Shown: piece by piece, positions 1 to 49,848 of the stretch | Numbering within the stretch: position 1 is the first letter of the stretch | Layout: every line of letters starts with the position of its first letter | Source: a virus | Reading direction: 5' to 3' (one strand) | IMG/VR virus record: IMGVR_UViG_3300028610_000388 | Coordinates: 1 to 49,848 of that record | DNA: 49,848 nt | Position numbers and translations under genes: made by a program | The notes under the pieces: generated by a model | Databases searched by the model: none | The model's input: only the letters and a program-made list of their open reading frames with translations | What the model was told of the DNA's origin: nothing

Positions 1-144
1 AGAAGAAAAGTAAAGGATTACTGAGATGCCCCACAAAGGATCACGGCCATACAAGATCAAGCCAGGCCACAAAAGACCCAAGAAGGCCAAGAAGGTGCGG
101 AAGAGATAGTGGCGAAGAAACGGAAAAAGAGCAATCGGGGGCCG
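1..144. repeat. Terminal direct repeat, left copy
   Basis: Bases 1-144 are identical to 49705-49848 (constant offset 49704). The repeat contains the 27-codon ORF and the first codons of the small terminase gene. It is either the overlap left by assembling a circular molecule or a genuine short direct terminal repeat of a linear virion genome. A repeat this short could come from either, and the sequence alone cannot decide. It shows that the window covers the whole replicon. Confidence 0.95.
26..109 (+). CDS. 27-aa very basic peptide ahead of terminase
   Basis: ATG with AAGGA 8 nt upstream; 27 codons ending TAG, whose last base is the first base of the GTG start of the small terminase gene. 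About half of the residues are Lys or Arg, with no hydrophobic core, so it would be a nucleic-acid-binding or disordered peptide if made. The good ribosome site and the one-base overlap with the next gene support translation. It could instead only couple translation into the terminase gene. No family recognised. Confidence 0.55.
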   Translation: MPHKGSRPYKIKPGHKRPKKAKKVRKR

Positions 145-516
145 GGTAAGCCGAAGAAGGTAATCACGCCGGCAAAGATGAAGAAGGCCGAGGGCTATGC
201 TCTTGATGGTTGCCAGAATCACACTATCGAAGTGCTGATGGGATGGCCTAATGCCTTCATTGAGAACCGAAAAGATATTACTAAAAAGTTGCAGAAAAAG
301 CGAGCGGAGCGGAAACAGAAGCTTCGTAATGCTCAATATGTGAACGCCACAGAGAACCACTCAAACACGATGCAAGTTTTTCTCGGAGTGAACGAACTTG
401 ACCAGAGGGATGTCAAAACACAGGAAGTCAGCCGACAGACATTGGCAGACATTGCTGCTATTGTCGGCGCTGAGTTGCCTGGGGATAAGCCAGATGGTAA
501 CGGCGACAAGTCTTGA
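109..516 (+). CDS. terS: Probable terminase small subunit
   Basis: 135 aa, GTG start overlapping the previous stop. The Lys-rich N-terminus is followed by a helical region (about residues 22-75) reading like the helix-turn-helix DNA-binding part of phage small terminases, then a long basic helix and an acidic tail. Its size and its position directly before the large subunit, overlapped by 23 nt, fit TerS, which recognises the packaging site and loads the large subunit. The call rests mainly on context, because small terminases diverge strongly. Confidence 0.65.
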   Translation: MAKKRKKSNRGPGKPKKVITPAKMKKAEGYALDGCQNHTIEVLMGWPNAFIENRKDITKKLQKKRAERKQKLRNAQYVNATENHSNTMQVFLGVNELDQRDVKTQEVSRQTLADIAAIVGAELPGDKPDGNGDKS

Positions 517-2101
517 CAGGGCTATTGACGCCCGGCGGATTGCTTTCCAGCAAGACCCTATTGGCTTTGCGGTAGAGGTGTTGGGGATGCGTCGGGATTG
601 GATTTGGCCGAAGATGGTGGAAATGGCCGAAGGTGTCCGGGACCATCAGCGAGTGGCCGTGCGGGCCGGTCATTATGTTTCAAAGACCTATGGCCTTGGG
701 CGCATCATAGTCCCTTGGTTCAAGACATGCTTCCTTCCCAGTACAGTAGTAACCACAGCCCCGAGCGATAATCAGGTTCGTAATCAATTGTGGAGAGAAA
801 TCCATGCCGCTTACTCAAGTGCCAAGGTTCCATTAGGAGGAACAATCACCGCCTTGCAGTGGGACATGCAACCCCACAAAGAAGTACTCGATGCTCTACC
901 CCCGGAATCCCGCGCCAATTGGGCCAAGAACTTTGCGATAGGCTTCTCGACCAGTCCGGATTCAGCAGCCGACCACGCCACAAAGATGCAGGGCTGGCAC
1001 AACGAGTGGGTATTGGTGGTGATTGACGAAGCGTGCGGCATGGCTCCGCAGATTTGGAAGACTGCAAACGAGGGGCTTATCAATGACGATCAGTGCAAGA
1101 TCGTCGCGATAGGCAACCCGACTGACCCTGAGTGTGAGTTTGCGCAAGCCTGCTACTCTTCGGACCCCATCAAGAACGAAGGTAAAGAACCATATATCAG
1201 TGACAAGGGCTGGTATGTGATAACCATCGACGCCCGCGATACTCCGAACTACATCGCCCGTAGACGTATTATTCCCGGATTAGCAAGCTATGAGTGGGTC
1301 CAGGGGATATTCGAGGAGTACGGCGAGGACGGGGACGGATCGAGGTATCGTGTTAAGGGTTTGTTCCCGACGTCGAAGGAAGGTACGTTTTACGGTGATC
1401 TGCTCGCGCAATCGCGGCGGGATGGTCGAGTGGGTGAGTATCCGCACGATCCAAGCTATCCGGTGTATACGTTCAACGATTATGGTGACAAATGGACGGC
1501 GAGCATCTTTGTGCAGTTTATCAAGGGTAGAATTCGCATTATCAGCGACTATTGGGATTACGAGGGGCAGGGTGCGCCGGGTTGGGCGGCTGTTTGTACG
1601 GCGAGGGGTTACAATTACGTCGATCATATAGCCGGACCGGACCTTGATCCGAACACAGGAAGCAACCGCAAGCCGTTCGCTACCGGCCAACTCCTCGTCA
1701 CGACATTGCAGCAGTTGGGCTATACTGTGCAGGCTTGTGAGTCACATTCTTTTGACGACGGTATTCGTGTTGGACGTCAAGTCTGGCCATTGATTGAAAT
1801 TAACCAGCCGGAATGTTCGACCTTTCTACAAGCGGCTGGTGGGTATGGACGCAAGAAGAACCTTGCGCTTAGTACGGCCAATCATCCTGAGTATCATAAT
1901 CAGGTAGCCCAGACCTGGCACCGTCACATCATGGACGCATACAGGCATTTGGCGGTCATGTACCGGATTCACCAGTACAAGGGAGACACTATCGAGGGGT
2001 TGTACGACTACAAGGCCCTCGGTGTCGGTAAGACTTCATACAGTAACAACGTTCTATTCCGGGGCATGTTAGCCGGAAGAAAGGGGGCCAAACGTGGATG
2101 A
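494..2101 (+). CDS. terL: Terminase large subunit
   Basis: 535 aa from ATG 494; longer upstream starts would read through the small-subunit gene. The packaging motor ATPase and headful nuclease. An atypical Walker A (AGHYVSKT, about residues 57-64) is followed by the adenine/arginine-type segment TTAPSDNQVRNQLW, and Walker B (VVIDEA) lies near residue 175. The RNase H-like nuclease part follows, with FNDYGD near residue 327, GPDLD near 380 and a late HIMDAYRHL, which supply the expected acidic metal ligands. The gene overlaps its neighbours on both sides, as usual for packaging operons. Confidence 0.9.
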   Translation: MVTATSLDRAIDARRIAFQQDPIGFAVEVLGMRRDWIWPKMVEMAEGVRDHQRVAVRAGHYVSKTYGLGRIIVPWFKTCFLPSTVVTTAPSDNQVRNQLWREIHAAYSSAKVPLGGTITALQWDMQPHKEVLDALPPESRANWAKNFAIGFSTSPDSAADHATKMQGWHNEWVLVVIDEACGMAPQIWKTANEGLINDDQCKIVAIGNPTDPECEFAQACYSSDPIKNEGKEPYISDKGWYVITIDARDTPNYIARRRIIPGLASYEWVQGIFEEYGEDGDGSRYRVKGLFPTSKEGTFYGDLLAQSRRDGRVGEYPHDPSYPVYTFNDYGDKWTASIFVQFIKGRIRIISDYWDYEGQGAPGWAAVCTARGYNYVDHIAGPDLDPNTGSNRKPFATGQLLVTTLQQLGYTVQACESHSFDDGIRVGRQVWPLIEINQPECSTFLQAAGGYGRKKNLALSTANHPEYHNQVAQTWHRHIMDAYRHLAVMYRIHQYKGDTIEGLYDYKALGVGKTSYSNNVLFRGMLAGRKGAKRG

Positions 2102-2384
2102 CGGAAGCGATGACCCGGTTATAGATGAGGCCAAAAGGATTGACGACAGCTTATCCAAAGCTTTTGGTTTAGGTGAGCCGAGTAAAGAACGGGGTGAAGC
2201 GAGGGAAGCAGAGCGAGCGGTAGAGGCTCAATTCGCATCTGAGTTCGAGGAAGGCCCGGAGCCCACTACACCAAGGACAGGCGGTCCCGCACGTAGGCCC
2301 TCAAAGCGTAGGCGGTTCAGTGCTACTCAGTTCGCTAATGAATGGCTACCGCCCATATTGAGCGATGCAGGATTATTGGGATAG
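2094..2384 (+). CDS. Small acidic/disordered protein between terminase and portal
   Basis: 96 aa, GTG start 8 nt inside the end of the large terminase gene. The first 60 residues are acidic and polar (runs of Asp, Glu, Lys) with no hydrophobic core. A basic patch (RRPSKRRR) and a short amphipathic end follow. It looks intrinsically disordered. No family recognised; its location suggests a head or packaging accessory role, which is inference. Confidence 0.6.
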   Translation: MDDGSDDPVIDEAKRIDDSLSKAFGLGEPSKERGEAREAERAVEAQFASEFEEGPEPTTPRTGGPARRPSKRRRFSATQFANEWLPPILSDAGLLG

Positions 2385-2388
2385 GAAT

Positions 2389-4164
2389 ATGGCGATAGAC
2401 AAACCCTTATACGACCGGATTACAAACAAGTGGGACGAACTCGACGAGGTCTACGAGAGGATAGGAAACGCCCGGAAGAACATCGCGGCTTTTTTCCGTC
2501 CCGATCTCGGTGTGGAGTACGACGAGAACCACGATATGCTCATGCTGGGGGGTGATATTTACGACGGCTCACCGCCCTGGGTGGCTCGCACGATGAGTAC
2601 CGGGCTGCAAGGTAATATTGTCTCAAAGCGTATCGACTGGATAATGTACCTGATGGGCGATAGGCGATTGAGGGGTATCACCGAACTCGATCAATGGACT
2701 CAGGATGTGAAGGAGCATAATACCGACGTCTACCAGAACTCCAACTTTTACGACGTCCAGCCGCAATTCACTTTAGATGGTGTGACGACTGGTAGTCCGG
2801 TGATGTTCGGTGAGGAAGATTTAGCTACTGGCCGGGTTATGTGGATACCCCAGCATTATCTCACCTACCGATTGTTCTACGACCGCTTCAATGAGAGCGA
2901 GGGGATTATCATCAAAGATACTCAGTGGTCGGCCAAGAAGATTTTCGACCGCTTCGCCCCAGGTCCGAGTATCGAGCAGCGGTTACAACTGGCGAAAGAG
3001 AAGTTTAGTCTTCCGCTCTACACAGCGATCATCAGAGGTCAGATGGATTCACGGTTCACCATTTGGCGGGCGGTGTTCAAGCGTACCGATCCGATATGGG
3101 AGGGTAAGAAGCAGCCTTTGGGCGGTAAGCTGTGGATCAGTGCCTTTTTCGAGGAGTTGGGCGCCGGTATTATCGCCAACAAGGAGACACCTCTAGAACT
3201 CTCAGGGTACTACAGCAAGCCTTACGTAGTCTGGGACTACGATAAGAAGTTATGGGAAGCGGCGAGCCGCACGCCGGCATGGGAGGCTATTTACGACGCT
3301 GCGAGCCAGAGCCAGGTATTCAAGAACTACCTTGAGAACTTGCAGCAGAAGACCCGTCCGGCAATGGCTATTTTGGCCTCGATGCAGGGTAAGGCAAACT
3401 TCTCACCCGAGGGTGAAGTGATAGTCGAGAAGAACGATTGGAACTTCAAACCTGAACCGATCAATAACGTCGGTGACATTCGTTTGGACCGAGAGACGAT
3501 GGACTTGTTCGACCAGAAGCTCTCACGTCATTTCCACTTGGAGATGTTCCGGCAGTTCACTGACATGGCGGCGAACAGTACTCAGCAGTTCAGAGTCTTG
3601 CAGATCATGGAGATTGCCGGTGAGCGGATTACCCAACTCCTGCCGATGATCGAGACGCACGAGCGGTATCTTTCGCAGGTCGACGACAGGGTCATAGACA
3701 TCCAGCGTCAAGCCGGTAACGGGCCTTTCGCCCCGGAGGTACTCGAAAGGGTGGCGGATATCGTCTCTTTCTACACTGGCGAAGAGACTTTAGGTGTGGA
3801 TTTACAGGTACAGTTCATCGGTACGCTCAGACAGGCCCAGCAGATGCAGCAGAAGTTGAAGCCGATCCAGTTTGGCGTATCGGTAGCTTCTGAGATCGGC
3901 AATGCTCTAGGTGATCCTGACATTGCCCGTCTGATGGTCAAAGGCTACGAAACGGTGGATGAAGCTTTACAGGCGGTCCACTTCCCCGAGAAGCTTACGG
4001 TGGAGAAAGAGGAGTACGAGAAATCCGTCGCGGCGCTGGCCGAGGCCCGGGCGCAGCAGGCTCAGTTTGAGAACGCAGTCGAAATGGCGAAGGCGTCGAA
4101 GGATGTATCGGGTCCGGTGGACGATAAGAGTGTACTTGGAACTTTGGCAGGGAGTGCGGCATGA
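2389..4164 (+). CDS. Portal (head-tail connecting) protein, podovirus type
   Basis: 591 aa from ATG 2389, chosen because GGGA lies 7 nt upstream; an in-frame ATG at 2365 is possible but lacks a good ribosome site. The sequence reads like the T7 gp8-type head-tail connector family (wing with an N-terminal YDRITNKWDELDEVY helix, then the stem, and a C-terminal helical crown rich in Gln, Ala and Glu). It forms the dodecameric ring through which DNA is packaged and ejected. Length fits the family (about 500-700 aa). It is followed by an ATGA overlap. Confidence 0.85.
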   Translation: MAIDKPLYDRITNKWDELDEVYERIGNARKNIAAFFRPDLGVEYDENHDMLMLGGDIYDGSPPWVARTMSTGLQGNIVSKRIDWIMYLMGDRRLRGITELDQWTQDVKEHNTDVYQNSNFYDVQPQFTLDGVTTGSPVMFGEEDLATGRVMWIPQHYLTYRLFYDRFNESEGIIIKDTQWSAKKIFDRFAPGPSIEQRLQLAKEKFSLPLYTAIIRGQMDSRFTIWRAVFKRTDPIWEGKKQPLGGKLWISAFFEELGAGIIANKETPLELSGYYSKPYVVWDYDKKLWEAASRTPAWEAIYDAASQSQVFKNYLENLQQKTRPAMAILASMQGKANFSPEGEVIVEKNDWNFKPEPINNVGDIRLDRETMDLFDQKLSRHFHLEMFRQFTDMAANSTQQFRVLQIMEIAGERITQLLPMIETHERYLSQVDDRVIDIQRQAGNGPFAPEVLERVADIVSFYTGEETLGVDLQVQFIGTLRQAQQMQQKLKPIQFGVSVASEIGNALGDPDIARLMVKGYETVDEALQAVHFPEKLTVEKEEYEKSVAALAEARAQQAQFENAVEMAKASKDVSGPVDDKSVLGTLAGSAA

Positions 4165-4439
4165 CAGAAGATCAAAACAGGGTCAATCTTTCACTGATAA
4201 CACGTCGCGGCTACCTTCACGTCGGCCCGCCCGAGGAGTTCCTATCAGTTAAGATCAGGGACTTGTTCGGTCTAATCACTACCGACCGGGGCGTGGCCGA
4301 CCATAATAGCATGGCCGAAGATATCAAAATGATGGTAAGGGAAGCAGATCACGGCGAGTTTTTCCGGCAGATATCGCTCGTGATAATCAGTTTCGCCGGT
4401 AAGGGAGTACAAGGTGGCCAAACGCAAGAAGAAGGTTAA
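4161..4439 (+). CDS. Hypothetical small protein after portal
   Basis: 92 aa; its ATG overlaps the portal stop (ATGA). Compact mixed alpha/beta-like sequence with no Cys, no signal peptide and no transmembrane segment. Its end overlaps the next gene by 26 nt. Not recognised. Its position inside the head operon suggests a structural or assembly accessory. Confidence 0.6.
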   Translation: MTEDQNRVNLSLITRRGYLHVGPPEEFLSVKIRDLFGLITTDRGVADHNSMAEDIKMMVREADHGEFFRQISLVIISFAGKGVQGGQTQEEG

Positions 4440-4986
4440 GAGAGTCAAGAAGAAAGTTCATTCCGAAGAGAAGCAGGATGTAGCAGAGGAGTCTTCGCGT
4501 TCTCTCGGAGTGCTTGACGTCCGCAAACCTGCCATATCGGAGGCCGAAGCTACCCGTCAAGCTGAGATCACGACTATCTGCAAAGAGACAGGCTTTGCTC
4601 GGAACGTAGTCGAAGCGGCTCGTAAGACCGGGTACGTCAAGTTGCAGATCATGGGTTTTTCGGACGAAGAGAGTTTGAGGGTTGCCGTATTGCGAGTGAA
4701 TCCGAAACTGGTTGGTATGTTCCAGCAACCGAGCGAGAAACCGGTCCTCATTGTGAAGGATACTGAGTACGAATATGCGGAAGCCGCGTTTCACGTTCCC
4801 GTACTGGCCGGGATGGGCAATCAGGCTAACCGAGCCATGAAGGAACAGCGGGGGATTGACGCTTATATCCGGCGCAACGGTATCCGGAACGTGGACAAAC
4901 TGGTAATCGAGCGGTTCTATACCCCGGACGGGAACAACAAGGTACTCTCGGCAGTGAGAGTAGAATATCGAAAGGAGAAACAGTGA
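4414..4986 (+). CDS. Hypothetical protein with Lys-rich N-terminus
   Basis: 190 aa from GTG 4414 (AAGG a few bases upstream). The first 16 residues are almost all Lys, Arg and Val. A region with helix-turn-helix flavour follows (about 55-85, ITTICKETGFARNVVEAARK), then a beta-rich domain. It could bind nucleic acid, but no family is recognised. Ends in a GTGA overlap with the next gene. Confidence 0.6.
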   Translation: MAKRKKKVKRVKKKVHSEEKQDVAEESSRSLGVLDVRKPAISEAEATRQAEITTICKETGFARNVVEAARKTGYVKLQIMGFSDEESLRVAVLRVNPKLVGMFQQPSEKPVLIVKDTEYEYAEAAFHVPVLAGMGNQANRAMKEQRGIDAYIRRNGIRNVDKLVIERFYTPDGNNKVLSAVRVEYRKEKQ

Positions 4987-5315
4987 ACAAGGATGAGTTC
5001 GTAAAGCAGGTAGAACGGATTTACAACAAGGCGATGGAAATAAGCGATTTGCAGATGGCTATGACCGCGTTGCTCAGTATCAGAGAACTAGGAGGGACGG
5101 TCGATGTTGAAGACAGCAGGACGTGCGCGATATGTGGTAATTGGTTGGTTTGCCCTACAACCTTGGTCCGGGCAAAGGCCCGAGGGATTTGCGTTGAAAC
5201 AAGAAACCATCAAGAGTGTTTTGATGATGGAATTACGGGTCAAATGGGAATAGCGCCAATATGCCCTGAGAGTAGTAAGTGTGAGTTTTGGATTTCAAAA
5301 GGAGAACAAGAATGA
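4983..5315 (+). CDS. Hypothetical protein with Cys-rich zinc-ribbon-like centre
   Basis: 110 aa, GTG start overlapping the previous stop. The N-terminal 35 residues form a helix. Then CAIC (about residues 47-50), further Cys near 57 and 70 and CPESSKC near 94 make a plausible zinc site. The 3' end overlaps the following ATG (ATGA). Function unknown. Confidence 0.6.
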   Translation: MNKDEFVKQVERIYNKAMEISDLQMAMTALLSIRELGGTVDVEDSRTCAICGNWLVCPTTLVRAKARGICVETRNHQECFDDGITGQMGIAPICPESSKCEFWISKGEQE

Positions 5316-5590
5316 AACGAGGACTATTAATTGGATTTACAGTAGCGATATCGCTGTGCCTGCTCATGGGCGCCGCGAGTAATGCCCCGAAGTACTGGCA
5401 GAATGAACTCTTGACGCTCAGTCCCCAGTGGCTCAATGTGTTCGGCTACACCCCGGACTCCATCCTGGCTTATCAGGACTGGGTCCAGAACAAGAAGGAC
5501 GCCATGCACGACGCGGAGCTTACGGCTATCAAGCAGAGGCTCTTGAAGCTTGAAAGTGCAGTGGTGGACCCGAATGAGGCGGTAGAATGA
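5312..5590 (+). CDS. Small exported protein with signal peptide
   Basis: 92 aa from ATG 5312 with AAAAGGAG 7 nt upstream. N-terminus MKRGLLIGFTVAISLCLLMG has a basic n-region and a long hydrophobic core, with a plausible cleavage after Ala-Ala-Ser. The mature part is short and ends in a helix (KQRLLKLESAVVDPNE). It sits in the head operon between portal and scaffold, an unexpected place for an exported protein. It could also be a single-pass membrane protein. Confidence 0.65.
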   Translation: MKRGLLIGFTVAISLCLLMGAASNAPKYWQNELLTLSPQWLNVFGYTPDSILAYQDWVQNKKDAMHDAELTAIKQRLLKLESAVVDPNEAVE

Positions 5591-5784
5591 AAACGACTGA
5601 TGACTTAAAAGCTCATTGCCTTGCCCAGATGAACATACACCGCGATCTTGAGAAGGGGTCAGAGGCGGCGGGCTGTCCCATTGGGCAATCGGCACATAGG
5701 GGGCAAATTACCGCCTACAAGGATGTGCATACATTGCTGAGTATTTGGTTCTGTGAAAACAAAGCGAAGAAAGAAGGAGACTAA
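5587..5784 (+). CDS. Hypothetical 65-aa protein
   Basis: ATGA overlap with the previous gene. 65 aa, helical and polar, with three Cys (near residues 11, 29 and 56) and one His-rich stretch. No signal peptide. Resembles small helical phage proteins of unknown role. Ends 4 nt before the scaffold gene. Confidence 0.55.
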   Translation: MKTTDDLKAHCLAQMNIHRDLEKGSEAAGCPIGQSAHRGQITAYKDVHTLLSIWFCENKAKKEGD

Positions 5785-5788
5785 CTAA

Positions 5789-6550
5789 ATGGATTGGGTA
5801 AACGAACTGACACACGAATCACTGACAACACCCGAGGCAAAGACGGCGTTGTCGAAGTATGATAGTCAAGAAGCTGCCCTGGTAGGCGGCTTGAACGCCA
5901 TGAAGACAGCCGGTGCGCCGTTTAGGCTACCGGAATCGCTGGACCAAAGCCATATCAACGACGAGATGCGAGCGGAGTTCACGAGCAGGGTCGGGAAGCT
6001 GTTGGGTGTTCCGAACGAAGATGCTCTAAATGACGTGAATTTCGCCGACGGCCTGCCTAATGCCGATATGGTCAATGCCGATCTCGTTTCGACGTTCAAG
6101 AAGTTCGCCGTCGAGAACCACCTGTCGAAGTCTGTCGTGGCCAAACTGGTTAAGATGAACAACCAATTCTCCGTATCGTCAAGAACGGCCCAGGATCAGG
6201 CGTCAGCCGACGCGCACGCTGAGTCGGTTAAGACAGTCAATACTGCGATGGAGGCTTCACATGGCGGTAAGGACGGCGTTGCGAAGCACGTTGAACTGGT
6301 GAAACGGCTATTCAAGAATCATTCGGGCTTGAGTGGTGTAGAGTTCGACAGTATCGCCGAAGGACTTACCAAAGGTCCGTTCGCTACCGACCCGGCGATG
6401 CGCAAGGCTCTTTACAACCTAGCCGCTGCGGTGGTGCCGGAAGCGGTGACGGGCAGTCAGGAGCAAGTGGCTGCGAAGAAAACAGCGAGTTCGTCAATAC
6501 CAACCCGTTTCCCAACATTAGCGAAACATCTAAACTGGAAAACAAGTTAG
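5789..6550 (+). CDS. Probable scaffolding/capsid assembly protein
   Basis: 253 aa, ATG with AAGGAG upstream. Highly charged, Ala- and Lys-rich helical protein without Cys. Its composition and place immediately before the major capsid gene are the main evidence for a scaffold that directs capsid shell assembly and leaves or is degraded. Size is in the usual 200-350 range. The Lys-rich C-terminus (FPTLAKHLNWK) would suit capsid binding. Confidence 0.65.
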   Translation: MDWVNELTHESLTTPEAKTALSKYDSQEAALVGGLNAMKTAGAPFRLPESLDQSHINDEMRAEFTSRVGKLLGVPNEDALNDVNFADGLPNADMVNADLVSTFKKFAVENHLSKSVVAKLVKMNNQFSVSSRTAQDQASADAHAESVKTVNTAMEASHGGKDGVAKHVELVKRLFKNHSGLSGVEFDSIAEGLTKGPFATDPAMRKALYNLAAAVVPEAVTGSQEQVAAKKTASSSIPTRFPTLAKHLNWKTS

Positions 6551-6563
6551 TACCGAACAAACA

Positions 6564-6655
6564 CCAGACACCTTCCGAAAGGAAGCCTGGTTGCTCGCTC
6601 CAAAGGGGAGCGGCATAGCACGGCCTGTCAGTGTTAGGACGAGCCTCGAAAGAGA
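6564..6655 (+). promoter_or_regulatory. Structured leader upstream of the major capsid gene
   Basis: The 152-nt gap between scaffold and capsid genes can form at least three hairpins: CCAG..CTTCC-GAAA-GGAAG..CTGG (6564-6590), CGCTCC with GGAGCG (6596-6612, 5-nt loop), and CTC-GAAA-GAG (6645-6654). Two have GAAA tetraloops. There is no T-run, so this is not a standard terminator. It may stabilise or set the 5' end of the capsid message. Confidence 0.45.
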
Positions 6656-6702
6656 CACCTCTCCGAGAACGTAAACTAAACGATTTTTTGGAGAGTAAAC
6701 TC

Positions 6703-7767
6703 ATGGCAACTAACACAGTAGGCGTATCGGGGAACATTCTCGACGTCCTCAAATTCAAAATGCCTGACGGCAGTGCGGTCGACCAGCCGATTAACGCGAT
6801 GGTCGAACTCAATGATTTCCAAATGGACATGCCCGCCCTACCGGCAAATGGCGGCATGACTCATCAAGGTCTCAGGACGATACAACTACCGACCGGCTAT
6901 CTCACGGACGTCGGTGGTTCGTGGAAGAGTTCCAAAGCCGAATTCGAGATGTTCATTGACGGTTTGATGACACTTCGCTCGACGTACAGAGCGCCCATAG
7001 ACACTTATGAGGTGGAAAGTGCAGAAATTGGTCAAGCTCAACTCGAAGCGAACCTCGACGGTCATATTCACGCTCTCACTCAGGGCTTGATGAATATGAT
7101 GCTCGAAGGTTCTTCGGTTCCGAACCAAAGTGGACTCATCGGCCTGATGCAGCGTGACCCGTACACGACGCACGACAGTTCCTTCACATTCTCGGTAGGC
7201 GGATCAGGAAGTAACCTGCGCAGTGCATGGCTGATGAAGCCTGGAATCGACACGGTCCACACAGTCTACAACCCCAACCATCCGACGCTCGGTATCGAGC
7301 AGAAGGATATGGGAGTCCATCCCGTAACCGGATTGGGTACATCAAGCGACGAACACAGATGGGATATGTGGATCGAGCATAAGATCGTTTCTGGTATCGT
7401 CATCAAAGACCAGACTGCGGTTAAGCGAATCTGCAACATCCCCGTAGGTTTGGCTGACTATCCCGGTGAGGACGTCATTAACCTGGCTATCGAGGCGTCG
7501 ATCATCAACGCCACGAAGCAGCCCGGTAAGAGCCAAGGCCTCGGCACCGCTTCACAGATCCTCAATACGTGGATGTTGTACTGTGACGAGCGGCTGTATG
7601 CCAAGATCGTCCGTGCCAGCAATGACAAGCTCATGGTCTACATGTCCGACCAGAACATCTACCGGACGAGTCTGCCGATGATCGGTACGAACATCATCAT
7701 CAGGCGCATGGACGCTCTGAATCACGCTCTCGGCTCGGGTGAGACTGAAATTGCCGCTGCGTCGTAA
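6703..7767 (+). CDS. Major capsid protein
   Basis: 354 aa from ATG 6703, supported by GGAGAG 7 nt upstream; the ORF extends to 6631 through the structured leader, which is unlikely to be coding. Position after the scaffold, size and a uniform alpha/beta composition without Cys clusters or signal peptide fit an HK97-fold coat protein. It carries a long mid-protein stretch with alternating loops (PYTTHDSSFTFSVGG) and a C-terminal MIGTNIIIRRMDAL beta/helix typical of the axial domain. Confidence 0.75.
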   Translation: MATNTVGVSGNILDVLKFKMPDGSAVDQPINAMVELNDFQMDMPALPANGGMTHQGLRTIQLPTGYLTDVGGSWKSSKAEFEMFIDGLMTLRSTYRAPIDTYEVESAEIGQAQLEANLDGHIHALTQGLMNMMLEGSSVPNQSGLIGLMQRDPYTTHDSSFTFSVGGSGSNLRSAWLMKPGIDTVHTVYNPNHPTLGIEQKDMGVHPVTGLGTSSDEHRWDMWIEHKIVSGIVIKDQTAVKRICNIPVGLADYPGEDVINLAIEASIINATKQPGKSQGLGTASQILNTWMLYCDERLYAKIVRASNDKLMVYMSDQNIYRTSLPMIGTNIIIRRMDALNHALGSGETEIAAAS

Positions 7768-7771
7768 ACAA

Positions 7772-7794
7772 GTGAAACACTATCCTTTTTAGGA
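7772..7794 (+). promoter_or_regulatory. Recurrent late-gene leader motif, copy 1
   Basis: GTGAAACACTATCC followed by TTTTTAGGAG, ending in the ribosome site of the next gene. The same arrangement recurs at 8297-8317 and 49117-49133. The shared part reaches beyond what ribosome binding needs. Confidence 0.5.
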
Positions 7795-7802
7795 GAATTA
7801 GC

Positions 7803-8288
7803 ATGATACTTCCGAAACTTGGAAAACTGAGTGTGGCTCAGGCTTTAACGCCTACCACACAAGATAGTACGAATGTGATTTTGATGTCGGCGATTCCGTT
7901 TGCGGCATGGGCTGACGTATGGCTGACTATCGACACGAACGTCATTGCAACTGGTGACGGGTCCGATGTATTTGACTTCTCTTTGGTGGTTTCCCAGGAA
8001 GATACCTTGGACACCAACCTTGAAGTTGTGGCACAGCGCATCACCGGCATTGCCGACTCTCGCCTTGCGACTGCCGGCAATCGAATCATGGAAGTCAATC
8101 TAGGATCAATGCTCACGCGGTTGATGGACGCGGATTACGACTATCTTGGTCTGGTCCTGGGTGTGACTGGCGGGGCGACGTTGTCGATTGACGCTGTGAT
8201 TCAGTCATCGAGGCCGCAGACGATTCCGCGAAAACAGCCCGTAGTCTCGAACGTTGGCGTACCGACGCACGTTTCGGCGGGTTCGTAA
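7803..8288 (+). CDS. Probable capsid accessory/cement protein
   Basis: 161 aa, ATG with TTTTTAGGAG upstream. Beta-rich sequence with Asp/Thr-rich loops, no signal peptide and no Cys. Its place directly after the major capsid gene matches the capsid cement or decoration gene of several podoviruses (for example Bordetella phage BPP-1, where the cement gene neighbours the coat gene). That comparison rests on position and size; no motif proves it. Confidence 0.55.
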   Translation: MILPKLGKLSVAQALTPTTQDSTNVILMSAIPFAAWADVWLTIDTNVIATGDGSDVFDFSLVVSQEDTLDTNLEVVAQRITGIADSRLATAGNRIMEVNLGSMLTRLMDADYDYLGLVLGVTGGATLSIDAVIQSSRPQTIPRKQPVVSNVGVPTHVSAGS

Positions 8289-8296
8289 ACAACAAA

Positions 8297-8317
8297 TGAA
8301 ACACTCTTTTTTAGGAG
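8297..8317 (+). promoter_or_regulatory. Recurrent late-gene leader motif, copy 2
   Basis: TGAAACACTC followed by TTTTTTAGGAG, ending in the ribosome site of the beta-helix gene. It follows a stop codon in the context CGTAAACAA, as does copy 1. Confidence 0.5.
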
Positions 8318-8324
8318 TAAGAAC

Positions 8325-9968
8325 ATGAAACGCATAATTTGGCTGTTTCTGATTGTGGCGATGCTGGCCCCCAGCGCCGACGCTTTGAATTTTGGGGCTG
8401 AATATTACCGGACGCACAAGCAGTCGTTGCTTGCCGGAACTTACCAGCGTGACCCGCTCTGGTTGTTTATGAACGAGACCGAAGGGAACCTGGGAGGTAA
8501 CGTCGGCACCGGCAATGTCTGGTATGTCAACAGTAACGTGGCCAGCGAAGGCAACGGCAAGTCGTGGCTCGCTGCTAAAGACACGCTCAATGAGGTCATC
8601 GACCTGGCCGACGCCAACGATACCATCTACATTGCCCAAGGACACACCGAAGCAATGGGTGCGGCTGCGGACGAGGTCGATATCGACGTTGACGGACTGA
8701 CCATCGAACAGGTCGGGTCCAACATTATCAGTAACGGGTTCGATTATACCGGGGTGACTACGGGAGCATTTGCTATCAGCGGCGATAATATCACGCTGAT
8801 AAACATACGCTTCCACGCCAATATCCCCGATGTAATGGAAGCCATAGACCTTGAGGCTAATGCTACAGGCGTAAGGTTCTTAGGTTGTTTGTTCGATAGC
8901 GAGACTCCCGGCACGGATGAGTTTTTCAGATGCGTCAAGCAAGACGGTGCAAATGTAAACCAGCTTGAGGTTATAGGTTGTGAATTTCGCATGGGTGCCG
9001 GTGCCGCAGAATGCGCTATAGACCTTATCGACAGTGACTACGCCAAGATTGTCGGCAATCTCTTCGAGGGCGATTACTCGGTAGCTGATGTCAACAACGC
9101 CACGACGGCTTCGATTCACATTCTCATTACGGACAATGTGATTATTAACGGAACTGTCGGCGGGAATGCCGGGCTTAATACTGAACCGTGTATCGAGTTG
9201 AAGAGTGATACGTCCGGTGTGATTATCGGCAATTACTTGGTTTGCAACGAAGCTACTCCCGATGCAGCTATTGTCGGGGCCGATATGTGGGTTATGGACA
9301 ACTTCTACACCGAGACCGAGGGCGGTGTGTCCGCAGCCCCGATGTGGCTCACCACCGATACGTTGGACAACAAGATCGGTGTCGATGATTCGTCTAATCT
9401 GGGTACTACGTCAAGTGTCACAGCGGATTCGGATGGGTCCATATTAGAACGATTGGAACAGATCGACGTGGATACTTCGGCAACTGCAACTTCAGCCACG
9501 GCTGTAGCTTTGGTCGATCCGAACTTCGTCAGTTACGATGCGCCGAGAATCCTGGCCGACACAACCAGTGCAATGACGGCTGGTAACGGCTACGGTGCCG
9601 CCGACGATCCGGTCATTTTCACGGTTACAGGTGACATTCTGTGCAGGGCGAGTGCCACTTTCTCTACACAGGTAACATCCACATCGAATGACACGCTGGA
9701 ACTCGGGATCGCCGGACAGACGGCTATCTTGCTCGTTCAGGACGCAGTTGACGGTACGGCTTTCGACGTGGGCGATGTGTGGACGCTTACCATAGCGCCC
9801 GATGCAAACGGTAGTGTGTGGCTGCCCGACGACTGGATCATAATCTCGAACAGTGCGGATATCGTTTTGACGATTGACGACCACGATCTCACGGCGGGCG
9901 TTACGACGTTTTTCCTGCAATGGGTGCCGATGTCAGCCGATGCCGCCGTTGTGGGCGCAGCTCCGTAA
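8325..9968 (+). CDS. Exported parallel beta-helix protein (tail or surface)
   Basis: 547 aa. N-terminus MKRIIWLFLIVAMLAPSADA is a clear Sec signal peptide with Ala-X-Ala cleavage. Residues about 65-330 show short repeated turns with Ile/Val/Asn ladders (GLTIEQVG, NITLINIRF, VRFLGCLF, LEVIGCEF, AKIVGNLF, HILITDNVI, GVIIGNYL) typical of right-handed parallel beta-helices of the pectate-lyase-like superfamily. The C-terminal 200 residues are a separate beta-rich domain. In phages such folds are usually tailspikes or surface decorations. The signal peptide is unusual for a virion protein. Confidence 0.75.
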   Translation: MKRIIWLFLIVAMLAPSADALNFGAEYYRTHKQSLLAGTYQRDPLWLFMNETEGNLGGNVGTGNVWYVNSNVASEGNGKSWLAAKDTLNEVIDLADANDTIYIAQGHTEAMGAAADEVDIDVDGLTIEQVGSNIISNGFDYTGVTTGAFAISGDNITLINIRFHANIPDVMEAIDLEANATGVRFLGCLFDSETPGTDEFFRCVKQDGANVNQLEVIGCEFRMGAGAAECAIDLIDSDYAKIVGNLFEGDYSVADVNNATTASIHILITDNVIINGTVGGNAGLNTEPCIELKSDTSGVIIGNYLVCNEATPDAAIVGADMWVMDNFYTETEGGVSAAPMWLTTDTLDNKIGVDDSSNLGTTSSVTADSDGSILERLEQIDVDTSATATSATAVALVDPNFVSYDAPRILADTTSAMTAGNGYGAADDPVIFTVTGDILCRASATFSTQVTSTSNDTLELGIAGQTAILLVQDAVDGTAFDVGDVWTLTIAPDANGSVWLPDDWIIISNSADIVLTIDDHDLTAGVTTFFLQWVPMSADAAVVGAAP

Positions 9969-9976
9969 ACAATGGT

Positions 9977-10025
9977 CCTCCTTGGCTGGTCCCCGGCTTA
10001 GGGGTCGGGGGCCGGTTTAAGGAGG
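9977..10025 (+). promoter_or_regulatory. Large intergenic hairpin hiding a Shine-Dalgarno-like AAGGAGG
   Basis: CCTCCTT (9977-9983) pairs with AAGGAGG (10019-10025), and inside it GGTCCCCG (9988-9995) pairs with CGGGGGCC (10006-10013, one G-T). The next gene uses a second, unpaired AAGGAG at 10033-10038. No T-run follows, so it is not a simple terminator. It may act as an RNA stability or processing signal between virion genes. Confidence 0.5.
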
Positions 10026-10045
10026 CTTTAGTAAGGAGAATAGAT

Positions 10046-10687
10046 ATGAAGATCAAGACAATATTCATGCTGGTTGTGGTAGTTATGCTGCTCGGCTTGT
10101 CGAGCGCTCAACTCTCAGACCAGCCTCAGTATCCCGGTGCCCGGATGTCGGCAACTACCGTTCAGAATAGCGCCATCCATGTGGCGACGGTTACTGCGGA
10201 TGCCAGTGCATTGACTTCGACGACGAGTAGTTGGACGCATTGCAAAGCGTTGTTCACGCCTATTCCGACTGAGTGGGGTACGATATCTCTCAGCTTTTAC
10301 GGTTTTGGGGATGGTGACGGAGTGGGTAGCCCCAACAACGCTACGTATGCCTACAAGGTCTTTCTCTGTGACTTGTACGGTGGCGCTACGTTAATCACCA
10401 ACGGCACAGGCGCTATCGGCGCGCAACAGATGTCCCACACGCCGGACAACGGCACAGAACTGAATTCCGGGGCTGTCAGTGCGAACTACACCTATAGCGA
10501 TACCATCACCGAAGGAAGCGTCTACGCAGAAAGGGATGTGACGTACACAGACTTCGCCGCCGCCGACGGGCAGGCGATGATGCACATCAAACGCTATTCG
10601 GCCTATGGGGTTTATGTCGTGATATCTTCGATGACAGCGCAGCCGGTAACAAGCATTACTTGCACAATGCAGGGCTTTAACCAGTAG
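10046..10687 (+). CDS. Exported beta-rich protein in the tail region
   Basis: 213 aa from ATG 10046 with AAGGAG 7 nt upstream; the ORF runs back to 9920 but those codons would cross the beta-helix gene end and the hairpin. Signal peptide MKIKTIFMLVVVVMLLGLSS, cleavage near SSA-Q. The mature part is Thr/Ser/Gly-rich and beta-like (ITSITC-type end). It lies between the beta-helix protein and the tail adaptor. Family not recognised; probably an external tail component. Confidence 0.65.
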   Translation: MKIKTIFMLVVVVMLLGLSSAQLSDQPQYPGARMSATTVQNSAIHVATVTADASALTSTTSSWTHCKALFTPIPTEWGTISLSFYGFGDGDGVGSPNNATYAYKVFLCDLYGGATLITNGTGAIGAQQMSHTPDNGTELNSGAVSANYTYSDTITEGSVYAERDVTYTDFAAADGQAMMHIKRYSAYGVYVVISSMTAQPVTSITCTMQGFNQ

Positions 10688-10708
10688 TACGTCTAAAGGA
10701 GAAATCCC

Positions 10709-11473
10709 TTGACTGAAACAGAAGTAGCCAACATTGCTTTGGGCAAGATCGGTGGCGCTGGAGACCAGATCGACGGCGATGCTTTCATTGACGATATAGA
10801 TGCGGGAACCGATAAGGTGACTAATTGGATTAAGCTCCAATTCCCGGTGATTCGCAAACTCGTCATTACCGACTTGGCGATAGCCGGATGTCCGTTCCAG
10901 GAAGCGTCGAAATTCGCTGATTTGGGAGCGGAACTCAGTGCAGACGATGCGCCTGAGTTCGCGCAATGGGAGCATGTATTCAATCTGCCGGGCGATTATC
11001 TCTCGATGATTATGCAGTTCGATGAGGCGAACGTTCAACAGAGATACAAGCCGGAATTCCAACGCAAATTCGAGGTCAAGCCCAATAAGGCCGCTGACGG
11101 TCACGTATTAATGACCAACGATTACACGAACGTCGTTTCAGGCGGGAGTGCCAATAGCGCGTTTATCGAATACGCATTCGATCTTACCAATACCGGGATA
11201 TGGAGCATATCGCTGATCGACTGCGTATCGACCCGGCTGGCGGCGGAAATATCGCCGATAGTTCAGAAGCCCGAGCAGCGGATACCCATGCTGACGGAGT
11301 ATGACAGATTCACGGCCTTACAGGCGCAGGCTTTCAACAGAACTCAGAGCAATAACAATGCTCGTAAGATACCCGATTTTCGCGGTGGTAGGAATAGGAC
11401 CATACGAACTATCAGTGTCGGGTCGATGGCCAATCACGAATGCGGACAAAGAGGGACAACGGATTCATCATGA
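10709..11473 (+). CDS. Tail adaptor (tail tubular protein A-like)
   Basis: 254 aa, TTG start at 10709 with AAAGGAG 7 nt upstream. The opening TETEVANIALGKIGGAG and the following RKLVITDLAIAGCPFQ segment match the pattern of T7 gp11 / P22 gp4-like adaptor proteins, which ring the portal and attach the nozzle. It precedes the nozzle gene with an ATGA overlap, as in T7-like phages. No signal peptide, in contrast to its neighbours on both sides. Confidence 0.7.
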   Translation: MTETEVANIALGKIGGAGDQIDGDAFIDDIDAGTDKVTNWIKLQFPVIRKLVITDLAIAGCPFQEASKFADLGAELSADDAPEFAQWEHVFNLPGDYLSMIMQFDEANVQQRYKPEFQRKFEVKPNKAADGHVLMTNDYTNVVSGGSANSAFIEYAFDLTNTGIWSISLIDCVSTRLAAEISPIVQKPEQRIPMLTEYDRFTALQAQAFNRTQSNNNARKIPDFRGGRNRTIRTISVGSMANHECGQRGTTDSS

Positions 11474-14409
11474 AAAAATTATTGCTATTTGTATTGATAG
11501 TGACGGCAGCACATGGCGAACTCACCCTCCCCATTTCAAGTTTTAACACCGGGCAAGTGAGTCCTTTATTGGAAGCCCGGTTGGATTACGAGAAGTATTC
11601 CAGCGCATGCCGAATCCTTGAGAATATGCAGGTTAGCCCCCTTGGTCCGGCTATTCGCAGGCCGGGAACGAAATACATCGCCGAGGCCAAGACAGGGGCT
11701 CCTATCCTGATTTCGTTCGACTACTCGGTTGCAGATGTGTATCCCATAGAAGTCGGCGACGAATATTTGAGATTCTACCGTAACGGTGGACAGATACTCG
11801 ATAGCGGCAGTCCTTATGAGATTGCCACTGTGTTCCAGCCGAGTGAGCTTCGAGACATTCGACATGACCAGGTCGATAATATGATGTATATCGTGGACGG
11901 TAACGACCCGCCCCAGATATTGACTCGCAACGGCCATACGGATTGGACAATTGCCGATGTAGATATAACCGGAGGTCCGTTTAGTACCGAAAACGATACT
12001 GCCGGGACATTGGCGGCATCTGCGCTTTCGGGTTCGATTACGATTACGGCGGCGAGCGGTGCTACGCCCTTTGACGATCCCGGCCATGTCGGTTCTTTAT
12101 GGCGAATTAACCACCGAAGACCTCCCCTTTCGGTTTCCGGCTCTTTTGCGGGCGACGGTTCGTCTGTTGGCGAACTCAATGTCGGCGGCGCGTGGGATGT
12201 AGTGACTCACGGTACGTGGACAGGGAGTATGACCGTCGAGAAAAGTAACGATTTGGGTGTGTCGTGGGAAGCCACAGCGGCATTTAAGGCATCTGTGAAT
12301 GATGACAATCTCTTGTATTCCGATACGGAAACCGAAATAGGGTGGAGGTATAGGATTACAATGTCGAATCATTCGGCTGGTACGGCAACCTATACATTAA
12401 CTCGCCATGAATATACTCATACTGGAATCGTGGAAATAACGGCAGTCGCCAGTTCGACTTCGGCTACAGCGACGGTTATCGAACGCCTGGGATCTACAGA
12501 CGCGACTACTTTGTGGTCCGAGGGGGCTTGGAGTGATTTTAGGGGATGGCCGAAAACAGTGGCGTTCCATCAGCAGAGATTAGTATTCGCAGGATCGAGA
12601 AGTTATCCTATCTTAGTGTGGTTCAGTGAAACCAACGGCTATACGAACTTCCTGGAAGGTACTGAGGATACAGATCCTTTTACGATTGGATTGCAAGGTC
12701 AAAATACGATTCAATGGCTTGTCTCAGATGACTATTTATTGATTGGAACGTCCGGCTCGACGGGTAGGTACGGCGCTCAGGGCGAGGCCGTAACACCTAC
12801 CTCCCCTGCTTATCAAGAACAGAGTCCTCACGGCAGCGCATCTCTTCAAGCAGTACGCGCAACGGATACTATGTTGTACGCCGAGCGAGGAGCGGTGAAG
12901 ATCAGGGATTTCGGATATAGTCTTCAATATGACAGGTATGTCTCTCCCGATCTGACTTTGCTTGCGGGTGAGATAAACAAGTCCGGGATCGTGGATATGG
13001 ATTTTCAATTGAGGCCCGGCCCCGTACTCTGGTGCATTCTCGATAACGGTGACATTACTACTATGACCTACCAGAAGGACCAGTCGGTCATTGCATGGTC
13101 CGAGCAGAATACGGACGGTCTGTATACGAGCTTGACCATAATTCCCGATCAGACCGGCGAAGATCAGATATGGGTTACGGTCGGACGAGCAATACAACCG
13201 TTGGTCTTATTGGAGTTTGAGGGCGAGGATGGAGATACCTTTACATCCGATTCGACCCGCAGACATACTTCGATAACGTTTAGGGGCGATGCCCAGATAG
13301 ATACTGCTCAAGCCAAATTCGGTAACTCGTCACTTTTACTTGCGAACGCGGGAGATGCTGTTTACCTTGCCGATTCAGCCGATTGGGACGTTGTTGCTGA
13401 TACGGATGATTACACAGTCGATTTGTATGCTCGTCATACGTCACATGCCACCACGGAAAGTTATATTAGTCAGGCGGAATTATCCCCCACAACGTCATGG
13501 ACTTTGTATCATAAGCATGGTACGGGTCTGACTTTTAGAGTCGTAGATGCCGGTTCGGAAGTTCTAATACTAGCCGGCGGCGAAATCACAGATTCGGCCT
13601 GGCACCACATCGCACTGTGTAAGGTCGGTACTGAGTACGGTCTATATCTGGACGGAACACAAGTCGCCTATGTGGACGATGCGTCTACAATAGATGCTGA
13701 TTCTTTTTTGTTTGTCGGTAACGATCAAAGCTTTCTTCTTCAATTCCTGGGTCATTTGGACGAGGTTCAGATCCACAACGATAATCTGTATACTGCTGCG
13801 CCGGACGTGGGTTTGACCGATACGATCACACCGTCACAAGGAACTGCTTTTACGACGTATATCGAGCAGTTTCAACCCTACGACTGGGGTGATAATCAAA
13901 ACGACTGTTGGTTCGTGGACTCGGGATTGAGTTATTTCGGAGATCCTACCGATACCTTTTCAGGATTAGATCATCTCGATAATCGAACAGTTTCGGTTTA
14001 TGCCGATGGCGTGATACTGTCCGATGAGGTTGTTGTCGGCGGTGAAGTTACAATCGACACCGAAGCTACACAAGTGGTTATCGGCCTTGCCTACACGTCA
14101 AGACTAGAGATAATGCCGATTAACGTCGGCCCTGCCAATAGGGCGAAAGGCAAGATGGTTTCAGCGGTCTACTTTGATTTATTTGAAACCGGGCACATGA
14201 GCTACGGCTCGACGTCTATCAGTGATCTGACTGCTGTGAACTTCGGAGGTACGGGACTCGACCCCCGGTACGAACTCTACACCAGTGACGTCACATACAA
14301 GAAGTTCTCGTTTCCCTATGGTAGTTTGAAGAAACAAACTGTCTACATAGAAAGCGACAGGCCAATGCCTTTAACGATCCGAGCAATTCTTCCGGAGCTA
14401 AGTCAATGA
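11470..14409 (+). CDS. Tail nozzle (tail tubular protein B-like) with signal peptide and LamG-like insertion
   Basis: 979 aa from ATG 11470 (ATGA overlap). The N-terminal 16 residues, MKKLLLFVLIVTAAHG, form a short signal peptide. The family's usual start follows at once (SSFNTGQVSPLLEARLDYEK ... RRPGTKYI), and the C-terminus has the family's DCWFVDSGL, FSGLDHLDNRTV, VVVGGEVTI and VYFDLFETG blocks. About residues 578-775 interrupt the core with a LamG/concanavalin-like domain (LEFEGEDGD ... WHHIALCKVGTEYGLYLDG ... GHLDEVQIHND). The nozzle forms the distal tail tube in T7-like phages. Confidence 0.85.
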   Translation: MKKLLLFVLIVTAAHGELTLPISSFNTGQVSPLLEARLDYEKYSSACRILENMQVSPLGPAIRRPGTKYIAEAKTGAPILISFDYSVADVYPIEVGDEYLRFYRNGGQILDSGSPYEIATVFQPSELRDIRHDQVDNMMYIVDGNDPPQILTRNGHTDWTIADVDITGGPFSTENDTAGTLAASALSGSITITAASGATPFDDPGHVGSLWRINHRRPPLSVSGSFAGDGSSVGELNVGGAWDVVTHGTWTGSMTVEKSNDLGVSWEATAAFKASVNDDNLLYSDTETEIGWRYRITMSNHSAGTATYTLTRHEYTHTGIVEITAVASSTSATATVIERLGSTDATTLWSEGAWSDFRGWPKTVAFHQQRLVFAGSRSYPILVWFSETNGYTNFLEGTEDTDPFTIGLQGQNTIQWLVSDDYLLIGTSGSTGRYGAQGEAVTPTSPAYQEQSPHGSASLQAVRATDTMLYAERGAVKIRDFGYSLQYDRYVSPDLTLLAGEINKSGIVDMDFQLRPGPVLWCILDNGDITTMTYQKDQSVIAWSEQNTDGLYTSLTIIPDQTGEDQIWVTVGRAIQPLVLLEFEGEDGDTFTSDSTRRHTSITFRGDAQIDTAQAKFGNSSLLLANAGDAVYLADSADWDVVADTDDYTVDLYARHTSHATTESYISQAELSPTTSWTLYHKHGTGLTFRVVDAGSEVLILAGGEITDSAWHHIALCKVGTEYGLYLDGTQVAYVDDASTIDADSFLFVGNDQSFLLQFLGHLDEVQIHNDNLYTAAPDVGLTDTITPSQGTAFTTYIEQFQPYDWGDNQNDCWFVDSGLSYFGDPTDTFSGLDHLDNRTVSVYADGVILSDEVVVGGEVTIDTEATQVVIGLAYTSRLEIMPINVGPANRAKGKMVSAVYFDLFETGHMSYGSTSISDLTAVNFGGTGLDPRYELYTSDVTYKKFSFPYGSLKKQTVYIESDRPMPLTIRAILPELSQ

Positions 14410-14801
14410 CTTCACGACCAATGACAGTCGCCGACTTCATCTATGTGATGGATCTCAATCCGTGCATCTACCCGAAATACGACGCATTGGGGCCGGACCA
14501 AAAGAGGATGGCGGCACATTTGAATATCTGTACGGGGACGGCGGAGACCTTCCTGGACGATGACGGGCGGATACTTGGTGTCGGTGGGATACGATTCGTG
14601 GGAGTTGGGGAGGCGTGGTGTATCACGCTACCCGAAAAGAGAACGCCGATTATGTTGCGCACCGTGGCCCAGAACTTCGAGCAAGTACGAGACGAGAATC
14701 ATCTCTGGCGAGTGTTTGCCGAGAGTAAGATTTCAGAGAACTTCTTGAAACATTTGAAGTTCCAGAAGAAAGACGGAATTCATATTTGGACCCGACAATG
14801 A
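14406..14801 (+). CDS. Internal protein A-like, GNAT-fold
   Basis: 131 aa, ATGA overlap with the nozzle gene. The middle (DDDGRILGVGGIRFVGVGEAWCITLPE) reads as the beta strands of a GNAT-type fold, as in T7 gp13-like internal protein A. Its place between nozzle and the next internal protein matches T7 gene order. An acetyltransferase activity cannot be claimed from this sequence. Confidence 0.65.
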   Translation: MTSRPMTVADFIYVMDLNPCIYPKYDALGPDQKRMAAHLNICTGTAETFLDDDGRILGVGGIRFVGVGEAWCITLPEKRTPIMLRTVAQNFEQVRDENHLWRVFAESKISENFLKHLKFQKKDGIHIWTRQ

Positions 14802-14831
14802 ATAAGGTGACTTTAGATACGGGGAGGCCGA

Positions 14832-15359
14832 ATGGATACCAGCGATGACCCGATAACAGCAGTAGCGGTTGGGGCAAGCGTGTTCGGTACATTGTCCTCT
14901 GCCGCAAACCAGCGCCGACAGGGCCGTGAGGCTCAGAAGCTCGCCAATCAGCGGGCGGCTGTTGACTTGGCCGACGCCGAAGCGGTGGAAAAGCAGACTC
15001 GGGAAGCGGCAAGGCTGGAACTCGAAAGAGGTCGTAAGCTTCTAAAGAGTCAGAAAGCTGGCTTCGCAGCGGGCAATGTCAGAGTAGACGTCGGTTCTCC
15101 GTTGGTTGTTGCTGCGCAGACGAGGGCGGATATTGCGAGAGACGTAGGGTACATCTTCGAGAGGGGCACGACACAGGCTTCGAGGTTCAGACAAAGCGCC
15201 AAATTCGAGAGGAAGTACGGCAAGACTCTCAGGACGCAAGCTAAATGGGCCGCTGTATCGACACTCTTCCAGGGATTCGGTTCGTTAGGATTTAGGGCCA
15301 AGGACGCAGGTTTCTTCAAGAAGAAAGAGACAGTTTTAGGTGAGGGCTTGAACCCGTGA
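14832..15359 (+). CDS. Internal virion/ejection protein B-like
   Basis: 175 aa, ATG with GGGGAGG upstream. Short hydrophobic N-terminal segment (about residues 8-24), then a long Ala/Arg/Glu helix (residues 25-75) and the segment GFAAGNVRVDVGSPLVVAAQ, which recurs in podovirus internal proteins of the T7 gp14 type. Such proteins leave the head during ejection and form a pore in the outer membrane. Ends in a GTGA overlap. Confidence 0.7.
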   Translation: MDTSDDPITAVAVGASVFGTLSSAANQRRQGREAQKLANQRAAVDLADAEAVEKQTREAARLELERGRKLLKSQKAGFAAGNVRVDVGSPLVVAAQTRADIARDVGYIFERGTTQASRFRQSAKFERKYGKTLRTQAKWAAVSTLFQGFGSLGFRAKDAGFFKKKETVLGEGLNP

Positions 15360-17257
15360 CACTGATACCAGTATTCCAAAGACAGCAACTTCCGCTCGGC
15401 CAGTCGGGTAGAGTCAAACCTTCGTTTCAGTTGGCGGACCGCAGCGGCCAGATAGCTCTTGGCAGTCAAGTTGCAGAGTTTGGCGGTGCGATGCTCGATA
15501 GAATCACGCGAGCCAAAGCCAATACCGAATTCTATAGATTTCGCGGTGACTTAACGAAGATCGAAGCGGATGTGGATAGGTGGATTACGGAGAATCCCGA
15601 CGCCACAGTCGAGCAGTTTACGACACAACAGAACAATGCGCTCGCACTCGCCACAAAAGCGGGGGATCGAGCAAGCACCGGCCTGGCGAGAGACAGGATA
15701 AGCGACTTCCTGGAAATGAACGACGATATCTTTCGACAGAGAACACAGTTTACTTATGAGTCAATAGAATCGAAGAGGCAATTCAATTCATTGGCGAAAG
15801 AGCGAGAAATTGCCTTACAGACAGGGGATTATCCGAGATTGGAAAGGGCCATAAACGATGCGCGTGGCAATCTTTACAGCGACGAGGAAGCCGACTTGCA
15901 GCTTGAACTCGATACTATCCGGTTCGATAAATTAGCGGCGGACAGGGTGAAGCAGCAAGCAGAATCCGACGAAACGGTCAGGGGTAACGCTCTGTTCGAG
16001 GCTGCCGCGCAGTTGCCGGAACTCGAAGGTCGCAAGCTTATCAATCAAGCTGACGACATAACAACTTCAAATCGTAATGCGCAAAAGGCTAGGTTAAGCG
16101 AGCATCATTCCATAAGACGCTCAGTGAATCAGAAGGAAGTCAATACCATGCTGGTCCCAGGAGCAACTGTCGAATCTCTCCTGGCTGCTCGTGAAAATTT
16201 GAAGTTATTGGATATGGAGCCTGATGAACGCTCCGCAGCCGACGCACAACTTCTCTCTCGTATCCGTGAAATAGATCAGGGCGTGGATGTATTCACTCCG
16301 CAAGCTACTAAACGCAGAATGGAAACAGAGGCCCATGAAGTAGCTTTGGGAACAGAGCGAGATAAAGAAGATTTCAAATCCAGGCTCCATAAGCTATCTG
16401 CCGACGGCGAGATTAGTGGTTCATTGCGAGACGAATGGATCGGCGACCTCGAACAGGATTACAAGTCACTGGAATCGCAGCTTGAGAGCGATGCCCTAAA
16501 AGAAGGTTCCGTTATTGTTCAGGACGCTTTTGGTGGCTTTGCCAGTCTGGTTGAACTCAAGCAAGCATTAGAACAAGCTGGCACTGATGAGAAGAGACAA
16601 GAAGCAATCATACTGGAATTGGAAGATAAAAATGAATTACAAATCAGCCTACAAAGGCGCTACGATGCGTCTATCCGAAAAATAGTACGAGAACAAGATT
16701 TAGGGCCGAAGGAATTTAATGCAGCCAAGCAATTATCGTTGATTCACTATCGAGAACTCGCTCGAACTGGTGTAAGGGCGATGGAGGCCGAGAGGGCTTT
16801 GTTTGAGTCTGGTGTAGATTTGACTGATACCGAACGGGAACGTGTAGCCAGTCTTATGGTAGATCGCAACATAACCACTAGTGAAGCAATCGAGTTAGTC
16901 GAGACTACCAATGATATCAGTCAATTCAAATTCGCCCCGCCGCGAAAGATTGGAATTGGAGAGACGTTAAAACGGACACTCGGCAATTTGGGGTCGGGGG
17001 CAGCACCCCCGTTCGGCGGTGGCGCACCAGCGGCCAAGCCAGTCAGGAAAGGCCCGATCAAGATCACCGGCTTTCAAAACGGTGCTGAGTCCATAGTCAG
17101 TAAGACAGTAGGTGGTAAGCAAGTAGAGGGTATCAAAACAAAGGATGGCCGGGAAATCTTCAAAGGCGATGAATTCATTCTGGCCGGTAAAGTCTGGCGT
17201 TACGACGGCGACGGTAAGGCAACACAACTCCGCAACGCCCCGGTGAGAAAGAGATAA
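15356..17257 (+). CDS. Internal virion/ejection protein C-like, coiled coil
   Basis: 633 aa, GTG start overlapping the previous stop. Long charged helical protein (about residues 45-520) with no Cys cluster or membrane segment, then a Pro/Gly-rich linker (about 545-570) and a small C-terminal beta domain (about 570-630). Size and position match T7 gp15, the periplasmic tunnel component of the DNA ejection apparatus. Role inferred from context. Confidence 0.65.
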   Translation: MTLIPVFQRQQLPLGQSGRVKPSFQLADRSGQIALGSQVAEFGGAMLDRITRAKANTEFYRFRGDLTKIEADVDRWITENPDATVEQFTTQQNNALALATKAGDRASTGLARDRISDFLEMNDDIFRQRTQFTYESIESKRQFNSLAKEREIALQTGDYPRLERAINDARGNLYSDEEADLQLELDTIRFDKLAADRVKQQAESDETVRGNALFEAAAQLPELEGRKLINQADDITTSNRNAQKARLSEHHSIRRSVNQKEVNTMLVPGATVESLLAARENLKLLDMEPDERSAADAQLLSRIREIDQGVDVFTPQATKRRMETEAHEVALGTERDKEDFKSRLHKLSADGEISGSLRDEWIGDLEQDYKSLESQLESDALKEGSVIVQDAFGGFASLVELKQALEQAGTDEKRQEAIILELEDKNELQISLQRRYDASIRKIVREQDLGPKEFNAAKQLSLIHYRELARTGVRAMEAERALFESGVDLTDTERERVASLMVDRNITTSEAIELVETTNDISQFKFAPPRKIGIGETLKRTLGNLGSGAAPPFGGGAPAAKPVRKGPIKITGFQNGAESIVSKTVGGKQVEGIKTKDGREIFKGDEFILAGKVWRYDGDGKATQLRNAPVRKR

Positions 17258-20200
17258 TGGCAAAGCAGGTTTCCATATTCGATATCGAGGCAAAGGACGG
17301 TGAACAGGTCTCTGTGTTCGATATAGAAGAGCCTACGCCTGCGCCGTCTTTCACGCTACCCGACCAGGCTCTCGATGTTGAAACAATTGTGGACAACTCC
17401 GATAAGAACTGGGATATCTCACAATCTTTGGAGATGCACCCGAGCGTTACAGAGCGTTGGTTGAATATCTTGGGCACTCCCACAACGCTCGGTGTGCCCT
17501 TGCCGCCGCCTATCAAGCCGAAAGACCCTGTCGATCAACCAGAAGGTGAACCTACCTTCTCGGGCCAACTCATCGGCGGCACGATTGAAATGGCGAAGCA
17601 TCTGGCCGATTTGCCGCGCAGGACGCTTATGCTGATTGGCCAGATGGAACATAGACCTTTCATGGGCACAGAAGTCATTCCTGGTGCGACTCCAGAGGAA
17701 ATCCGCACTGATCCTTTGTATCGAGCGGCGGCTGTAGTATCTGAAAGAGCGTCTGTCGGCACGGATTTCCTCTTGAATACACATCCTGAATGGAAAGCCA
17801 ACCCGCCCGATAGTTTCAAGGACCTCATCACGAGTCCGCGGAAAATCGTCCAAGGGGTCTTGCGGGCGGTCCCATTGCTTGCAGGCGCAGGGTTTGCAGT
17901 AGCGGCAGGCCAGCCGGGGGCTGCATTAACCATGATGTTCGCAGCCGAGAGCAACGCCGCGAAAGAAGGATATCTTGCCAAGGGCGCAACAGAAGATAGT
18001 GCTGAATCTGCGTCGAACGTATACGGCTTTGTAGCGACTGGGATAGAATTTCTGAGCGTAGGACATGGATTGAAATTGCTCGGCAATCTTCGGACTGTCA
18101 TTCTGAACCGCTCTGCCCAGAAATTAGCCATTGCCTCGGTAGGCAAGTCCATAACAAAGCAAATGGCGACGACGGCTGTTTTGCAATCAGTTGAAGAGGT
18201 AGGCCAAGGCCGATGGCAGGACATAGTTGGCTTGACAATGCTAGACCAGCCAATTGAAGGGGGTTGGCGGGGTATGTTGGACCGCAGTGCCCAGGAAGCG
18301 ACTATTGCAACAGCATTGACCCTGGCAACCGGGGGATTAGGTATCACCGCCGGTAAGGTAGGCCAGATCACAGAAGCCCACACAAACAAGTTCAATAAGG
18401 CTTTACAGGCCAAACAAGAGGATATTCAGACCGCCCTTGTGAACGGCGACGCCCAACAGGCGGATAAACTCATCAACGAAGCCGTCCAGGAAGCCACTGG
18501 AATTGATCCCACAAAGCCTTTACCAAAGGCTGAGATCGAGTTCACAGCCGAAGAAGAGGCTGCCCAAGCTGAACTAGAGGCTGGCATTGAGGCCCCTGGT
18601 GAGCCCGCCAAGCCATCCGAAGCTAAACCCCCGCCGTTGGCCGGTGAGAAGGAGATCGCGGCACAGGTCAAGGCAGAGCCCACGCCAGCGGTGCGTAAGA
18701 TTCGTTCTGCTGCATTTCAGTTGCCAGATAGGTCGGTTATAGAAGGCACGAGCCATCCAACAATAGTATTGCAATCAAAAGATAAGGGGATAGAGATACC
18801 AGAAACTGCAATTGCTGGATTTGTAACGGCGGAAGGAAAGTTTGTTACCAGAGAAGAAGCTGCTGATATTGTTGGGCGCAAAACTCCATTAGAAGCACGA
18901 GAATTGGGGCCATTTGGGCGAGGCCCAGAACGGATCGTAGTCCAGCCGCCCATTGAGGAGCCTACGCCAGCGGTACGGAAAGAGGAAATACCAACCCCCG
19001 AGCAGGCCTTCGACCAGGTCAAGACCCAAATCAGCCAGTCTATCGGAGCGGCAAGGGCCGGATTTGAGTCTTTCGACCCCGCAATGAAGCGAGCCCAGAA
19101 GCGGGCCGTCGAGGGGGATGAGAACATATTCCTCGTCCAACGGGCCGGTGGTAAGTGGGTAGCCCAAGATAAAATCCCGGCAACCGGGCATTATACTATC
19201 GTCAGACCGGATGGTACTGCGGAGTTCATCAAGCAGGCTTCTCTAACAGCCGAGGAGTCCGAGGACTTCGCCGAAAAGCTCAAAGGCCCGAAGATCACCG
19301 ACAAGGCCGAAGCCATCAAGACGAAGTTCATCGAGCGGCTGGATAACGCCGAAGCGTTAAAGAAGGAACTCAAAGCGTTCATCAATAGTTCCCTACCGGC
19401 TTCGCCGGAAAAGATACAAGCCCTGGGGATCCTGGACAAGATCAGCGCCAAGAAATGGGACAAGATCAACGTCAAGAATTTCGGTGAGGCCCTGGCTTTT
19501 GTGGACTTCGCGGCTGAGAGTCTGCGTAAGCAACAAGCCGTTACAGATTACAAAAAGACACTCAAAGACCTCAAGAAGAAGTTCGGCACCAAGAAGACAT
19601 TGCTCGGCGAGATGAGACCGGAGTTCGCCGAGAAGGTATCCGGTTTGATCGACGGGATTGACGTCGCAAAGCTCGGGAGCCGGAAAGAATCTGATCTCAA
19701 GGGTCTCCAGCATAAGATTCAAGGACTGGCGACTGCACTATCACAGGAAAATCTGATTCAAGTTGACCCGGACTTGCCCGATGCTTCTGTCCGGGAACTC
19801 CTGAAGATACCTGATGCCCGGTTGGCGCAGCTCGCCAGATTGGGCAAGACCCCGCTGACTGATATGACCGCTGGCGAAATAGAGTCAATCAATGACGAAC
19901 TGGCGAGGCTCGTCGGCCAGAACAACCTCAAGAACAAACTCATCACCGCAAGGGGCGTCGAAGAACTCAGTACTGCTCTGGAAGATACTCAGGAAGAGAT
20001 GATCCCGAGCAAAGCTGTTCGTAAGGGCAAGGAACCAATCCAGGCCGGGCCGGTGGGTCGGCTCGTCAAACTCGCTGGGTCATCGGTGGCTACGTCAATA
20101 CAATCAACTACCGGGAGTCTCCAGAACACAACCAGCAAATTCCTGATGTGGGATATCATGGACGGTCTCGGTAAGCGGTACGACATGCAGCGCCGGACCA

Positions 20201-22122
20201 AAGAATTCACACAGAACCGAATGAACGAGAAGGGAATCAGCTTTGAAGATGTGAAGACTTGGCGCAAGACAACCCACACATTTGAAAAGGTCACTAACCG
20301 GCACACCGGCAAGCCGATCACTCTGAACGAAGACCAGATACTTTCAATCTTGATGGATGTCCGTAATCCCGATAACCGGGCAGCGGCGCAGCGGGGATAC
20401 AACTGGACTGAAAAGACTTTGGCGGGCGTAAAGAAGCAGTTCGATACCGGGTCGCTGACTTTACAGCAACTCGGGGATATCTTGAAGCCCATGACGGCGA
20501 AGCATCGGGCAATGGCTGACATCGCAAATGAAGTCCTCGACACCAAGACCAAGCCCGAACTCAGTGATACTTCAATGAAACTCTTCAATCACGATATGTT
20601 CCGGGTGGATAATTATTGGGCGATGAACCGCGTACTGCCTTTGAGTCTTGGCGGAGCCCGAGCCGATATCCAGGCGTTGTCGAATATGGGCATGAGTAAA
20701 GAGCGCATCGGTGGTTCGCAGCCTTTGAAGCTGATTCCGTTCTTCAACAAACTCCACAACTCAATCGAAGAATCTTCGGCATACGCACACATGATGGTTC
20801 CGTTATTCAACGCCAAGTCAATCATGGCGAGTAAGGATTGGCAGGATTCTATGGTTGCCGCCGGACGTCAAGACGAGATGAAGCAGATCATTGCCAAGTT
20901 CGAGGTCCTTGAGAAGTCGGCACACTCTCAAGACGCTCTGGCACAGTGGAGCGGGGCATTGACAAGGGGATATGGTCGGTCGGTTTTGGCTTTGAACGTC
21001 GGTAGTATCGCGGCACAAGTAACTTCAGGACCGTTACTGATAGCAGTCGATCCCGTCCAGTACGTCAAGCACCCATTGCTGCCGAGTTCCAAGACTCTTC
21101 AGGATGAAATCAATGCTCACAACGGTGTATTGTGGAAGAGACGCAACTCGGGTCAGAGCACAAAGGACATCGGCGATATCCGGGCGACTCATGCCGTTAA
21201 TGAATTCTTCTTCGATAAGAGCGGTATTCTGAACACTCCTATGAAGCTCCAGGCCGCTACCGACAACATGGTCATTCAAAAGGTATGGCGGATGGCCAAA
21301 GGTCATGTCGCCAGCAAGACGCAACTCACGCCATCATCAGGCCAACGGTATTGGGATGCCGTTAATCGCCGAACATACGAACTCATGCTCACTCAACCGA
21401 ACTGGGAGCCGTTCCTGCGGAGCCAGTTGTTGACATCGCCGGACGTATTGACTCGGGGACTCATGGCATTCCGATCACCTGTGGAGGCTTTACACAACAC
21501 ACTCTTGCGAGCCGATGCCGACGTTGCTAATGAACTACCCGGCGCTCGCAAAAGACAATTGCTGGCCTACGGAGCGGCTGCGACTTCCCTGATAGCCTAT
21601 AGGGCCGTTAAGACGGCCTACATCGAAGGCAGGAAAGCATTGCCAAAACTAGCTGGTAAAGACGACGAGAAGGATAAGGGCGACGGTATCCTGTCAGACG
21701 CCGGTGAGAAGTTGTTGTATGATTTCTTTAGCGTCAGCCCCATAGGCAGGACCGCCGGGGTAGTGATCGTGAATCGCATCGTCGCTGGTGTGAAGAAAGA
21801 ACGTCCCGGCCGAGGGGTGATCGAACGCATCCCGATTGCTTCGGTCGCCGAGACAACAGAGAGACTTGCAAGTAATATCGGAAATATGATCGGGCGTAAA
21901 GCAGAAGGCGATCCCAAATGGGATGAGAAGATGCCCGATACTATTGAGCTTGCAGTGAGACTTGCCGGACACCTTGCAGGGTTGCCGGTAAATGCCCCAC
22001 TGTCGGTTGCAAAGCCGGTACTGGAACCGGAGAAGAATAAACTCCAAGACAAGCTCGAAGATATCAACGTCTTTGAAATCAATAAGAAGATCGAACAAGG
22101 ACTGAAAGGTGTACGAAGATGA
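17257..22122 (+). CDS. Giant internal/ejection protein (gp16-like position)
   Basis: 1621 aa; ATG shares its A with the previous TAA. The N-terminus carries two similar boxes (VSIFDIE, VSVFDIE). A hydrophobic stretch lies near residues 200-235. EPTPAVRK occurs near 473 and 568 in Pro-rich linkers, followed by long charged helices (620-950) and a large mixed domain. No transglycosylase or peptidase motif was visible, unlike T7 gp16. By position and size it should be the inner-membrane-spanning part of the ejection machinery. A large antisense ORF within it is a reading-frame shadow. Confidence 0.65.
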   Translation: MAKQVSIFDIEAKDGEQVSVFDIEEPTPAPSFTLPDQALDVETIVDNSDKNWDISQSLEMHPSVTERWLNILGTPTTLGVPLPPPIKPKDPVDQPEGEPTFSGQLIGGTIEMAKHLADLPRRTLMLIGQMEHRPFMGTEVIPGATPEEIRTDPLYRAAAVVSERASVGTDFLLNTHPEWKANPPDSFKDLITSPRKIVQGVLRAVPLLAGAGFAVAAGQPGAALTMMFAAESNAAKEGYLAKGATEDSAESASNVYGFVATGIEFLSVGHGLKLLGNLRTVILNRSAQKLAIASVGKSITKQMATTAVLQSVEEVGQGRWQDIVGLTMLDQPIEGGWRGMLDRSAQEATIATALTLATGGLGITAGKVGQITEAHTNKFNKALQAKQEDIQTALVNGDAQQADKLINEAVQEATGIDPTKPLPKAEIEFTAEEEAAQAELEAGIEAPGEPAKPSEAKPPPLAGEKEIAAQVKAEPTPAVRKIRSAAFQLPDRSVIEGTSHPTIVLQSKDKGIEIPETAIAGFVTAEGKFVTREEAADIVGRKTPLEARELGPFGRGPERIVVQPPIEEPTPAVRKEEIPTPEQAFDQVKTQISQSIGAARAGFESFDPAMKRAQKRAVEGDENIFLVQRAGGKWVAQDKIPATGHYTIVRPDGTAEFIKQASLTAEESEDFAEKLKGPKITDKAEAIKTKFIERLDNAEALKKELKAFINSSLPASPEKIQALGILDKISAKKWDKINVKNFGEALAFVDFAAESLRKQQAVTDYKKTLKDLKKKFGTKKTLLGEMRPEFAEKVSGLIDGIDVAKLGSRKESDLKGLQHKIQGLATALSQENLIQVDPDLPDASVRELLKIPDARLAQLARLGKTPLTDMTAGEIESINDELARLVGQNNLKNKLITARGVEELSTALEDTQEEMIPSKAVRKGKEPIQAGPVGRLVKLAGSSVATSIQSTTGSLQNTTSKFLMWDIMDGLGKRYDMQRRTKEFTQNRMNEKGISFEDVKTWRKTTHTFEKVTNRHTGKPITLNEDQILSILMDVRNPDNRAAAQRGYNWTEKTLAGVKKQFDTGSLTLQQLGDILKPMTAKHRAMADIANEVLDTKTKPELSDTSMKLFNHDMFRVDNYWAMNRVLPLSLGGARADIQALSNMGMSKERIGGSQPLKLIPFFNKLHNSIEESSAYAHMMVPLFNAKSIMASKDWQDSMVAAGRQDEMKQIIAKFEVLEKSAHSQDALAQWSGALTRGYGRSVLALNVGSIAAQVTSGPLLIAVDPVQYVKHPLLPSSKTLQDEINAHNGVLWKRRNSGQSTKDIGDIRATHAVNEFFFDKSGILNTPMKLQAATDNMVIQKVWRMAKGHVASKTQLTPSSGQRYWDAVNRRTYELMLTQPNWEPFLRSQLLTSPDVLTRGLMAFRSPVEALHNTLLRADADVANELPGARKRQLLAYGAAATSLIAYRAVKTAYIEGRKALPKLAGKDDEKDKGDGILSDAGEKLLYDFFSVSPIGRTAGVVIVNRIVAGVKKERPGRGVIERIPIASVAETTERLASNIGNMIGRKAEGDPKWDEKMPDTIELAVRLAGHLAGLPVNAPLSVAKPVLEPEKNKLQDKLEDINVFEINKKIEQGLKGVRR

Positions 22123-25100
22123 AACGTGCAATAATTCTATCGCTGTTACTCTGTACTTCAATTTTCGCCACCGTTCCTCAAGGCGAGAGTACGAGAGAAT
22201 ACTTCGTCTGCGATAATGTGATAACAAATTTCACCTTCACAATGCCGTCGAATTCGTCGGATGACATTTTCGTATATCGGCACACCATAGCGACCGGAGC
22301 CGAACTCCTACTGACTATCAGCACACAGTACACGATAGCGCCAACATCGAGCGACTACCTCAACGGCGGCGTGGTCACTACGATTGCCACTTATGACAGC
22401 ACGTTTCAAATAGTGATTGTGCGCAAGATCAAACAAAGTCAGGAGCGAACGTCGGCTGTCATTAGTGTCAATACGGTTGTCCTGGGATTGGATAAGGTAA
22501 CTCGCCAAGTTCAGGACTTATGGGACAGGTGGGAGCGAACAGTCCGTTTGCCGGAAAGTTTCAGCGACTCGTTCGATATGGAATTACCTTTTATCGAAGA
22601 GGGATATTTACGAATAAATTCCTCGGATGAGATCGAGATAGACACAGGCGTATTGGGTCTAGCCTGGAGCGATCCCGTGGATTCGGATATCATACCTAAT
22701 CTCGACAACGTCTATGACATCGGCAGTGCGGCGCTCTCATTCAAAGATATTTATTGGGATGGTATCGGATATGGCGATGTGACCGGGGATTTGACGGGTA
22801 ATGCTGATACGGCAACGACAGCTTCGGGTGTCGTTCCTGACTCTGTGGCTTTAACAACTGACACTACCGGGAATTACGTGGCTTCAATAACCGATGGACT
22901 GGCGATTGATGGCGGTGACGGAGGCTCTGAGGGCGCTGCAATTACGCTGGCCTTCGATCCGACGGAGCTACTTGGAAGCAGAACGTGGGGCGACGGCTCT
23001 ACTGACACGATTGTATGGACGTGGGACCGAGCTACGGGTACGGACCCAACACTGACATTCGGCAATGCACTGATAACGGCTGGCCAGGGTTTTACGGTGA
23101 CTGGCGGACTTACAGCCTCGACCTACATGGACATAACCCCAACTGCAAGCCAGGCTCATTCAGAGGGCCGGATGTATTACGATTCCGACGTCGATACGTT
23201 TGTCATGTATAATGCAGAAGCGGACATTGCCTTGAACGTGGGTGAAGAGAATTGGGTATTTGTGCGCAACGGTACGGGTAGTACGATCACAGACGGCCAA
23301 GTGGTTTACTTCTCAGGAGCAACCGGAGGCAGGCCCAACATCATATTGGCCAAAGCTGATGCTGCTGCAACTTCACTGGTGGCTGGATTAGCAACTCACG
23401 ATATAGAAAATAATAGCGATGGTTACGTGACCGTGTTTGGCGTAGTGCGCGGTGCTGTCACTACCACAGGACTGTCCGGGGGCGACCCTCTGTATCTATC
23501 GGCTGCGACTGCCGGGGCATTGACTACGACACCACCGACGCCTCCTAATTTCATAGTTATGGTCGCAAAAGTTATGACCGTCAGTGGGAACGGTGATGTT
23601 TTCGTTTGTGCCGACCATATAGATTACAGCGATGGTGTGGTTTTCAATTCATTCAACACAGTCGGCGACATAACAAGCGGCGACAACTTCATCGCCAGCC
23701 TCGGCGCAGAAGGAACGCCTAGTTACACCTTTACGGGCGATACGGATACGGGTATGTGGTCCCCTACCGGCGATACCCTCGCATGGAGCCTCGGCGGGTC
23801 TGAGGCTATGCGGTTGGATGGGACTGGGTTGGGGATTGGGGTTAGTCCTGGGGTAAAATTGGATGTGTATGGTACTAGTGCCATAATGAGAGTACGGAGA
23901 CAGAACAATAATTTTCCCCCAGGTGTGATATTCCACAGAGAGGCGGCGGGTTCTGGTGATATTTCTGTGGGCTATTCTCTTGGGAATTTGAAATATGTAG
24001 GAAATACGGCAGCGTCCTCTGCGCGAGAGTTTGCTTCTCTAGATTTTATCGCTACTAACGTCGGCGATGGGACGGAGGCAGGATATTTTTCTTTCTTAAA
24101 TAAAGATATGGGGAATATACTGACAGTCCTTACTTCTAGTTTTGTTGGTTTTGGAGGCGAAGCCACCCCCGAAACCCTAACCGAATGGACAAGTGCTGTC
24201 CCTTATCTCACCCTCCACAACAGCACTGAGGAGAACGCAGACGGCGGGCGAGAGAGTCGCCTAATCTTTAAGGGGGAGCAGGACGGCACAGAGGAGACTA
24301 CACTTGCCATGATGGAAGTTGCCCATGACGGTGCGGCTGATGACGAGAAAGGTTATATTGAATTCTTTGTGAATGATGGTGCTGATGGAGATACACCGAC
24401 ATCTGCATTGAAGATTGATAGTACCCTCTCGGCGGCATTTGCAGGTGGCGGCTCTTTCGCCGATGTAGTCTCTGGTGTTACACCCGTGGCAAGTGCTGAC
24501 TTTGCGACTAAGGAGTATGTCGATACGGCAATCGGCTTCCAGTTCGATTATTTCTTTGGGGATACGGCGTCGGATATCGGAGGAATTTACTATGCGATGA
24601 CGGATCAGGACTTGGGTGGGGGAGAATCCACCTTATCCACTGCGGGACTTACGCAGGCGGATGACCAGCCCCTTGTGAATTTTGCCACATTGTCCGGAGA
24701 ACCGGGCGTGCAGGCATTGTCAGCCGGCGTGTATGACGTACACTTTCATGCAGAGAGAACTGGGGGGAGCCGTGCCACGGTACTCTATGCCGCGTTATAT
24801 AAATATGAGACTGACACGACCGAGACTCTGTTGGGCACAACCGAGGTATCTGGCTTGGTTACTTCTAAGGAAGAGTTCGATCTGCACATGAGCATTGCCT
24901 CCGAGATTACGATTGATGCAACGGACAGGCTCATCATCAAGTTCTTCGCTAATTGCGATACAGGTGCAAATACCACGATTGCTTTGTACCAGGAAGGTGA
25001 TACTGTATCACACTTCACATTCTCCACAACGTCGAACATTTTGAATTCCCTTTACTTGCGGGTGGATGGGGCTACAACCTTGGCCGGTGCGTGGGACATG

Positions 25101-25640
25101 GGCTCCCAAATCCTGACAAACGTGAATATCGACTCCGGGGTCATTACCGGGATCACGGACCTTGCCATAGCCGACGGTGGGACGGGACAGAGTACGGCCC
25201 AGGCTGCGATTGACGCCTTGACAGCAGTGTCGGGGGCCACCAACGAATACGTTCTGACAAAGGACACAGGCACCGGCAACGCGAAATGGAAAGTAACGGG
25301 CTCCGCCAATATTGCTGGCGATCTACCAACTATTAACGATTCTGACGCTAATGCGATGCTCAAAGATCATGCGTATTTAACCCAAACATCGGGCTTCGTT
25401 ACAGCTTGGAGCGATGCAAGTGCGAATACCCTATCCGGGTATGTTCATAATACTGATGATCCTGCTGGGGCGGGTGTCCTTGTGATAAAAAACAAAGTCG
25501 ATAATCTTAGGCCGGGCATTTCAATGTTCGTTGGTGATGGCCTGTATTTTGAAATAGCACTAACCACAGGAACCCCCATAATAATATGGACCCCGCTCGT
25601 CAATGGCGGCGCGGCACCGATAGATCAAGAGGCACCATAG
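22119..25640 (+). CDS. Tail fibre with T7 gp17-type head and signal peptide
   Basis: 1173 aa, ATGA overlap with the previous gene. Residues 1-18 (MKRAIILSLLLCTSIFAT) form a signal peptide. About 22-145 match the T7 tail-fibre N-terminal domain that docks on the tail (REYFVCDNVITNFTFTMP ... QIVIVRKI). The following shaft has repeated NADTAT and LTGN-type trimeric-fibre turns, a VFVRNGTGSTITDG domain, a SEAMRLDGTGLGIG box near 565 and a C-terminal beta domain. DNA at about 23815-24170 has different codon use, suggesting domain exchange. Confidence 0.8.
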   Translation: MKRAIILSLLLCTSIFATVPQGESTREYFVCDNVITNFTFTMPSNSSDDIFVYRHTIATGAELLLTISTQYTIAPTSSDYLNGGVVTTIATYDSTFQIVIVRKIKQSQERTSAVISVNTVVLGLDKVTRQVQDLWDRWERTVRLPESFSDSFDMELPFIEEGYLRINSSDEIEIDTGVLGLAWSDPVDSDIIPNLDNVYDIGSAALSFKDIYWDGIGYGDVTGDLTGNADTATTASGVVPDSVALTTDTTGNYVASITDGLAIDGGDGGSEGAAITLAFDPTELLGSRTWGDGSTDTIVWTWDRATGTDPTLTFGNALITAGQGFTVTGGLTASTYMDITPTASQAHSEGRMYYDSDVDTFVMYNAEADIALNVGEENWVFVRNGTGSTITDGQVVYFSGATGGRPNIILAKADAAATSLVAGLATHDIENNSDGYVTVFGVVRGAVTTTGLSGGDPLYLSAATAGALTTTPPTPPNFIVMVAKVMTVSGNGDVFVCADHIDYSDGVVFNSFNTVGDITSGDNFIASLGAEGTPSYTFTGDTDTGMWSPTGDTLAWSLGGSEAMRLDGTGLGIGVSPGVKLDVYGTSAIMRVRRQNNNFPPGVIFHREAAGSGDISVGYSLGNLKYVGNTAASSAREFASLDFIATNVGDGTEAGYFSFLNKDMGNILTVLTSSFVGFGGEATPETLTEWTSAVPYLTLHNSTEENADGGRESRLIFKGEQDGTEETTLAMMEVAHDGAADDEKGYIEFFVNDGADGDTPTSALKIDSTLSAAFAGGGSFADVVSGVTPVASADFATKEYVDTAIGFQFDYFFGDTASDIGGIYYAMTDQDLGGGESTLSTAGLTQADDQPLVNFATLSGEPGVQALSAGVYDVHFHAERTGGSRATVLYAALYKYETDTTETLLGTTEVSGLVTSKEEFDLHMSIASEITIDATDRLIIKFFANCDTGANTTIALYQEGDTVSHFTFSTTSNILNSLYLRVDGATTLAGAWDMGSQILTNVNIDSGVITGITDLAIADGGTGQSTAQAAIDALTAVSGATNEYVLTKDTGTGNAKWKVTGSANIAGDLPTINDSDANAMLKDHAYLTQTSGFVTAWSDASANTLSGYVHNTDDPAGAGVLVIKNKVDNLRPGISMFVGDGLYFEIALTTGTPIIIWTPLVNGGAAPIDQEAP
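23820..23841 (+). other. G-quadruplex motif inside the fibre gene
   Basis: Four G-runs of 3-4 (23820-23822, 23826-23828, 23831-23834, 23838-23841) are separated by 3, 2 and 3 nt, with another GGGG at 23850-23853. This meets the usual G4 rule on the coding strand. It encodes the DGTGLGIGV turn and lies at the edge of a compositionally different patch. Confidence 0.6.
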
Positions 25641-25655
25641 AAAGGAACGCAGCTT

Positions 25656-25994
25656 ATGAAATGGATGAAGGACAATGGATTGAAAGTTGTTATTTCGATT
25701 GCAGCATTGGCGCTCGCTGTCGGGTTGGCCGTACAAGGGGCAGGTAGATTGAAAGGTTCTGAGGCTGAGAAGATTTCACACAACCACGAGGAAATAGTAG
25801 GCGTTAAGGCTGCGATCAAAGACGAGATAAAGCCCGCCCTGTCCAGGGCGATCAAGCACGTCGATCAGGAAGAAATCGACACACCGCGAATCAAGTCCGA
25901 CATCGCCGGCATCAGGACAGACTTCAAGGACTTCACGACAGAGCAGCGAAGCGTTAACAAAGAAATATTGCTGAGACTACCGAAACCCGAGTAA
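25656..25994 (+). CDS. Single-pass membrane coiled-coil protein (possible inner spanin)
   Basis: 112 aa, ATG with AAAGG upstream. One N-terminal transmembrane helix (about residues 8-27) is followed by an entirely helical charged domain. N-in orientation with a periplasmic coiled coil is the layout of inner spanins (Rz type), which act last in lysis of Gram-negative hosts. It begins the post-fibre lysis region. Alternatively a membrane-anchored hypothetical protein. Confidence 0.5.
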   Translation: MKWMKDNGLKVVISIAALALAVGLAVQGAGRLKGSEAEKISHNHEEIVGVKAAIKDEIKPALSRAIKHVDQEEIDTPRIKSDIAGIRTDFKDFTTEQRSVNKEILLRLPKPE

Positions 25995-26006
25995 AGGAGA
26001 ATTACA

Positions 26007-26414
26007 ATGAGAAGCAAAGCAATCCTAATCACAGCACTGTGCCTCGTGGCCTGCCTAATTGGCACAGCCTACGCGGCGACAACCATCACGTTCAACATCA
26101 GTGCGGTTTATGCAATCGAGTTGTTGGAAGCGTTCGGAGCCCAGGATGACGCTCACGTTCAGATTAAGATCCGGGGTAGCCAGAACGCCGCGGACCCGAA
26201 CGTACCGGACTACTCGGCGACTGTGAGTTTTAGGACGCCCATCAGAGACCCTAACGATAGCAACGTCGTCTACGCAAAGAAGCGGATCGCCCTGATCGTG
26301 GATGCTTTCAAATGCGCCCAGGAGAACAAGCTGAATGAAGATATAAGAGCAGAATATCACGCCAACAGGCCGCTATTTGACCCGAACGTGCCCAGCGGTA
26401 TCGACGAAGAGTAG
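26007..26414 (+). CDS. Exported hypothetical protein
   Basis: 135 aa, AAAGGAG upstream. Signal peptide MRSKAILITALCLVACLIGT with cleavage near TAYA-A; a Cys within the hydrophobic core gives a weak lipobox (LVAC). The mature part has Asp-Pro-Asn turns (ADPNVPDYS, RDPNDSNVVY, FDPNVPSG). Function unknown. Confidence 0.6.
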   Translation: MRSKAILITALCLVACLIGTAYAATTITFNISAVYAIELLEAFGAQDDAHVQIKIRGSQNAADPNVPDYSATVSFRTPIRDPNDSNVVYAKKRIALIVDAFKCAQENKLNEDIRAEYHANRPLFDPNVPSGIDEE

Positions 26415-26418
26415 CCCC

Positions 26419-26580
26419 ATGAACATTCGTGAACAAGTGCAACAGCTTGGTAAGGAACTATTGACGTTAGCCGGATTACAGGCCGATATCGAGGAGAGGG
26501 TAAGTGTCTGCAAAGAAAAACTGGAAAAAATGAAAAGGGAGCTTGACAACACATTAGCTATCTTGGATAATGAACACTAG
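26419..26580 (+). CDS. Small coiled-coil protein
   Basis: 53 aa from ATG 26419, 4 nt after the preceding stop; the longer ORF start would overlap the previous gene heavily. Entirely helical with heptad-like spacing (EQVQQLGKELLTLAGLQ). Ribosome site weak (GAAGAG). Role unknown. Confidence 0.5.
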   Translation: MNIREQVQQLGKELLTLAGLQADIEERVSVCKEKLEKMKRELDNTLAILDNEH

Positions 26581-26644
26581 CAATACGATTGATAATCTGC
26601 ACAGAGAAGTTAATCGGGCGTTATGAAATTGAAAAGGGAATACC

Positions 26645-26824
26645 ATGCCAAAAGAACAATGTAGTACATGCCGGTTCTGGCGAGGCCTTCCAAAGAGCAT
26701 GGGGCCAGATGGTTATTGTCGAAGGCATGCGCCACTGCCAACCGCAGACATAGACCGTCGTAACACTCAGTGGCCATGCACTACTCAATCTAGCTGGTGT
26801 GGAGAATGGGAGGAAAAGAAATGA
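26645..26824 (+). CDS. 59-aa Cys/Trp-rich zinc-finger-like protein
   Basis: ATG with AAGGGA 7 nt upstream; 59 codons ending in an ATGA overlap. Contains CSTCRFW, GYCRRH and WPCTTQSSWCGEWE: a short Cys4-type site of a layout common in small phage proteins (CxxCRFW ... C ... C). The overlap with the next gene and the ribosome site support it. Confidence 0.6.
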   Translation: MPKEQCSTCRFWRGLPKSMGPDGYCRRHAPLPTADIDRRNTQWPCTTQSSWCGEWEEKK

Positions 26825-27000
26825 CACCAGAATCAAAGATCATCCAACTCGTCGTCAGAACTGTTCTCTGTGCCCTTGTGGCGGGACTTCTCCTCGCAGG
26901 TATTGTATGTGTCCGTTCGTGCGCCAAGCGACTCCACACTCACCCGGAGCCCGGACCCACCAGTATAGAGCAGGTTGACCCCAACCAATCAAAGGAGTAA
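26821..27000 (+). CDS. Small single-pass membrane protein
   Basis: 59 aa from ATG 26821 (ATGA overlap). One hydrophobic helix (about residues 8-30, ending CVRSCAKR) then a short Pro-rich polar tail. It may belong to the lysis group; a spanin subunit is possible but cannot be shown. Confidence 0.5.
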   Translation: MTPESKIIQLVVRTVLCALVAGLLLAGIVCVRSCAKRLHTHPEPGPTSIEQVDPNQSKE

Positions 27001-27003
27001 GCT

Positions 27004-27090
27004 ATGAGTGCAGTGGAAATAATAGTTCATGGTATCTTTCTTGGATTGCTCATGTGTATTCTGTATGAAGTGCATGGGACTAGAAAGTAA
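27004..27090 (+). CDS. 28-aa membrane microprotein
   Basis: ATG with AAAGGAG 6 nt upstream, one of the best ribosome sites in the region. 28 codons forming one hydrophobic helix (IIVHGIFLGLLMCILY) with a short basic end, placed 2 nt before the holin gene. It could modulate holin or simply couple translation. Confidence 0.5.
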   Translation: MSAVEIIVHGIFLGLLMCILYEVHGTRK

Positions 27091-27092
27091 GA

Positions 27093-27383
27093 ATGAGACT
27101 CCGCGATAAACTATTCATCTGGCTCATAAAGGGCCAGGCCAAGAAGATATGGAAAGGATGGCAGAAAATGGCCGAAAGAGATCAGAAACCGTTTTACCTC
27201 TCAAAGACTGTGATTGCAGGCATGGTAGCCATTGCAATCGGTATAGCCAGTGCGTTCGGTGTAGGTGGGCTTGAAGCAGAGACGGATATCACGACTGAGC
27301 TTATCCTGCAACTCACCACCGCTGTAGCTGGATTGGTGGCAGTGTACGGTCGACTGACGGCCACGAAGAAGCTGACGAAATAG
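27093..27383 (+). CDS. Probable holin, two transmembrane helices
   Basis: 96 aa. Basic amphipathic N-terminus, then TM1 (about residues 38-58, TVIAGMVAIAIGIASAFGV) and TM2 (about 72-88), and a basic tail ending in TATKKLTK. The pattern SKT-hydrophobic-ASAFG ... VAGLVAVYGR-basic tail is typical of small class II holins, which open the inner membrane at lysis. No endolysin gene is recognisable nearby. Confidence 0.65.
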   Translation: MRLRDKLFIWLIKGQAKKIWKGWQKMAERDQKPFYLSKTVIAGMVAIAIGIASAFGVGGLEAETDITTELILQLTTAVAGLVAVYGRLTATKKLTK

Positions 27384-27387
27384 TTGC

Positions 27388-27417
27388 GATCATATTACCG
27401 ACGTCGGTAATATGATC
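27388..27417. promoter_or_regulatory. Perfect 30-bp palindrome
   Basis: Each half is GATCATATTACCGAC and its exact reverse complement, centred on GACGTC with no spacer. It begins 4 nt after the holin stop and ends 38 nt before the next ATG. No T-run follows, so it is not a standard terminator. Candidates: operator for a dimeric or tetrameric regulator, RNase or hairpin signal in the late message, or a DNA-processing site. Confidence 0.85.
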
Positions 27418-27455
27418 TACAGTATCAAGAACGCAGTATTTAGGAGAAAAGAACA

Positions 27456-27962
27456 ATGAAGACGATGATTGCAGCACTGGCAATTGTGCTACTGATGACA
27501 GTAGTAACGAGTGCGAATGACTTGACAAGCTGGACGTTATGGAGTCGGGATGCGGATAATTCCGTCGAGCAGCGAATCGGCCTGGATACCGACCCGGTGG
27601 AGTTCGGTGTCCTGGGGCGATGGTGGCCTATTGATTCTGCGCCACAAGTTGCCGGCGGATATGTATTCCTGCATCTACCACAGCCGATAGAAGTCGATAA
27701 CCCCTTCAAAGACTTGATCCCCGGCTTACCCGATACGTTCCTGGGCTACGCCTACGGCGGCGGTAGCTTTGGTATCGACCTTCTGGACGGGAATACCCAG
27801 AAAGGCTTCTCAGCGTGGCAGGCGGGCGTCCTGGTAAGCGGTGAGGAGAACACTGACGTCGCCTTGATCTTTGAGTGGGCCCGCTATGACTACAAGGACA
27901 ATCTCGGCGCCGCCCGTGAAGATGAGGATGTACTCAGTTTCGGGCTAAGGATTAAGTTCTAA
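27456..27962 (+). CDS. Exported outer-membrane-type beta protein
   Basis: 168 aa; ribosome site TTTAGGAG. Signal peptide (MKTMIAALAIVLLMTVVTSA). The mature part is rich in alternating hydrophobic/polar strands (FLGYAYGGGSFGIDL, AWQAGVLVSG, DVALIFEWARYDY) and ends in LSFGLRIKF, a C-terminal aromatic like the assembly signal of outer-membrane beta barrels. About 148 mature residues would allow an 8-strand barrel. Receptor masking or superinfection exclusion is possible; that is inference. Confidence 0.6.
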   Translation: MKTMIAALAIVLLMTVVTSANDLTSWTLWSRDADNSVEQRIGLDTDPVEFGVLGRWWPIDSAPQVAGGYVFLHLPQPIEVDNPFKDLIPGLPDTFLGYAYGGGSFGIDLLDGNTQKGFSAWQAGVLVSGEENTDVALIFEWARYDYKDNLGAAREDEDVLSFGLRIKF

Positions 27963-28057
27963 TGACTGGTCCAAATCCCGGGATAACATGGCCCCAACTC
28001 ATCTGGGGGTTGTTCAAGAGCTACGTCAAAGATATTTTTCGGTGGCTCAAGAAGTGA
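27962..28057 (+). CDS. 31-aa Trp-rich microprotein ending the late operon
   Basis: ATG shares a base with the preceding TAA. 31 codons, amphipathic and Trp/Lys-rich (ITWPQLIWGLFKSYVKDIFR). Last ORF before the operon terminator. The overlap supports translation. An amphipathic membrane-active peptide is one guess. Confidence 0.45.
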   Translation: MTGPNPGITWPQLIWGLFKSYVKDIFRWLKK

Positions 28058-28068
28058 GCTTTTCAATT

Positions 28069-28111
28069 GGCCGGCACCGTTCTTTCGATTCCTTTCGTTC
28101 CGGTGCCGGCC
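28069..28111. terminator. Strong hairpin between convergent operons
   Basis: GGCCGGCACCG (28069-28079) pairs perfectly with CGGTGCCGGCC (28101-28111) around a 21-nt pyrimidine-rich loop. It lies between the last rightward late gene and the last leftward early gene. TTATTTG follows on the plus side and a short A-rich/T-rich flank (CTTTTCAATT) on the other, so it may stop transcription both ways. Confidence 0.7.
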
Positions 28112-28127
28112 GCGCTTATTTGCCTTT

Positions 28128-28307
28128 CTACAGAGGACATCCAGCGTCCTCGTAAATTTCTTGCATGACTTCACGCGGAGAATCGCCGTCGCGCCATTGT
28201 TCTGTCCAATCACAATCTCCCAATAGCCATGTTACTTTTGCCTTTCGGGCCATTCGCCTCAATTCAGATAGCCACGCTTTGTATTTCGGGTCCAATTTCT
28301 TGCTCAT
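28128..28307 (-). CDS. Small basic hypothetical protein
   Basis: 59 aa, ATG 28307 with AAAGGA upstream, TAATG overlap with the preceding gene. Begins MSKKLDPKYKAWLSELRRMA and contains a single Cys pair far apart; helical and charged. Last gene of the leftward operon. Family not recognised. Confidence 0.6.
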   Translation of the reverse strand: MSKKLDPKYKAWLSELRRMARKAKVTWLLGDCDWTEQWRDGDSPREVMQEIYEDAGCPL

Positions 28308-28549
28308 TATGATCCTTTCTCAGCCCGCCCGGCTATTGCAGCCCTCATCTGAGGCTCAATCACTTCTCTTTCGGTTGTATAGGGACGATTACAATTCGGG
28401 CATGGCCTGTGTCGGCGATTCCATGACCAATCACCCATAACGTACTGAACACCTTTTGAGTCTCGAACAAGCCGGTGGGGATATTTCCCGTTTTGGCGGT
28501 ACCATGCGACTTCTCTTTGTGCCGACTCCTCGTATGTCATTTCAATCAT
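28307..28549 (-). CDS. Small protein with CPxC knuckle
   Basis: 80 aa; stop overlaps the next start (TAATG). A helical N-terminus (EESAQREVAWYRQNG) and a single CPNCNRPY knuckle near residue 50. With only two Cys it would bind zinc only with other ligands. Start could also be the ATG three codons later. Confidence 0.55.
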   Translation of the reverse strand: MIEMTYEESAQREVAWYRQNGKYPHRLVRDSKGVQYVMGDWSWNRRHRPCPNCNRPYTTEREVIEPQMRAAIAGRAEKGS

Positions 28550-28552
28550 TCT

Positions 28553-28735
28553 TCAAGTCCGGTTGATAAATTCACGCAGGCCCGCAACTTCTTTACGCAG
28601 TTCGCTTATCTCTTCGCCTTGAACTTGGAGTTGGTCTTTCAATCGCACAACCGTCTTCCTAAGTCTCGCCGCACGCTTCTTGTACCGGAATGCTTCGGCT
28701 ATGGCATTGTCTATACTGTCGTGAACTTGTCGCAT
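28553..28735 (-). CDS. Small coiled-coil protein
   Basis: 60 aa, AAAGGA upstream of ATG 28735. Continuous heptad-like helix (RLRKTVVRLKDQLQVQGEEI). Such short coiled-coil genes recur in this operon. Role unknown. Confidence 0.55.
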   Translation of the reverse strand: MRQVHDSIDNAIAEAFRYKKRAARLRKTVVRLKDQLQVQGEEISELRKEVAGLREFINRT

Positions 28736-28806
28736 ATTCCTTTCCCCAGCCCGCCCGGCTCCACTGTCCGTCCTTGGCTACCGGGCAGGCGGCTCCGTAC
28801 CCGTAC

Positions 28807-29040
28807 TCAGCAATTCATTACGTTTGCTTTGGGAAATAATAGCGGCCACAAATCGTCGGTGTCACAATACCCCTTGCCGTGATATATCACGTTGTCAATC
28901 TCATTGCCGTTTTCATCTTCGGCAGGTCCAGACATAACATGGCTACAGTCATTGTCCATGACGATTGTCAGGTTGGCGTCGTCAACTTCCCCTGATTGCA
29001 CTGCTTCATGTAGCTCTTTTAGTGTCTTGTATACTTTCAT
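28807..29040 (-). CDS. Acidic hypothetical protein
   Basis: 77 aa from ATG 29040, chosen because GAAAGGA lies 8 nt upstream; the ATG at 29049 is too close to that site. Acidic (VDDANLTIVMDNDCSHV, EDENGNEID) with alternating strands; a DNA-mimic-like charge is noticeable but unproven. The 71 nt between this gene and 28735 show no gene. Confidence 0.55.
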   Translation of the reverse strand: MKVYKTLKELHEAVQSGEVDDANLTIVMDNDCSHVMSGPAEDENGNEIDNVIYHGKGYCDTDDLWPLLFPKANVMNC

Positions 29041-29068
29041 TCTTTGCATCCTTTCGCCCGTGAGGGCT

Positions 29069-29560
29069 CTAAATAAATGGTAACATTCCTTTGAGGTTCT
29101 TCAAGCAGACCCTCATATCAATCACTCTTTCGCAGTACTTGTTCACTAATCGTCGCCCGTTGGCGTTCTGCTTCGTGAACGACACCAATATCAAATGGAT
29201 AGGCTCCGGCCGCTCCTTATTCCATTTACGGCACTTGCTGCGAGTAGGGCCGTCGAGAAAGCCTTTGACCTCCTCGATGTGAACTCGCCCACTGGGGCCT
29301 GTAATCCAGAAATCTGGCAGGTAACTGCGAGGGGCGCGGGCATCGTCATCGAATTCAATTCGCTGTAGCTCATACCCCCAGTCACGAATATAGGCATCTT
29401 CTTTTGGGTCCAGTTCCTTGCGAAACTGGCAGTACAGTGCCCAATTGTATTCCGCTTTCGATCTAAACTTGATGCTCTTACCGTCGAACGTGCCCCACGT
29501 CGGCTGATTGCCATACTTCTTCTGTAGGGGCGGTTCGTTAAATCCCATCATCTGAGCCAT
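29069..29560 (-). CDS. PD-(D/E)XK-type nuclease
   Basis: 163 aa. Contains FRSKAEYNWALYC (about residues 32-44, the N-terminal Glu), SYLPDFWI (Asp near 80) and VHIEEVKGF (Glu-X-Lys near 95-99), the ordered acidic and Lys residues of the PD-(D/E)XK fold as in phage DUF1064/T7 endonuclease I-like proteins. Likely a DNA repair, junction or host-DNA-degrading nuclease. The only clear nucleic-acid enzyme of the leftward operon besides the Gp37/Gp68-type gene. Confidence 0.7.
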   Translation of the reverse strand: MAQMMGFNEPPLQKKYGNQPTWGTFDGKSIKFRSKAEYNWALYCQFRKELDPKEDAYIRDWGYELQRIEFDDDARAPRSYLPDFWITGPSGRVHIEEVKGFLDGPTRSKCRKWNKERPEPIHLILVSFTKQNANGRRLVNKYCERVIDMRVCLKNLKGMLPFI

Positions 29561-29561
29561 T

Positions 29562-29764
29562 CTATTTTTCCTTCAAAATATCCGTAAACTTGAACATCTT
29601 ATCGCCTACTTCGATTCCTTCCTCGGCGAAATCCACCGAGTCTTGTTCGGTCGCCATGCACGATTCGATTAACCCGAGCGTTTCCGCCCAATCTTGAACG
29701 TCTGCGCCCCTTCATCAGCAGCCTTCGCCATTGCGGCGGTGAATAGAATTCCCTTGTCTTTCAT
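29562..29764 (-). pseudogene. Small gene split by a one-base frameshift
   Basis: ATG 29764 opens MKDKGILFTAAMAKAADEG and stops after 31 codons. The -1 frame at the GGGG run (about 29706-29709) continues without interruption as ADVQDWAETLGLIESC ... FTDILKEK to TAG 29562, 1 nt before the nuclease start. One extra G would give a normal 67-aa gene filling the whole gap. Either a true frameshift mutation, a sequencing indel in a homopolymer, or programmed frameshifting; no classical slippery heptamer is present. Confidence 0.55.
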
Positions 29765-30642
29765 TTCGGCATTCTCCTAACTCTCAGGCACTTAGGCCAT
29801 TCTTCTGGTTTTGTGCTGACTTTATTATTCAGGACTCCGGGTGGACAGAGGTCCGTGGTGTCGATCTGCTTGACGTAGCAATGGACTCCGGCTTGCTGGC
29901 ACTGGTTGACGATGCTCTCGATCCATTCGATCTTGCAGGGGCGGCGGTTCGGGCCGGACTCGCAGCCGGTGATAATTGAGTCCAGCGTTGGGAATATCTC
30001 GGCGTGGGTGCCACATTCAACGCAGTACTCCCTTTTGCCCCGCGAAAGCAACCGATTCGATTCTGTGTGATGCCACGCCTTTTCACACTTGCATTTGTAC
30101 GCCCGCCCACCACAATAAGGAATGATGTCAACCGACTTCAGCAGCGGCTCGAGCGAAAGCCCCCGCACCTGCACGGGGATCTTCAAGAGAATCGGCACAG
30201 CCTCGTCAACTTCGGCCTGTGTGGACGCTGAGAAGTACAGGTGGATGTTGGGGAGGACGTCAAGGTTCTGGAAATACTCCAAGGCCCGGCCCCATCGCTT
30301 CGTAAATAAGAGATACGTATGCCTTTGCGTGGCTTCAATGGTGCTGAACATCTTGTCAATGAACTCGAACGGCACATCCTTGTGCCAAGTATCCGACATC
30401 GAGTTCACGAAGATCGTCCGGGGCTTGCGCCAGCGAAGGGGCTGCTTTAACCTATCAGGTAAAAGCTGGACCGTCGAGAACGGTTTGGCGTATTGCGCGG
30501 GCAACTGCTTTCCTTTTGCGTAGGCAACATGCCGTTGCGTATGAAGGCGCTCACTCCAACAGAACATACAGCCCTGCTTGATCTTCGTACAGCCAACGCA
30601 CACGTTTAGGACTTCATCGCAATATGGGATTCCTGTTGCCAT
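29761..30642 (-). CDS. Phage Gp37/Gp68-type (DUF5131) protein
   Basis: 293 aa. The opening NVCVGCTKIKQGCMFCWSER carries a Cys-X2-Cys ... Cys-X2-Cys cluster and the TK-GC-CW/Y-ER pattern of the Gp37/Gp68 family, distantly related to radical-SAM enzymes. Later IFVNSMSDTWHKDVP, LLFTKRWGRALEYF and ITGCESGPNRRPCKIEWI are family blocks. A second Cys group (CKCEKAWHH, CVECG) lies near residues 190-220. ATG 30642 has GGAG at 4 nt; ATG 30645 is the alternative. Function in phages is unestablished; nucleic-acid modification has been suggested. Confidence 0.75.
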   Translation of the reverse strand: MATGIPYCDEVLNVCVGCTKIKQGCMFCWSERLHTQRHVAYAKGKQLPAQYAKPFSTVQLLPDRLKQPLRWRKPRTIFVNSMSDTWHKDVPFEFIDKMFSTIEATQRHTYLLFTKRWGRALEYFQNLDVLPNIHLYFSASTQAEVDEAVPILLKIPVQVRGLSLEPLLKSVDIIPYCGGRAYKCKCEKAWHHTESNRLLSRGKREYCVECGTHAEIFPTLDSIITGCESGPNRRPCKIEWIESIVNQCQQAGVHCYVKQIDTTDLCPPGVLNNKVSTKPEEWPKCLRVRRMPK

Positions 30643-30905
30643 CATTCTCCTTTCAGAGCTTTTTCAATAAATGCCAAGATATATCCTTGACGTGTACCTA
30701 TGCAAGTGTCTCCACTTTTCTGCCATTCTAATATGTAGTCGCGAAGTGTCTTCAGAGCGTCGTCCTTGGCCTTGAGTTGTTTGGCTTGTCGATTGAGTTG
30801 CTGTTCGCACTCTTCAAGAAGGACTTTTAGCCCGGCTACGTCATTGTTGTCGTACTTATACCCGCCGTCAGTCAAGTCTACTGCCTTGTCTATTCTCGCT
30901 CTCAT
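30642..30905 (-). CDS. Coiled-coil hypothetical protein
   Basis: 87 aa. Long charged helix (LKVLLEECEQQLNRQAKQLK) followed by a short domain ending IEKALKGE. Its stop overlaps the Gp37/Gp68-type start. Possibly structural or regulatory; not recognised. Confidence 0.55.
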   Translation of the reverse strand: MRARIDKAVDLTDGGYKYDNNDVAGLKVLLEECEQQLNRQAKQLKAKDDALKTLRDYILEWQKSGDTCIGTRQGYILAFIEKALKGE

Positions 30906-30906
30906 G

Positions 30907-31377
30907 TTATTTCCTCAAACTTGAATCGGGTTCAGTAACCCAATCGTATTCGCCTTTGTATATCGGCTTCTCTACGGGTTGCCCTTCCATATCCTTGTCG
31001 TGCAGGTGCAGTACTGAGCCTTTGATAAGCTTAGTCATTGTCGTCCGGCCCTTCTTTGTGTGCGACAGAGAACTTATAGATGGAATGATGCGGCATACCT
31101 CATTGCCCACAGCAACGTATCGACGAGCAAAATGTTCCGGTACGACCTGTACCTTCAAACGTGACTCCCACCAATCTGTAGAGTCGCCTGAGTGCTTCGA
31201 TAGTGCGGGCAATAATATACCTTTCCACCATGCTATCTGGCAATGCGTGATGTACTTCTCAGGCTCAAATACCTCAATGCCGCCGCCGTACTCTACCTCG
31301 GCAAGTATCTCATCCATCGGCTTCTCGAACGTCCTTGTGCCGTCAGGTAGTATGTTGACTAAGGGGTAGGTTGGCAT
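30907..31377 (-). CDS. Conserved-looking hypothetical protein
   Basis: 156 aa. Contains YITHCQIAWWKGILLPALSK followed by SGDSTDWWESRLKVQVVP, a Trp-rich block that reads like conserved phage proteins found among recombination genes, but I cannot name the family. The C-terminal 45 residues are polar and look disordered. Overlaps the upstream gene by 19 nt. Confidence 0.6.
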   Translation of the reverse strand: MPTYPLVNILPDGTRTFEKPMDEILAEVEYGGGIEVFEPEKYITHCQIAWWKGILLPALSKHSGDSTDWWESRLKVQVVPEHFARRYVAVGNEVCRIIPSISSLSHTKKGRTTMTKLIKGSVLHLHDKDMEGQPVEKPIYKGEYDWVTEPDSSLRK

Positions 31378-31883
31378 GGTAAATATTCCTCAAATACTTT
31401 GCTCCATCCACACGTACAGTCCTTCTTAGGGTCAGCGGCTTGGTCGCACCTAAAAGAGTGCCTACCGTGCAAGCCAAGTAGCATCTGCAACTTCTTGTTC
31501 TCGGCGCATAGCTCTTTTACTCGATCAATCTGCTTGTCCGCAATCATCGAGAATCCAGATAGTCTACTTTCAGGAGACAGTCCGTTCACGGTCATCTTCT
31601 TAATACGAGACTCTAACTTCTCATTCTCGGCTTGGAGTTCGGCGATGATATTCAATCTATCGCACTCCAATACTAATGGGCAATTGTCGTGAACGCTACA
31701 ATCTGGTTCCGTCCATTCTTTCAAAAGAGCTTCCTTATCTAGCGTTCCGCAATCACCAACAATTATATCCGCACTCCCGCAGTTGCCACAGCATGATTTA
31801 TCATCTTTCAGTGACAATCGTAATTGATGGCACTTCTTGCAAAAGTACTCGCTCTTCTTACAATTGATATAGATTTCATCCAT
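31359..31883 (-). CDS. Zinc-ribbon plus coiled-coil protein
   Basis: 174 aa, AAGGAG upstream. N-terminal four-Cys zinc ribbon (CKKC near 15-18, CGNC near 32-35). Then a long helix (LQAENEKLESRIKKM, DRVKELCAENKKLQ) and another Cys group at the C-terminus (CDQAADPKKDCTCGW). Probably a nucleic-acid or protein adaptor; no family recognised. Confidence 0.6.
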   Translation of the reverse strand: MDEIYINCKKSEYFCKKCHQLRLSLKDDKSCCGNCGSADIIVGDCGTLDKEALLKEWTEPDCSVHDNCPLVLECDRLNIIAELQAENEKLESRIKKMTVNGLSPESRLSGFSMIADKQIDRVKELCAENKKLQMLLGLHGRHSFRCDQAADPKKDCTCGWSKVFEEYLPCQPTP

Positions 31884-32014
31884 CTTTCTTACTCCTTAAA
31901 AAGCCGAAGAGGCATAGCTCGGTAGAGTTATCTATCAACTGCTAGGGCTGACGTAACACTCGTTTTGCTTTCGCTTTACTGACTGGCTACCAGCCGTCTA
32001 TGCTCAAAACGGTT
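31884..32014 (-). other. 131-nt gap without a supported gene
   Basis: Between the OB-like gene and the zinc-ribbon gene. Contains a short hairpin GCC-TCTTC-GGC followed by TTTTT and then AAGGAG of the next gene. Part of it (TAGCTCGGTAGAG on the plus strand) superficially resembles a tRNA D-arm, but no T-arm or acceptor pairing follows. No ORF above 10 codons with a ribosome site. Confidence 0.5.
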
Positions 32015-32512
32015 TTAACCTTCTTGGCCCGGTTCTCTTCGCGGTGGTGCAGGCTCTCTCATTGCCTTGTCAAATGCGTCCTCCGGCGGAGTTGGGTCGA
32101 ACTCAGGCGGTGGTTCCCAACCGGCATCTGGTGCTAGTGCCGGTTGGGAGCCTACGACATGGCCTCTCTTGGCTGGATTGAAATTTGGTACAGCCTTAGC
32201 CCTAATCCTGATACCGCCCGTTATCCTACCGCCAAAGCTGATAGTCGGGTCACGATAGAGAACGACTTCCTTACCCATCCACTGATCGAAGTCGTCAGTG
32301 CCAAGAATGGACTCGACTAAAGAACCATTGGTGAAATTCATTACCAGCGGCTTGTCAAGTTCTCTGAATTTGAAAATGTATTTCGGGTCGGCATTCTCGC
32401 CGTCTTGAGCTACATTTTCTTCCCTGTAGGCTTGAAAGGTTACTACTACTGGTGGTTCAACATCATGCTGTGTGAGGTACTTTGAATTTTTTAGGTCATG
32501 TACTGATGGCAT
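32015..32512 (-). CDS. Probable OB-fold/ssDNA-metabolism protein
   Basis: 165 aa from ATG 32512 (GGAG 6 nt upstream); an in-frame ATG 12 codons earlier lacks that site. The core VVVTFQAYREENV ... KYIFKFRELDKPLVMNFTN ... WMGKEVVLYRDP ... ITGGIRIRA is a beta-rich pattern seen in phage proteins next to recombination genes and resembles an OB-like fold. The C-terminus is Pro- and acid-rich, as in many ssDNA-binding proteins. Function is inferred. Confidence 0.5.
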   Translation of the reverse strand: MPSVHDLKNSKYLTQHDVEPPVVVTFQAYREENVAQDGENADPKYIFKFRELDKPLVMNFTNGSLVESILGTDDFDQWMGKEVVLYRDPTISFGGRITGGIRIRAKAVPNFNPAKRGHVVGSQPALAPDAGWEPPPEFDPTPPEDAFDKAMREPAPPRREPGQEG

Positions 32513-32592
32513 TTCTTTCTCCTTGTTTAGTTCTTGTTTCAGTTTCACTTTGTTCTGGTTCTTTTGCTAGGGCCAATTCATGTACTTCTCCT

Positions 32593-33468
32593 TTAATAGT
32601 TTACGGTTACGTTCGGTACTTTCCCGTTAATCATATCACATATTAACGCCTTTGCAGATGCTTCTGAAACACATTTGCCTAGTATGGTCTCTAATATCTT
32701 ATTGTTAACGTCTTTCCGATGAGCTTCATTATTTATCCGCTCCGTCTCTCTGAACTCTGTTTCTTCGGCGAGCTTCTTCTCTTTGGCCTCCAAGCTGGCC
32801 AAGTGCGCTGATAGTGCGGCAGCTTCGGCGGCGGCTTTATCCTTCTCTCTTTGGACGTCGGCGATGCGGCGATTCTCGGCGGCTACCTTGGCCTCTTCAA
32901 AGCTTACTAGGGCGTCTATGGCAGCTTGCTTACTAGTCTCTTCGGCTTTCTTTTTGGCTTCCTCGGCGATGGCTTTTTCACGTTCTACCCGTGCAATCTC
33001 TTCCTTCTCTTTCTCCAACTTCTCCCGCTCTATCCTGACAGCCTCTTCCCTAGCTTCCAGTTCAGCTTGCCGTTCGGCTTCCATCCGTTCCTCTTCGGCC
33101 TTGATCTTAGCCTCCTCTTCGGCTTTCTTCTTAGCGGAGGCGTCCTCGATGAGCTTGATCGGGGCGTATTTCTCTTCTATCTGCTTCGCAACCTTTTGTA
33201 GCAAGTCTTTTTCCTTGCCGTACATCGCCCTCGTGAACTTTAGGGCTTCTGCCTTACCTAACTTCCCGGCCTGCTTAATGAGAGGGTTGAGTTTGTTAAG
33301 ATTCTGGAATATCCAACTTTTAGATTCCGTGATATCTTTCGGTGTGTCGTAGCATAATACAATATTGGCGCACCGCTCCATTGCAGCGTCCACGGCTGCG
33401 CTCACTTTGTCGTAGACTTGAAGTTCAACTTCCATTTCTACTACTTCTGATTCAGCTATCGTGTCCAT
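32593..33468 (-). CDS. Long coiled-coil (TolA-like) phage protein
   Basis: 291 aa, AAAGGAG upstream. A folded N-terminal part (residues 1-95) is followed by a continuous Lys/Glu/Ala helix (about 100-245) and a short folded end (IGKCVSEASAKALICDMI-like). Similar proteins in other phages are annotated DUF1351 or TolA-like and sit next to recombination or ssDNA-binding genes. Large plus-strand ORFs inside are shadows of its low-complexity codons. Confidence 0.6.
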   Translation of the reverse strand: MDTIAESEVVEMEVELQVYDKVSAAVDAAMERCANIVLCYDTPKDITESKSWIFQNLNKLNPLIKQAGKLGKAEALKFTRAMYGKEKDLLQKVAKQIEEKYAPIKLIEDASAKKKAEEEAKIKAEEERMEAERQAELEAREEAVRIEREKLEKEKEEIARVEREKAIAEEAKKKAEETSKQAAIDALVSFEEAKVAAENRRIADVQREKDKAAAEAAALSAHLASLEAKEKKLAEETEFRETERINNEAHRKDVNNKILETILGKCVSEASAKALICDMINGKVPNVTVNY

Positions 33469-33622
33469 TTTCTAAAGCTCCTTTCACAATACTTGCAAGC
33501 CGTTCTGTTTCTCCCAGGGTTGGTTGTGGATATATTTTACACACAAAATGATCGCGGGTCCCTCGAACCTTTAGGAACACAGCCCCTTTATGTTTGTTGC
33601 TTCGGATCAGTTGTATGTCCAT
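33452..33622 (-). CDS. Small basic hypothetical protein
   Basis: 56 aa, ATG 33622 with GGGAG 7 nt upstream; overlaps the next gene start by 17 nt, so translation would be coupled. Sequence begins MDIQLIRSNKHKGAVFLKVR and is beta-rich. It overlaps the upstream gene end by 35 nt. Confidence 0.5.
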   Translation of the reverse strand: MDIQLIRSNKHKGAVFLKVRGTRDHFVCKIYPQPTLGETERLASIVKGALENGHDS

Positions 33623-33758
33623 TCTCAATCTCCCTTCTGGCTGTCATTCGTTTCTTGTATGCGAAGGATACGGGATTCTTTCGCTTTTCGGCACGTTCTC
33701 GGGCAGCTTCCAGGTATCCCGGTACTGGTGCTATCCCACCACCTGGAGTAATCATCAT
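33588..33758 (-). CDS. Hypothetical basic protein
   Basis: 56 aa from ATG 33758 (G-rich SD-like run about 11 nt upstream). The ORF is open to ATG 33869, which has a good GAGGAG, but the extra part would share DNA with the preceding 50-aa gene. Basic helix (YLEAARERAEKRKNPVSF, KKRMTARREIEN). The true start is uncertain. Confidence 0.4.
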   Translation of the reverse strand: MMITPGGGIAPVPGYLEAARERAEKRKNPVSFAYKKRMTARREIENGHTTDPKQQT

Positions 33759-33792
33759 CGGCACACTGCCCCCACCTGGACATGCCAGGTAG

Positions 33793-33945
33793 TCACCCGT
33801 CCTCTGGGCGTGGCTCTGGCTCTCGTGGCGGCTGTCCTGCTGTGCTTTCGTTCTCGGTTGTGGGTGCATTTTTCTTCTCCTCTGGTCTAAGGGCATCGAA
33901 AGCCCATTCCATTATTCTTTCGTGCATCGCTTCGCACTTGCTCAT
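33793..33945 (-). CDS. 50-aa hypothetical protein
   Basis: ATG 33945 overlaps the preceding stop (ATGA). Helical start (MSKCEAMHERIMEWAFDAL) and a Pro/Glu-rich tail. The overlap is the main evidence for expression. Confidence 0.45.
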   Translation of the reverse strand: MSKCEAMHERIMEWAFDALRPEEKKNAPTTENESTAGQPPREPEPRPEDG

Positions 33946-34529
33946 TTCTTCACCTTGACGAAGCGAGCAAACGGCTTGTGGCCTTTGTCAAAGGCTTCGG
34001 CTACTACTTCTGTGCCGTTGACCCTATATTCATTATGCGATGTAGCGAACCAACCTCTAAAAGTGTGATCTCGGCATACGCCATCTATAAACATTATTGA
34101 CGTTGATGGAGCTTTCGTTTCTATTTGTAATGATCCACCTCTATTCACAACCGCAATATCAAGGTACTCCGGCTCCGGCTCCCAGTCGGGCTTGAGGATG
34201 TAGGTGAAATGTTGCTTGAAGTGTCCATTGCCTTGTCGTAATATTAGCCAATCGGCGGTATCGGATAAAAATAAGCATCCCTCCAACTTCGCCTGTTGTA
34301 TGAAAATGCTTTGCTCTTTTTCACTAAGTAACGCAAATGGCTGCGCCAACTCCGGCTTTTTCAGCTTCTCGATCAGTGCTTGCTCATTCATGGCAATCTC
34401 CTTTGGGTCAAGGCCAATATCTTTACACGGTCGGTAATCCCTAGAATGTACACTGTGCTTGTTACACCAAAATTCCGCATCACTGGGGACGGGCCGTTCG
34501 TAAAACTGACAGTCTTTACAGGTTTTCAT
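33942..34529 (-). CDS. Hypothetical protein with N-terminal Cys cluster
   Basis: 195 aa, GGAG 5 nt upstream. Residues 1-35 carry MKTCKDCQFYE ... WCNKHSV ... PCKD, a four-Cys site. The rest is a mixed domain with GWFATSHNEYRVNGTEV near the end. The Cys cluster resembles that of several other small genes here. The 92 nt downstream-to-upstream gap to 34622 shows no supported gene. Confidence 0.6.
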   Translation of the reverse strand: MKTCKDCQFYERPVPSDAEFWCNKHSVHSRDYRPCKDIGLDPKEIAMNEQALIEKLKKPELAQPFALLSEKEQSIFIQQAKLEGCLFLSDTADWLILRQGNGHFKQHFTYILKPDWEPEPEYLDIAVVNRGGSLQIETKAPSTSIMFIDGVCRDHTFRGWFATSHNEYRVNGTEVVAEAFDKGHKPFARFVKVKK

Positions 34530-34621
34530 GGCTTCTCCTTAATATTGGCCCAGCCTGCCTTCCTGGCGGTAGCGCTTGTTTTAATCGCTCTCTCGTCCTT
34601 GTACGGGCCGGGCCAGTGGAT

Positions 34622-35029
34622 CTATTCACTGGGAAATTGGACAGAAAATCTCCAGTGATTTTTGGTGGCTTCACTAAGCCCATCAACACACGCAGCTACA
34701 ACCTTACTTGACGTCTTCTTTGTTTGTAGCTGCCGGAGAAATTCTTTCTCCAATTCTGCCTGCTTGGATTCGGCCCATTGTTGCACTGCTTGCGTAGCAG
34801 CGTCCCTAATAAGCTTTTTACATAAGGCTTCTATGTACGTATACTTATTGTCGCTATCGTACTTAGAGCGATTGCAATTCTGATCCACTCTACAAGTAAG
34901 CGCAGCAGATACTACTTGCTCGACAACTGTTCGCTCAGAAGACAATGCCTCCGCAATAGCAGTTTGCACTTTTGTCTCAATTATACCCTTAATCAAATCT
35001 TCTGAAATCTTAATGTCGACTGTGTCCAT
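34622..35029 (-). CDS. Helical hypothetical protein
   Basis: 135 aa. Mostly helical, two Cys, no membrane segment (DLIKGIIETKVQTAIAEAL, QQWAESKQAELEKEFLRQLQ). Overlapped by the preceding short gene by 37 nt. Not recognised. Confidence 0.55.
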   Translation of the reverse strand: MDTVDIKISEDLIKGIIETKVQTAIAEALSSERTVVEQVVSAALTCRVDQNCNRSKYDSDNKYTYIEALCKKLIRDAATQAVQQWAESKQAELEKEFLRQLQTKKTSSKVVAACVDGLSEATKNHWRFSVQFPSE

Positions 35030-35196
35030 CTGTCATTCTCCGGTTCTAAGGTTTCAATATTGCGAGCGGACGTCCATGCCCTACCCTGGTGGGTGGCCAT
35101 CCTACATATTGGCCGGCTCGCGTTGTTTGTATCGGACGGCGGTTTGACTGAAAACGGGGAAGTACCGCCGCCCTTTGGTTTAGTAGCCCATATCAC
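34993..35196 (-). CDS. 67-aa hypothetical protein downstream of the tRNA
   Basis: GTG 35196 with AAAGGA 4 nt upstream. Polar, Pro/Ser/Arg-rich with no clear fold (KPKGGGTSPFSVKPPSD). It starts 29 nt after the tRNA and overlaps the next gene by 37 nt. Coding is plausible but not certain. Confidence 0.4.
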   Translation of the reverse strand: MIWATKPKGGGTSPFSVKPPSDTNNASRPICRMATHQGRAWTSARNIETLEPENDRWTQSTLRFQKI

Positions 35197-35224
35197 ACCA
35201 TCCTTTCTGTTGCAATGTACGGAC

Positions 35225-35297
35225 TGGGTCCGGCGGGTCTCGAACCCGCACCCACACCGTTATAAGCGATGCGCTCTACCAATTGAGCTACGGACCC
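35225..35297 (-). tRNA. tRNA-Ile (anticodon UAU)
   Basis: Full cloverleaf on the minus strand: acceptor GGGTCCG/CGGACCC with discriminator A, D-arm GCTC..GAGC with GGTA loop, anticodon stem CATCG/CGGTG and loop CTTATAA (anticodon TAT), and T-arm GCGGG-TTCGAGA-CCCGC. CCA is not encoded. It would read AUA, frequent in this genome, so it may supplement a scarce host tRNA. The only convincing tRNA in the window. Confidence 0.95.
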
Positions 35298-35362
35298 TAA
35301 AAGCCAGCCTCTCAGCAGTGAGCGTCAATGCCGACTTTCGTATAGGAGGTTCTTGGTAAAAA

Positions 35363-35498
35363 GTAGATTGAAAGACGGGCAGGATTCGGACACCTGCGAA
35401 GTTCGGATTTAACTACCTGCGACATTGGTTAACAGGTTAGCCGCCGTCATGTTCCACACATGAGCGTTACTCATCTACGCCGCCGCCTTCCAATCTAC
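35363..35498 (-). ncRNA. 136-nt structured RNA candidate closed by a 16-bp helix
   Basis: On the minus strand GTAGATTGGAAGGCGG (35498-35483) pairs over all 16 positions with CCGTCTTTCAATCTAC (35378-35363). Two pairs are G-U, which would be A-C mismatches on the plus strand, so the RNA is from the minus strand. Abutting the helix is a T-arm-like hairpin (GCAGG, 9-nt loop TGTCCGAAT, CCTGC). Inside are ATGAG/CTCAT and CATGT/ACATG hairpins and a 21-codon ORF (MSNAHVWNMTAANLL...). TTTTT follows the 3' end. It lies 65 nt upstream of the tRNA. Confidence 0.6.
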
Positions 35499-35507
35499 GT
35501 AAAACTA

Positions 35508-35574
35508 TAGGGACGGACACCCGATCATAAGCCGGACTGCATGGCTACTTCGCCACCGATAAAGCCCGCCCCTA
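35508..35574 (-). ncRNA. Second small structured RNA candidate
   Basis: TAGGGGCGG (35574-35566) pairs with CCGTCCCTA (35516-35508), nine pairs with one G-U that is only possible on the minus strand. Inside, GTGGC/GCCAT or AGCC/GGCT hairpins can form. It ends 9 nt before the 16-bp-closed element, and TTTT follows soon after. Tandem placement before the tRNA suggests a degenerate tRNA-like array or a new RNA. About 48 nt upstream to the next gene are empty. Confidence 0.4.
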
Positions 35575-35622
35575 CACTTTTGATTATTAACTTGTCATAA
35601 AGAGCTTTACTGCCGTGCGGGT

Positions 35623-35772
35623 CTATTCAGGGTCCGCTCCGTGCGGTGATCCGGTCTCGCGTATACATGGCTTGCACAATCGCGGATGTCCCGGCTCTTG
35701 CTCATCTACGACCGTTCCGCATCGCTCGCAAAGATACCCTTCAATCATCATGTCTGCTACTTCGCCCATCAT
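35623..35772 (-). CDS. 49-aa zinc-ribbon microprotein, paralogue 1
   Basis: ATG 35772 overlaps the preceding stop (ATGA); GGAG upstream. MGEVADMMIEGYLCERCGTV ... LCKPC: two Cys-X2-Cys knuckles in under 50 residues. Closely similar to the 54-aa protein at 36424-36588 (shared MG-VADM-IEG-LCE-CG and a second knuckle after a PR). A small zinc ribbon family of unknown function. Confidence 0.65.
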   Translation of the reverse strand: MMGEVADMMIEGYLCERCGTVVDEQEPGHPRLCKPCIRETGSPHGADPE

Positions 35773-36212
35773 TCCGCTCCCTTCTCTAGTGGTGGGACTA
35801 TTTCGTGGCCAGTTGTATCGTACTTAGACAAGGCTGCAATCTTTGAATGCGTTCCATATTGAGTTGTCACTACCCATGTTAATTCCTGTTCGTCCCAAGA
35901 TACCTCACGACACTCGTCGGTTGTGCATCCTTGTATCAGGTCCCCGCCCTGCATCGCCCCCTTACTGCCGAAGATTTTGTCTCCGTGCCTATCGAGTCGG
36001 CCTGTGAACTCGGCTGCGGTCTCGATGGCGATTTCGATTAGTCCGCTCTTGATGCAATAATCACCCGAGCACCTTGTTTCCTCGATGGAACAACGAGCGC
36101 TATCGAATATGAAATATTGATCTTCATACTTATCATAAAGAAGCGACCCCTCCACTAGATTGCCAGGCGTTCGTTCTGCTATGGGTAGGGCTTTGGGGTA
36201 GGCTCTTATCAT
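35769..36212 (-). CDS. YopX-like protein 1
   Basis: 147 aa, TAATG overlap with the preceding gene. The end of the central region (AAEFTGRLDRHGDKIF ... GGDLIQG) matches the EFTGLKDKNGKDIYEGD signature of the YopX family found across phages, and the C-terminus has SWDEQELTWVV. Role unknown. A second YopX-like gene lies at 41523-41954. Confidence 0.6.
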   Translation of the reverse strand: MIRAYPKALPIAERTPGNLVEGSLLYDKYEDQYFIFDSARCSIEETRCSGDYCIKSGLIEIAIETAAEFTGRLDRHGDKIFGSKGAMQGGDLIQGCTTDECREVSWDEQELTWVVTTQYGTHSKIAALSKYDTTGHEIVPPLEKGAE

Positions 36213-36418
36213 TATAGCTCCTCTAGGAATTCTATGGTTATGCGGACGCGGTGCTTGCTGCCTGTTATCATTTTCTTAGCAATTCCGAATGCGCGACAAA
36301 ATGCTGTTACGCAAAATGTTCGAGCGCCCCATCCATTCAAATACTCTATTTGCACAGGAGCCCAGTCAAATGAGCCTCTGGCCAAGATAAACTCTTTACT
36401 GTATTTCTTCTTTGCCAT
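36212..36418 (-). CDS. Small basic hypothetical protein
   Basis: 68 aa; GAGG 9 nt upstream. MAKKKYSKEFILARGSFDWA ... RVRITIEFLEEL; its end overlaps the YopX start. Basic, mixed alpha/beta. The 20 bp around its start are repeated exactly before the gene at 36588. Confidence 0.55.
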   Translation of the reverse strand: MAKKKYSKEFILARGSFDWAPVQIEYLNGWGARTFCVTAFCRAFGIAKKMITGSKHRVRITIEFLEEL

Positions 36419-36423
36419 AATCG

Positions 36424-36588
36424 TTACCTCTTCTGTCTTTTCGATGCTTCTCTGCGACGACGTTCTTTCTTAGATAACGGTCCTTCGCAGGAACTACATT
36501 TTCGCGGATAGCCAACTTCGTCACCTATATAACCACCGCACTGCTCGCACAGTACGCCTTCTATTATCATATCAGCTACGTCGCCCAT
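36424..36588 (-). CDS. 54-aa zinc-ribbon microprotein, paralogue 2
   Basis: ATG 36588 with GAGG upstream. MGDVADMIIEGVLCEQCGGY ... RKCSSCEG followed by a basic tail (KKERRRREASKRQKR). Paralogue of the 49-aa protein at 35623-35772; here the tail is longer and very basic, suggesting nucleic-acid contact. Confidence 0.65.
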   Translation of the reverse strand: MGDVADMIIEGVLCEQCGGYIGDEVGYPRKCSSCEGPLSKKERRRREASKRQKR

Positions 36589-36593
36589 AATCG

Positions 36594-36941
36594 TTACCTC
36601 TTCTCTTTCTGCATCTTGAGGAACTTCTTGTGCATACGGTGGAGCTTGGCTAGGAATTTGACGGGGTTCTCATAATAGTCGTACACTATACTCATGCAAT
36701 CAAAGTCAGGATCAATAGTAACCGCAGGACAAGGGCTACAGCTACCATCTCGGTTGCGTTTCATGTAATCACAAAAGAAGCAGTCTAAATATAACTTATA
36801 ACCATGCTCTTTGAGCCAGGCCTCTTTGAGTTTCTCTATGTCCCGCTCATCCCCCGCCTCAATCCTCTCTACGATCCACTCCCACATCTCGATACAGAGA
36901 CGCCAGACGGTTGCTATTCGCATTCCCTTTGTAGTCCTCAT
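36594..36941 (-). CDS. Hypothetical protein with Cys-rich centre
   Basis: 115 aa, ATGA overlap with the preceding gene. Contains CFFCDYMKRN and CSPCPAVTIDPDFDC (residues about 54-81), then YYENPVKFLAKLHRMHKKFL. Five or more Cys suggest a metal site. Pattern resembles small phage proteins of unknown role. Confidence 0.6.
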   Translation of the reverse strand: MRTTKGMRIATVWRLCIEMWEWIVERIEAGDERDIEKLKEAWLKEHGYKLYLDCFFCDYMKRNRDGSCSPCPAVTIDPDFDCMSIVYDYYENPVKFLAKLHRMHKKFLKMQKEKR

Positions 36942-37312
36942 AATAGTCCTTCCAAGACTTCAAGCATCTTGTGAGCGGCCTTCTGCCAGCGTTTCCATTC
37001 TGGGGAGGTTGTGAGAGTGTTACTACAAATGTGGAATGATGCTAATTCGGCTTCATTCCAAGCAGAATGTCCAGTCAGACATCCGTTACCGTTAAGGATG
37101 AGAAGGCAACTCTCAATACAATCATGTATCCCATAATCGTAGTATCGCTCACACAAGGCACATCTCGTAGTCATTAGTGCATTGTCATATTCGCACAACT
37201 CTTCCGGCGTAGCCCTACACAACTGCCGCCAATGGACAATAGATGCCCTGAGTGCCGCCTTCGGGCCGTTGGCCGCTGCACGCTTAACTGTTTCTCGTGT
37301 TTGCCATTTCAT
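36938..37312 (-). CDS. Hypothetical Cys-rich protein
   Basis: 124 aa. Helical N-terminus, then CALCERYYDYGIHDCIESC (about residues 51-69), a compact Cys cluster, and a helical end. No ribosome site as strong as elsewhere; ends in an ATGA overlap. Confidence 0.55.
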   Translation of the reverse strand: MKWQTRETVKRAAANGPKAALRASIVHWRQLCRATPEELCEYDNALMTTRCALCERYYDYGIHDCIESCLLILNGNGCLTGHSAWNEAELASFHICSNTLTTSPEWKRWQKAAHKMLEVLEGLL

Positions 37313-37328
37313 CTTTCAGTTTATCCTT

Positions 37329-37553
37329 TCAGCCAAGGAAGGGTTCCGGTTCATATTCTTTTGGCTTCAACATCGCCATTAAGGCATCCGTGACTTCTTG
37401 TCCATACCGTGCCGTCACAAGTAGTCTACCTGCTAAAAAGGTAAGGTCTTCTACGTCTTGCTTCGTAAGAATCGCCCCTCCCACATACTTCTCTGGGTCT
37501 ATATCCAAGGCGACATGATCCATGTGTCCTATCATATCTCTGTCTATTTCCAT
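37329..37553 (-). CDS. Hypothetical acidic protein
   Basis: 74 aa, ATGA overlap with the upstream gene. Residues 1-24 acidic, then helix LTKQDVEDLTFLAGRLLVTA. No Cys, no membrane segment. Not recognised. Confidence 0.55.
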   Translation of the reverse strand: MEIDRDMIGHMDHVALDIDPEKYVGGAILTKQDVEDLTFLAGRLLVTARYGQEVTDALMAMLKPKEYEPEPFLG

Positions 37554-37855
37554 CAGTTCATCCTTTCATAAAATGCCCGGCCGGACTCGTTGCGGAGGGG
37601 TGTGACAGGCGGAGTCCGGCGCGGGCGGTGCATCTTGCCAATTTGCTGCGCAACCTTGAGCTTGCGTGCAGGAGTAAAGAAGTGATCGGCAAGATGGTTA
37701 TTGGCAAAGCCCGACGGCGAGATGAATCGACGAAGACTACGCCGCCGTCGGGGTGAAACACTCCCATCCCGTCGGCATACTCCCGGATTGAGATGGGGCA
37801 AAATGCATCCCTGCTGAAAAGTTTCCAATCGAGTCTGTATTGTAGTCTTCGTCAT
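37553..37855 (-). CDS. Uncertain basic ORF, possibly frame-disrupted
   Basis: 100 aa from ATG 37855 without a ribosome site; a GTG sits three codons upstream. The second half (SGFANNHLADHFFTPARKLK) reads like protein. In the first half, however, a different frame reads more naturally (DAFCPISIREYADGMG, VFHPDGGVVFVDSS). This suggests a shifted gene or an indel near 37725. The ATGA overlap with the next gene favours the frame given. Confidence 0.4.
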   Translation of the reverse strand: MTKTTIQTRLETFQQGCILPHLNPGVCRRDGSVSPRRRRSLRRFISPSGFANNHLADHFFTPARKLKVAQQIGKMHRPRRTPPVTPLRNESGRAFYERMN

Positions 37856-37946
37856 AGCAATCACAATCGTAACGATTATAGCTTCTGTGTCAAATCAATT
37901 CCGGGCAAAATCTACTTCTGCGCAAGATGGCGGTTTCTGTTCTTGT

Positions 37947-38096
37947 TCACGCAAAGAACGGCACAACCCACTGGACAATCTTGACAATGGCCGAGACAAT
38001 CATAATCCAGAGTGATAGCCCGAGTAGTATAATACCTATCTTCCAGCCGTTGAAAACGAATTGAGCATCGTAGTCGTGTGGGTCTCGTTCATTCAT
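37947..38096 (-). CDS. 49-aa membrane microprotein
   Basis: ATG 38096 with AAAGGAG 6 nt upstream. Short polar start, then one hydrophobic helix (IGIILLGLSLWIMIVSAIV) and a hydrophobic end. Probably an inner-membrane peptide. The 91 nt downstream to 37855 show no supported gene. Confidence 0.55.
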   Translation of the reverse strand: MNERDPHDYDAQFVFNGWKIGIILLGLSLWIMIVSAIVKIVQWVVPFFA

Positions 38097-38107
38097 GGTT
38101 TACTCCT

Positions 38108-38311
38108 TTATTGCTTTGTATCCATGTACTCGCGAACTGATTCCATAGAAGCAACGGGGTGTTCTCGTAGGAAGCTTGATATCGTAGCCATCCCTATGGC
38201 AACGAGGTCAATGCAAGTACTAATCGGAAGCTCAGGGTGCATTTCCACTGCCATCTCGATTGCTGCATCACGAAACCCGTCGAGGTCTGCTTGCTGTTGC
38301 TTATTCAGCAT
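38108..38311 (-). CDS. Hypothetical helical protein
   Basis: 67 aa from ATG 38311 (AAAGGA upstream); a longer upstream ORF would overlap the preceding gene. Helical (QQQADLDGFRDAAIEMAVEM). Not recognised. Confidence 0.55.
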   Translation of the reverse strand: MLNKQQQADLDGFRDAAIEMAVEMHPELPISTCIDLVAIGMATISSFLREHPVASMESVREYMDTKQ

Positions 38312-38768
38312 GAGTCTTTCCTTTCTTCGCAAGGGCGGATTCGAAAGATTCATCCATGATTTGCAGTAACGCTTCGTTGGTTGCAACGGAATCGTCAGGT
38401 CGCGGCATGGACATTATTGCAATTGTCGTGCGAGCATTTGTTATCGCGTCCAGCAGGACCTTGATTGTCTTTTGGTCCTGGGCGTAGGAGTTGCAGGCTA
38501 GAGCGATATACTTTAGATACGCTAGTCGTGCCTTATCATTCCAGTCATCCACGTCACCCATTATCAGGGCGGCAGTTCTCTTGCCTCCGATAGATAGCAT
38601 GAACAATTTGTCATCTATGATAATTGGTAGATCGAATGGTGCTTTCGGTGTGTGTTCCTCTGGCATGGTCTTCTCGCAAACACAGCAGAGATAGGCGACT
38701 GGGCCTTCGCTTAATTGCTTTAGGATTAACGGTCTTTGGCATTTAGGGCATCGTGGCATCTCTCTCAT
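38301..38768 (-). CDS. Zinc-ribbon hypothetical protein
   Basis: 155 aa. N-terminal ribbon PRCPKCQRPL ... YLCCVCEK (residues about 5-33) then a mixed domain with IGGKRTAALIMGDVDDWNDK. GGAG lies very close to ATG 38768; ATG 38759 is an alternative start. Not recognised. Confidence 0.6.
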   Translation of the reverse strand: MREMPRCPKCQRPLILKQLSEGPVAYLCCVCEKTMPEEHTPKAPFDLPIIIDDKLFMLSIGGKRTAALIMGDVDDWNDKARLAYLKYIALACNSYAQDQKTIKVLLDAITNARTTIAIMSMPRPDDSVATNEALLQIMDESFESALAKKGKTHAE

Positions 38769-38787
38769 TCTCCTTTCAAAGTTTCAG

Positions 38788-38997
38788 TCATTCCTCCGCC
38801 TGTCTTTGAGACTTCGATCTATACGGACTTTTGCACGTCGGACAGCGGAGGTGTGGTATATCCTCGACTCGTGCCACTGTCACAAGCTTCTTAATGTAGA
38901 GGTCGATACTGCTTGAACAATTAGGGCACGTAAGGGACGCCTTGTAATATGCGTGGCCGTCAAAATATGTCCGACCACTGTGAGCATATAAAAACAT
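38788..38997 (-). CDS. Zinc-ribbon microprotein
   Basis: 69 aa. CPNC (about residue 24) and CPTC (about 53) form a clear four-Cys ribbon. Basic tail. Preceded by one of the GC-rich leader elements ending CTTTAGAGAGG. Confidence 0.6.
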   Translation of the reverse strand: MFLYAHSGRTYFDGHAYYKASLTCPNCSSSIDLYIKKLVTVARVEDIPHLRCPTCKSPYRSKSQRQAEE

Positions 38998-38999
38998 TG

Positions 39000-39063
39000 C
39001 ATATCCTCTCTAAAGGTGCCACCCTACCGGGAACCGCGAAGAAGTGCAGGCCTCGGCGGGCAG
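39000..39063 (-). promoter_or_regulatory. GC-rich leader with hairpins and AGAGAGG ribosome site
   Basis: On the minus strand CCGCCGAGG ... TTCCCGGT can pair imperfectly, GGT-GGC-ACC follows, then CTTTAGAGAGG before ATG 38997. Shares layout and motifs with the leaders before 39623, 46355 (CTTTAGAGAGGA) and 48099. Confidence 0.4.
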
Positions 39064-39071
39064 CGTTAGAA

Positions 39072-39344
39072 CTACAACCTATCGCAAACGGCAGATTGTT
39101 GCAAAGAGAGAACCTTTGCTTTGAGCATGATAATCTGCTCTTTCCGTAACTGTTTCTTCTTTTTACTCTCTATTCTGCGACTTTCTTGTTCTTGCCTCAT
39201 CTTGTCTTGGGCCTCTGGGCCTCTTTCGCTCACGGCCATCATTAAAACGTCGCACATCATTTCGCCAGCAGCATCTTTATCAATCCATGCATCTAGGGCT
39301 TCCATGACAATACCCCACTCTTGCTCACTTAATTTCGTGTCCAT
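39072..39344 (-). CDS. Hypothetical helical protein
   Basis: 90 aa, ATG 39344. Acidic N-terminal half (LSEQEWGIVMEALDAWID), then a Lys/Arg/Glu helix (QESRRIESKKKKQLRKEQII). Looks like a small DNA- or protein-binding helix. Not recognised. Confidence 0.55.
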   Translation of the reverse strand: MDTKLSEQEWGIVMEALDAWIDKDAAGEMMCDVLMMAVSERGPEAQDKMRQEQESRRIESKKKKQLRKEQIIMLKAKVLSLQQSAVCDRL

Positions 39345-39383
39345 TAGAAATCCCTCTCGGTTTGGTACTCTGATTGTGATTGA

Positions 39384-39623
39384 TTAGCCGTTGTCATTCT
39401 TTTGTGTAAGCCACGCCTTCACGATAGCGGGCGAGCCGTGGCACGTACTAGGAATATTGTTGTAGATGTAGTTGCAGATATCGAACATATCACGAAGATT
39501 GTCCGAGTCAGCCCGGCCAAATGCGCCCATCAAATCATTTTCTAAGACTAGCCGTAGAAAGTTTCCTGTCGGACAGTGTTCTTTCGCGTAACGATCAATT
39601 GACATCTTGATATCTATTCTCAT
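39384..39623 (-). CDS. Conserved small phage protein
   Basis: 79 aa, ATG 39623 with GAGAGGG upstream. CPTGNFLRLVLENDLMGAFG, RADSDNLRDMFDICNYIYNN and IPSTCHGSPAIVKAWL form a pattern I recognise as recurring in many phages without assigned function. First full-size gene of the leftward operon. Confidence 0.65.
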   Translation of the reverse strand: MRIDIKMSIDRYAKEHCPTGNFLRLVLENDLMGAFGRADSDNLRDMFDICNYIYNNIPSTCHGSPAIVKAWLTQKNDNG

Positions 39624-39627
39624 AATC

Positions 39628-39738
39628 TTACCCTCTCAAAAGGTGCCGCACCACCGGGAGCAGATTATCGGCAGAAGGTTTGTCCCCGGCGGGCGACGTG
39701 AATATTAAAGTCAGGATGATTAGTTTGCCGATAACCAT
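39628..39738 (-). CDS. 36-aa leader peptide with hydrophobic N-terminus
   Basis: ATG 39738 lies 7 nt after a -10 box, so it may be leaderless. 36 codons (MVIGKLIILTLIFTSPAGDK ... LLPVVRHLLRG) end at TAA 39628, 4 nt before the ATG of the next gene, whose ribosome site lies in the last codons. The RNA can pair TTATCGGCA with TGCCGATAA (39726-39734 with 39665-39673). A coupled leader peptide is the simplest reading; a noncoding leader is the alternative. Confidence 0.45.
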   Translation of the reverse strand: MVIGKLIILTLIFTSPAGDKPSADNLLPVVRHLLRG

Positions 39739-39745
39739 GATTTCT

Positions 39746-39774
39746 ATAATATCGACCAATCTCAAACATAGCAA
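39746..39774 (-). promoter_or_regulatory. Leftward early promoter
   Basis: Minus strand TTGCTA (39774-39769), 17-nt spacer, TATTAT (39751-39746). Drives the long leftward operon. It diverges from the rightward promoter at 39796-39823; the two -35 regions are about 20 bp apart, so a single bound regulator could control both. Confidence 0.65.
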
Positions 39775-39795
39775 GAGTTATTTTTGAGAATTATC

Positions 39796-39823
39796 TTGCA
39801 TAAGGTAAGATATTTACTATAAT
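39796..39823 (+). promoter_or_regulatory. Rightward promoter for the RHH regulator
   Basis: TTGCAT (39796-39801), 16-nt spacer, perfect TATAAT (39818-39823). It precedes the ribbon-helix-helix gene by 46 nt. A second, weaker set (TTGAGA, 16 nt, TAAGAT) overlaps it upstream. Confidence 0.65.
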
Positions 39824-39869
39824 GTGCGATAGTGAATCAGAAACGTATATTCTACTAAAGGAAAAAATT

Positions 39870-40022
39870 ATGGCAAACGCAAAGAAAAGTTTAACGAAGC
39901 GCGTGGTTCATCTTGATTTGCCCGTCAAGATATGGAAAAGGTTCCTGCACTGGTGCGTCGAACAGGGGCATTCAAGCTTGACGGCGGGGATTAAAGAGTT
40001 GATTCGGGAAAAGGTGAAATGA
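39870..40022 (+). CDS. Ribbon-helix-helix (Arc/CopG-like) regulator
   Basis: 50 aa from ATG 39870 with AAAGGA upstream; an earlier in-frame ATG at 39822 falls inside the promoter -10. TKRVVHLDLPVKIWKRFLHW then GHSSLTAGIKELIREKVK follows the strand-helix-helix layout of RHH repressors, which bind DNA as dimers. Its position beside two divergent promoters suggests control of the early switch. The next gene overlaps by ATGA. Confidence 0.65.
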   Translation: MANAKKSLTKRVVHLDLPVKIWKRFLHWCVEQGHSSLTAGIKELIREKVK

Positions 40023-40579
40023 AACATATCGTTCTGACGCAAGGGAAAAGTGCGGTTGTAGATGATGATGATTTTGAATTAGTGAATCGTTTTAGATGGT
40101 ATGCTGTTAATTGCTCCGGCATAATCTATGCGAAAACGGGTTCTAGTTATGCGAGTACGCATATCAATGGAAAGCGTAAGAGATGGCAGGCACACATGTA
40201 TTTGCATCGTTTTTTGCTACACCCACCTGAAGGCTTTGTTGTTGACCACAAAAATAGCAATCCACTAGATTGCAGGCGTGATAATATGCGCATCTGCAAA
40301 CAAAAGCACAATACGTACAATCGTAGAAAGTTAACGATTGGCCAGAGTAAGTATAAGGGTATTAAGTTTCATGGCCGTGACTGTATATGGGAAGCGCATA
40401 TACAAATAGAAGGGCGGCGGTATTACCTGGGACGTTCACGTAACGAAACTCTCGCAGCATTGCTTTACGACAAAGGCGCTTGTGAATTATTTGGGGAGTA
40501 CGCTTCATTAAACTTTCCCCGAATAGAAACAAAGCCCTCCGTGGCTAACGCCCATCCTTACTTGTCGTCGATGGTGTGA
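40019..40579 (+). CDS. HNH homing endonuclease with AP2-like domain
   Basis: 186 aa, ATGA overlap. HMYLHRFLLHPPEGFVVDHK-NSNPLDCRRDNMRIC (about residues 60-100) is the HNH_3 nuclease core. Then GQSKYKGIKFHGRDCIWEAH ... YLGRSRNETLAALLYD (about 118-165) is the AP2-like DNA-binding part common in phage free-standing homing endonucleases. Probably selfish; its insertion behind the RHH gene is recent enough to keep translation coupling. Confidence 0.85.
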   Translation: MKHIVLTQGKSAVVDDDDFELVNRFRWYAVNCSGIIYAKTGSSYASTHINGKRKRWQAHMYLHRFLLHPPEGFVVDHKNSNPLDCRRDNMRICKQKHNTYNRRKLTIGQSKYKGIKFHGRDCIWEAHIQIEGRRYYLGRSRNETLAALLYDKGACELFGEYASLNFPRIETKPSVANAHPYLSSMV

Positions 40580-40734
40580 TCCTCGACGTAGGTTGCGCCC
40601 GATCTTATATCAGACGCCATGCCGTGCATTGTCTGCATACAGCCTGAGTTCGTGAACGCCACGACTGCCAACAACCCAATTGCGATAGCCGTAATCAACC
40701 ATCCGACAACCCTACACTGATTCTCCTCATTCAT
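40558..40734 (-). CDS. Small membrane/lipoprotein-like protein
   Basis: 58 aa, ATG 40734 with AAAGG upstream, ATG overlapping the preceding stop. One hydrophobic helix (VVGWLITAIAIGLLAVVAFT) followed by SGCMQTMHGMASDIRSG; the Cys after Ser-Gly and the DIRSGATY-like tail recall entericidin-type lipopeptides. Convergent, with a 22-nt overlap, to the HNH-AP2 gene. Confidence 0.5.
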   Translation of the reverse strand: MNEENQCRVVGWLITAIAIGLLAVVAFTNSGCMQTMHGMASDIRSGATYVEDHTIDDK

Positions 40735-40915
40735 CTTCTTTCCTTTCTTTTAGACATTCGATTTTCCGGTGGCAAAACTCAATCGCAAGCCAATACTCCA
40801 TGAACGCTCGCTGACTCGCCATTGGGAATGCCGCCCACAATGCGTTTAACTGATCTTGGTATTGTTCTATCGTTCTCATGGCATCTACTTCGACTATTTC
40901 AAATCGAGTCTTCAA
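40727..40915 (-). CDS. Small hypothetical protein
   Basis: 62 aa as a TTG-initiated ORF, or 50 aa from ATG 40879; neither start has a good ribosome site. Helical (MRTIEQYQDQLNALWAAFPM, CHRKIECLKERKEDE). Its stop overlaps the next start, which supports coding. Confidence 0.45.
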   Translation of the reverse strand: MKTRFEIVEVDAMRTIEQYQDQLNALWAAFPMASQRAFMEYWLAIEFCHRKIECLKERKEDE

Positions 40916-40943
40916 TCTATTTGAGATTTATTCTGGAATTGTT

Positions 40944-40972
40944 TTGACAGATCGCGGCGGAGGTGTTAGAAT
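40944..40972 (+). promoter_or_regulatory. Strong sigma70 promoter
   Basis: Consensus TTGACA (40944-40949), 17-nt spacer, TAGAAT (40967-40972). The best promoter match in the window. It drives the rightward genes from 41090 to the methyltransferases. An ATG lies 6 nt after the -10. Confidence 0.75.
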
Positions 40973-40978
40973 TCTGTG

Positions 40979-41080
40979 ATGGACGTTAGAAATCAAAGTG
41001 TAATCATGCTTACAATCCCTGGGTCGGGCCATTTCTTTTTGTTTCTGGCGTCCAAACCGGCCTGGGGAGTTTTCTATTAG
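40979..41080 (+). CDS. 33-aa leader ORF at the transcription start
   Basis: ATG at the expected +1 of the TTGACA/TAGAAT promoter; 33 codons (MDVRNQSVIMLTIPGSGHFF...) ending TAG 41080, just before the ribosome site of the next gene. It has a hydrophobic second half and no ribosome site of its own. Either a leaderless leader peptide or chance. Confidence 0.35.
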   Translation: MDVRNQSVIMLTIPGSGHFFLFLASKPAWGVFY

Positions 41081-41089
41081 GAGAGAATA

Positions 41090-41344
41090 ATGATAAAGTA
41101 CAGAACGAAATCGTGGAGCTTGAAAATAGAAGAGGTAGAAATTAAGCGGCAGACATTGAATTCTGTGTGGCTCATGGATAATGCCCGCCGAGTCAAGATG
41201 ACGCAGTATGAGAACTACTTTGATACAAAAGCTGAAGCGAAGGCGTATTTGGTTGATAAGGCACAGGCAAGAGTCGCCAGCCGAAAACAACAACTCCACA
41301 AAGCAAATAGTGAATTAGGCAACGCCAAGGCCATAAAGGTTTGA
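41090..41344 (+). CDS. Small conserved-type phage protein
   Basis: 84 aa, AGGAG upstream. KIEEVEIKRQT ... MTQYENYFDTKAEAKAYLVD ... RVASRKQQLHKANSEL is a pattern familiar from many phage early regions, without assigned function. First full-size gene of the rightward early transcript. Confidence 0.6.
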   Translation: MIKYRTKSWSLKIEEVEIKRQTLNSVWLMDNARRVKMTQYENYFDTKAEAKAYLVDKAQARVASRKQQLHKANSELGNAKAIKV

Positions 41345-41355
41345 CAACTGAATAC

Positions 41356-41421
41356 AAGAGACGGCGGCGGCCGATGAGGTAAGCAGGAAAAACAAAAATG
41401 CCATCCTGCCCGTCTCTTTTT
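41356..41421 (+). terminator. Structured element 1 with terminator-like end
   Basis: AAGAGACGG (41356-41364) pairs with CCGTCTCTT (41410-41418) ending in TTTTT. Inside, GCAGG/CCTGC (41383-41387 with 41405-41409) abuts the outer stem. Followed by ACAAGTTCAT. The next element has the same topology. Confidence 0.6.
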
Positions 41422-41432
41422 ACAAGTTCATA

Positions 41433-41498
41433 GAGCAGGAACCGCATGATGAAGCGTACACCCAGGGAACCCCATTCCTGTCCTGGGCCTGCTTTTTT
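41433..41498 (+). terminator. Structured element 2 with terminator-like end
   Basis: GAGCAGG (41433-41439) pairs with CCTGCTT (41488-41494) ending in a T-run. Inside, CCCAGG/CCTGGG (41461-41466 with 41482-41487) again abuts the outer stem. Followed by ACAAATTCAT, nearly the flank of element 1. Confidence 0.6.
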
Positions 41499-41522
41499 AC
41501 AAATTCATCTAAGGAGAAACAA

Positions 41523-41954
41523 ATGAGCAATCGAGAGACGAAATTTCGAGGCCAAGGCGTCAGAGATAAGAAGTGGCATTACGGCGGTTATTATTGGGAC
41601 GGCATGTTTCCGTTTATAGTCGAAACGGTGGGCGGCAACTATTCATTCTGTGGCGTCATCCCCGAAACCGTCGGCCAATTCACCGGCCTCAAAGACAAGA
41701 ACGGCAAGGATATATACGAGGGGGATATTTGTAAGGTGCATATATTCACTCAGGAACTGGGCGAAAATCTTGGCGTGCGGGAAGGTGAGAAGGAATTTGT
41801 GGCCCAAGTAAAGATTAGCAAGCGTGGCGAGGGCGTCATACTTGATAATGGAACTGAAATCGACTCAGGGCCAATATGGGCGTACAATGGATTCCATGAA
41901 GAGTCCCTTGAAGTCATCGGTTCGATCCACACCAACCCGGAACTCCTCGAATGA
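41523..41954 (+). CDS. YopX-like protein 2
   Basis: 143 aa, AAGGAG upstream. N-terminal TKFRGQGVRDKKWHYGGYYW and VGQFTGLKDKNGKDIYEGD are the YopX signature; the C-terminus ESLEVIGSIHTNPELLE is also typical. YopX proteins occur in many phages; their role is not established. Confidence 0.8.
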   Translation: MSNRETKFRGQGVRDKKWHYGGYYWDGMFPFIVETVGGNYSFCGVIPETVGQFTGLKDKNGKDIYEGDICKVHIFTQELGENLGVREGEKEFVAQVKISKRGEGVILDNGTEIDSGPIWAYNGFHEESLEVIGSIHTNPELLE

Positions 41955-42004
41955 AAGAGAGGTATCGCTGCTGGCGCAAGAAATATAAGGAGCTAGGAAT
42001 ATGA
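41951..42004 (+). CDS. 17-aa linker ORF
   Basis: ATG overlaps the YopX stop (ATGA), and its own stop overlaps the next ATG (ATGA). It contains AAGGAG for the following gene. Basic (MKERYRCWRKKYKELGI). It probably serves translation coupling rather than a separate function. Confidence 0.35.
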   Translation: MKERYRCWRKKYKELGI

Positions 42005-42498
42005 GTCAATATGATTGCAGTTGGTGTAAGAATAAATTTAAGTTCAAGTTTCCCTATCGCTGCTGGAAGCAAGTAGCAAAGATCATATACACGGCAGCAG
42101 AGCGACGCATGACGCCTACATTGACGATTGCCTTTGCCTTCGATGGCCGCGAATGGGTGATTGACACAAGCCTCACGCACAACAAACTTACTGAGCTTGG
42201 TGGCGACTTGGACATTGCACTTGTTGAGCCTATGACAAGACAAGAATTCAATAGTCGCAAGGAAAAAGAGGATGCTGGCGATGCTTGGGACTACCATTGG
42301 CCTGATGATGTTGTGGATCGCACTCGCACATTTACGTTATTGCAGACGGTGTCCGCAATTGATGCGGATCGGGATATGCACATTACAGTCCAAGATTTTT
42401 TTGGCTCTCATCTAAGTCATATTTGCGGTATACGGAAAGTTATAACGGGTGAACATACACAGGTTCACCTTGAAGAAGCTTGGAGCCATAAACCCTAA
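42001..42498 (+). CDS. Hypothetical protein
   Basis: 165 aa. CSWC near the N-terminus, then a mixed domain (LTIAFAFDGREWVIDTSLT) and acidic middle (EKEDAGDAWDYHWPDDVVD). Four Cys in total. Not recognised. Confidence 0.55.
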   Translation: MSQYDCSWCKNKFKFKFPYRCWKQVAKIIYTAAERRMTPTLTIAFAFDGREWVIDTSLTHNKLTELGGDLDIALVEPMTRQEFNSRKEKEDAGDAWDYHWPDDVVDRTRTFTLLQTVSAIDADRDMHITVQDFFGSHLSHICGIRKVITGEHTQVHLEEAWSHKP

Positions 42499-42547
42499 AC
42501 ATGAATATAATGCCCTACTCAAAAGAGTTTGAAGGGGACATACTGAA

Positions 42548-42733
42548 ATGAATGAATTTATAGATACGGCTGAAACAATGGGTATGATGCCTATATGGCA
42601 ACTACAAGAAAAAGAGCAAGAGTTGCTTAATAAGGGATTCTCTCGGTGCCCTAGCGATATGCCGGTAGGGCCAGACACGGCGGAGATAGAATTTGCGTTT
42701 GTTTTTACAGAGGCATTCTGGAGAGCGAAATGA
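42548..42733 (+). CDS. Small hypothetical protein
   Basis: 61 aa, GAAGGGG upstream. Helical start (MNEFIDTAETMGMMPIWQLQ) and a short C-terminal hydrophobic segment. Its end overlaps the next ATG (ATGA). Confidence 0.5.
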   Translation: MNEFIDTAETMGMMPIWQLQEKEQELLNKGFSRCPSDMPVGPDTAEIEFAFVFTEAFWRAK

Positions 42734-43140
42734 AAAAACCAACTGATCAATGCAGGCAATGGACTGAGCAAGAGTGCAAGGACGCCGCCATAATGGTGGG
42801 CAAGACTGAGGCCGAGGCAGTGGCGTATTACGAACACTTCGGCGCGGTAGGCTTTGAAGACGGCTGTAAGCGCCCCATAAAGAACCTACGGCTCCACATG
42901 CAGAAATTAAAAAGATTGAACTGGTGGCCGGGGGAAGGTTTCAATAAAAACTCAATACCATCTATCAAGAAGCTCCCCCAACACTTCGGCAAGAACTGCG
43001 GGAAATGTGGCCTTCCGGCCCGGCATAAAACGTCCGGCTCGCACGGAGACAACTACTTTTGTGAAGCTCACATATATCCGAAGACATTAGAGCGGTATCG
43101 TGAACGAGGATTCACCAGAGACGATGGAAGTGCATTATAA
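42730..43140 (+). CDS. Hypothetical protein with Cys/His site
   Basis: 136 aa, ATGA overlap. Residues about 14-60 suggest a small helical DNA-binding-like region (WTEQECKDAAIMVGKTEAEA), then CGKCGLPARHKTSG ... YFCEAHIYP, a Cys3His-type metal site. It precedes the methyltransferase genes. Confidence 0.55.
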   Translation: MKKPTDQCRQWTEQECKDAAIMVGKTEAEAVAYYEHFGAVGFEDGCKRPIKNLRLHMQKLKRLNWWPGEGFNKNSIPSIKKLPQHFGKNCGKCGLPARHKTSGSHGDNYFCEAHIYPKTLERYRERGFTRDDGSAL

Positions 43141-43185
43141 ACGACGAACGCAATAGACAAATGGATGGATTGAGGAAAGCATGAG

Positions 43186-44427
43186 ATGATATGGCTAATC
43201 CCCAAGAACTCACAGTTTTATCACTTTGTACCGGCTACGGAGGTCTCGAACTCGGACTATCCCGAGCATTGGAAAACCCTCTTAGGGTCGTTGCTGTGGA
43301 GATCGAAGCCTACGCGCTGGCGAACCTGGTCGCAAAGGCTGAAGAAGGTAAGCTGGCTATCGAAGCTCTGTACCCGGACCTTAAAACCTTCCCGGCAGAA
43401 CGATTTTCTGGATGCTTTGACATCATCCTTGCGGGCTACCCGTGCCAGCCATTCTCAGTCGCCGGCAAGAGACAAGGAACCGACGACCCCCGACACCTTT
43501 GGCCGCATATTGCGGAACTCATTAAGGCAATTAGACCTGTTTGGTGCTTCTTTGAGAACGTCGCCGGACACCTTACCCTCGGATTCCCCGAAGTTTATTG
43601 CAGCCTACGAGATATGGGTTACTCGGTTGAGGCAGGCTTGTTTACAGCGAGCGAGTGCGGCGCGCCTCACAAACGGCAGCGGTTGTTTATCCTGGCCAAC
43701 AGTGCAAGCGTCGATGATAGGCTCCGATGCAGAAACGAACACGGCCAGGATGAAGCGGTTGAAGGCCGAAGGGCGGCAGACGGGAGGGATTCGCAACCTG
43801 ACTCAAGTAGTAATGGAACAAGATGGCCAGCCCGCCCCGGCGAGCCCCAGTACGAATGGGAAGAGCCGAGAGTTACCACTGTGGGCGACGCCAAGAAGCA
43901 AGACAAGCTCAAGCGGGGAAAATGTGGAGTACACGCCGGGCAAGAAGCCAACGAAGAACGGCAAGCCAATATCGACAACACTGACGGATCAAGTGCTATG
44001 GCGAACCCCAGCCAAGGAAGAGCCGGGGATCACGAACGAACGGCTGGAAGGGGAGCTCGGCGCGAGGATGTACGACAAGGAGACGGGGCGGCTGGCTCAG
44101 TACGGGCTGACGCAGCAGGTGAACTGGGGAACTCCCAGAGCAAACGATGCGGAGAAACGGGGGAACATAACAGACGACCCCCGGAACGGACTACCGGGAC
44201 AAGCGGAGAATTGGGGGACGCCACGACAAACAAACAACGGAGGTCATTGCAGTCCGGAAACGACGGGCAAGGGTTCACGGCTGGAGGATCAGGCGGGAAA
44301 TCAGGGGCAAAAGCTCAATCCGGACTGGGTAGAGCAGCTAATGGGCCTGGTCGTCAGGTGGACAGACTGCGATTATGTGGCAACGGAGTCGTACCCCAAC
44401 AGGCCGAACTCGCATTTAGGAGCTTGA
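43186..44427 (+). CDS. Overlapping ORF in a second frame of the C5-methyltransferase gene
   Basis: 413 codons, starting 5 nt before and ending 5 nt before the methyltransferase ORF. The same SD-like AGGA (43173-43176) lies 9 nt from this ATG. The middle and end look like real protein: QLDLFGASLRTSPDTLPSDS, AYEIWVTRLRQACLQRASAA, repeated WATP/WGTPR blocks and LNPDWVEQLMGL near the C-terminus. I recall similar WPTP-rich proteins beside phage cytosine methylases. Its first 120 residues look less protein-like. Both frames may be expressed, or this may be a shadow preserved by shared codons. Confidence 0.45.
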   Translation: MIWLIPKNSQFYHFVPATEVSNSDYPEHWKTLLGSLLWRSKPTRWRTWSQRLKKVSWLSKLCTRTLKPSRQNDFLDALTSSLRATRASHSQSPARDKEPTTPDTFGRILRNSLRQLDLFGASLRTSPDTLPSDSPKFIAAYEIWVTRLRQACLQRASAARLTNGSGCLSWPTVQASMIGSDAETNTARMKRLKAEGRQTGGIRNLTQVVMEQDGQPAPASPSTNGKSRELPLWATPRSKTSSSGENVEYTPGKKPTKNGKPISTTLTDQVLWRTPAKEEPGITNERLEGELGARMYDKETGRLAQYGLTQQVNWGTPRANDAEKRGNITDDPRNGLPGQAENWGTPRQTNNGGHCSPETTGKGSRLEDQAGNQGQKLNPDWVEQLMGLVVRWTDCDYVATESYPNRPNSHLGA

Positions 44428-44432
44428 TATGA
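43191..44432 (+). CDS. dcm: DNA cytosine-C5 methyltransferase
   Basis: 413 aa. SAM site LSLCTGYGGLELGL (about 10-23), catalytic GYPCQPFS (PCQ at 84-86), ENV (122-124), QRLFILAN (163-170) and a C-terminal LRLCGNGVVPQQAELAF (about 395-411) are the ordered C5-MTase motifs. The target-recognition region (about 175-390) is unusually polar, rich in Gly, Arg, Ser and Asn. ATG 43191 is 14 nt from the SD-like AGGA, further than usual. Likely protects phage DNA from restriction. Confidence 0.85.
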   Translation: MANPQELTVLSLCTGYGGLELGLSRALENPLRVVAVEIEAYALANLVAKAEEGKLAIEALYPDLKTFPAERFSGCFDIILAGYPCQPFSVAGKRQGTDDPRHLWPHIAELIKAIRPVWCFFENVAGHLTLGFPEVYCSLRDMGYSVEAGLFTASECGAPHKRQRLFILANSASVDDRLRCRNEHGQDEAVEGRRAADGRDSQPDSSSNGTRWPARPGEPQYEWEEPRVTTVGDAKKQDKLKRGKCGVHAGQEANEERQANIDNTDGSSAMANPSQGRAGDHERTAGRGARREDVRQGDGAAGSVRADAAGELGNSQSKRCGETGEHNRRPPERTTGTSGELGDATTNKQRRSLQSGNDGQGFTAGGSGGKSGAKAQSGLGRAANGPGRQVDRLRLCGNGVVPQQAELAFRSLI

Positions 44433-44641
44433 CCTACCCACGAGGCTTCACAACCCCCGCTGAGAGCCAGGCCCTCGCCGATAAGGTGATTGACCTGATT
44501 TCCAATTACAACGGCACACAGGCCGAAATGGGACGGTTAAAGAGGTATATGGGCCAGGAGCACAGATACACAAAGGCGCAGGGCCGTGATATTGATAGTA
44601 TGTGGGGTAGATTCAAGCATAAGAAGAAGTTTAGGAAATGA
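44429..44641 (+). CDS. Small basic protein between methyltransferases
   Basis: 70 aa, ATGA overlap with the C5-MTase gene and another with the next gene. Helical, basic (AEMGRLKRYMGQEHRYTKA, GRFKHKKKFRK). Could be a DNA-binding accessory. Not recognised. Confidence 0.55.
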   Translation: MTYPRGFTTPAESQALADKVIDLISNYNGTQAEMGRLKRYMGQEHRYTKAQGRDIDSMWGRFKHKKKFRK

Positions 44642-45477
44642 AACTTCCAATCAATACCATCATAGAGGGCGACTGCCTCGAAGTCATGGCCGACTGGCCG
44701 GATGGGTGTGTGGATTTAGTGGTTACATCGCCGCCGTATGATGACTTACGAGACTATAGAGGGTATCATTTTGACTTTCAGGCTATCGCAGGGCAATTAT
44801 TCCGCATTGTCAAAGATGGTGGTATTGTGGTGTGGGTGGTAGGTGATGCTGTTAAGGATGGATCAGAAACCGGCACAAGTTTCCGGCAGGCATTACAATT
44901 CATGCACATTGGCTTTCGTCTCCATGATACTATGATATACAATAGACCTTGTGCGTACCCTGGGAATACAAGATATAGTCAAGATTTTGAGTATATGTTC
45001 GTATGTACAAAAGGGAAGCCCATCACTACCAATATCATCAAAGATATAAGAAGCCTGACAGCCGGTCGATCTGCTATCAAGAAAAACAAGTTACTTAAAA
45101 GCGGATTGCGTACAGACGAAACAGGTACGAGATTGAGGCCAGAATTCAAGGAAAGACCTAATATTTGGACGTATAATGCTGGCGGCGGACACAATGATCC
45201 AATAGCCCACGAACATCCAGCAATATTTCCAGAAAAACTTGCAATCGACCATGTGAAAAGTTGGAGCAATAAAGGTGATATTGTACTTGATCCCATGAAT
45301 GGCTCCGGCACTACGGCAAAAGCCGCCAAGAAGCTCGGACGCCGCTATATCGGTATCGACATTTCGAGCGAATATTGTGAAATCGCAAGGAAACGATTAG
45401 AGTCTACCGATACGGGCGTTCCTGTTAAGGAAAGAGACAAAGGGCAGATGCCTATGTTTCCTGTCCATGATGAATGA
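44638..45477 (+). CDS. DNA N4-cytosine/N6-adenine methyltransferase, rearranged 3' end
   Basis: 279 aa, ATGA overlap. Catalytic TSPPYDDL (about 31-38) precedes the SAM motif DPMNGSGTTAKAA (about 220-232) and GIDISSEYC, the beta-class order. The C-terminus (EIARKRLESTDTGVPVKERD ... MPMFP) is echoed by an orphan coding fragment at 45945-46054, about 0.5 kb downstream, separated by an inserted HNH gene. The gene appears complete; the fragment looks like a displaced older C-terminus. Confidence 0.8.
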   Translation: MKLPINTIIEGDCLEVMADWPDGCVDLVVTSPPYDDLRDYRGYHFDFQAIAGQLFRIVKDGGIVVWVVGDAVKDGSETGTSFRQALQFMHIGFRLHDTMIYNRPCAYPGNTRYSQDFEYMFVCTKGKPITTNIIKDIRSLTAGRSAIKKNKLLKSGLRTDETGTRLRPEFKERPNIWTYNAGGGHNDPIAHEHPAIFPEKLAIDHVKSWSNKGDIVLDPMNGSGTTAKAAKKLGRRYIGIDISSEYCEIARKRLESTDTGVPVKERDKGQMPMFPVHDE

Positions 45478-45901
45478 TACGATGACAATTAGCACAGACA
45501 AGTTGAACAGAATCGCGTTCTTTCCAATACCGTACCCATCGGTTTTGATTGCGTTTCCATCGTTTATCCTTGCCATTAGGGTGGTGAATGTCCAATGCCA
45601 CAATATTGTCAAAGCTGCACAGTTCACATTTGTTGCCTTTGTACTCAAACAAACGTGCTTTATAACCTCGGTAGTAGTCGGACTTGAGTTGTCGTCCGCG
45701 TCTTTCAGATTGCTTGTTACCTTCGGCAGCACACTTCGGAGAACAGTATTTGCGAGTGGGGTCAGTGTTTTGTTTACCACAAATAGGGCAAGTGGCATGG
45801 CCCCACCGAGCAGTCAAATAGCATTTCAACGAGCAGTATTTACCCCGTCGCCTATCGTATACATAAAACGATGTTTTGCAGTGCTGGCATTGTGCTTTCA
45901 T
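45452..45901 (-). CDS. HNH endonuclease inserted at the methyltransferase 3' end
   Basis: 149 aa from ATG 45901. Two N-terminal Cys4 fingers (CQHC ... YCSLKC; CPICG ... YCSPKC) and an HNH core with CELC, ALDIHHPNGKDKR and LVCANCHRIIHH (about residues 100-145). Its stop overlaps the methyltransferase end by 26 nt on the opposite strand. Its own promoter lies 6 nt upstream of the ATG and there is no ribosome site, so the message is probably leaderless. A free-standing homing nuclease. Confidence 0.8.
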   Translation of the reverse strand: MKAQCQHCKTSFYVYDRRRGKYCSLKCYLTARWGHATCPICGKQNTDPTRKYCSPKCAAEGNKQSERRGRQLKSDYYRGYKARLFEYKGNKCELCSFDNIVALDIHHPNGKDKRWKRNQNRWVRYWKERDSVQLVCANCHRIIHHGQET

Positions 45902-45907
45902 AGAATA

Positions 45908-45936
45908 AGAGTATCGCACTATACTGGAAACGTCAA
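45908..45936 (-). promoter_or_regulatory. Promoter of the HNH gene
   Basis: Minus strand TTGACG (45936-45931), 17-nt spacer, TACTCT (45913-45908). Its -10 ends 6 nt before ATG 45901. It lets the inserted gene be expressed against the surrounding operon. Confidence 0.6.
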
Positions 45937-45944
45937 GCACAATA

Positions 45945-46054
45945 ATACTAGCTTCGAAGAGTACTGCGCCATTGCCCGATCTCGTCTTGAGGCGGTAAGT
46001 ACAGGTGTTCCAGTTAAAGAGCAGCGACAGGGCCAAATGGCGATGTTCCCATGA
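45945..46054 (+). pseudogene. Displaced C-terminal fragment of the N4/N6 methyltransferase
   Basis: About 36 codons read TSFEEYCAIARSRLEAVSTG VPVKEQRQGQMAMFP and stop at 46052-46054, matching the methyltransferase's own end (SSEYCEIARKRLESTDTGVP ... GQMPMFP). The DNA differs throughout, so this is not a recent duplicate. No start codon or ribosome site. Probably the recipient gene's original 3' end, left when the HNH cassette brought its own. Confidence 0.75.
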
Positions 46055-46080
46055 AAAAAGCCCGCCATTGACGACGGGCT
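46053..46080 (-). terminator. Rho-independent terminator
   Basis: Minus strand AGCCCG (46080-46075), 10-nt loop, CGGGCT (46064-46059), then TTTTTT. Ends the leftward transcript from 48099 through 46104. Confidence 0.8.
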
Positions 46081-46103
46081 GAGTCTTTGGTAGGTGGAGA
46101 GGC

Positions 46104-46355
46104 TTAATCTCGGCCAAAGCCTAAAGGCCATTCAATACTATCGCTTTCGTCACAAGCGGATTCAATATCGTTTTGTATTTGCTCTAACGTCTCGATAGCA
46201 GTGTCCAGTTTTTCAGCGACAGGACTGGAGTCCAGGTTCTCGGGTAGGTTGTCGCGCCATTCCTGGTACTCATCCTTGACGCTCTCAAGTCCGTCCAATG
46301 CTGCACGTATCGTCTCGATGGCATCTTCGCAACGTCTAGCTCTTGACTTTGCCAT
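46104..46355 (-). CDS. Small acidic coiled-coil protein
   Basis: 83 aa, AGAGAGGA upstream. MAKSRARRCEDAIETIRAAL ... WRDNLPENLDSSPVAEKLDT ... IQNDIESACDESDS: an acidic helix-turn-helix pair of a kind seen in several phages and plasmids. Function unknown. Confidence 0.6.
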   Translation of the reverse strand: MAKSRARRCEDAIETIRAALDGLESVKDEYQEWRDNLPENLDSSPVAEKLDTAIETLEQIQNDIESACDESDSIEWPLGFGRD

Positions 46356-46359
46356 GATT

Positions 46360-46450
46360 CTTGTCCTCTCTAAAGGTTAAGGGTTAGTAGTTTGATTTAT
46401 AAATCCCCGCTTGTGTTGCCACTACGACCGTGAGACGCCGGGCGGGGAGA
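46360..46450 (-). promoter_or_regulatory. GC-rich leader between the methyltransferase and the coiled-coil gene
   Basis: TCCCCGC ... GCGGGGA can pair around a 34-nt loop, then an A/T palindrome (GATTTATAAATC), then AACCTTTAGAGAGGA before ATG 46355. It shares the CTTTAGAGAGGA ending with the leader before 38997. Confidence 0.4.
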
Positions 46451-46452
46451 GG

Positions 46453-48099
46453 TTAACCGGCAAGAAGTCTTTGCCCTTCTCGCACGCCAAACAGTAAATT
46501 GCTCTTGAATTTTGATGTTGCAAAGTCAATGTCAATGCCCATTTCGTCTACCGCTTCTTGTGGAGTCTTGATCCAACCGAGCAGGCGGCTTGCCTCAACA
46601 TTGAGGGCCTTGATGAACTCTTGGTCGAGCTTCATGTGGACGTTGCCGTTTTTGAAGCATCGGACTTGTGCAAGCAACGTCCCATTAATAGCATAGAAGC
46701 TGTGTTGCTTGTTTGATTCCCATTGCTTCGTGTGTGTGCTGGCGACGTTAGCGAAGCCGAGGTTGTTCGCAATTGTGAAAACGTTGTTGATGAAAGCGTG
46801 GCAGTTCTTATACAGATTGTTCGGGTAGTCATAACCACCGAATTCTCTATCATAGATCGCACAGTGCTGGCTTGAAATGATCCTATATTCGAGCGTGTAG
46901 TGCGTATGTTCTTCGCCCTGGCTCCGACTGTATCGCCAGCCGTCCTTTTCCCATGTCTTAAGATTTGACTTGTAGTTCTTGACACACTCAGGCTCCGAGA
47001 GTTCCTTGAATACCTCAGTCAATTGGTCGTCGATATACTGGTTGGCGTTCTTGATAACCCACAACACGACAGCGTAAGCATTGTCACTGCTGAAATCAAT
47101 ATTGCAACTTGCGTTTAGTTTCTCCAGCATACTGTCTCTGGATTTGCTTGTGAGCCGGTTGGTTATCTTGTCGAGCCTGTCGAACAACTCATGCCAGTAT
47201 TTACATTTGAGTCCTTCAATTTTGAGTTTGAGAGCTTTCTTCACTTCGTCGGCTGCAATGCCGATTTCGTTCAATAATGCCTTGTCAAGCTGGGAGAGGG
47301 TTTTGTAATTCTCGCCAAGCTCTTTCATTTCGGCAGTATACAATTCGACCAAGCGTTCAACGAGGTTCTGCCCTGGTACGAGTTCTTTCAATGGATCCGG
47401 CCGCTCCGTCTCGTCGTCGTCGATGTGTTTCAACTCTTCAAAGCCTGCAAAGTGCTCTGTGAACCATACGTCGAAAGGATCGTTATCTGATTTATCCCAA
47501 CTACTCTGCGACTTGACGTGCAGCATGATCTTGACAATATCCACTTTCGCCCGTGCTTGCCTATCGGCGTCCAAGAAATCACCCGACCAGATAACCCTAG
47601 CCGTGAGGTCTCGTTGTTTCAATGCCGCTTCAATGAGCTTTGAGCTTGACCACCGCTCGGGCATGATAAGATAAACCTGGTTGGCGTTTGCCTCTTTGAT
47701 AACCTGTGTGGCCCATGCTTCATATTCTGAATAGGGCGGATTACAGAAAACAACGTCAACGTTTTTATCAATTAGCGTTTGGGCGTGGAAGTCAGTACCG
47801 ACAATACTGATGTCAGGCGGCATGTTCTCAATGTGAACGATTGACTTTTCAATGGCGTATTTGTCGATGGAGCTTCGGAAACGTTCATATCGTGCGGCCT
47901 CATCACCTCGCTGCGACCGTGCAAAGCAGAGCTTGTCGATTCTTTCCAGCACCCGCCCATCGCCCGCGCCAATATCCAGCATTGACGACAGGTTCCCACA
48001 ATGCCGAAACACAACTTGAATCATTTCGTCGGTCGTCGGATACCATTCAAAATCTTGCTCGTGTTCTTTGAGTAGAGTTAGTTTGTTTCTGGTGTTCAT
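46453..48099 (-). CDS. N6-adenine-type DNA methyltransferase with long C-terminal extension
   Basis: 548 aa from ATG 48099, which has AAAGGG upstream; the ORF is open to 48306 but the extra part holds a strong inverted repeat. SAM motif MLDIGAGDGRVLERI (about 40-54) and catalytic NPPY (120-123, VDVVFCNPPYSEYEAW) give the gamma-class order. The C-terminal 340 residues (from about 200) resemble the DUF4942-type extension often attached to phage methylases. Likely anti-restriction. Confidence 0.8.
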   Translation of the reverse strand: MNTRNKLTLLKEHEQDFEWYPTTDEMIQVVFRHCGNLSSMLDIGAGDGRVLERIDKLCFARSQRGDEAARYERFRSSIDKYAIEKSIVHIENMPPDISIVGTDFHAQTLIDKNVDVVFCNPPYSEYEAWATQVIKEANANQVYLIMPERWSSSKLIEAALKQRDLTARVIWSGDFLDADRQARAKVDIVKIMLHVKSQSSWDKSDNDPFDVWFTEHFAGFEELKHIDDDETERPDPLKELVPGQNLVERLVELYTAEMKELGENYKTLSQLDKALLNEIGIAADEVKKALKLKIEGLKCKYWHELFDRLDKITNRLTSKSRDSMLEKLNASCNIDFSSDNAYAVVLWVIKNANQYIDDQLTEVFKELSEPECVKNYKSNLKTWEKDGWRYSRSQGEEHTHYTLEYRIISSQHCAIYDREFGGYDYPNNLYKNCHAFINNVFTIANNLGFANVASTHTKQWESNKQHSFYAINGTLLAQVRCFKNGNVHMKLDQEFIKALNVEASRLLGWIKTPQEAVDEMGIDIDFATSKFKSNLLFGVREGQRLLAG

Positions 48100-48101
48100 T
48101 G

Positions 48102-48216
48102 TCGTTACCCTTTCAGATGGTGCAGCCGCACCGAGCCATGACAACGCCAGTTGAAATGTGCCCGGATTGGCTGCGTGAATGTGTTGGCTAATTTGATATC
48201 CTAGTGGCGTTGTCAT
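48102..48216 (-). promoter_or_regulatory. Structured leader of the methyltransferase gene
   Basis: ATGACAACGCCA (48216-48205 on the minus strand) pairs perfectly with TGGCGTTGTCAT (48149-48138), 12 bp around a 55-nt loop. A second hairpin GGTGC-GGCT-GCACC (48132-48119) follows, then GAAAGGGTAACGACA and ATG 48099. The whole stretch is also open in the methyltransferase frame, so a longer protein cannot be excluded. Confidence 0.55.
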
Positions 48217-48426
48217 AAAAGTATTATCGACTATCCCTCCCGCAAACACAAGGACAATTCTTGAGAATGCGCAATTTGGTGGAACATATTCGACGAGCGC
48301 AGCCAAATGCTTATTTTTGGGCTAAATTACCCATATTACTTTTCTAGGAATATTTCAAGATTTGTGTGGACGAACAAGGTTTGTGATGATATCGTAGGAA
48401 TTGTAGAACGTTAACGGAGTAACATT
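48217..48426. other. Divergent intergenic region, about 210 bp
   Basis: No ORF with a ribosome site. AT-rich, between the leftward methyltransferase and the rightward gene at 48427. Several weak promoter-like sets (for example plus TTGAGA with CATATT 18 nt away) but none convincing. Probably contains the promoters of both sides. Confidence 0.5.
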
Positions 48427-48552
48427 GTGACGACAATGGATGTTGACAAGACAGTAATGCGGGAACAGGATGTATTTGGCCGTTGGAAGCGTTTATACAC
48501 CTTGAACCCTGGTAACAGCTTTGAACGCCCGGAGCTTTATCTTAACCGATAA
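48427..48552 (+). CDS. 41-aa ORF overlapping a terminator (possible leader peptide)
   Basis: GTG 48427 with GGAG 7 nt upstream; 41 codons, ATG 48436 also in frame. MTTMDVDKTVMREQDVFGRW ... NSFERPELYLNR. Its last codons form one arm and the loop of a terminator ending in eight T. A ribosome stalled here could change termination, as in classical attenuators. Confidence 0.5.
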   Translation: MTTMDVDKTVMREQDVFGRWKRLYTLNPGNSFERPELYLNR

Positions 48553-48573
48553 CAAGCCGAGGGCGTTTTTTTT
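48524..48573 (+). terminator. Terminator embedded in the end of the leader ORF
   Basis: AACGCCC (48524-48530) pairs with GGGCGTT (48561-48567) followed by eight T (48566-48573). The 30-nt loop holds another hairpin, TTATC/GATAA. Genes continue downstream, so read-through must occur. Confidence 0.7.
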
Positions 48574-48577
48574 AGAC

Positions 48578-48799
48578 ATGAAGGTATTATCGGTTATGAT
48601 AAAAAAAGCTTTGCCGACAAGGATGTTAAGCTCTTTGAAAAAAGCATATTGCGGACTGTACTCGATAGGCCCCGTGACACGTCTAAGACACGTTGCGGAC
48701 TTGGCCAGGGAGTTGCGGGGTTCGCCCAACTATCAAATGTCCTGCGCCGTCTGCCCGCTTGACGACAGGCCCTTATGTTACACTGATTGCTCGGCCTAA
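48578..48799 (+). CDS. Small basic protein with Cys site
   Basis: 73 aa from ATG 48578, right after the terminator; a later ATG (48596) is possible. Basic helix (RLRHVADLARELRGSPNYQM) and CAVCPLDDRPLCYTDC at the end. No good ribosome site. It may be a small DNA-binding regulator; not recognised. Confidence 0.5.
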   Translation: MKVLSVMIKKALPTRMLSSLKKAYCGLYSIGPVTRLRHVADLARELRGSPNYQMSCAVCPLDDRPLCYTDCSA

Positions 48800-48846
48800 C
48801 AAGCCACCGTAAAGCTTAACAGTCCTTATCCCAGTAACATAAGGAC
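48771..48846 (+). promoter_or_regulatory. Mutually exclusive RNA stems ahead of the basic-protein gene
   Basis: GTAACATAAGG (48834-48844) can pair with CCTTATGTTAC (48771-48781, 11 bp perfect). Alternatively ATAAGGAC (48839-48846) pairs with GTCCTTAT (48822-48829, 8 bp, 9-nt loop). Both cannot form together. It precedes the ribosome site of the gene at 48879. Confidence 0.5.
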
Positions 48847-48878
48847 AAAAGCGGTCTTGCGCCTAAAAAGAGGACGAA

Positions 48879-49136
48879 ATGAGCAGGAAAAACGGATATA
48901 GACTAACAACGGCAAACTTGAAAACTCGGGGCTTAACAAACGAGGAATACCAACAGCAACGTCTTGAGATTGCCGCGACAGAGCTATTGGAACACAAGGC
49001 CAAGTATCGTAAGGGTAAGAAGAAAGCCTATAACCCAGGCAAGAAGAAACGCCGAGATTGGCCGGGTAAGATACCATACTCTGATTGGCAGCACATGCAG
49101 AGTATAAAGCAGGAAGTGAAACACTCTTTAGGATAA
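48879..49136 (+). CDS. Very basic hypothetical protein
   Basis: 85 aa, AAGAGGA upstream. Helical N-terminal half, then KYRKGKKKAYNPGKKKRRDW. Composition suggests DNA or RNA binding. Not recognised. Confidence 0.55.
   Translation: MSRKNGYRLTTANLKTRGLTNEEYQQQRLEIAATELLEHKAKYRKGKKKAYNPGKKKRRDWPGKIPYSDWQHMQSIKQEVKHSLG
49117..49133 (+). promoter_or_regulatory. Recurrent late-gene leader motif, copy 3
   Basis: TGAAACACTCTTTAGGA, closely matching the copies at 7772-7794 and 8297-8317. Here it overlaps the end of the basic-protein gene and precedes the ATG at 49143. Confidence 0.45.
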
Positions 49137-49142
49137 GAGAGA

Positions 49143-49268
49143 ATGAAACACGTTCCAAATGCGTTGACGACAGAGACTCTTGACAAGTCCGATAAGGGAG
49201 AAGATATGCATGAGTTCTCCAGTATTGAGGAATTGATGAATGAGAGCCAGTTGGAAGATAGAGACTGA
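49143..49268 (+). CDS. 41-aa protein, antitoxin-like N-terminus
   Basis: ATG with AGAGAG upstream; MKHVPNALTTETLDKSDKGE ... SSIEELMNESQLEDRD. The PNA-T-TL--SD-G start and acidic helical end recall RelB/DinJ-type antitoxins and their N-terminal DNA-binding strand. No toxin gene is evident beside it. The next gene overlaps it by 29 nt. Confidence 0.45.
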   Translation: MKHVPNALTTETLDKSDKGEDMHEFSSIEELMNESQLEDRD

Positions 49269-49491
49269 GCAGGGGCGTTACTTGTATTGCTTTTGTCCGG
49301 AATGTTCAATGCCCCTAAGAGGTAGTCGGAAGACTGATTGGCTTTGGTGTGCGAATAAGCGATGTAGCTTTGCAACAACAAAAGGTAGGTTTTGCCGGGA
49401 GAATAAAGCGATTGATATCAAGCCAAGTTCTCCGGCAATTGACGAACGAGACAACAGGATTAAGATGTTACTACGCAAGGTTTTTGTATGA
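49240..49491 (+). CDS. Zinc-ribbon hypothetical protein
   Basis: 83 aa, ATG 49240 inside the previous gene with GAGG 8 nt upstream. CFCPECSMPLRGSR ... WLWCANKRCSF is a clear four-Cys ribbon (about residues 18-42), followed by a basic tail. One of many such proteins in this genome. Confidence 0.6.
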   Translation: MRASWKIETEQGRYLYCFCPECSMPLRGSRKTDWLWCANKRCSFATTKGRFCRENKAIDIKPSSPAIDERDNRIKMLLRKVFV

Positions 49492-49515
49492 AACTTAAAA
49501 AGAAACACCAAAGTC

Positions 49516-49683
49516 TCATTCAGCTAATCTATCTCTGATGGACTGCTCCCATACTCGAAGGTCAGCCGTGCGTTGCTGTTGGCCGAAGAACAGCCGTAAG
49601 CTGGAGATATACGGATCTTCACGCTGAACAGCACAGCCAGAGCAAAAGAGTAGAACGAACAAAATAATCTTGAATATTCTCAT
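49516..49683 (-). CDS. Small lipoprotein
   Basis: 55 aa from ATG 49683, 7 nt after a -10 box; the ORF is open further upstream but those codons contain the promoter. MRIFKIILFVLLFCSGCAVQ gives a signal peptide with a lipobox-like CSGC. The mature part is helical (FFGQQQRTADLRVWEQSI). An outer-membrane spanin is possible given its length, but it is far from the holin. Confidence 0.5.
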   Translation of the reverse strand: MRIFKIILFVLLFCSGCAVQREDPYISSLRLFFGQQQRTADLRVWEQSIRDRLAE

Positions 49684-49698
49684 ATAACCCATTATACC
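49670..49698 (+). promoter_or_regulatory. Candidate late promoter, sigma70-like
   Basis: TTGAAT (49670-49675), a 17-nt spacer and TATACC (49693-49698) lie on the plus strand just before the terminal repeat, upstream of the 28-kb late operon. The -35 is good and the -10 is 4 of 6. It overlaps a better -10 (TATAAT) on the other strand, so the two promoters may exclude each other. It is the only plus-strand promoter-like site I see before the terminase genes. Confidence 0.35.
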
Positions 49699-49718
49699 AC
49701 AAAAAGAAGAAAAGTAAA
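49691..49718 (-). promoter_or_regulatory. Promoter of the lipoprotein gene
   Basis: Minus strand TTTACT (49718-49713), 16-nt spacer, TATAAT (49696-49691). The ATG begins 7 nt later, so the message is probably leaderless. Confidence 0.6.
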
Positions 49719-49848
49719 GGATTACTGAGATGCCCCACAAAGGATCACGGCCATACAAGATCAAGCCAGGCCACAAAAGACCCAAGAAGGCCAAGAAGGT
49801 GCGGAAGAGATAGTGGCGAAGAAACGGAAAAAGAGCAATCGGGGGCCG
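49705..49848. repeat. Terminal direct repeat, right copy
   Basis: Exact second copy of bases 1-144. The 27-codon basic ORF therefore appears again at 49730-49813, and the first 36 bases of the small terminase gene at 49813-49848. Confidence 0.95.

Follow-up and report, generated by a model that had tools for sequence, protein, structure and literature searches.

The stretch of DNA analysed here, called the window throughout, is the whole 49,848-nucleotide virus record IMGVR_UViG_3300028610_000388. Its ends mark it as a complete virus record, the first and last 144 bases being identical, and a near-identical twin is present in IMG/VR (L002/L015). The phage's gene order and its profile matches put it nearest to podoviruses of the BPP-1/HTVC010P type. 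Profile searches assign the portal to PF12236 (E 7.5e-33), the nozzle to phrog_376 (E 8e-161) and the adjoining adaptor to phrog_394 (E 1.5e-11), with further matches for the capsid protein (GP7) and a gp14-like protein (phrog_418). The genes of the virion region, together with the predicted signal peptides discussed below, are collected in Table 1. Farther along lies a DNA-modification cluster (43191–48306) encoding a C5 methylase, an N4/N6 methylase (44638) and, on the minus strand at 46453–48306, a DUF4942 protein with methyltransferase-like matches. Two 413-aa frames at 43186–44432, on the same strand and offset by 5 bases, overlap almost completely. Profiles of phage DNA methyltransferases (phrog_1008, phrog_363) match both, and the arrangement reflects either a frameshift or an unusual overlap. 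The one tRNA gene identified in the window is a tRNA-Ile (anticodon TAT, 35225–35297).

Table 1. Genes of the virion region and predicted signal peptides in the window. A slash marks the predicted cleavage point; fractions give the signal-bearing members of each family in the clade described in the text.
Feature	Position	Strand	Basis or remark
Portal (PF12236), signal-less	2365..4164	+	0/10 signal-bearing in clade
92-aa signal-bearing protein	5312..5590	+	between portal and scaffold genes
Scaffold, signal-less	5789..6550	+	0/16 signal-bearing in clade
Major capsid protein (GP7), signal-less	6703..7767	+	0/18 signal-bearing in clade
161-aa protein, cement position, signal-less	7803..8288	+	0/16 signal-bearing in clade
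Beta-helix protein, 547 aa, spike position between cement and adaptor genes	8325..9968	+	ORF, structure model
Predicted signal peptide of beta-helix protein, 20 aa, MKRIIWLFLIVAMLAPSADA/LNFGA	8325..8384	+	scorer
213-aa beta-rich protein, spike position	10046..10687	+	ORF
Predicted signal peptide of 213-aa protein, 21 aa, MKIKTIFMLVVVVMLLGLSSA/QLSDQ	10046..10108	+	scorer
Adaptor (phrog_394), signal-less	10709..11473	+	0/17 signal-bearing in clade
Tail nozzle with inserted concanavalin-like lectin domain	11470..14409	+	phrog_376, E 8e-161; PDB relative 8ck1
Predicted nozzle signal peptide, 16 aa, core 11 residues, MKKLLLFVLIVTAAHG/ELTLP	11470..11517	+	scorer
gp14-like internal protein (phrog_418), signal-less	14832..15359	+	profile, scorer
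Ejection-type protein, signal-less	15356..17257	+	0/11 signal-bearing in clade
Large ejection-type protein, signal-less	17257..22122	+	0/11 signal-bearing in clade
Tail fibre; its gp17-like N-terminal domain is conserved among relatives	22119..25640	+	ORF, profile
Predicted fibre signal peptide, 17 aa, MKRAIILSLLLCTSIFA/TVPQG	22119..22169	+	scorer
135-aa signal-bearing protein, downstream of fibre	26007..26414	+	homologous to signal-bearing L199:7768
168-aa signal-bearing protein, downstream of fibre	27456..27962	+	scorer

Signal peptides were called with a home-made, rule-based scorer (not SignalP) built on a basic n-region, an uncharged hydrophobic core and small residues at -3 and -1. The original prediction placed signals on the beta-helix protein, the 213-aa protein, the nozzle and the fibre, and all four were confirmed as scorer-positive open reading frames with plausible starts. 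The signal it had noted on the 92-aa protein, with predicted cleavage MKRGLLIGFTVAISLCLLMGAAS/NAPKY, was likewise called by the scorer, and the gene at 25656, downstream of the fibre, encodes a hydrophobic N-terminus as well. By this scorer the outer virion proteins display the pattern of Sec/signal peptidase I substrates; inspection of the window nozzle and fibre signals found no lipobox with Cys at +1. Homologues of the beta-helix protein in 14 other contigs also bear a signal, and the 213-aa protein has a 40% identical homologue in L109. AlphaFold models of the nozzle and of the beta-helix protein (mean pLDDT 55 each) are too weak to place the N-termini. Foldseek matches the latter, low-confidence model to PL6 lyases, pectin methylesterases and tailspikes, and the beta-helix class is its sole usable output. 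In relatives, the portal–scaffold gap, the slot of the 92-aa protein, holds signal- or lipoprotein-like genes. Four small lipoprotein-like genes (signal ending in ...GC or ...G/C; G001:C18 39159 in L147, G516:C12 8057, L157:1012 and L199:5924), three of them near the portal gene in this same slot, could encode an exclusion lipoprotein or a spanin part.

The head and internal proteins were predicted to lack signals, and this too is what the scorer returns for TerL (read from its likely start), portal, scaffold, major capsid protein, the 161-aa protein, adaptor, gp14-like protein and both ejection proteins. Across the clade of relatives defined below, the portal, scaffold, capsid, cement, adaptor and ejection families yield no signal-bearing member among 99 (ejection proteins, 0/22), and 2 of 14 gp14-like proteins score as signal-bearing, though for one this depends on a doubtful start. 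Applied to 145 spurious ORFs of the window, the scorer gave 2 false calls. It was positive for 42 of 1938 genes (2.2%) in 161 relative loci with a signal-less nozzle, an upper bound on the background since some of those signals are real. In the 17 loci with a nozzle signal, 70 of 269 genes (26%) are signal-bearing; with the nozzles left out, the enrichment over the 161 loci has p = 2.6e-27, p-values here being nominal because the loci and contigs are related rather than independent.

Could the calls be artefacts, reflecting wrong starts or hydrophobic N-termini that arose by chance and do not serve export? False calls do occur, as with the hydrophobic extension on the L016 TerL, read from a probably wrong start. 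However, the background rate is only ~1.4–2.2%, and the signal-containing starts of the window nozzle and fibre either overlap the stop of the preceding gene or have a ribosome site ahead of them. For nozzles in general the ribosome site is often unclear, and the start is judged from overlap with, or closeness to, the upstream gene. Further evidence against artefact, which we regard as very improbable, comes from the preservation of the signals as signals through deep divergence and from the joint absence of nozzle and fibre signals in certain relatives, both taken up below.

That the family domain follows directly upon the signal, as proposed from the window, is borne out for the nozzle by alignments of its relatives and for the fibre by a profile of its N-terminal domain. 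Eight nozzles of other phages and most of 217 nozzle relatives start at the family domain, to which the window nozzle adds ~16 residues. The fibre profile retrieved ~50 homologues. Those without a signal start M/TVS, M/TIS or similar, which is the predicted cleavage point of those with one; there, cleavage would mostly leave TVP, TVS or TMS, and in the window the site is FA/TVP. Predicted cleavage thus restores the usual fibre N-terminus. No conserved internal start codon that would give a signal-less nozzle was found among the relatives, nor one bypassing the signal in the window nozzle itself.

These features bear on the suggestion, raised with the original prediction, that the hydrophobic helices anchor the tail. 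Uncleaved signal anchors might tether nozzle and fibre to the inner membrane; heads would dock there, and the tail would be completed at this site. Such an arrangement would explain membrane-linked assembly while avoiding a soluble periplasmic pool, and the spike-position signals of L186, L187 and L189 do have long cores that could anchor. In the nozzle and fibre signals, though, the hydrophobic stretch after the last Lys or Arg spans 9–18 residues, mostly 9–17, which is short for a stable membrane anchor; small residues occupy -3 and -1; and the predicted cleavage yields the N-terminus of the signal-less homologues. We therefore consider anchoring unlikely.

The distribution of the signal was followed through nozzle relatives. 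Since a scan of the viral collection with the window nozzle as a single sequence gave no match, relatives were reached with nozzle profiles, one of which, built from three signal-bearing nozzles, drew 80 contigs, mostly new. Among ~140 dereplicated relatives, signal-bearing nozzles fall into 18 divergent lineages (17 at <85% identity in the nozzle tree, plus G785), whose signals differ in sequence yet stay canonical. They cluster on the tree with two state changes, or three when G516 and G785 are added, and 0 of 500 shuffles gave a count as low for either version. Within this clade, signals are found on 15/16 spike-position proteins, 6/7 proteins of the 213-aa type, 6/7 fibres and 16/19 nozzles, that is, on the products of genes lying between cement and adaptor as well as on fibres and nozzles. 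The members without a signal are calls that are truncated, split or mis-started; only in the fibre and nozzle of G516 is the lack genuine. The signal on outer parts is a clade trait, real far beyond the window. Two arrangements in relatives may be mentioned here: L216 has two tandem nozzle-like starts (10000–14180), each with a hydrophobic signal-like segment ahead of it, and in L154 (13752–15962) a gene for a 737-aa signal-bearing protein is inserted between the gp14-like and ejection genes.

Nozzle and fibre signals go together. Over the 47 contigs in which nozzle and fibre were both scorable, both signals are present in 6, neither in 40, the nozzle signal alone in 1 and the fibre signal alone in none (Fisher p = 6.5e-7, nominal as above); in the one nozzle-only contig the fibre has an atypical signal, MRKIKMIMLASMMCVLFQGC..., that is scorer-negative. 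Relatives that start after the hydrophobic segment, which the original prediction counted as evidence against itself, do exist outside the clade and once inside it, yet there the nozzle and fibre signals are absent as a pair, pointing to a shared compartment rather than to artefact. The inside case, G516:C12, is a complete circular phage genome nested in the clade with support 99/95. Its nozzle and fibre are 54% and 49% identical to those of L109, and both lack the signal, the fibre starting behind an AAGGAG ribosome site; its spike-position protein retains one. In the L029/L173/L176 group the nozzles are signal-less, as are the fibres where scored (L029 and L173), and this absence may be a loss. 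To judge by G516 and this group, this tail type can do without export. Nozzle and fibre seem to move between compartments jointly, which is what one would expect of binding partners.

Spike-position proteins, by their predicted signals, seem to be exported more widely than nozzle and fibre. L224 and vir555 (BK063671; L021) resemble the window in bearing signals on spike- or fibre-region proteins, but differ from it in that their nozzle and gp17-like fibre are signal-less. In vir555, whose recorded host is archaeal (Methanomicrobiales), several signal-bearing proteins are encoded beside the fibre. Such genomes, with G516, would suit an explanation in which the exported copies work outside the virion, coating the infected cell, degrading surface polymer, blocking superinfection or serving as decoys, while virions are built from a minor unexported pool; the resemblance of the beta-helix model to polysaccharide lyases and tailspikes fits as well. 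On the other hand, nearly all contigs encode the nozzle, a structural part, just once, and neither a signal-less version nor a conserved internal start was found; what it could do at the cell surface is difficult to imagine. A non-virion role is possible for the spike-position proteins and unlikely for the nozzle, and as an account of the whole set we find it improbable.

An added N-terminus, its restriction to outer parts and its deep conservation together make export the natural reading. The predicted signals strongly imply that the outer parts are exported and cleaved. To this extent the original prediction stands; that the mature outer proteins are in the virion, and where and when assembly takes place, including its proposed location at the membrane or in the periplasm, are things we infer. 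Composition of the mature nozzle was considered as a further mark of export and set aside: the signal-bearing group has less Lys and Arg, yet its adaptor and capsid shift alike, so the measure does not discriminate. Cysteine content of the mature nozzle does not differ between signal-bearing and signal-less groups.

We think it fairly likely, judging from sequence, that the outer virion parts are Sec-exported and cleaved, and that they join cytoplasm-made heads outside the cytoplasm. The spike-position beta-helix and 213-aa proteins, the nozzle and the fibre would be made with cleavable Sec signal peptides, pass the host inner membrane and be trimmed by host signal peptidase I, nozzle and fibres maturing in the periplasm before joining. 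Heads, comprising capsid, portal, adaptor, ejection proteins and DNA, would form in the cytoplasm without signals. Because the adaptor is signal-less but should contact nozzle and fibres, the two pools would have to meet during or after opening of the inner membrane, most simply at its opening at the end of infection. Adaptor-capped, filled heads would then gain nozzle and fibres, and the tail would be completed outside the cytoplasm. The model needs a route by which signal-less, adaptor-bearing heads meet the tail parts. The analysis revealed no such route, and the proteins scanned included no recognisable holin or endolysin.

As to the host, the contig of L109, which encodes a signal-bearing nozzle, is circular, 44.7 kb long and part of a Phycisphaerae MAG, and a search of 161 genomes of that MAG's order added G516 and G785 as further close relatives. 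The G785 nozzle shares its 7.4-kb contig with a sensor kinase gene. At the DNA level this gene matches one in a relative with 90% identity, and its family is present in 76 of 159 genomes of the order; a transposase-like fragment between nozzle and kinase, seen by eye rather than by profile, makes a misjoin possible. This nozzle gene (L268, G785:C389, 3240–7091) has no neighbouring adaptor or other recognised virion genes, and may be a prophage remnant, a domesticated gene or a misjoin. On this circumstantial evidence, with comparison genomes drawn from Planctomycetota, the host is probably a Phycisphaerae (Planctomycetota) bacterium. In a sample of 392 Planctomycetota genomes, the L109 nozzle is the only one with a signal, the other nozzles found having none; phages of that phylum do not, then, bear the trait in general. 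Planctomycetes have an enlarged periplasm (PMC10945688), which would suit the export model. A deep-sea Planctomycetes phage of 21.9 kb is released without lysis, in a report that does not mention signal peptides (PMC10945688). We place slightly short of an even chance the more specific proposal that in this clade, probably of Planctomycetota phages, Sec-exported and trimmed nozzles, fibres and spikes meet DNA-filled, adaptor-capped heads in the (enlarged) periplasm.

If correct, the model means that virion assembly can be divided between two compartments, and it raises the questions of how filled heads are sealed without a nozzle and how heads and nozzle meet. The signals offer a sequence handle for testing phage biology where the host has an unusual cell plan, as in Planctomycetota, and secretome predictions in such hosts may contain virion proteins. 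No description of signal peptides on nozzles, on fibres or on virion proteins of Planctomycetes phages turned up in the literature searched, though an earlier one may exist.

Among known phages, the best matches of the window are of the BPP-1/HTVC type. BPP-1, BcepC6B, Carin1 and HTVC010P-type phages share its gene order and have homologous portal, capsid, adaptor, nozzle (27–38% identical) and gp14-like proteins. In contrast to those of the window, the nozzle and gp17-like fibre of BPP-1/HTVC010P-type phages have no signal peptide and begin directly with the mature domain. The window is thus a variant within a group whose nozzle and fibre usually lack an export signal. The PDB 'Tail Nozzle' 8ck1 is homologous to the window nozzle over the core (E 4e-130), to which the window adds the 16-aa signal and the lectin-like insert. 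As far as the profile matches and the best-matching relatives tell, the window shares with T7-like phages (Autographiviridae) only the gp14-type protein and the general connector order. In well-studied tailed phages, heads and tails are assembled in the cytoplasm, and we know of no two-compartment assembly pathway for Caudoviricetes. Filamentous phages export their coat proteins through Sec, route them through the inner membrane by signal sequences and assemble by extrusion through the membrane. The window resembles them in having virion proteins with signal sequences, but it belongs to a dsDNA tailed phage in which only the outer parts carry them.
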